Part shown: positions 1-37,337 of the stretch, piece after piece | Layout: every line of letters begins with the position of its first letter | Position numbering within the stretch: position 1 is the first letter of the stretch | Origin: an uncultured Alphaproteobacteria bacterium | GTDB taxonomy: Bacteria > Pseudomonadota > Alphaproteobacteria > HIMB59 > GCA-002718135 | DNA: 37,337 nucleotides | Assembly (NCBI GenBank): GCA_902522015.1 | Contig: CABYTX010000008.1 | Span: 1-37,337 of the forward strand | Reading direction: 5' to 3' | Notes under the pieces: model-generated | Told to the model about the DNA's origin: nothing | The model's database searches: none | Seen by the model: the letters and a program-made list of their open reading frames with translations, nothing else | Position numbers and translations under genes: made by a program

Positions 1-28
1 ACATAATTTTTTTTACTCAAGTTTATTT

Positions 29-298
29 TCATTTATTGATACTATCTATCTCTTTTTTAGAAATATATCCAATAGTTTTACCTTTATTGTCAGTAACTAC
101 TATTGTTAATTTGTCTTCAAGAATTTTATTTTTAAAATTTTTTAGTTTTATATTTTGATTTACTTTGTAAATAGAACCTAATGTTAAATTATCCTTATTA
201 AAATTGTTCTCAATTATCATTATATTTTTTGCCTCTATATTATCTATTCTATTTTCTTTGCTAGAAAAAAAATTAAGTAAAAATTTAAATATATTCAT
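29..298 (-). CDS. hypothetical small protein (89 aa)
   Basis: ORF track; same strand as and 19 nt downstream of the ABC ATPase gene; no family recognised. Confidence 0.5.
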   Translation of the reverse strand: MNIFKFLLNFFSSKENRIDNIEAKNIMIIENNFNKDNLTLGSIYKVNQNIKLKNFKNKILEDKLTIVVTDNKGKTIGYISKKEIDSINK

Positions 299-317
299 TA
301 TTTAAAATATAGATTTA

Positions 318-1931
318 CTAGGAAGATCTTTTATTCAGAAGATTGGTTAGCCAATCAGGATCCATTTCTGGTACTGAAGACAATAAAAGTTCTGTATAAT
401 CAGGATATGGTGGATTTAAAATTTTACTTTTCAAACCCTGTTCCACTACCTCACCTTGATACATAACAACTATTTCATCTGAGATTGCTTTAACTGTTGC
501 AATATCATGAGTAATAAAAATATAAGTTACACCAAGCTCTTTTTGTAATTTTTGGAGTAATTTTAATATTCCTTCTTGAACAATTTGATCTAGCGCTGAT
601 GTCACTTCATCACAAATAATTAAATCTGGGTTAGCCGCTAAAGCTCTTGCAATGCATATTCTCTGTTTTTGACCTCCAGATAATTCGGATGGTAATCTAT
701 CTAAAAAAGTTTCATCTAGCTCAATCATTTTTAATAATTCAATAACTTTTGCTTCTCTTTCTTTCCCTTTTATACCTTGATAAAATTCTATTGGCCTCCC
801 TATTATTTCATCAACAGTTTGACGAGGGTTCATTGCAGTGTCAGGCATTTGAAAAATTATTTGAATTCTTCTTAATTCTTCTTTTGACCTTTGCTCAAGT
901 TTTGGAGACAATTTTTTTCCATCAAAAATTATTTCTCCTTTTAATTGAGGAAGTAAGCCTGTAATTACTCTTGCTGTTGTTGATTTTCCTGATCCACTTT
1001 CACCAACTATAGCTACTGTTTTACCTTTAGGAATATCTATAGAAACATTGTGTAAGACCTTTGATGAGCCATATGCTGCATCAATATTTTTAATAGACAA
1101 CATATAATCTTCATTTGTTTCTTCAGGCTTGATCAGTGATCTTACTGACCATAGAGATTTGGTGTATTCTTCTTTTGGGTTTGATAGCATATCTCTTGTT
1201 TCAGCTTCTTCAACTTCTTCACCGTATCGCAAAACTTTTATTCTATCAGCCATTTGCGCAACTACGGCTAAATCATGAGTAATATAAATTGCTGCTGTAT
1301 TAAATTTATCTACTATAGATCTCATAGCAGATAATACTTCAACTTGAGTTGTTACATCTAAAGCTGTTGTTGGCTCATCAAATATAATTAACTCTGGTCT
1401 TGGGGACATAGCCATTGCAGTCATTATTCTTTGTAGTTGCCCTCCAGATACTTGATGCGGGTATCTATCTCCTATATTTTCCGCATCTGGAAGCTGTAGT
1501 GATTCATAAAGTTGAACCGCATCTTTTTTTAATACATCCGTTGGATTTATCTTTAATCTATTAGCAGCACTTATTGTTTGCTCCATTAATCTATGAGCAG
1601 GATTAAAAGATGCTGCTGCTGATTGAGCAACATAAGATATTTTAGTTCCCCAAATTTTTCTCTTTTCAAATTCAGTTAGTTTAGCGAGGTCTATGCCATT
1701 AAAATTAATTTCTCCCTTTATAATCTTACAACCTGGTTGGGTATAGCCCATTGCAGCTTTACCCATAGTAGATTTTCCGGCACCACTCTCTCCAATTAAT
1801 CCTAGTATTTCTCCTCTGTGTAAAGTCAAATCTACACCTTTTAAAATTTTATGCCATCTCTCATCTGAAAATCCATCAATATGGATATTTTTCATTTCAA
1901 GCAGGAGTTCTTTTGATTTATTTAACGTCAT
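318..1931 (-). CDS. dipeptide/oligopeptide-type ABC transporter ATP-binding protein, two fused NBDs (DppDF-like)
   Basis: Two Walker A motifs (GESGAGKST, GESGSGKST), two signatures (SGGQLQR, SGGQKQR), two Walker B regions (LIIFDEPTTALD, LIICDEVTSALD). Confidence 0.95.
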   Translation of the reverse strand: MTLNKSKELLLEMKNIHIDGFSDERWHKILKGVDLTLHRGEILGLIGESGAGKSTMGKAAMGYTQPGCKIIKGEINFNGIDLAKLTEFEKRKIWGTKISYVAQSAAASFNPAHRLMEQTISAANRLKINPTDVLKKDAVQLYESLQLPDAENIGDRYPHQVSGGQLQRIMTAMAMSPRPELIIFDEPTTALDVTTQVEVLSAMRSIVDKFNTAAIYITHDLAVVAQMADRIKVLRYGEEVEEAETRDMLSNPKEEYTKSLWSVRSLIKPEETNEDYMLSIKNIDAAYGSSKVLHNVSIDIPKGKTVAIVGESGSGKSTTARVITGLLPQLKGEIIFDGKKLSPKLEQRSKEELRRIQIIFQMPDTAMNPRQTVDEIIGRPIEFYQGIKGKEREAKVIELLKMIELDETFLDRLPSELSGGQKQRICIARALAANPDLIICDEVTSALDQIVQEGILKLLQKLQKELGVTYIFITHDIATVKAISDEIVVMYQGEVVEQGLKSKILNPPYPDYTELLLSSVPEMDPDWLTNLLNKRSS

Positions 1932-2838
1932 CTTTTAATCCGCTAGTAATGTAAAGATACCAATCAACAACAAAATTAATTGATACACAAAGTAAAGCAA
2001 TTGCAGCAGCTGGAATTAATGGTGTTAAACCTGCTGTTATATCATATTGCGCATATTGAATAAGTATTGCATTTTCCCTCACCATTGATGCCCAATCTGC
2101 TGAAGGGGGTTGAATGCCAATTCCTAAAAAACTTAAACTAGATATTGTAAAAATTATAAATATGAACCTTAAACCAAACTCAATAATCAAAGGCGAAGCT
2201 ATATTAGGAAGTATTTCTCTGAAAATAATATATGATAAATTTTCACCTCTTAATCTCGCGACCTCTACATATTCTAGAACAACTTGACCAACAGCAACTG
2301 ATCTTGATATTCTAAAAAATCTAGTTGACTCCAAAATTCCTAAAATGACAATTAAATTAAAATTAGTAGGTCCAAAAACTGATAAAAGTATAAAAGTAAA
2401 AATCATTACAGGAATAGCCATAAGCGTGTCTACTATTCTACTTAATAGCTGATCTAAATATCTTCTATCCAGAGCAGCTATAATTCCAAATACTGTTCCA
2501 ATTCCTAAAGCAATAAAAGTAGCCAATAAACAAATACCAATTGTATTTCTTGCAGCATAGATAATGCGAGAAAAAATATCTCTTCCAATTTGATCAGTAC
2601 CAAATATATGACCATCACCCCAAGGAGCATAAGCTACTGGGAATATTTCTGCTTCTCCATGTGGAGCAATTAAGGGAGCAAATATTGCAGCAAAAAAATA
2701 TATAAATAGTACAATCATACCAAACCAAGCTGAGATTGGAGCTTTTGATAAGGCAATTTTTAATCTTTCTAATCTAGTTCTTCTTTTAATTAAATTTGCA
2801 ACTTCACTTTTTGCAGAATAAGATAAATTTTCGCTCAT
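1918..2838 (-). CDS. ABC transporter permease, DppC/OppC family
   Basis: Hydrophobic; DppC-type features (FGTDQIGRDIFSRIIYAARNT, EYVEVARLRGENLSYIIFREILPN); overlaps ATPase gene by 14 nt. Confidence 0.93.
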   Translation of the reverse strand: MSENLSYSAKSEVANLIKRRTRLERLKIALSKAPISAWFGMIVLFIYFFAAIFAPLIAPHGEAEIFPVAYAPWGDGHIFGTDQIGRDIFSRIIYAARNTIGICLLATFIALGIGTVFGIIAALDRRYLDQLLSRIVDTLMAIPVMIFTFILLSVFGPTNFNLIVILGILESTRFFRISRSVAVGQVVLEYVEVARLRGENLSYIIFREILPNIASPLIIEFGLRFIFIIFTISSLSFLGIGIQPPSADWASMVRENAILIQYAQYDITAGLTPLIPAAAIALLCVSINFVVDWYLYITSGLKDDVK

Positions 2839-3833
2839 TTGGGATATAGTAACCTTGGGTTAGAAATAATTCCGATCAAGTCAGCAATTAAATTTAATAT
2901 TACATATGTTGATGCAAAAATTAATGCACAAGCTTGAACAACGGGTAAATCTCGATTATAGACTGATCCGACCATCAACCTACCAATACCTTGATAGTTA
3001 AAAACATATTCAACAACAACTGAGCCAATCAACATATAAGCTAAGTTTATTGCAATTACTTGAGAAATAGGTGCCCAAGCATTTGGAAGTGCGTGTTTGA
3101 CAATTACCTCGTATCTAGAAGCTCCCGATAATTTTGCCATTTCAATATATTCACTTGATAAGATATTTATTATCGCTGACCTTGTCATTCTCATCATGTG
3201 ACCCATAGTAATTAATGTCAAAGTAAAAACTGGAAGAGCAGTCCTGTAAAATCTTTCAGCCAAAGTTGAAGCTTCATCCACATTAGAAATAGTTGGAAAA
3301 ACTGGAAACAGTGTCGCTAGTAAAAGAATAAAAATATAGGCTGTAAAAAATTCTGGTGAAGATACGGTTACTAAGCTAACTCCAGTTGCTGACCTATCAT
3401 AATAAGAGTTTCTGTATAATGCTGCTGAGATACCTAAGATTAAAGATAGAGGAATAGCCAACATGGCGGCAACCCCTGTTAAAAATAATGTATTCTTTAA
3501 TCTGGGGACAATTAAACCAACAACTTCTCTAGACCTATCACCTTGATCCCCTTGAACTTTAGATCTTCCAGAGAAAGAACTACCAAAATCTCCTTGAAAA
3601 ACATTTCCTAACCAATCAAAATATCTTGTTACCGGAGGTTTATCTAAACCCAATTCTGCTCTTAGGGCTTTTACTGCAGATTTTGTTGCACTTTGACCTA
3701 ATATTTCCGTGGCAAAGTCTCCCGGTAAAAAAGAGAATGTACTAAATATTATTACTGAAAATGCAAAAACTGTAACGAGACCAAGGCTAAGCCTTAACAA
3801 AATTGTTCTAAATATTGGATGAATTCTACTAAT
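2835..3833 (-). CDS. ABC transporter permease, DppB/OppB family (start probably at 3833 rather than the TTG at 3800)
   Basis: DppB-type features (LPGDFATEILG, EYIEMAKLSGASRYEVIVKHALPNA); ORF track starts at TTG 3800, but AAGGAGGG (complement of 3838-3845) sits just before an in-frame ATT at 3833. Confidence 0.85.
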   Translation of the reverse strand: MSRIHPIFRTILLRLSLGLVTVFAFSVIIFSTFSFLPGDFATEILGQSATKSAVKALRAELGLDKPPVTRYFDWLGNVFQGDFGSSFSGRSKVQGDQGDRSREVVGLIVPRLKNTLFLTGVAAMLAIPLSLILGISAALYRNSYYDRSATGVSLVTVSSPEFFTAYIFILLLATLFPVFPTISNVDEASTLAERFYRTALPVFTLTLITMGHMMRMTRSAIINILSSEYIEMAKLSGASRYEVIVKHALPNAWAPISQVIAINLAYMLIGSVVVEYVFNYQGIGRLMVGSVYNRDLPVVQACALIFASTYVILNLIADLIGIISNPRLLYPK

Positions 3834-3990
3834 ATTACCCTCCTTAAAGATACAATCTTAATTCTTAAAGTTTTGTCTAAATTAGGTCAACATGTAAGCT
3901 AAAATTAATAATTTATACGTTGAATTAAAACGTTATATATGTTTTTATATATTAACTTAAGTTTGTTTTTTGTTAAATTTCTAGAAATTA

Positions 3991-4017
3991 TGAACAAAAA
4001 TCTTAGGTTTTTGTTCA
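3991..4017 (+). promoter_or_regulatory. 5'-UTR inverted repeat / stem-loop upstream of the solute-binding protein RBS
   Basis: TGAACAAAAA (3991-4000), 7-nt loop TCTTAGG, TTTTTGTTCA (4008-4017): perfect 10-bp arms. Confidence 0.5.
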
Positions 4018-4022
4018 ATTAT

Positions 4023-4030
4023 AAGGGAGG
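4023..4030 (+). promoter_or_regulatory. Shine-Dalgarno of the solute-binding protein gene
   Basis: AAGGGAGG just upstream of ATG 4035. Confidence 0.7.
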
Positions 4031-4034
4031 ACAA

Positions 4035-5663
4035 ATGAAAAATAAGAAAATAGACAAATACATTGAAGAACAGTCTTCAAAGCTAACAAAAGGGCTTATT
4101 GATAGAAGACAGTTCATGATGTCTGTTCTTGCTACTGGGGTCACGCTACCAATTGCATTATCATTAGCAGATAAAGCAGTTGCAGCTACACCAAAAAAAG
4201 GTGGACATTTAAGATGGGGTAATAGTGCAGCAGATGCAACTGATACTCTTGATCCAGCAACTTATCAGAGCTCATTTATGCAAGCTACTGCTTGGTCATA
4301 TCAGAACTGTCTAACTGTTGTTGATTCAGATCACACAATTGTTGGAGAGCTTGCTGAGTCAATTGAATCAGACGATGCTCAAACATGGGTATATAATCTT
4401 CGCAAAGGTGTTGAATTCCATAATGGTAAATCAATGACAGCAGAAGATGTTGTGCTCAACTATCAGTATCATATGAATCCAGATACTGCTTCGGCAGCAG
4501 GTGGACTTTTATCTCAAATTGAAACAGTTTCTGCTGATGGAAATGACAGAGTTATTTTTAAGCTAAAAGGTGCAAATGCCGATTGGCCTGCAATAACTAC
4601 TGACTATCACATTATGATTAAACCAACAAAAGATGGGGTTGTTGATGCTCAATCAACGATTGGAACTGGTCCATATATTATGGATGAATTCAATCCTGGT
4701 GTTGGTGCAAAATTTGGAAAAAGAAATCCAAATTATTTCAAAGGTGATAGTGTTGCGCACTTTGATTCAGTTGAAGTAATCGGAATTAATGATCCTGCTA
4801 CTAGACAAGCAGCATTATTAAATGGTGAAATTGACTGGATGAATGGTGTTGATCTTAGAACTGCTAATCTATTGACTAGAAATCCTAGTGTAGAAATTAC
4901 AGCAGCTTCTGGTTACGCTCACTATACAGCTCCAATGAGATTGAACGTTCCACCGTTTGATAACTTTGATGTGCGTATGGCAATGAAGTTTGCAATCAAA
5001 AGACAGGAAATTGTTGATAAGATTATGCTTGGATATGGTACTGTTGGTAATGATCATCCGATCTCTACTGCTCACCCATACCATAATAGCGCTTTAGAGC
5101 AGAGAGAGTTCGATGCTGATAAAGCTGCTTATCACTGGAAAAAGTCTGGAGTAAGTGGACCAATTGAAATTAGTACTTCTGAGGTTCCTTATGCAGGATG
5201 TACAGATGCAACTAACTTGATAGCAGCATCTGCTCAAGAATGTGGTATCGATCTTCGAGTTAAAAAAGAACCAGAAGATGGTTACTGGAGTAACGTATGG
5301 AACACTAAAGGTTTCAGTATGAGTTCTTGGGGTGGAAGACCTACAGAAGATATGATGTGGTCTGCGGCATTCACAGATGACACAGAGTGGAACGAAGCTG
5401 CTTGGGGTAATCTAGTTCAAACTGATTCAACTGTTCGTTTCAATGAACTTGTTAGATCTGCTAGATCAGAACTTGATGCAGAAAAAAGAAAATCAATGTA
5501 CTGGGAAGCACAAGCTCTTTGTAACTACGATGGTGGTGCAATTGTTTATGCATTTAACCAATACGTTGGTGCTGGTTCTAAAAAACTTGCTCACGGTGAA
5601 GATGTTGCTGGTAACTGGGAAAGTGACGGTAACAAACTTTCTGAACGTTGGTGGTTTGCATAA
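4035..5663 (+). CDS. ABC transporter solute-binding protein, family 5 (peptide/opine type), twin-arginine signal
   Basis: Start reassigned from 3939 to ATG 4035 with strong SD; Tat-like RRQFMMSVLATG; SBP_bac_5-like LDPATYQS, NLRKGVEFHNGKSMTAEDVV. Confidence 0.93.
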   Translation: MKNKKIDKYIEEQSSKLTKGLIDRRQFMMSVLATGVTLPIALSLADKAVAATPKKGGHLRWGNSAADATDTLDPATYQSSFMQATAWSYQNCLTVVDSDHTIVGELAESIESDDAQTWVYNLRKGVEFHNGKSMTAEDVVLNYQYHMNPDTASAAGGLLSQIETVSADGNDRVIFKLKGANADWPAITTDYHIMIKPTKDGVVDAQSTIGTGPYIMDEFNPGVGAKFGKRNPNYFKGDSVAHFDSVEVIGINDPATRQAALLNGEIDWMNGVDLRTANLLTRNPSVEITAASGYAHYTAPMRLNVPPFDNFDVRMAMKFAIKRQEIVDKIMLGYGTVGNDHPISTAHPYHNSALEQREFDADKAAYHWKKSGVSGPIEISTSEVPYAGCTDATNLIAASAQECGIDLRVKKEPEDGYWSNVWNTKGFSMSSWGGRPTEDMMWSAAFTDDTEWNEAAWGNLVQTDSTVRFNELVRSARSELDAEKRKSMYWEAQALCNYDGGAIVYAFNQYVGAGSKKLAHGEDVAGNWESDGNKLSERWWFA

Positions 5664-5678
5664 AATATTAATTTTCTT

Positions 5679-5702
5679 TGTGGCGCATTTAAATGCGCCA
5701 CA
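5679..5702. terminator. 24-nt perfect palindrome (TGTGGCGCATTTAAATGCGCCACA); terminator or mRNA 3'-stabilising hairpin
   Basis: 12-bp arms, GC-rich core in an AT-rich intergenic region right after the solute-binding protein gene; no clean U-tract follows. Confidence 0.6.
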
Positions 5703-5727
5703 CTATTTCTAGTAATCTTCCAAAAAA

Positions 5728-6651
5728 ATGTTTTTAAAAAAAAAGAAATATCTCTTTGATGGAGGTTCAGGTCAAACTTTAATGGAAATGGGTTTAGAAA
5801 CAAAAGGTGATCTTTGGTCTGCACAAGCTTTATTAAATGAAAATAATCACCAAATGGTTGTAGATATGCATAAGAATTTTATAAATGCAGGATCACAATT
5901 AATAGTTACATCAAATTTTAGTGTTAGAAGAAGACTGTTAAAAAATTACAATTTACTTGAAAAATTTGAATTTGGAATAAGATCTGCTGGAGCACTTGCA
6001 TTAAAAGCAAAAAATGAAAGTGATAAAAAAGTTATTGTTGCAGGCTCATTGCCAAATCAAGGTGTTACATATTCCCCAATACATTTTGAAACTGATGAAA
6101 CCATGTTTAACTATTTTCATGAAATTGCAAAGATATTAAATGATTACGTCGATATATTTTACTTAGATGTTTTGTGTTCCATCAAAGAAATAAAAATTGC
6201 TTTAGAGGCTTCAAAGGAATTTAATAAACAAGTTCTTGTAGGTGCTCACTTACGTTATGATGGAAAATTACCATCTGGAGAAAGTCTTGATGAGCTTTTT
6301 GAAACTATTCAAAAATTTAATTGTTGTGGCATAGTATCAGCCTGCGTATCACCTGAAATCATTAATTTGAGTATTCCTATATTTAAAAAACAAAAGCTTC
6401 CTTTTGGTTATAAAATGAATTTATTTAAAGAACTGCCTACTAGTAATGAAGAAAAATTTAATTCAGAGGGTTTTGAAGAAAATTATAATTATATTGATCC
6501 CATTGAGTTACTTGGGACTCGAAATGAAGAATTTGGAGAAGAAAAATATAAAAAGTTTGTTTTAAATTCTTTAAATGAAGGTGTTACTCTAGTTGGTGGA
6601 TGCTGTGAAGTAAAGCCACGACATATTGAAGCTATTAAGAATTTATTTTAA
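5728..6651 (+). CDS. homocysteine S-methyltransferase family protein (BHMT/MmuM-like)
   Basis: FDGGSGQTLMEMG N-terminus, Cys in GIVSACVSPE, C-terminal GGCCEVKPRHIEAI zinc-Cys motif. Confidence 0.88.
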   Translation: MFLKKKKYLFDGGSGQTLMEMGLETKGDLWSAQALLNENNHQMVVDMHKNFINAGSQLIVTSNFSVRRRLLKNYNLLEKFEFGIRSAGALALKAKNESDKKVIVAGSLPNQGVTYSPIHFETDETMFNYFHEIAKILNDYVDIFYLDVLCSIKEIKIALEASKEFNKQVLVGAHLRYDGKLPSGESLDELFETIQKFNCCGIVSACVSPEIINLSIPIFKKQKLPFGYKMNLFKELPTSNEEKFNSEGFEENYNYIDPIELLGTRNEEFGEEKYKKFVLNSLNEGVTLVGGCCEVKPRHIEAIKNLF

Positions 6652-6692
6652 AATTTTTTTTTTATTATTTTGTGATAAGTTGAATAAGTTTT

Positions 6693-7922
6693 ATGCGAGA
6701 TTTAGTTAGTAATTACAGATTTGTTGTAAAGCCAGTTATCAAGGAAACTGGTAGATCTTTAGATTTGGCTAGACCCATGAAAATACACCCTCTTACATAT
6801 CAAGAGTTACCACTTAACCCAGAATATACTAACTACGCAGATGGTAGATTTACGCTTGAAAAATTATCTCATGCTACAGCAGATGAAATGTATTGGAAAG
6901 CTAGACAGGAAATAATCTTACGTCATACAGGTGAGCATCCATACGAAATCTCTGGTCCGGATGCTGAAAATTTACTTCAACAAATATTTCCTAGAGATAT
7001 TTCAAAAGTAAAAATAGGACGATGTTCTTATCAATTTGCTTGTTACCACGATGGAGGAATGATTTCAGATGGATTATTATTAAGATTAGAAAAAAATAAA
7101 TTTTGGTTTGCACAAGGTGATGGACATTTATATAGTTGGTACAAAGCTCATTCGAAAAATTTAGATGTTGAAATTAAAGATCCAAACGTTTGGGTAAGTC
7201 AAATACAAGGACCTAAATCTCTAAAACTTTTAGAAAAACTTGTTGATAAACCATTAAAAAATAATTTTAATTATTTTGATTGGGTTGAAACTTCAATTGA
7301 TTCAGAAGAAGTGATTATAAGCAGAACAGGGTTTACAAATGAACTTGGCTGGGAAATTTATTTAAGACCAGAAAATGATTCAAAAAAAATTGGAGACTTA
7401 ATACTCAGTAAAGGTGAAGAAATGGGAATGATTCTAACAGCCTCACCAGGATTTAGATGTAGAAGAATTGAGGCAGGTCTCTTATCTGCTGGGAGAGATT
7501 TTACAAGAGATCGATCTCCATTTACTGTTGGATTAGGAAAGTTTATAGATTTTAATAAAGGAGATTTTATTGGAAGAGATTATTTACTTAATGCAAGCAA
7601 AGATTGTTTAACATGGGGTATGAGAGTGGAAAATAGCTTTGCGTTGGTTGATTCTGAAATTTCTATTAATAATAAAAAAGTTGGAATTGTAACTTCAAGT
7701 ACATGGTCGCCATTTCAAGTTTGTGGTGTTGCTATAGTTCATATGAATGATGTAGAATTTGGACCAGGCACAATAGTAGATGTTAGTTGTGATGATGGTA
7801 GTTTGCAAAAAGGTGAAATCTGTACTTTACCAATGTATGATGAGAAAGGTGAAATACAAAGAGGTTTAAAAGAAGATATCCCATCATGTCCAATACCTTG
7901 GAAGGGTATTTCAAAAAACTAA
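6693..7922 (+). CDS. GcvT-family folate-binding aminomethyltransferase-like protein
   Basis: RHTGEHPYEISGPDAENLLQQIFPRDI, GGMISDGLLLRL, SRTGFTNELGWEIYL, RRIEAGLLSAGRDF. Confidence 0.85.
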   Translation: MRDLVSNYRFVVKPVIKETGRSLDLARPMKIHPLTYQELPLNPEYTNYADGRFTLEKLSHATADEMYWKARQEIILRHTGEHPYEISGPDAENLLQQIFPRDISKVKIGRCSYQFACYHDGGMISDGLLLRLEKNKFWFAQGDGHLYSWYKAHSKNLDVEIKDPNVWVSQIQGPKSLKLLEKLVDKPLKNNFNYFDWVETSIDSEEVIISRTGFTNELGWEIYLRPENDSKKIGDLILSKGEEMGMILTASPGFRCRRIEAGLLSAGRDFTRDRSPFTVGLGKFIDFNKGDFIGRDYLLNASKDCLTWGMRVENSFALVDSEISINNKKVGIVTSSTWSPFQVCGVAIVHMNDVEFGPGTIVDVSCDDGSLQKGEICTLPMYDEKGEIQRGLKEDIPSCPIPWKGISKN

Positions 7923-7970
7923 TATATTTTGTAATAGAATTATAAATTATATTAGAATACAAATATTAAA

Positions 7971-9134
7971 ATGAAAGATCTCATTAAACCTAGCACTAAA
8001 ATCCATACTATAGATGATGCAATTAGATTGTCTAAAAAAAGATTGCCAAAATTAGTCTTTGATTTCATTGATGGAGCATCAGGAGATGATAAACTTGCTG
8101 AAATTAATAGTACAGCATTAGATCAGATTAGACTTGAACCAAAGGTTTTTAGAAATGTCGAGAATAGAAATTTAAGTAAAAAAATATTCGATTTTAATTT
8201 TGATTATCCATTTGGATTTGCGCCAATGGGAATGACTAATCTCTCATGGCCTGAGGCAGATAAAATGATAGCAAAGGAAAGTGCGTATAATAATATCCCT
8301 ACATGTGTTTCAATGGCTTCTAGTACTACACTTGAAGATATGTTTACTTTCTCTGAGGGTCATTCATGGATGCAAATATACATATTTCAAAGTGAAGAAT
8401 TTATTATGGAATTATTAAAAAGAGCAGAAGGTATAGGATATAAGGTTTTAATTCTTACTGTAGACGTTCCTATTCTATCAAGAAGAGCGAGAGATGATAG
8501 AAATGGTTTTGGTTATCCTTTTAAAATTGGTCCAAAACAATTTTTAGATTTTGCAATACATCCTCAATGGAGCTTAACAACTTTATTAAAGGGTGCTCCA
8601 AAACCAATGAATTATGTTACTTCTAAAAGTGGAAATCAAATTTTTAGAAGAAAAGAAAGTAGAGGCACTACTGATTGGGATACTTTAAAAAGAATTAGAG
8701 AAGCCTGGAAAGGAAAATTAATAATAAAAGGAGTCATGAACTCTGAAGATGCTTTAAAAATTAAAGACTCAGGTGCTGATGCAATTCAAGTATCAAATCA
8801 TGGTGGAAGACAATTAGATAGTGCTACTGCTTCTATTAACGCCTTACCATTAATACGAAAAGCTTTGGGAGACGATTTCCCAATACTTTTTGATAGTGGA
8901 ATTAGAAGTGGTAGTGATATTTTACGTGCATTAGCTCTGGGAGCTGACTTTGTTATGTTTGGCAGACCTCTAATGTATGCCATTGGTGCGGATGGTGCAA
9001 AAGGCCTTAGAAGAATCATTAACTTAATTAAAGAAGAGTTAAGTACAAATCTTGGATTAGTGGGGTTAACAGATATAAATGAAGTTGATAAAAAAATAAT
9101 AGCAGAGAAATTTTTTAAGGATATAAAGTATTAA
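7971..9134 (+). CDS. FMN-dependent alpha-hydroxyacid dehydrogenase/oxidase (lactate dehydrogenase LldD-like)
   Basis: FDFIDGASGDD, FAPMGMTNL, SNHGGRQLDSA active-site motif, DSGIRSGSDILRALALGADFVMFGRP. Confidence 0.93.
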   Translation: MKDLIKPSTKIHTIDDAIRLSKKRLPKLVFDFIDGASGDDKLAEINSTALDQIRLEPKVFRNVENRNLSKKIFDFNFDYPFGFAPMGMTNLSWPEADKMIAKESAYNNIPTCVSMASSTTLEDMFTFSEGHSWMQIYIFQSEEFIMELLKRAEGIGYKVLILTVDVPILSRRARDDRNGFGYPFKIGPKQFLDFAIHPQWSLTTLLKGAPKPMNYVTSKSGNQIFRRKESRGTTDWDTLKRIREAWKGKLIIKGVMNSEDALKIKDSGADAIQVSNHGGRQLDSATASINALPLIRKALGDDFPILFDSGIRSGSDILRALALGADFVMFGRPLMYAIGADGAKGLRRIINLIKEELSTNLGLVGLTDINEVDKKIIAEKFFKDIKY

Positions 9135-9135
9135 T

Positions 9136-10878
9136 ATGGCAGACAAAAAGATTAGAGGTGGGGCATTAGTTGCAAGAGCTCTTAGAGACAAAGGTATTGA
9201 TAATGTTTTTACACTTTCTGGAGGTTTTTGTAATCCAGCACTTGAAGGATTTATGGAGTGTCAAATTAATGTAATTAATTGTCCTCATGAACAAATTGCT
9301 GGTCATTTAGCTGATGGTCATACTAGGATATCAAGAAAACCATCAGTTTGTATTGTAGGGCCAGAAGGTTTTGCAAATGCAGTGCCTTCAATGATGGAAG
9401 CATGGGGTGAAAGATCACCTGTTATTTTTATAACTGGATCAAGTAGCTTAAAAAGACAAGGAGCAGGAGGTTTTAAGGAAATAGATGATGTATCTATTGC
9501 AGCACCGTTAACAAAATACAGTGCAAGTATAACAGATGGCAATAGAATAAGAGAGTTCATAGATAAAGCATATAGAATTGCAACAAATGGCTATCCTGGC
9601 GCAGTACATTTAAGTGTACCAGTAGATATAATGTTTTCATCATTTGCAGATGATGCAGGTTTAGAAGAAAGACCTTTTACTCATCAAAAGAAACCTCTAG
9701 CAAAAGCTTGGCCCGATCCTGAGAGTTTAAATGAAATATTTGATCTGGCAATTAATTCACAAAAACCTGTTTTTATCGGAGGGCATGGTGTTTGGTGGTC
9801 TAGTGCAGAAAAAAAATTAGAGCAAGCTGGCTTTGAATTAAATATTCCAATATTTAATATACCATACCATCAAAAGCTTTTAGGTGAAGAAGCAGACACA
9901 TACATGGGCCTGGCAGATATTCATCAATATCCTCCATCAAAAATGGCTCTTCATGAATCAGATTTAGTTCTTATGATTGGTGCACGTCTTGATAATCAAA
10001 TGAATTTTGGCAATCCTCCACTTTTTCCAAAAAGCACTAAGCTTGTTTGTATTAATGGATCGCATGAAGAAATAGAATTAAATAGAGCTGCAGATATTAA
10101 CTTACTTTGTGATCCTGGAGTTTTTTTGGATAAACTCATAGATTTAAAGAAAAACAGTAAATGGAAATTAAACAATGAATGGTTCAATAAGAATAAAAAA
10201 GAGAAAAAAAATTGGATCAATAAAACATTAGATGACTTAAATAAAGAAACTGAAGAGACCAAAAAAAATGGTGGAAAAATTCATCCTCTTCAATTAGCTT
10301 TAGATGTTCAAGAAGTATTAACTGAAAATGATTGGTTAGTTATTGATGGTGGTAACACGCATTTCTGGTCCGAGATTGCAATTAATATTGCTGGATCAAA
10401 AGGTAAAAAACTTGGAGGAATTTTACATCCAGGCACTTTCAGTATGTTAGGTGTTGGAGTTCCTTTTGCAGTATCAGCGAAAAATCTTAATCCTAAATCT
10501 AATGTTGTTTTAATAAGTGGAGATGGTGCATTTTTATCAGGCGGATTGTCAATTGAAGCTGCATTTCAAGAAAAAAAACCTATTGTTGTTGTAATAGATA
10601 ATAATGGAGGTCTTGACTGTATTTCTCAACAACAAGAGAGGTTATTTGATAGTGGGAAACACTTTGCAACTGATTTTAGAGATATTCCTTTTCATTCAAT
10701 TTTTGAAGGTTTTGGAGGGCATGGAGAATTAGTAACTAAAAGGGAAGATTTAGGCCCTGCTTTAAAAAGAGCGTTAGAAAGTGGTAAAACCGCATGTGTA
10801 AATGTTAAGGCTAAAGGTGTTATAAGTCCAATAGTTGCTGCAGTTAGTGATAAAAGAGATAAAGCATCTATAGAGTAG
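9136..10878 (+). CDS. thiamine diphosphate-dependent enzyme (acetolactate synthase/benzoylformate decarboxylase superfamily)
   Basis: N-terminal catalytic Glu context CPHEQIAGHLADG; ThDP motif GDGAFLSGGLSIEAAFQEKKPIVVVIDNN. Confidence 0.92.
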   Translation: MADKKIRGGALVARALRDKGIDNVFTLSGGFCNPALEGFMECQINVINCPHEQIAGHLADGHTRISRKPSVCIVGPEGFANAVPSMMEAWGERSPVIFITGSSSLKRQGAGGFKEIDDVSIAAPLTKYSASITDGNRIREFIDKAYRIATNGYPGAVHLSVPVDIMFSSFADDAGLEERPFTHQKKPLAKAWPDPESLNEIFDLAINSQKPVFIGGHGVWWSSAEKKLEQAGFELNIPIFNIPYHQKLLGEEADTYMGLADIHQYPPSKMALHESDLVLMIGARLDNQMNFGNPPLFPKSTKLVCINGSHEEIELNRAADINLLCDPGVFLDKLIDLKKNSKWKLNNEWFNKNKKEKKNWINKTLDDLNKETEETKKNGGKIHPLQLALDVQEVLTENDWLVIDGGNTHFWSEIAINIAGSKGKKLGGILHPGTFSMLGVGVPFAVSAKNLNPKSNVVLISGDGAFLSGGLSIEAAFQEKKPIVVVIDNNGGLDCISQQQERLFDSGKHFATDFRDIPFHSIFEGFGGHGELVTKREDLGPALKRALESGKTACVNVKAKGVISPIVAAVSDKRDKASIE

Positions 10879-10881
10879 GTT

Positions 10882-11217
10882 ATGGCAATTTTTTCTACAC
10901 ATTTACTAAACTCAATAGATGGTACACATGCAAGTGATGTAGAAATTGTTATTTATAAAGTAAATAATAATAACAAAGTTATATTTCTAGAAGATAAAAC
11001 AGATAGTTCTGGAAGAATGCTTAAAGAATTTGAATTAACTAAAGAAGATTGTGAAAGTGATTATGAAATGATAATTAATTCTGGTAAATATTTTAGAAAT
11101 ACTAGTGAAATAATTAATTCAATAAATGTTAAATTTAAAATGAAAGATCCTCTTAAAAAATATCACATACCTTTGATTATTTCTCCAAACGGATACTCAA
11201 TTTGGTGGTCTAAATAA
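10882..11217 (+). CDS. transthyretin-like protein (5-hydroxyisourate hydrolase family) with divergent C-terminus
   Basis: IFSTHLLNSIDGTHASDV and YHIPLIISPNGYS match the TTL/HIUase N- and C-terminal signatures, but the end is WWSK rather than YRGS. Confidence 0.82.
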   Translation: MAIFSTHLLNSIDGTHASDVEIVIYKVNNNNKVIFLEDKTDSSGRMLKEFELTKEDCESDYEMIINSGKYFRNTSEIINSINVKFKMKDPLKKYHIPLIISPNGYSIWWSK

Positions 11218-12339
11218 ATGAGTAATTCAGGATTAAACATGTCTAGACGTATTAGGAGAACTCCCTATACAGAGAAAGTAATTGAGGCTGGTGTAAGTGG
11301 TTTTACTGTAGTTAATCATATGCTTCTTCCAAAATCATATAAAGCAACAGTGGAAGAAGATTATTGGCACTTATCTAAAAATACTCAAATTTGGGATGTT
11401 TCATGTCAACGTCAGGTTCAAATAATAGGAGAAGATGCTGCAAAATTAATACAACTCATGTCTCCAAGATCAATAAAAGATATGCCTATTGGTAAATGTT
11501 ACTATTATCCAATGATTGATGAAAATGCAGGGATGATAAATGATCCTGTGCTTTTAAAATTAAGTGAAAATAAATATTGGCTATCAGTTGCCGACTCAGA
11601 TGTTCTTCTTTGGGCAAAAGGTTTGGCCGTAGGAAGAAATTTTAAAGTTGATATTATAGAGCCAGATATTTACCCCCTAGCAATTCAAGGTCCAAAATCT
11701 GAAGAATTAATGTCATCAATATTTGGTGAAAAAATTAAAAAATTAAAATTTTTTCATTTTTCTTTTTTTGAATTTGAAGGAACAAAGCAGATAATTGCAA
11801 GATCAGGATATAGCAAACAAGATGGTTTTGAGATTTATCTTAAAGGTTTTAGTTTAGGAAGAAAACTTTGGGAAACTATTTGGGAAGCAGGAAAAGATTT
11901 TAATATTTCACCTGGATGTCCAAATTTAATTGATAGAATAGAAGGCGGTTTATTATCCTATGGTAATGAATTTACTTTAGAAAACAATCCAATTGAATGT
12001 GGATTTGATAATTATTGTAAAAATTTATCTCATGATTTCATTGGAAAAAATGCACTAAAAAAAATATTAAATAATGGGATAGAAAAAAAAATAAAAGGAA
12101 TTACTTTTGATGGGTCCCCGACTCCTACGTGCACAATACCTTTTCCTGTATACTCAAAAAATAGATTTCAAATTGGTAATATCACCTCTGGTATTTATTC
12201 GCCATTTTTAAAAACAAATATTGGGCTATCAATGGTTGATAGAGATTATTGGAATGATGGGCAGAATGTTATCGTATTAACGCCAGACAATATTGAAAGA
12301 AAAGGTAAAGTATGCTCACTACCTTTTAATTATTCTTAA
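11218..12339 (+). CDS. DmdA-like (dimethylsulfoniopropionate demethylase family) GcvT-superfamily methyltransferase
   Basis: RRIRRTPYTEKVIEAGVSGFTVVNHMLLPKSY, WDVSCQRQVQIIGEDAAKLIQLMSPRSI, NDPVLLKL, SGYSKQDGFEIYL, GCPNLIDRIEGGLLSYGNEFTLENNPIECG resemble DmdA as recalled; no alignment run. Confidence 0.75.
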   Translation: MSNSGLNMSRRIRRTPYTEKVIEAGVSGFTVVNHMLLPKSYKATVEEDYWHLSKNTQIWDVSCQRQVQIIGEDAAKLIQLMSPRSIKDMPIGKCYYYPMIDENAGMINDPVLLKLSENKYWLSVADSDVLLWAKGLAVGRNFKVDIIEPDIYPLAIQGPKSEELMSSIFGEKIKKLKFFHFSFFEFEGTKQIIARSGYSKQDGFEIYLKGFSLGRKLWETIWEAGKDFNISPGCPNLIDRIEGGLLSYGNEFTLENNPIECGFDNYCKNLSHDFIGKNALKKILNNGIEKKIKGITFDGSPTPTCTIPFPVYSKNRFQIGNITSGIYSPFLKTNIGLSMVDRDYWNDGQNVIVLTPDNIERKGKVCSLPFNYS

Positions 12340-12340
12340 A

Positions 12341-12787
12341 ATGAGTCATTCAATTGAATTAAAGTGGGAATTAGGAGATCAAAAACTCGAATTCGGAAAA
12401 TACTTAACTGATCACACAGTAATGCTTAACGAAAATGTATCTATTGATGCGGGATCATCTCCAGATTATGGAGGAAGCGAAACTAATATTAATCCAGAGC
12501 AAAAACTAGCTGCAGCTGTAAGTAGTTGTTTTATGATGACGTTTTTAGCTTTAGCTGCAAAAATGAAATGGCCAGTTATTAATTACAAAGATAAAGCAAT
12601 TTCGTATTTAGGAAAAAATGCAGAGGGAAGAATGTACGTTAACAAAATAGAGCTTAATCCAGCTATAGTATTTGAAGGTAATTTTAATATTTCTGATGAA
12701 GAAATGAAAAAGATGAAAGAGAGATCACATAAGTATTGTTTTATCGCTAATTCACTATCTAAAGATGTTGAAATTCAAATCAATTAA
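12341..12787 (+). CDS. OsmC/Ohr-family protein
   Basis: Two conserved Cys contexts (AAVSSCFMMTFLALA, HKYCFIANSL); start reassigned from 12293 to ATG 12341, after the upstream stop. Confidence 0.85.
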   Translation: MSHSIELKWELGDQKLEFGKYLTDHTVMLNENVSIDAGSSPDYGGSETNINPEQKLAAAVSSCFMMTFLALAAKMKWPVINYKDKAISYLGKNAEGRMYVNKIELNPAIVFEGNFNISDEEMKKMKERSHKYCFIANSLSKDVEIQIN

Positions 12788-13579
12788 ATGAATTTTAATC
12801 TAATATTAAACGAAAAAAATAATAATATTTTTAATATTATTCTTAATGACCAGAAAAATCAAAATACTTTAGGCGAAAACATGATCAATGAATTAACATC
12901 AGCGCTAGATATTGCTGATAAAGATAATGAAGTAAAAGTAATTATTTTATCATCAAAAGGTAATATTTTTTGTGCAGGACATAATTTAAAAGATTTAAAT
13001 TCACAAAGATTGCAAAATGACAAAGGTGAAAGCTATTTTAAAAAAATATTTCAAATGTGTTCTCAACTTATGCTGAAAATTAATAAAAATAATAAACCAG
13101 TTATAGCTATGGTTGATGGTATTGCTACTGCAGCAGGCTGTCAGTTAATTTCTAGCTGTGATTTAGCTTACTCAAGTAGCAGAGCAAAATATGCAACTCC
13201 TGGTGTTAATATTGGATTATTTTGTTCTACACCAATGGTTCCATTATCAAGAACTGTAGGTAAAAAGCAAGCTATGGAAATGCTTCTCACTGGAGATCTT
13301 ATAGATGCAAATAAAGCATTAAGGATTGGTTTGATAAATGATATCTTTGAAGAAGATAGTTTAAAAGAAAATGTATTTCAAATTGCAAAAAAAATATCGT
13401 CTAAATCTTCTAATACTATTAAAATTGGTAAAGAAGCTTTTTACAAACAAAAAGATATGAATTTAGAAGACGCATATACTTTTACTTCAAATGTAATGAC
13501 AGAAAATATGTTACATGATGATTCCAAGGAAGGTATTGAAGCTTTTTTAGAAAAAAGAGAGCCAAACTGGAAAGAATAA
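12788..13579 (+). CDS. enoyl-CoA hydratase/isomerase family protein (ECHDC3-like)
   Basis: IFCAGHNLKDL, MVDGIATAAGCQLISSCDLAYSSSRAKYATPGVNIGLF crotonase motifs. Confidence 0.9.
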   Translation: MNFNLILNEKNNNIFNIILNDQKNQNTLGENMINELTSALDIADKDNEVKVIILSSKGNIFCAGHNLKDLNSQRLQNDKGESYFKKIFQMCSQLMLKINKNNKPVIAMVDGIATAAGCQLISSCDLAYSSSRAKYATPGVNIGLFCSTPMVPLSRTVGKKQAMEMLLTGDLIDANKALRIGLINDIFEEDSLKENVFQIAKKISSKSSNTIKIGKEAFYKQKDMNLEDAYTFTSNVMTENMLHDDSKEGIEAFLEKREPNWKE

Positions 13580-13586
13580 TTACTTC

Positions 13587-15059
13587 TTAAAATGGGTTTG
13601 GTTGAGATGGATTGGTAGCTAACCATGTAGATTTAGTCTGCATGTAACTTTGCATTCCCTCCCATCCATTTTCACGACCGTATCCTGATTGCTTAAAACC
13701 TCCAACTGGAGATTGAGTGGAAGCATTAAAATAGTTATTAATATAAACAGTTCCAGCTTCTATCTTATCTGCTAAACGTATAGCTTTATTAGTATCCTTA
13801 GTCCAAATACCTGCTGCAAGTCCATAAATAGTATCGTTTGCAATTTTAATTACTTCATCTTCATTTTCCCAAGATTGTATTGAGGCGACAGGTCCAAATA
13901 CTTCATTTTGAGCTAAATCATCTTCATTTGGAACATTATCAAAAATAGTTGGTCCAATATAGTACCCTTCAGATTTTTGTTCTTTCCTTCCATCAATTAA
14001 TAATTTTAAACCTCTTTTTTCAGCCGCTTCTATCTTAGATAAAATAAAATCATATTGCTCTTTATTTGCTATAGGTCCTATTTGTGTTGCTGTATCATTT
14101 GGGTGACCAACTTTAGCTTTTTTAACAACTTCTAATAAATTTTGAGTAAATTTATCTTTTATATCTTTATGCACTAATATTCTTGATCCTGAAATACAGC
14201 TATGACCTGAAACTGGAAAAATTCCTGAAACAACTCCATTAACTGATAAAGTTAAATCAGCATCTTTAAATATAATTTGTGGTGATTTGCCTCCTAACTC
14301 CATTATAATAGGTTTAACATTTTTGGATGCACATAAACTAGCTGCACTCCCCCCTTTTGTTCCACCTGTAAAACTTATCATTCTAACATCTTGGTGTTCA
14401 ATAAGAGGTGCGCCAGTGGTAGGACCAAAACCAGTAACAACATTAATTAAACCTTCTGGAAGATCAGCTTCTTCTAAAATTTTCATTAACTCTAATGTAG
14501 AGCATGATGCTCTTTCTGAAGGTTTAATTACAACTGTATTGCCTGCTGCTATTGCTGGCGCTAATTTCCAGATTAATGTTCCAATTGGTGAGTTCCAAGG
14601 AAGAATAAGTGCAACAACTCCAAATGGTTCCCATTTTAAATAATTATGCATATTGGGAACTTCTGAAGGTATCAATCTACCTTCATACTTGTCACACATG
14701 CCTGCATAATAATAAAAACTCTCAGTCTGCCAGCTTGTTAAAGAAGGAGTGATATTTTTTGGAAGTTTGCCGTTGTCTTTAGTTTCTATTTTTCCAATAT
14801 GTTCTGCATTTTTAGCAATAATATCTCCAATTCTAGTTAATGTTCTCCCTCTTTCTGCTGGATGCATTTTACCATAAGGACCATCATAATAAGCATGTTT
14901 AGCAGATGATACTGCAAGATTAATATCTTTTTTATTGCAATCAGGGACCTTTGCCCATACTTTTCCTATAGATGGATCCTCACTTTCAAAATATTTTTCA
15001 GAAGAAGGTTCATGCCATCTATTTCCTGCATAAAATTTGTAGGTTTGAATTTTGGACAT
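13587..15059 (-). CDS. NAD(P)-dependent aldehyde dehydrogenase
   Basis: LPWNSPIGTLIWKLAPAIAAGNTVVIKPSE, MELGGKSPQIIF, catalytic Cys in GHSCISGSR. Confidence 0.93.
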   Translation of the reverse strand: MSKIQTYKFYAGNRWHEPSSEKYFESEDPSIGKVWAKVPDCNKKDINLAVSSAKHAYYDGPYGKMHPAERGRTLTRIGDIIAKNAEHIGKIETKDNGKLPKNITPSLTSWQTESFYYYAGMCDKYEGRLIPSEVPNMHNYLKWEPFGVVALILPWNSPIGTLIWKLAPAIAAGNTVVIKPSERASCSTLELMKILEEADLPEGLINVVTGFGPTTGAPLIEHQDVRMISFTGGTKGGSAASLCASKNVKPIIMELGGKSPQIIFKDADLTLSVNGVVSGIFPVSGHSCISGSRILVHKDIKDKFTQNLLEVVKKAKVGHPNDTATQIGPIANKEQYDFILSKIEAAEKRGLKLLIDGRKEQKSEGYYIGPTIFDNVPNEDDLAQNEVFGPVASIQSWENEDEVIKIANDTIYGLAAGIWTKDTNKAIRLADKIEAGTVYINNYFNASTQSPVGGFKQSGYGRENGWEGMQSYMQTKSTWLATNPSQPNPF

Positions 15060-15108
15060 AATTTATTTAAACTTAAATATTTTCATTGGTCAACTTATTT
15101 GTGATTAA

Positions 15109-16746
15109 TTAATTTTTTAGTATCATATCTGATGCTTTTTCTGCTAACATAATTACAGATGCATTTATATTTCCACTTATCATATCTGGGAAAGAAGAAG
15201 CATCTACTACTCTTAGATTGTCTACTCCCCTAACTTTAAGCTGATTATCAAGTACAGCCATTTTGTTATTACTTGAACCCATAGCGCAAGTAGATGCAGG
15301 ATGATGACCGGTTTGTACATGATTTCGAACTGACTCTTTTAGATCTTGATCACTATTGATTTTTTTTCCTGGAAGTAATTCTTCCGAAACAATTTTAGCT
15401 AAACTGGGTTTTGATAATACTTCTCTTGTATGTTTCATCCCCTCTATCATATCTTCCATATCAGATGGATCGATGAACCAATTTGGATTTATATTAAGTT
15501 CATCATTAGGATTTGAGGTTTTAAGTTTTACACTTCCAGTGCTCTTTGGTCTTAATAAATTAATTTGAAAGTGTAATCCTGGAAAAGCTTTTTTACCTCT
15601 GGAAAAAAATAATGAACCAAAATTTAATAAATTATCTAAACTGATAGACCAGTTATCTTTTTCTTCTTTAAAACACATTGGTGTCATGAAAACTTGTATT
15701 TCAGGCATATCTTTTTCTCTTATTGCATGAAATAGATTTGTTGACCAAAAAGGAGCTGCGGCTAATCCTTGTTTAAATAAAATATATTTTAATCCCACAA
15801 TAATAGCTCTATCGATCCTTTGATATTTAGAGAAACTTAAATTGTTGTTTTGAAAAGCCCAATTCATTGGCATAACAGGATGATCGTGAAGGTTTTCACC
15901 TACTCCTGGTAAGTTAATTAATAATTCTATATTTTTTTCTTTTAAATGTTCTTCTGGACCAATTCCTGACAACATTAAACATTTGGGACTACCGAATGCT
16001 CCTAAAGATAATATTATCTCTGATGATGCATAAACTTCACCATTTGATAAAAGTAATCCTTTAGCTTTATTTTTCTCAATTAAAATTTTTATTACAGATG
16101 TATTTTTATAAATTGTTAAGTTACTAGGTTTAAATTTCAAATAAGCTTCTGCAGATGACTGTCTTTTACCGTTCCATACTTTAACATCATATCGGCCTAC
16201 TCCATTTAGATTGCCATTGTAAAAATCATTATTAATTTCTTCCCCAGCTTCAACACATGCATCAATAAATGCTTTATCGATAGAATTATAATTACCAGCT
16301 GGTGTAAGTTTTAAAGGACCTGAGTGTGAGTGATATTCATTTTTTTCTCTATGAAAAGCTGAAGCAGATCTTTTGAAATATGGTAATACATCATTATATG
16401 ACCAACCCTCTAAGCCCTTTTGTCTCCACCTATTAAAATCACCTGGAGCACCCCTCATGTAAATCATACCGTTTAAAAGAGAAGATCCTCCTAGTCCTTT
16501 ACCTCTAGGGTATAAAATTTTTCTATTATTTAAAGAAGGTTGAGGTATTGACTCAAAACCCCAATCAAATTTAGGATTTCCAAAAATGTATCCGTTACCA
16601 CCAGGCATTTGAGTGAATAAACTTTTTCCTGACCCCCCTGCTTCTATTAGTAATACCTTTATATCTTTATTTTCAGATAATCTTGAGGCTAATGTACAGC
16701 CAGCAGAACCTCCTCCTGCTATTATATAGTCAAATGTTTTTTTCAT
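15109..16746 (-). CDS. GMC family oxidoreductase (choline dehydrogenase-like)
   Basis: FAD motif DYIIAGGGSAGCTLASRLSE, GKGLGGSSLLNGMIYMRGAPGDFNRW, C-terminal TGHHPASTCAMG and SGNINASVIMLAEKASDMI. Confidence 0.95.
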   Translation of the reverse strand: MKKTFDYIIAGGGSAGCTLASRLSENKDIKVLLIEAGGSGKSLFTQMPGGNGYIFGNPKFDWGFESIPQPSLNNRKILYPRGKGLGGSSLLNGMIYMRGAPGDFNRWRQKGLEGWSYNDVLPYFKRSASAFHREKNEYHSHSGPLKLTPAGNYNSIDKAFIDACVEAGEEINNDFYNGNLNGVGRYDVKVWNGKRQSSAEAYLKFKPSNLTIYKNTSVIKILIEKNKAKGLLLSNGEVYASSEIILSLGAFGSPKCLMLSGIGPEEHLKEKNIELLINLPGVGENLHDHPVMPMNWAFQNNNLSFSKYQRIDRAIIVGLKYILFKQGLAAAPFWSTNLFHAIREKDMPEIQVFMTPMCFKEEKDNWSISLDNLLNFGSLFFSRGKKAFPGLHFQINLLRPKSTGSVKLKTSNPNDELNINPNWFIDPSDMEDMIEGMKHTREVLSKPSLAKIVSEELLPGKKINSDQDLKESVRNHVQTGHHPASTCAMGSSNNKMAVLDNQLKVRGVDNLRVVDASSFPDMISGNINASVIMLAEKASDMILKN

Positions 16747-16806
16747 TTTTTAAAAATATAAATTATACTAATAATTAATTTATAAGTAAACTCGAGTAAA
16801 TTAAAT

Positions 16807-17625
16807 ATGAATAATTACAAAGATTGGATTGGAAAAAAAATTTCAAGATGTGATATTATTACTCCTCGATTAGTTGATCATTTAAAAAAAACAATCGATC
16901 AAAACTGTTTAAGTGGTCAAACTGTGCCTGAGGGAATTTTTTTATGTTTATGCCCAGATGCGGCTTCAACAAATGATTTAGATAAAGATGGAAATACAAA
17001 ATTAGGAATCTTCTTACCTAAGTTACCTTATAAAATTAGAATGTGGGCTGGTGGTAAAATAAAAATATTTGATGAATTTGAAATTGGATCTGAAATTAAA
17101 AAAAATTCAACAATTTCTAGTATTGAATTTAAAGAAGGTAGATCAGGCAATCTATGTTTTGTTAATATTAATCATGAATATTTAAATAAAAATAAATTAA
17201 TAATATCAGAAAATCAAACTGCTGTTTATAGAGAAAAAATAAATAAAATTTCCATTACTCCTAAAATAAAAGATGAATTAAAATTAATTGATAAAGTAGA
17301 AATTTTTAGTTCATCAACTTTGTTATTTAGATATTCTGCTTTAACTTTTAATGGACATAAGATTCATTATGATAATGATTATACAAAAAATTATGAGGGC
17401 CATACGGGATTATTAGTCCATGCACCTCTTCAAGCAACTTATCTTTTAAATCTTGCAAAAAAAAACGAGATTGAGTTCAATTCTTTTGAATATAAAGCTA
17501 CAGCACCTCTTGTATATAACAATAATTTCTTTGTAGAAATTGGTGAAAATCGAGATGATGAAATTATTGGAAGAATTCTTAATGAAAAACAAGAAATTAC
17601 AATGATTGCAAAATATAAAAAATGA
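16807..17625 (+). CDS. HTD2/mesaconyl-CoA hydratase-like hot-dog dehydratase (MaoC-related)
   Basis: RYSALTFNGHKIHYDNDY and GLLVHAPLQATYLL match the HTD2/Meh hydratase signature. Confidence 0.8.
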   Translation: MNNYKDWIGKKISRCDIITPRLVDHLKKTIDQNCLSGQTVPEGIFLCLCPDAASTNDLDKDGNTKLGIFLPKLPYKIRMWAGGKIKIFDEFEIGSEIKKNSTISSIEFKEGRSGNLCFVNINHEYLNKNKLIISENQTAVYREKINKISITPKIKDELKLIDKVEIFSSSTLLFRYSALTFNGHKIHYDNDYTKNYEGHTGLLVHAPLQATYLLNLAKKNEIEFNSFEYKATAPLVYNNNFFVEIGENRDDEIIGRILNEKQEITMIAKYKK

Positions 17626-18947
17626 GTTTTCATAAAAAATTTTGTAATTGGGCATCACAAAAAAAAATTAATATGAATAAGGTAACTTATAAAAGAGTAG
17701 AAAATGCGTTCATAGATACCCTAGCTTGCATATTATCAGGTGTTAAAGAAAAACAATCAAAGGTTGCCTTAAAATACTGTTTAGAAAATAATAATTCAAA
17801 AAACATTAAGATATTCGGAGGAGGAAAAAAATTATCTATTTCTGCAGCATGTTTTTTGCATGGAGTCAGATCAGCGTCTATAGACTTTGATGATTATGAA
17901 TACGTTGCAGGATCTCATCCTAGTGCACCAATTTTTTCAGCTCTTATATCTATTGCCCAAATGAAAAACATCTCAATTGAGGAAACATATCAGGGATGGT
18001 TAGTAGGATATGAATTAATAATAAAATTAGGACAAGCACTGAGCTATGATCATTACTATAAAGGATGGCATTCAGCAAATACAATAGGCGTGATTGGAAC
18101 TGCTGCAGCAGTATCTAGGGTGTTAAAATTAAATGCAGATCAAATGGCAAATGCAATTTCTATTGCAACCAGTTTTTCATCTGGTTTAAAACAGCAATTC
18201 GGCACAGATATAAAAGCTTTTCATGTAGGGTTTGCTTCTCAAGCAGGGGTACAGTCAGCCTTACTTGCGAAAAATGGAGGGACAGCTAATCAAGATATTT
18301 GGAATATTGAAAGAGGATTTATTGAATTGTATGGTAGTAAATTTTCTCAAAAACTAAATAATAATTTTAAAAGATCAGATTTAGGAAATGCAATAAATAA
18401 ATTTCCAAATTTCATTAAGTTTTGGCCAGTTTGTAGTTATTCACAAAGAGTAATACAAGGTGGATTAATTTTAAATAAAAAAATTTTTATAAAAAAAAAT
18501 ATTAAATCTATTACAATTGAGTTTCCAGAACCTTGGTTCAGAGTATCAAAATTTCATATACCTAAAAATTCTACTGAAGCAAGATTTTCATTGAGTTATT
18601 GTTTAGCAACTGCTCTCATTAATGGTAAATTTGATTTAAGTAGTTTAAATATTTCTAAAAATAAAAAAAGTTTAAAATTGACTAGAAAGATTAAACTAGT
18701 CACATACAAAGTGCCAAATAATTTTGAAGATTATGATCCTAAGTATCCTGATATAATTAAAGTAATAATGAGTGATGGAAGTATATTGATTGAAAAAATA
18801 TCGCATATTAAAGGAGGGAAAAATAACCCTTTAAAAGACGAAGATATTGATAATAAATTTTTAATGTGTGGAGGTAAAAAAAATATTTTAAATAAAATAA
18901 GAAATCAAAAATATAAGAAAAAAAATTTAAAAGAAATAATTTTTTAA
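17622..18947 (+). CDS. MmgE/PrpD family protein (2-methylcitrate dehydratase / cis-aconitate decarboxylase superfamily)
   Basis: LHGVRSASIDFDDYEYVAGSHPSAPIFSALIS, TDIKAFHVGFASQAGVQSALLA; 4-nt overlap with upstream gene. Confidence 0.9.
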   Translation: MSFHKKFCNWASQKKINMNKVTYKRVENAFIDTLACILSGVKEKQSKVALKYCLENNNSKNIKIFGGGKKLSISAACFLHGVRSASIDFDDYEYVAGSHPSAPIFSALISIAQMKNISIEETYQGWLVGYELIIKLGQALSYDHYYKGWHSANTIGVIGTAAAVSRVLKLNADQMANAISIATSFSSGLKQQFGTDIKAFHVGFASQAGVQSALLAKNGGTANQDIWNIERGFIELYGSKFSQKLNNNFKRSDLGNAINKFPNFIKFWPVCSYSQRVIQGGLILNKKIFIKKNIKSITIEFPEPWFRVSKFHIPKNSTEARFSLSYCLATALINGKFDLSSLNISKNKKSLKLTRKIKLVTYKVPNNFEDYDPKYPDIIKVIMSDGSILIEKISHIKGGKNNPLKDEDIDNKFLMCGGKKNILNKIRNQKYKKKNLKEIIF

Positions 18948-18948
18948 T

Positions 18949-19809
18949 TTAGCTATTTTTTCTTTCTCTGTAAGCTATAAAAATTCCAGTACTAATAATT
19001 ATTATTCCCCCTAAATAAATACTTAAAGTTGGAACCTCAGAATAAATTAAATATCCCATAATTCCTACAAATATAAAAGAAGAATATTCAAAAGGTGAAG
19101 TAATAGCAACATCTGCGTATTTAGCTGCTTGAGACATAAATAAATGTCCTAGTGATCCCATAACACCTAAACTCATAGCAAAAATTAATTGAATTCCATT
19201 TGGCATAATAAAATTATTAGGGAAAAATATTATTGACGTAATTAATAATGCAAAAGAGTAATAAAAAACAATTGCAACACTAGAATCAGTACTCATTACT
19301 GATCTAGTTGATAAATAAACAGAAGCCATAAAAGCTGCAGATATTAGAGGATAGAGTGTTTCTAATTTGAACAAGTCAGTACCAGGCTTAACAATAATTA
19401 AAACACCAATAAAACCAATCAATATTGCAGTTGTTCTAAAAATCCCAATTCTTTCACCAAGTATCGGTACAGCAAGAAAAGCAGCAATAATGGGAGCAGA
19501 ATGTGCAATAGCAATGTTTTCAGATAACATCAAATGATTAATTCCGTAAATATAGAATACAACACAAGCAGAAGCAGAAAGGGCTCGGATAGCATGTCCA
19601 ACTGGTTTTTTAGTTTTTAATTTATCAAAGCCAAAATACATTGCTAAGAAAGTTGCAATAATACTTCCACTTAGTGCTCGGAAAAATATTGATTCCCATA
19701 CAGGAAAATGAAAGCTTAAATATTTATAAGTGATATCATTTATACTTAGACAAAACATGGACAACAACATGAAAGAAATTCCCAAGAGATTATTATTTTT
19801 CGATTTCAT
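18949..19809 (-). CDS. EamA/DMT superfamily transporter
   Basis: About 10 hydrophobic segments; RALSASACVVFYIYGI, HSAPIIAAFLAVPILGERI, FIGVLIIVKPG. Confidence 0.9.
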   Translation of the reverse strand: MKSKNNNLLGISFMLLSMFCLSINDITYKYLSFHFPVWESIFFRALSGSIIATFLAMYFGFDKLKTKKPVGHAIRALSASACVVFYIYGINHLMLSENIAIAHSAPIIAAFLAVPILGERIGIFRTTAILIGFIGVLIIVKPGTDLFKLETLYPLISAAFMASVYLSTRSVMSTDSSVAIVFYYSFALLITSIIFFPNNFIMPNGIQLIFAMSLGVMGSLGHLFMSQAAKYADVAITSPFEYSSFIFVGIMGYLIYSEVPTLSIYLGGIIIISTGIFIAYRERKNS

Positions 19810-19859
19810 TAATTAATTAAATATACTAAGATAATTTATTCAGATATAAATATTTCAAA

Positions 19860-20999
19860 ATGATTAGTAAATATTATGTAAAAAAATTAGAAAAAAAGAA
19901 AGATCATTTAAGTATTTTGTGGAAAGATAATTTTGAAAGCAAATTTCATTTTATGTGGTTAAGAGATAATTGTCCAACAGCAATACATCCTACTGCAAAT
20001 ATGAGAGTATTTAACATTTTAACTGTTAGTAAAAATATATTTCCTAAAAAATATAAAATTGAAAAAAATAAACTCAATATTGATTGGAGTGAAGGTAATC
20101 ATACGAGTAAATTCAATTTAAAATGGTTAAGAGATCATTGTTATACCGAAATAAATAAACGAAAATATAAATCACCTTATGTTTTTTGGGATCATAAATT
20201 AAAAAAAAATTTAAAGAAAATTATTATTGATCATAATAGTGTAATAATAAATGATAAACATTTAAGTAAATGGCTAAATTTACTTCATACTTATGGTTTT
20301 GCATTAATCAAAAATGCACCAACTAGAAAAAAATCTGCATTCAAAATATTAAATAGAATAAGCCATCACAGAGAAACATTTTTTGGTACACCATTTGAGG
20401 TAATTAATATTTCAAAACCAAATAACACTGCTTATACAGCAGATGCATTAAGAAATCATACCGACTTACCTTATTTTGAATATGCTCCAGGTTACCAGTT
20501 TCTTCATTGCTTAGTAAATGAAGCTAATGGTGGCTTATCATCTGTTGTTGATGGTTTTGCAGTTGCAAATTATTTAAAAAAAAATGAAAAAGATATTTTT
20601 AATATTTTAACAAAAACTCACGTTAAATTCAAAGATACTGATTATACTCAGAAAGCTGTCAGAATTCTTCATTCACCAATAATAACAATTACAAAAGATA
20701 ATGATTTCAATGATATTAGATTTAGTATGGCTGCAATGGGAGCGGTTGATGTTGATCCAAAAAAAATGAAAAAATTTTATGATGCCTATCAATATTTTGC
20801 ATCATTACTTCAAAACAAAAAATTTAAAATTGATTTTAGATTAGAGGCAGGTGATATATTTTGTTTTAACAACAGAAGAGTATTACATGGGAGGACTGAA
20901 TTTGATCCAAATTCTGGAAATAGACATCTTCAAGGATATTATATTGAAAGAGATGAAATAATAGGAAGATTAAATTATTTTAATAATATTAAAGTTTAG
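19860..20999 (+). CDS. gamma-butyrobetaine hydroxylase/trimethyllysine dioxygenase-like 2-oxoglutarate Fe(II) oxygenase
   Basis: FMWLRDNCPTAIHP N-domain; HTDLPYFEYAPGYQFLHCL HxD motif; NNRRVLHGRTEF distal His; RHLQGYYIERDEI. Confidence 0.87.
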   Translation: MISKYYVKKLEKKKDHLSILWKDNFESKFHFMWLRDNCPTAIHPTANMRVFNILTVSKNIFPKKYKIEKNKLNIDWSEGNHTSKFNLKWLRDHCYTEINKRKYKSPYVFWDHKLKKNLKKIIIDHNSVIINDKHLSKWLNLLHTYGFALIKNAPTRKKSAFKILNRISHHRETFFGTPFEVINISKPNNTAYTADALRNHTDLPYFEYAPGYQFLHCLVNEANGGLSSVVDGFAVANYLKKNEKDIFNILTKTHVKFKDTDYTQKAVRILHSPIITITKDNDFNDIRFSMAAMGAVDVDPKKMKKFYDAYQYFASLLQNKKFKIDFRLEAGDIFCFNNRRVLHGRTEFDPNSGNRHLQGYYIERDEIIGRLNYFNNIKV

Positions 21000-21000
21000 A

Positions 21001-22431
21001 TCATTCCCATCCGCAGATAGTTTTAATTTCTAAATATTCTTCTAAACCCCAATCGCCACCCTCTCTTCCATTACCAGATTGTCTATAACCACCAAATGGA
21101 GTTCCTGGTTCTGCACTATTTCCATTTATATAGACACCTCCAGATCTAAATTTTCTTGCAACTCTTTTAGACTTTTCTTTATCTTGAGTTTGAACGTAGT
21201 TTCCTAGACCATAGGATGTATCGTTAACAATTGATATAGCTTCATCTTCATCCTCAAATGGAATTATAGATAATACTGGTCCAAAAATCTCTTCTTTTGC
21301 AATTCTCATATTATTTGTTACATCTGTGAAGATCGTTGGCTTAACAAAATAACCCTTTTCAAGGCCATTTGGTTTTTCAGGACCTCCAGCCACGAGAGTA
21401 GCTCCCTCATTTATACCACTATTAATTAGATCAATAATTTTATCATATTGTGTTTTAGAAATAACTGGACCGATATGATTTCCATTCTTTGAAGCAATAT
21501 CAACTTTGATTTTATTTGCTTCATCAGCCGCCTCCTCTACCGCTCTTTTATAGATTGATTTTTCAACTAGCATTCTTGTTGGTGCATCACAAGATTGACC
21601 AGAATTACTCATAATATTCCTAACACCTTCTCTTACTGCTTCTGGATGTGAATCAGCAAAAACAATATTACCACCTTTACCTCCTAGCTCTAAACATACT
21701 CTTTTAATAGTTTCGGCAGCATTTTTTGAAATAAGTTTTCCTGCTCTTGTTGATCCGGTAAAGGAAATCATATCAATATCCTGATGTGAAGATAAATCTG
21801 TACCTACGCCATCTCCATCACCATTTACTAAATTAAAAACACCTGGAGGAAATCCTGCCTCATGAATTATTTCTGCAAAAATGATCCCTGAAATGGGTGC
21901 GATTTCTGAAGGTTTTAATATCATAGTACAGCCAGTTGCTAGCGCAGGTATTACCTTTAATGTGATTTGATTGATAGGCCAATTCCATGGTGTAATAAGA
22001 CCACATACTCCAATCGGTTCATAAACAATATAATTATTAGAATTTTTATTAAATCTTTTTTCAAATTCAAAATTTTTTAATCTCAAAATGAAATCATTAA
22101 TATGATCTGCACCTGAAGAAGTTTGGGCTGATGACGACCAATCTAATGGTGCTCCCATTTCCTCTGACATTGTTTGCGTTATTTCATCCCATCTACTTTT
22201 ATAAATCTTAAGCAAATTTTCCAGTAAACTAATTTTTTCTTTTTTATCAACCTGACTCCATGTAATGAATGCTTTTTTTGCTACATTTACTGCCAGATCT
22301 ACATCCTCTTTAGAACCTAAGGAAATAAAAGCATACGGTTGTTCACTAGAGGGATTAATGACCTCAAAATCATTCTTTATAATTGGGTTAATCCAAGCAC
22401 CATTTATATAAAATTTACGTTTATCAATCAT
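21001..22431 (-). CDS. aldehyde dehydrogenase family protein
   Basis: TPWNWPINQITLKVIPALATGCTMILKPSE, LELGGKGGNIVF, NSGQSCDAPTRM catalytic Cys. Confidence 0.93.
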   Translation of the reverse strand: MIDKRKFYINGAWINPIIKNDFEVINPSSEQPYAFISLGSKEDVDLAVNVAKKAFITWSQVDKKEKISLLENLLKIYKSRWDEITQTMSEEMGAPLDWSSSAQTSSGADHINDFILRLKNFEFEKRFNKNSNNYIVYEPIGVCGLITPWNWPINQITLKVIPALATGCTMILKPSEIAPISGIIFAEIIHEAGFPPGVFNLVNGDGDGVGTDLSSHQDIDMISFTGSTRAGKLISKNAAETIKRVCLELGGKGGNIVFADSHPEAVREGVRNIMSNSGQSCDAPTRMLVEKSIYKRAVEEAADEANKIKVDIASKNGNHIGPVISKTQYDKIIDLINSGINEGATLVAGGPEKPNGLEKGYFVKPTIFTDVTNNMRIAKEEIFGPVLSIIPFEDEDEAISIVNDTSYGLGNYVQTQDKEKSKRVARKFRSGGVYINGNSAEPGTPFGGYRQSGNGREGGDWGLEEYLEIKTICGWE

Positions 22432-22510
22432 TTTGAAAAATATATTTAAATCAATTATACATTTATTTTTTTCTATATTAGAATAAAAGAATACACAATA
22501 AGAGGAAAAA

Positions 22511-23758
22511 TTGACACTAGAAAATATTAAACTCGATATAGATTATGTAAGATCACAGTTTCCGGCATTCAAGGATCCTCTCTCTAAAGACTGGTCTTTT
22601 TTTGAAAATGCAGGAGGAAGTTATGTTCCAAAAAATGTAATTGATAAATTAACTGAATTTATGACATCTACTAAAGTGCAACCTTATGCTGAATATCCAA
22701 TGTCAAAAATTGCAGGTGAAAATATGGATAAGGCAACACACTTATTTGCAAAAATGATAAATGCAAAAAGTAATGAAATTCTAATAGGAGGATCTACTTC
22801 AATTAACTTATATGTATTATCCAATGCTTTGAAGCACAATATTAATAAAGGCGATGAAGTTATTGTTACTAACCAAGATCATGAAGCTAATATTAGTCCA
22901 TGGAGAAGATTAAAAGACTATGGAGCAAAAATAATTGAATGGAAATTTGATTCAAATGATCATGAGTTAAAAATAGCAGATTTAAAAAAATTAATAAATT
23001 CGAAAACAAAAATTTTAGCAGTTACCCATTGCTCTAATATTGTTGGGTCTGTGAATAATTTAAAGGAAATATGTGATTTAGCTCACAATAACGATATAAT
23101 CGTTATAGGTGATGGTGTTTCATATGCCCCACATGGCTTTCCTAACGTTAAAGAATTAGGAGTAGATTTTTATACTTTTAGTTTATACAAAACATATGGT
23201 CCACATTTGGCACTATTATATGGAAAAGAAGAAATTCTTAAAAACTTACCAAATCAAAATCATGAATTCTTAAAAGGGCAATATCCTTATACAATTAATC
23301 CTGGTGGACCTAATCATGAAGAATTAGTTTCATTAATTGGAATATATGAGTATTTTGAAAATTTATATAGTCATCATTTTGATAATAAGAATATAAGTAT
23401 TTTGGATAAAATTGATAAAATTAATGACCTTATCTCTCTTCACGAAGAGTATATAGCAAATCCTATTTTAGATTATTTAGATAAGAGAGAAGATTTAAAT
23501 TTAATAGGGAAAAAAAGAATCATCAATAAAAATCGTGCACCTACAATTTCTTTTTATTCAAATAAAAAAACATCAAAAGAAATTTCTCATACTTTACACA
23601 AATTTAAAATTGCTACAAGAAATGATAATTTTTATGCATGGAGATGTTTAAAATATTTAGGTATAGACACTAATGATGGTGTAGTTAGATTAAGCATGAC
23701 ACATTATAATAATATTGAAGATAGTGAAAAACTAATTAAGGCATTAGAAAATATTTAG
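22511..23758 (+). CDS. class V aminotransferase-fold PLP enzyme (cysteine desulfurase-like family)
   Basis: SLYKTYGPH PLP-Lys loop, HCSNIVGSVNNLKEI, GVVRLSMTHYNN; TTG start preceded by AGAGGA. Confidence 0.85.
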   Translation: MTLENIKLDIDYVRSQFPAFKDPLSKDWSFFENAGGSYVPKNVIDKLTEFMTSTKVQPYAEYPMSKIAGENMDKATHLFAKMINAKSNEILIGGSTSINLYVLSNALKHNINKGDEVIVTNQDHEANISPWRRLKDYGAKIIEWKFDSNDHELKIADLKKLINSKTKILAVTHCSNIVGSVNNLKEICDLAHNNDIIVIGDGVSYAPHGFPNVKELGVDFYTFSLYKTYGPHLALLYGKEEILKNLPNQNHEFLKGQYPYTINPGGPNHEELVSLIGIYEYFENLYSHHFDNKNISILDKIDKINDLISLHEEYIANPILDYLDKREDLNLIGKKRIINKNRAPTISFYSNKKTSKEISHTLHKFKIATRNDNFYAWRCLKYLGIDTNDGVVRLSMTHYNNIEDSEKLIKALENI

Positions 23759-24723
23759 TTAACTTTATAATAATCCTTAAACCATTCTATAAATTTTTTT
23801 ATTCCATTATCTATGTTTGTTTTTGGATTATATCCAGTATATTTTTTTAACTTATTTATATTTGAATGTGTTTTTAAAATATCTCCAACTTGTAAAGGTA
23901 ATCTTTTAATTTTAGATTTCTTGTTTAGATTTTTCTCAATATATTTCAAATAATCTAATAGTTTTTTTGGAGTTCCATTACCAATATTAAAAATTTCATA
24001 TGGTATAGTTTTTTTAGATTGTTTATTAATTAGAGAATAAATACCATCAACTATATCATCGATATACGTAAAATCTCTAAGATGATTTCCTTTATTATAA
24101 AGTTCAATTGGATTATTTTTTATAATGTTTTTTGTAAATTTAAATAATGCCATATCGGGTCTTCCAAAAGGTCCATAAACTGTAAAAAACCTAACACCAG
24201 TACATGGTAATTTATAAATATATGAATATGAGTGAGCCATAATTTCATTAGATTTTTTTGTTGCAGCGTAAAATGAAAGGGGACGATCAGTTGATTCAGT
24301 TTCACTTAATGGAAATTTTTTAGTATCCCCATAAACTGAGCTAGTAGATGCATAAATTAGATGCTTTATTTTATTATATCTTGAGGTTTCTAATATATTA
24401 AAAAATCCTTCTAAATTACTTTTAAAATAAGTTTGTGGATTTTTGATTGAATATCTAACACCGGCCTGTGCTGCTAAATGGATTATTATTTTAATTTGAT
24501 TATTCTTAATAATACTATTTAATTTTTTATATTGAATTATATCAACTTTATAAAAAAAAAATTTTTTATTTTTTTTTAATTCTTTTATTCTGTTTTTTTT
24601 TAAATTTACATCATAGTAGTCATTTATATTATCTATCCCAATAACTTTATTGTTATTCTTTAAAATTTTTTTAGCTATATGATAGCCAATAAAACCCGCT
24701 ACTCCAGTGATTAATATATTCAT
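23755..24723 (-). CDS. UDP-glucuronate 4-epimerase-type NAD-dependent epimerase
   Basis: GVAGFIGYHIAKKIL, HLAAQAGVRYSIKNPQTY, SFYAATKKSNEIMAHSY, RFFTVYGPFGRPDMALFKFT. Confidence 0.9.
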   Translation of the reverse strand: MNILITGVAGFIGYHIAKKILKNNNKVIGIDNINDYYDVNLKKNRIKELKKNKKFFFYKVDIIQYKKLNSIIKNNQIKIIIHLAAQAGVRYSIKNPQTYFKSNLEGFFNILETSRYNKIKHLIYASTSSVYGDTKKFPLSETESTDRPLSFYAATKKSNEIMAHSYSYIYKLPCTGVRFFTVYGPFGRPDMALFKFTKNIIKNNPIELYNKGNHLRDFTYIDDIVDGIYSLINKQSKKTIPYEIFNIGNGTPKKLLDYLKYIEKNLNKKSKIKRLPLQVGDILKTHSNINKLKKYTGYNPKTNIDNGIKKFIEWFKDYYKVN

Positions 24724-24726
24724 TAA

Positions 24727-26214
24727 TTAATTTGTTGGCATTTTAAATTCAGGACCTTTTTGAATACTTTTCGGCCATCTTGAAGTTACTGTTTTTAATT
24801 TAGTATAAAATCTTACTCCTTCAGTGCCATGCATTGAATGATCACCAAATAAAGATTGTTTCCAGCCTCCAAAACTGTGAAAAGCCATTGGTACAGGAAT
24901 AGGAACATTAACACCAACCATTCCAATTTTGCAATTAGTTGTAAAATGTCTAGAAATTTCTCCATCTGATGTGTAAATACTAGTTCCATTACCAAATGCA
25001 TGGTCATTCACTAAATTAAGAGCCTCATCATAATTACGAGCCCTTACTACTGACAATACTGGTCCAAATATTTCTTCTTTATAAATTTTCATGTCTTTAT
25101 TTACTTCATCAAATAATGTTGGTCCTACAAAATAACCATTTTCGTATCCTTGAATTTTAAAATTTCTTCCATCCAAAACAAGTTTCGCACCTTCCTCAAC
25201 ACCAGAAGTTATATAATTTTCAATTTTATCTTTATGTTCTTTTGATATTACTGGACCCATTTGAGAGGAACTATCAGTCCACGGAGCCACAATTAGAGAT
25301 TCAGCTTTATTACTAATATTTTCAACTAACTTGTCTGCAATATCACCAACCGCTACTGCAACAGATACTGCCATACATCTTTCACCGGCAGATCCATATG
25401 CTGCACCCATAATACCATCAACAGCTTGGTCAATATTTGCATCCGGCATCACGACCAAATGATTTTTAGCACCTCCTAATGCTTGAACTCTTTTTCCATT
25501 TTTTGCAGAAGTTTCATATATATATTTTGCAACTGGAGTCGATCCAACAAAACTCACTGATGATATTTCATCTGAATTTAATATCAAATTTACAATATCT
25601 TTATCTCCCTGAACTACATTAAATACTCCATCAGGCAGACCAGCTTCAGAAAACAGTTGTGCTAATAATATACTGCATGATGGATCTTTTTCCGAAGGTT
25701 TTAAAATAAATGAATTTCCACATGCTATAGATATAGGATACATCCACATAGGTACCATTGCCGGAAAATTAAAAGGTGTAATCCCAGCAGTAATTCCTAA
25801 AGGCTGTCTAATAGACCAAGAATCAATAGCATTTCCAACATTTTGTGAAAATTCCCCTTTTAACAAATGAGGTATGCCACAAGAAAACTCGACAACTTCT
25901 AATCCTCTAATTACAGAACCCTTAGCATCATCTAAAGTTTTTCCATGCTCTATAGAAATAATTTTTGCAAGAGTTTCAATATTTTTTTCAATTAATTCTT
26001 TGTATTTTGATAATATTCTTGATCTTTTTAAAGGTGTGAAATTTGACCATTCTAAGTAAGCTTTTTTAGAACTAATTACAGCTGCATTGAAGTCATTTTT
26101 GTTAGATAAAACAACTTCAGCACACTTTTCACTTGTTGAAGGATCATTAACATCTAGAAAATTATTAGATGAAGATTGACTTTTACCATGTATATAATTT
26201 TCAACTCTTTTCAT
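24727..26214 (-). CDS. mmsA: CoA-acylating methylmalonate-semialdehyde dehydrogenase
   Basis: TPFNFPAMVPMWMYPISIACGNSFILKPSEKDPS, LGGAKNHLVVMPDA, SAGERCMAVS. Confidence 0.92.
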   Translation of the reverse strand: MKRVENYIHGKSQSSSNNFLDVNDPSTSEKCAEVVLSNKNDFNAAVISSKKAYLEWSNFTPLKRSRILSKYKELIEKNIETLAKIISIEHGKTLDDAKGSVIRGLEVVEFSCGIPHLLKGEFSQNVGNAIDSWSIRQPLGITAGITPFNFPAMVPMWMYPISIACGNSFILKPSEKDPSCSILLAQLFSEAGLPDGVFNVVQGDKDIVNLILNSDEISSVSFVGSTPVAKYIYETSAKNGKRVQALGGAKNHLVVMPDANIDQAVDGIMGAAYGSAGERCMAVSVAVAVGDIADKLVENISNKAESLIVAPWTDSSSQMGPVISKEHKDKIENYITSGVEEGAKLVLDGRNFKIQGYENGYFVGPTLFDEVNKDMKIYKEEIFGPVLSVVRARNYDEALNLVNDHAFGNGTSIYTSDGEISRHFTTNCKIGMVGVNVPIPVPMAFHSFGGWKQSLFGDHSMHGTEGVRFYTKLKTVTSRWPKSIQKGPEFKMPTN

Positions 26215-26497
26215 TATTCTTCTTATAAATTAATATCAAATTTCTTAAATAAATAAATATACCGAATAATTGACCTGAAATTATTACAGGATCCTTCCTA
26301 AATATTGCATAAGTAAGAAGTCCTATTCCCCCAAATATACTTAGATACCAGAAAATTATTGGAATTGAACTGACTCCCTTTGTTTCAGAATATACCCATT
26401 GTACTATAAATCTTGATGCAAAAAGACCTTGACCAGTAAAACCAATAATCAAAAAAACTAATTCAGTTTTACTAAGATTAATTACAAAATCAAACAC
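26201..26497 (-). CDS. lipid-A-disaccharide synthase N-terminal domain (LABN) small membrane protein
   Basis: GQGLFASRFIVQWVYSETKGVSSIPIIFWYLSIFGGIGLLTYAIFRKDPVIISGQ. Confidence 0.88.
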   Translation of the reverse strand: MFDFVINLSKTELVFLIIGFTGQGLFASRFIVQWVYSETKGVSSIPIIFWYLSIFGGIGLLTYAIFRKDPVIISGQLFGIFIYLRNLILIYKKNNEKS

Positions 26498-26498
26498 G

Positions 26499-27179
26499 TT
26501 ATTTATTTTTTATTATTTTTAAAACTTTATTTATGTCTCTTATTCCCCAAATTAGTCTTCTAAAAGTTCCATATTTAGAAATACCTTTGTATCTTTTTCT
26601 ATGGTCAACATCTATAAAAAAAGTTTTATATCCAAACCCACTAAAAAGAGCTGGCAGAAATCTATGAATACCGTCAAAAAAAGGGAAAGTTAGAAATATT
26701 TCTTTGTCAAAAATTTTAAGTGAACAACCTGTATCAATACAACCATCGTTGAGAATAGACTTTCTAATTAAATTTGCAAGATAAGATGAAAAAACTTTTA
26801 CCAAACTATCTTTTCTTTTTGCTCTAATTCCTCCAATTAATTTAAAATCATTTTCTTCATATAATAATAACATTTTAGGTATATCTGCTGGATTATTTTG
26901 CAAATCCCCATCAATTGTTACAATAGTATTATACTTTGAGTTCTCAATACCAATTCTAATACTAAAGCTCTGCCCTTTATTTTTTAAATTTTGAATTAGT
27001 TTAATGTTAGATATTTTTATATTTTTTAAGACTTGTTTTGTATTATCTGTACTACAATCATCAACAATAATAATTTCATAATTATTTTTATAATTTACTA
27101 ATGAAAGATTTATTTCATTTAATAAGATAGTGATATTATCTTGCTCATTATAGACTGGTATTACTATTGAAAAAAACAT
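26499..27179 (-). CDS. glycosyltransferase family 2 (dolichyl-phosphate mannosyltransferase-like)
   Basis: SIVIPVYNEQDNITILLNEI, IIIVDDCSTDNT, TIDGDLQNNPADIPKML. Confidence 0.92.
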   Translation of the reverse strand: MFFSIVIPVYNEQDNITILLNEINLSLVNYKNNYEIIIVDDCSTDNTKQVLKNIKISNIKLIQNLKNKGQSFSIRIGIENSKYNTIVTIDGDLQNNPADIPKMLLLYEENDFKLIGGIRAKRKDSLVKVFSSYLANLIRKSILNDGCIDTGCSLKIFDKEIFLTFPFFDGIHRFLPALFSGFGYKTFFIDVDHRKRYKGISKYGTFRRLIWGIRDINKVLKIIKNK

Positions 27180-27186
27180 ATTATTT

Positions 27187-37193: not shown

Positions 37194-37337
37194 CTATAAA
37201 TCTGTCATTTTTAACAGATTTATATCTTCTATAATAATTTTCTTTTTTTTAAAAGGATTAGAGGTGTATACTCTACAACCTGATTTTAAAGCAATATAAA
37301 GTGCTGAAGTTTGAAAACCAACTACAATTTTACTTTG
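37194..37337 (-). CDS. partial CDS (C-terminal 47 aa), running off the window edge
   Basis: Reverse-strand reading gives QSKIVVGFQTSALYIALKSGCRVYTSNPFKKKKIIIEDINLLKMTDL* with stop at 37194-37196; carbohydrate-locus-type C-terminus. Confidence 0.65.
   Translation of the reverse strand, partial: QSKIVVGFQTSALYIALKSGCRVYTSNPFKKKKIIIEDINLLKMTDL

Follow-up and report, generated by a model that had tools for sequence, protein, structure and literature searches.

Gene content and layout of the locus

Nine open reading frames (ORFs), all on the + strand, occupy positions 4035–13579 of the window, by which we mean the whole 37,337-nucleotide stretch analyzed here. An ORF check of the window found all nine same-strand genes where the initial annotation had placed them, and the family assignments given there agree with our Pfam and NCBIfam matches. 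The first gene encodes an SBP_bac_5 substrate-binding protein (SBP; 4035–5663; Pfam/NCBIfam). Its ORF is open from 3939; the ATG at 4035, which gives the protein a Tat-like RRQF signal, is the preferred start. Next come genes for a homocysteine S-methyltransferase family protein (HMT; 5728–6651; PF02574), a GcvT-like aminomethyltransferase (6693–7922) whose nearest match is the GcvT domain at the C terminus of TMAO demethylase, an FMN-dependent 2-hydroxyacid dehydrogenase of the mandelate/lactate type (FMNdh; 7971–9134), a ThDP enzyme of an unnamed family (9136–10878), a transthyretin-like protein (TTL; 10882–11217) and a DmdA-family THF demethylase (11218–12339). The series ends with two genus-specific additions, an OsmC family protein (12341–12787; family match) and a crotonase (12788–13579) that scores above the PRK08139 cut-off.

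Re-measurement gave the same gaps of 0–3 nt from 9134 onward as had been reported: 1 nt between FMNdh and ThDP, 3 nt between ThDP and TTL, 0 nt between TTL and DmdA, 1 nt between DmdA and OsmC, and 0 nt between OsmC and the crotonase. The upstream gaps are wider, at 64 nt (SBP/HMT), 41 nt (HMT/GcvT-like) and 48 nt (GcvT-like/FMNdh). A perfect 10-bp hairpin lies in the SBP/HMT gap, 3′ of the SBP gene (5679–5702, + strand; −16.9 kcal/mol, z = −5.8), with exact copies in 25 relatives; the SBP message may therefore end or be attenuated there, the hairpin serving as an attenuator/terminator or as a 3′ mRNA stabilizer. At Rfam gathering scores, the window yielded no known riboswitch, and a promoter scan gave no more matches than in shuffled sequence.

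The rest of the ABC importer, which the initial annotation had not included, is a divergent dppB-C-DF cluster on the − strand (318–3800). It comprises a fused DppD-DppF-like ABC ATPase (318–1931; oligopeptide/nickel ABC ATPase families) and, by family match, a DppC-like (1918–2838) and a DppB-like (2835–3800) permease. The ATPase is kept within the genus, with a homologue in its place in SAR11 and SAR116, and the DppB-like permease matches its SAR11, SAR116 and Rhodobacteraceae-like counterparts at 39–43%. Downstream of the nine genes, the window also holds BADH-, choline-dehydrogenase- and BBOX-like genes.

A four-gene core is conserved across marine alphaproteobacteria

The nine genes are not one evolutionary unit. 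The expectation that they travel together held for the central genes, which do so across distantly related marine alphaproteobacteria, and failed for SBP, HMT, OsmC and the crotonase, which are unconserved outside the genus, so that a single nine-gene unit can be set aside. The core consists of FMNdh, the ThDP enzyme, TTL and the DmdA-family demethylase, in the same order and on the same strand in AEGEAN-169-like, SAR11, SAR116 and most ThDP-carrying Rhodobacteraceae-like genomes. Counting only loci with room for the gene in question, order and strand were kept in AEGEAN-like loci for FMNdh (50/50), TTL (51/51) and DmdA (50/50), and for the core in 28 out of 28 SAR11 and 3 out of 3 SAR116 loci; in the fourth, Rhodobacteraceae-like group, the core kept them in 11–12 out of 13 loci. 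This arrangement is far beyond chance. The ThDP enzyme, with 67–85% identity across these groups, is the most conserved gene of the module.

Partial versions also exist: three of the four loci in one group (f75) hold ThDP and TTL only, without FMNdh or DmdA. Four genomes of the same order have no ThDP enzyme (G002, G049, G110 and G118), and no module-type DmdA was recovered from them. Gene absences in genome G000 (66% complete) were left out of the evidence. HTCC1062 probably lacks the module, since none of its four aminomethyltransferases, as listed in a publication, lies in such a neighborhood. On plasmids, we detected no ThDP relative at E ≤ 1e-60.

The module DmdA forms a clade of its own

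The module DmdA scores 532.5 bits against the NCBIfam DMSP demethylase model PRK12486 (cut-off 410 bits) and keeps the folate residues. It is monophyletic and stands apart from the studied DmdA proteins of P. ubique and P. inhibens (SH-aLRT 97–99%). Two substitutions, Y32V and E63Q, are almost invariant, occurring in 91 of 92 module members; among 39 canonical DmdA proteins, neither Val32 nor a module-like pattern occurred, and Gln63 was present in five. In 13 out of 14 SAR11 genomes, as well as in G078, G037, G088 and G031, the genome carries a P. ubique-type DmdA too, which makes the module gene a second copy. Given the separate clade and the second copy, the module DmdA is unlikely to be present just for DMSP. 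We rejected the Tyr at the position of P. ubique W197 as a mark of another substrate, because the DmdA of P. inhibens DSM 17395 also has Tyr there.

The surroundings differ as well. The DMSP pathway (DmdA, DmdB, DmdC and DmdD) shares with this locus a DmdA-family THF demethylase above the cut-off and, in the window, a crotonase downstream; however, the module lacks dmdB and dmdC, the crotonase is only 23% to P. inhibens DmdD and is not DmdD, and the pathway gives FMNdh, ThDP and TTL no role. In P. inhibens DSM 17395, dmdA clusters with dmdD, an acyl-CoA dehydrogenase gene and an AMP-binding gene. The Roseobacter operons of DmdA-like protein, OsmC, enoyl-CoA hydratase and acyl-CoA synthetase share the DmdA-OsmC-crotonase order with the window (OsmC 49–52%, crotonase 49%), but their DmdA-like protein belongs to another clade (39%) and they have no FMNdh, ThDP or TTL.

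Features of FMNdh, the ThDP enzyme and TTL

The catalytic His, Arg and Lys of FMNdh are invariant in all aligned members, and its nearest full-length solved relative is (S)-mandelate dehydrogenase. In the mandelate, glycolate and lactate FMN enzymes, a Tyr (Y26 in mandelate dehydrogenase, Y24 in glycolate oxidase) helps to hold the substrate carboxylate. This residue is Phe in 85 out of 86 module members, a caveat for a 2-hydroxyacid substrate, so that we can only infer a free 2-hydroxyacid group. The ThDP enzyme has three TPP domains, the catalytic Glu and the GDG...NN motif. It reaches the cut-off of none of the NCBIfam models shown; against the acetolactate synthase, 2-hydroxyacyl-CoA lyase and oxalyl-CoA decarboxylase equivalogs, its best score was 267.6 versus 587 bits.

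FMNdh and ThDP are adjacent and co-conserved. In the mandelate pathway, too, an FMN dehydrogenase (MdlB) is followed by a ThDP enzyme of the decarboxylase/carboligase superfamily, the benzoylformate decarboxylase MdlC, and the two module enzymes may act in sequence on one substrate. The module differs from that pathway in its ThDP enzyme, nearer to acetolactate-synthase/2-hydroxyacyl-CoA lyase types, in the added demethylase and hydrolase, and in the Tyr-to-Phe change.

TTL keeps the equivalents of all three catalytic residues of the purine-pathway 5-hydroxyisourate (HIU) hydrolase, with His9 and Arg47 in 99 of 99 members and His98 in all 98 whose alignment covers the position. It differs in its C terminus, which is of the [YF]SxWxS type instead of YRGS, in scoring below the TIGR02962 cut-off (70.7 versus 87.45 bits) and in having no other purine genes around it.

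Partners of the core vary between lineages

Oligopeptide-type importers lie beside the core, and their SBP is a replaceable part of the module. Those of SAR11, SAR116 and the Rhodobacteraceae-like genomes are orthologous to each other only (54–88% among themselves); the window SBP is 28–29% to them and not orthologous. The conserved SBP is paired with an S51 peptidase in three lineages, the two genes adjoining in SAR11, SAR116, L218 and L236.

Several other partners concern methyl transfer. The lineage-specific HMT has the GGCC Zn motif and the upstream Cys and scores 82.6 versus 338 bits against the betaine-homocysteine methyltransferase model. The GcvT-like protein is common to the window and the SAR11 modules (62–66%), and MttB (PF06253) occurs in six loci. 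At L238, a carnitine 3-dehydrogenase above its cut-off and a BKACE lie directly 3′ of DmdA. Distant ThDP paralogues accompany a ProX/ChoXWV-type transporter and a GMC oxidoreductase at L247, and a GMC oxidoreductase, a DmdA above cut-off and a crotonase at L248. A Cys/Met-metabolism PLP enzyme lies 3′ of DmdA at L243, and an asparaginase-like gene precedes ThDP-TTL, without DmdA, at L131 and L219. Further 2-hydroxy/2-oxoacid enzymes (Ldh_2, PanE/ApbA and FAH hydrolase) recur near the core.

MttB, GcvT-like protein, HMT, carnitine dehydrogenase with BKACE, and the betaine/choline ABC transporter beside a ThDP paralogue all point to the methylated onium substrate class originally proposed. Glycine betaine and carnitine catabolism (BHMT or MtgB, GcvT-type steps, carnitine dehydrogenase, BKACE) likewise has counterparts of HMT, GcvT-like protein and MttB beside the core and, once, of carnitine dehydrogenase with BKACE; however, the shared genes are lineage-specific and the core four lie outside those pathways.

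Proposed pathway and alternative substrates

We propose that an onium 2-hydroxyacid may be oxidized and decarboxylated in the manner of mandelate, coupled to folate-dependent demethylation. A methylated sulfonium or quaternary ammonium acid, probably an osmolyte, or its conjugate would be imported, and one or two methyls would pass to folate via the DmdA paralogue and a helper (GcvT-like protein and HMT in the window, GcvT-like protein in SAR11, MttB in SAR116 and Rhodobacteraceae-like genomes). FMNdh would convert the 2-hydroxyacid backbone to a 2-oxoacid, which the ThDP enzyme would decarboxylate or cleave, as MdlC follows MdlB; TTL would probably hydrolyze an amide or lactam intermediate. 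What is left would feed into acyl-CoA metabolism through the crotonase in the window, a thiolase in SAR11 or an acyl-CoA dehydrogenase elsewhere. The leading candidate substrates would be 4-dimethylsulfonio-2-hydroxybutyrate (DMSHB) and its trimethylammonio analogue. Read from gene content, this scheme, together with horizontal spread of the module as a catabolic unit, seems to us about evenly balanced between right and wrong. The absence of an aldehyde dehydrogenase from the core counts against it, and the peptide-type importer, S51 peptidase and asparaginase-like neighbor, which suggest an amide-linked substrate, are explained only in part.

MttB argues for nitrogen and DmdA for sulfur. If the substrate were a quaternary-ammonium acid (a hydroxyacid betaine or amide conjugate), MttB, GcvT-like protein/HMT and the DmdA paralogue would take its N-methyls. 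We consider this somewhat unlikely. The six MttB loci, the carnitine dehydrogenase with BKACE at L238, the choline/betaine transporter, and HMT with the BADH-, choline-dehydrogenase- and BBOX-like genes downstream favor it, and MttB-family (pfam06253) proteins have been implicated in marine bacterial glycine betaine demethylation (PMC12478193). However, the characterized DmdA enzymes use a sulfonium, taking a methyl from a tertiary amine is chemically harder for a DmdA-type enzyme, and no MttB lies by the core in SAR11 and AEGEAN-like modules.

The sulfonium DMSHB, a phytoplankton DMSP precursor and an intermediate of DMSP synthesis by the transamination route (PMC11306096), is unlikely to be the specific substrate. 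It would be converted to a 2-oxoacid and then to DMSP-aldehyde, with demethylation by the DmdA paralogue before or after, supplying methylthio compounds to sulfur-requiring SAR11-like cells. That the sole demethylase of the core is DmdA-family and that a Cys/Met-metabolism enzyme follows DmdA at L243 agree with it, and the downstream crotonase, thiolase or acyl-CoA dehydrogenase of other lineages fits MMPA-type acids. Against it, MttB neighbors favor quaternary amines, the resident canonical DmdA would be enough if the product were DMSP, the core has no aldehyde dehydrogenase, and our literature search turned up no description of such genes breaking down DMSHB.

Degradation of a non-onium amide or ureide by way of the peptide importer, the FMN enzyme, a ThDP carboligase, the HIU-hydrolase-like protein and an S51 peptidase or asparaginase, with DmdA recruited only to pass a methyl group or C1 unit on to folate, is very unlikely. 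It would account for the S51 peptidase by the SBP, the asparaginase-like gene before ThDP-TTL and the catalytic residues of TTL, but it leaves the MttB, carnitine and betaine-transporter links and the second ThDP-DmdA pairing at L248 unexplained, and TTL lacks the YRGS terminus. Most improbable of all is that dmdA and its accessory genes form a conventional operon for DMSP demethylation in new surroundings, since the above-cut-off score, the kept folate residues and the Tyr shared with P. inhibens DmdA stand against a separate clade with Y32V/E63Q, a second copy beside canonical DmdA, and partners that differ from dmdBCD, the crotonase included. Support for gonyol, dimethylsulfonioacetate, carnitine, hydantoins/purines and betaine-lipid head groups as substrates was insufficient.

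Relation to marine DMSP demethylation

The initial annotation knew of no pathway described for this set of genes, and we likewise found none in the open literature searched; the AEGEAN-169 genome paper makes no mention of DMSP, DmdA or carnitine. Tentatively, and with more doubt than confidence, we suggest that SAR11, AEGEAN-169-like and SAR116 bacteria share a pathway, so far undescribed, that acts on a second class of sulfonium/ammonium 2-hydroxyacids, such as DMSHB, via a DmdA paralogue annotated as DMSP demethylase. If so, some of the DMSP demethylation capacity annotated in the ocean would serve a different compound. Because the module DmdA passes the curated DMSP demethylase model, surveys that count DMSP demethylation genes may include an enzyme with another substrate, and some of the most abundant surface-ocean cells carry the module. 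Gonyol and dimethylsulfonioacetate are consumed by marine bacteria through routes without identified enzymes, and known DmdA refuses dimethylsulfonioacetate (PMC7221440). Since the core is also present in SAR116 and Rhodobacteraceae-like genomes, the substrate question is directly testable.

Conservation of a four-gene core

Nine open reading frames occupy one strand at 4035-13579, with gaps of 0-3 nt after 9134, and the families assigned by the initial annotation hold: SBP_bac_5, S-methyl_trans, GCV_T, FMN_dh and three TPP domains, followed by Transthyretin, GCV_T (DmdA), OsmC and ECH_1. The cluster is genuine, with a conserved core module made up of FMN 2-hydroxyacid dehydrogenase (FMNdh; 7971-9134), ThDP enzyme (9136-10878), transthyretin-like protein (TTL; 10882-11217) and DmdA-family demethylase (11218-12339).

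We anchored a neighbour survey on the ThDP gene, counting same-strand neighbours only in loci with room for the gene. SAR11 loci were L083-L110, titled Pelagibacteraceae or Pelagibacterales; family f104 was taken as SAR116 and f23 (relatives of genome G766) as Rhodobacteraceae, both by inference. FMNdh, TTL and DmdA genes accompanied the ThDP gene in 50/50, 51/51 and 50/50 loci of the window's AEGEAN-like genus, respectively. Each did so in all 28 SAR11 and all 3 SAR116 loci, in 11, 12 and 12 of 13 Rhodobacteraceae-like loci, and in 1, 4 and 1 of the 4 loci of group f75, respectively. The four core genes travel together; the genes for the solute-binding protein (SBP), homocysteine S-methyltransferase family protein (HMT), GcvT-like protein, OsmC and crotonase vary by lineage. 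The initial reading of a nine-gene unit was overstated, although its inference of onium demethylation and 2-oxoacid chemistry is reasonable in kind.

The ThDP gene was present in 27 of 70 genomes searched in the order (those at least 80% complete, plus the window's own genome), all 27 from the window's genus. Of 299 Rhodobacteraceae-like genomes, 13 carry it, representing as many genera; in the class sample it is present in few genomes. Between groups, identity was 67-85% for ThDP, 55-72% for DmdA and 28-60% for TTL, making ThDP the module's most constrained part. AEGEAN-like ThDP sequences were placed among SAR11 sequences in the tree; this placement and the gene's scattered occurrence suggest spread by horizontal transfer. 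No paper describing this gene set was found in the open-access literature searched.

A distinct DmdA paralogue

The module DmdA scores above the NCBIfam cut-off for DMSP demethylase, shares 48-49% identity with the structurally solved P. ubique DmdA and forms its own clade (SH-aLRT 99 and 97 in two trees). At the position of P. ubique Tyr32, 39/39 canonical proteins have Tyr and 91/92 module proteins Val; at Glu63, 34/39 canonical proteins have Glu and 91/92 module proteins Gln. Tyr in place of W197 was dropped as an expected marker, because P. inhibens DmdA has Tyr too. The P. ubique-type enzyme also occurs in 13 of 14 module-bearing SAR11 genomes and, besides the module, in G078, G037, G088 and G031; on one SAR11 contig (G516:C41, locus L084) the two types lie ~18 kb apart. 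Module-type DmdA was not found in four same-order genomes lacking ThDP (G002, G049, G110 and G118). Earlier work reported DmdA-like proteins that fall outside the DmdA clade (PMC7487153).

Roseobacter plasmids carry a repeated operon (L209, 4992-9078; L210, 6001-10148; L212, 6001-10099) of Lrp regulator, DmdA-like protein annotated as glycine cleavage T, OsmC, enoyl-CoA hydratase and acyl-CoA synthetase, with the same DmdA-OsmC-crotonase order as the window.

Proposed enzymology

The mandelate pathway uses an FMN 2-hydroxyacid dehydrogenase and then a ThDP enzyme, a pairing also encoded in the module, and the nearest full-length solved relative of the module's FMN enzyme is (S)-mandelate dehydrogenase. 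All aligned members have the catalytic His, Arg and Lys, but in 85/86 the Tyr that assists substrate-carboxylate binding is replaced by Phe; the substrate may thus be something other than a simple 2-hydroxyacid. Although its catalytic Glu and cofactor motif are retained, the ThDP enzyme matches no named equivalog. All three HIU hydrolase catalytic residues are conserved in TTL, which does not end in YRGS, so TTL probably hydrolyses a different lactam or amide. An S51 peptidase, an asparaginase-like neighbour (found in L131/L219) and the peptide-type importer would fit an amide-linked substrate.

An imported onium 2-hydroxyacid would be oxidized by FMNdh, decarboxylated by the ThDP enzyme and demethylated. 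Variation among the methyltransferases suggests that methyl groups are transferred more than once. The substrate first proposed is putative; 4-dimethylsulfonio-2-hydroxybutyrate (DMSHB) or its trimethylammonio analogue would be the simplest candidate needing oxidizing, decarboxylating and demethylating steps. Marine bacteria use non-DMSP sulfonium compounds via unidentified enzymes, and dimethylsulfonioacetate is no substrate for known DmdA (PMC7221440).

Genome G1085 carries distant ThDP paralogues (36-38% identity), one beside a ProX/ChoXWV-type transporter and GMC oxidoreductase (L247) and one beside GMC, DmdA above cut-off (420 vs 410) and crotonase (L248). One ThDP enzyme of this wider family thus sits with a DmdA-type demethylase in another gene arrangement, and a sister copy of the L248 paralogue adjoins onium transport. 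A small 97-aa protein is also encoded around these paralogues.

Variable partners

In the window's genus the core is preceded by SBP, HMT and GcvT-like genes and followed by those for OsmC and crotonase. SAR11 adds a GcvT-like protein, S51 peptidase and, after DmdA, thiolase; SAR116 adds S51 peptidase, MttB (PF06253) and LysR; Rhodobacteraceae-like loci add MttB, PanE/ApbA, FAH hydrolase, Ldh_2, acyl-CoA dehydrogenase and TRAP or dpp importers. MttB-family proteins are implicated in marine bacterial glycine betaine demethylation (PMC12478193). An orthologous SBP (54-88%) near an S51 gene is common to SAR11, SAR116 and two Rhodobacteraceae-like loci; the window SBP is only 28-29% similar to it. 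Immediately 3′ of DmdA, L238 has BKACE and carnitine 3-dehydrogenase (647 bits vs cut-off 592), and L243 has a Cys/Met-metabolism PLP enzyme 3′ of DmdA.

A spermidine/putrescine-type ABC transporter and an arylmalonate-decarboxylase-like gene adjoin the module in L086, L097, L104 and L108 (14.4-21.7 kb), and likewise in Rhodobacteraceae-like L243 (14.0-19.7 kb); an M24 peptidase joins them in SAR11. These genes are possibly an ectoine-type locus travelling with the module.

Importer, hairpin and flanking loci

Two features had been overlooked: divergent dppB-dppC-dppDF genes at 318-3800, the remainder of the ABC importer, and a perfect 10-bp hairpin at 5679-5702, 3′ of the SBP gene (z = -5.8), with an exact copy in 25 relatives. 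The hairpin is likely an attenuator or 3′ stabilizer and may uncouple SBP expression from the catabolic genes. No known riboswitches were found in the window; P. ubique has OsmC and homocysteine methyltransferases under SAM riboswitches, responding to sulfur limitation (PMC5069961). The host genome, probably of the HIMB59/AEGEAN-169 group, is 1.03 Mb and incomplete (66% complete), and its order includes small genomes (for example, G110, a single contig of 1.41 Mb).

Directly downstream, 13587-22431 carries, mostly on the opposite strand, betaine-aldehyde-dehydrogenase-like, choline-dehydrogenase-like GMC oxidoreductase, PrpD-like and gamma-butyrobetaine/trimethyllysine-dioxygenase-like genes and a second aldehyde dehydrogenase. 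Conserved across the genus, this neighbourhood is a possible second onium locus. Sugar-nucleotide and glycosyltransferase genes at 23755-33723 (GDP-mannose dehydratase, fucose synthase-like, GT10-like) probably form a surface polysaccharide island.
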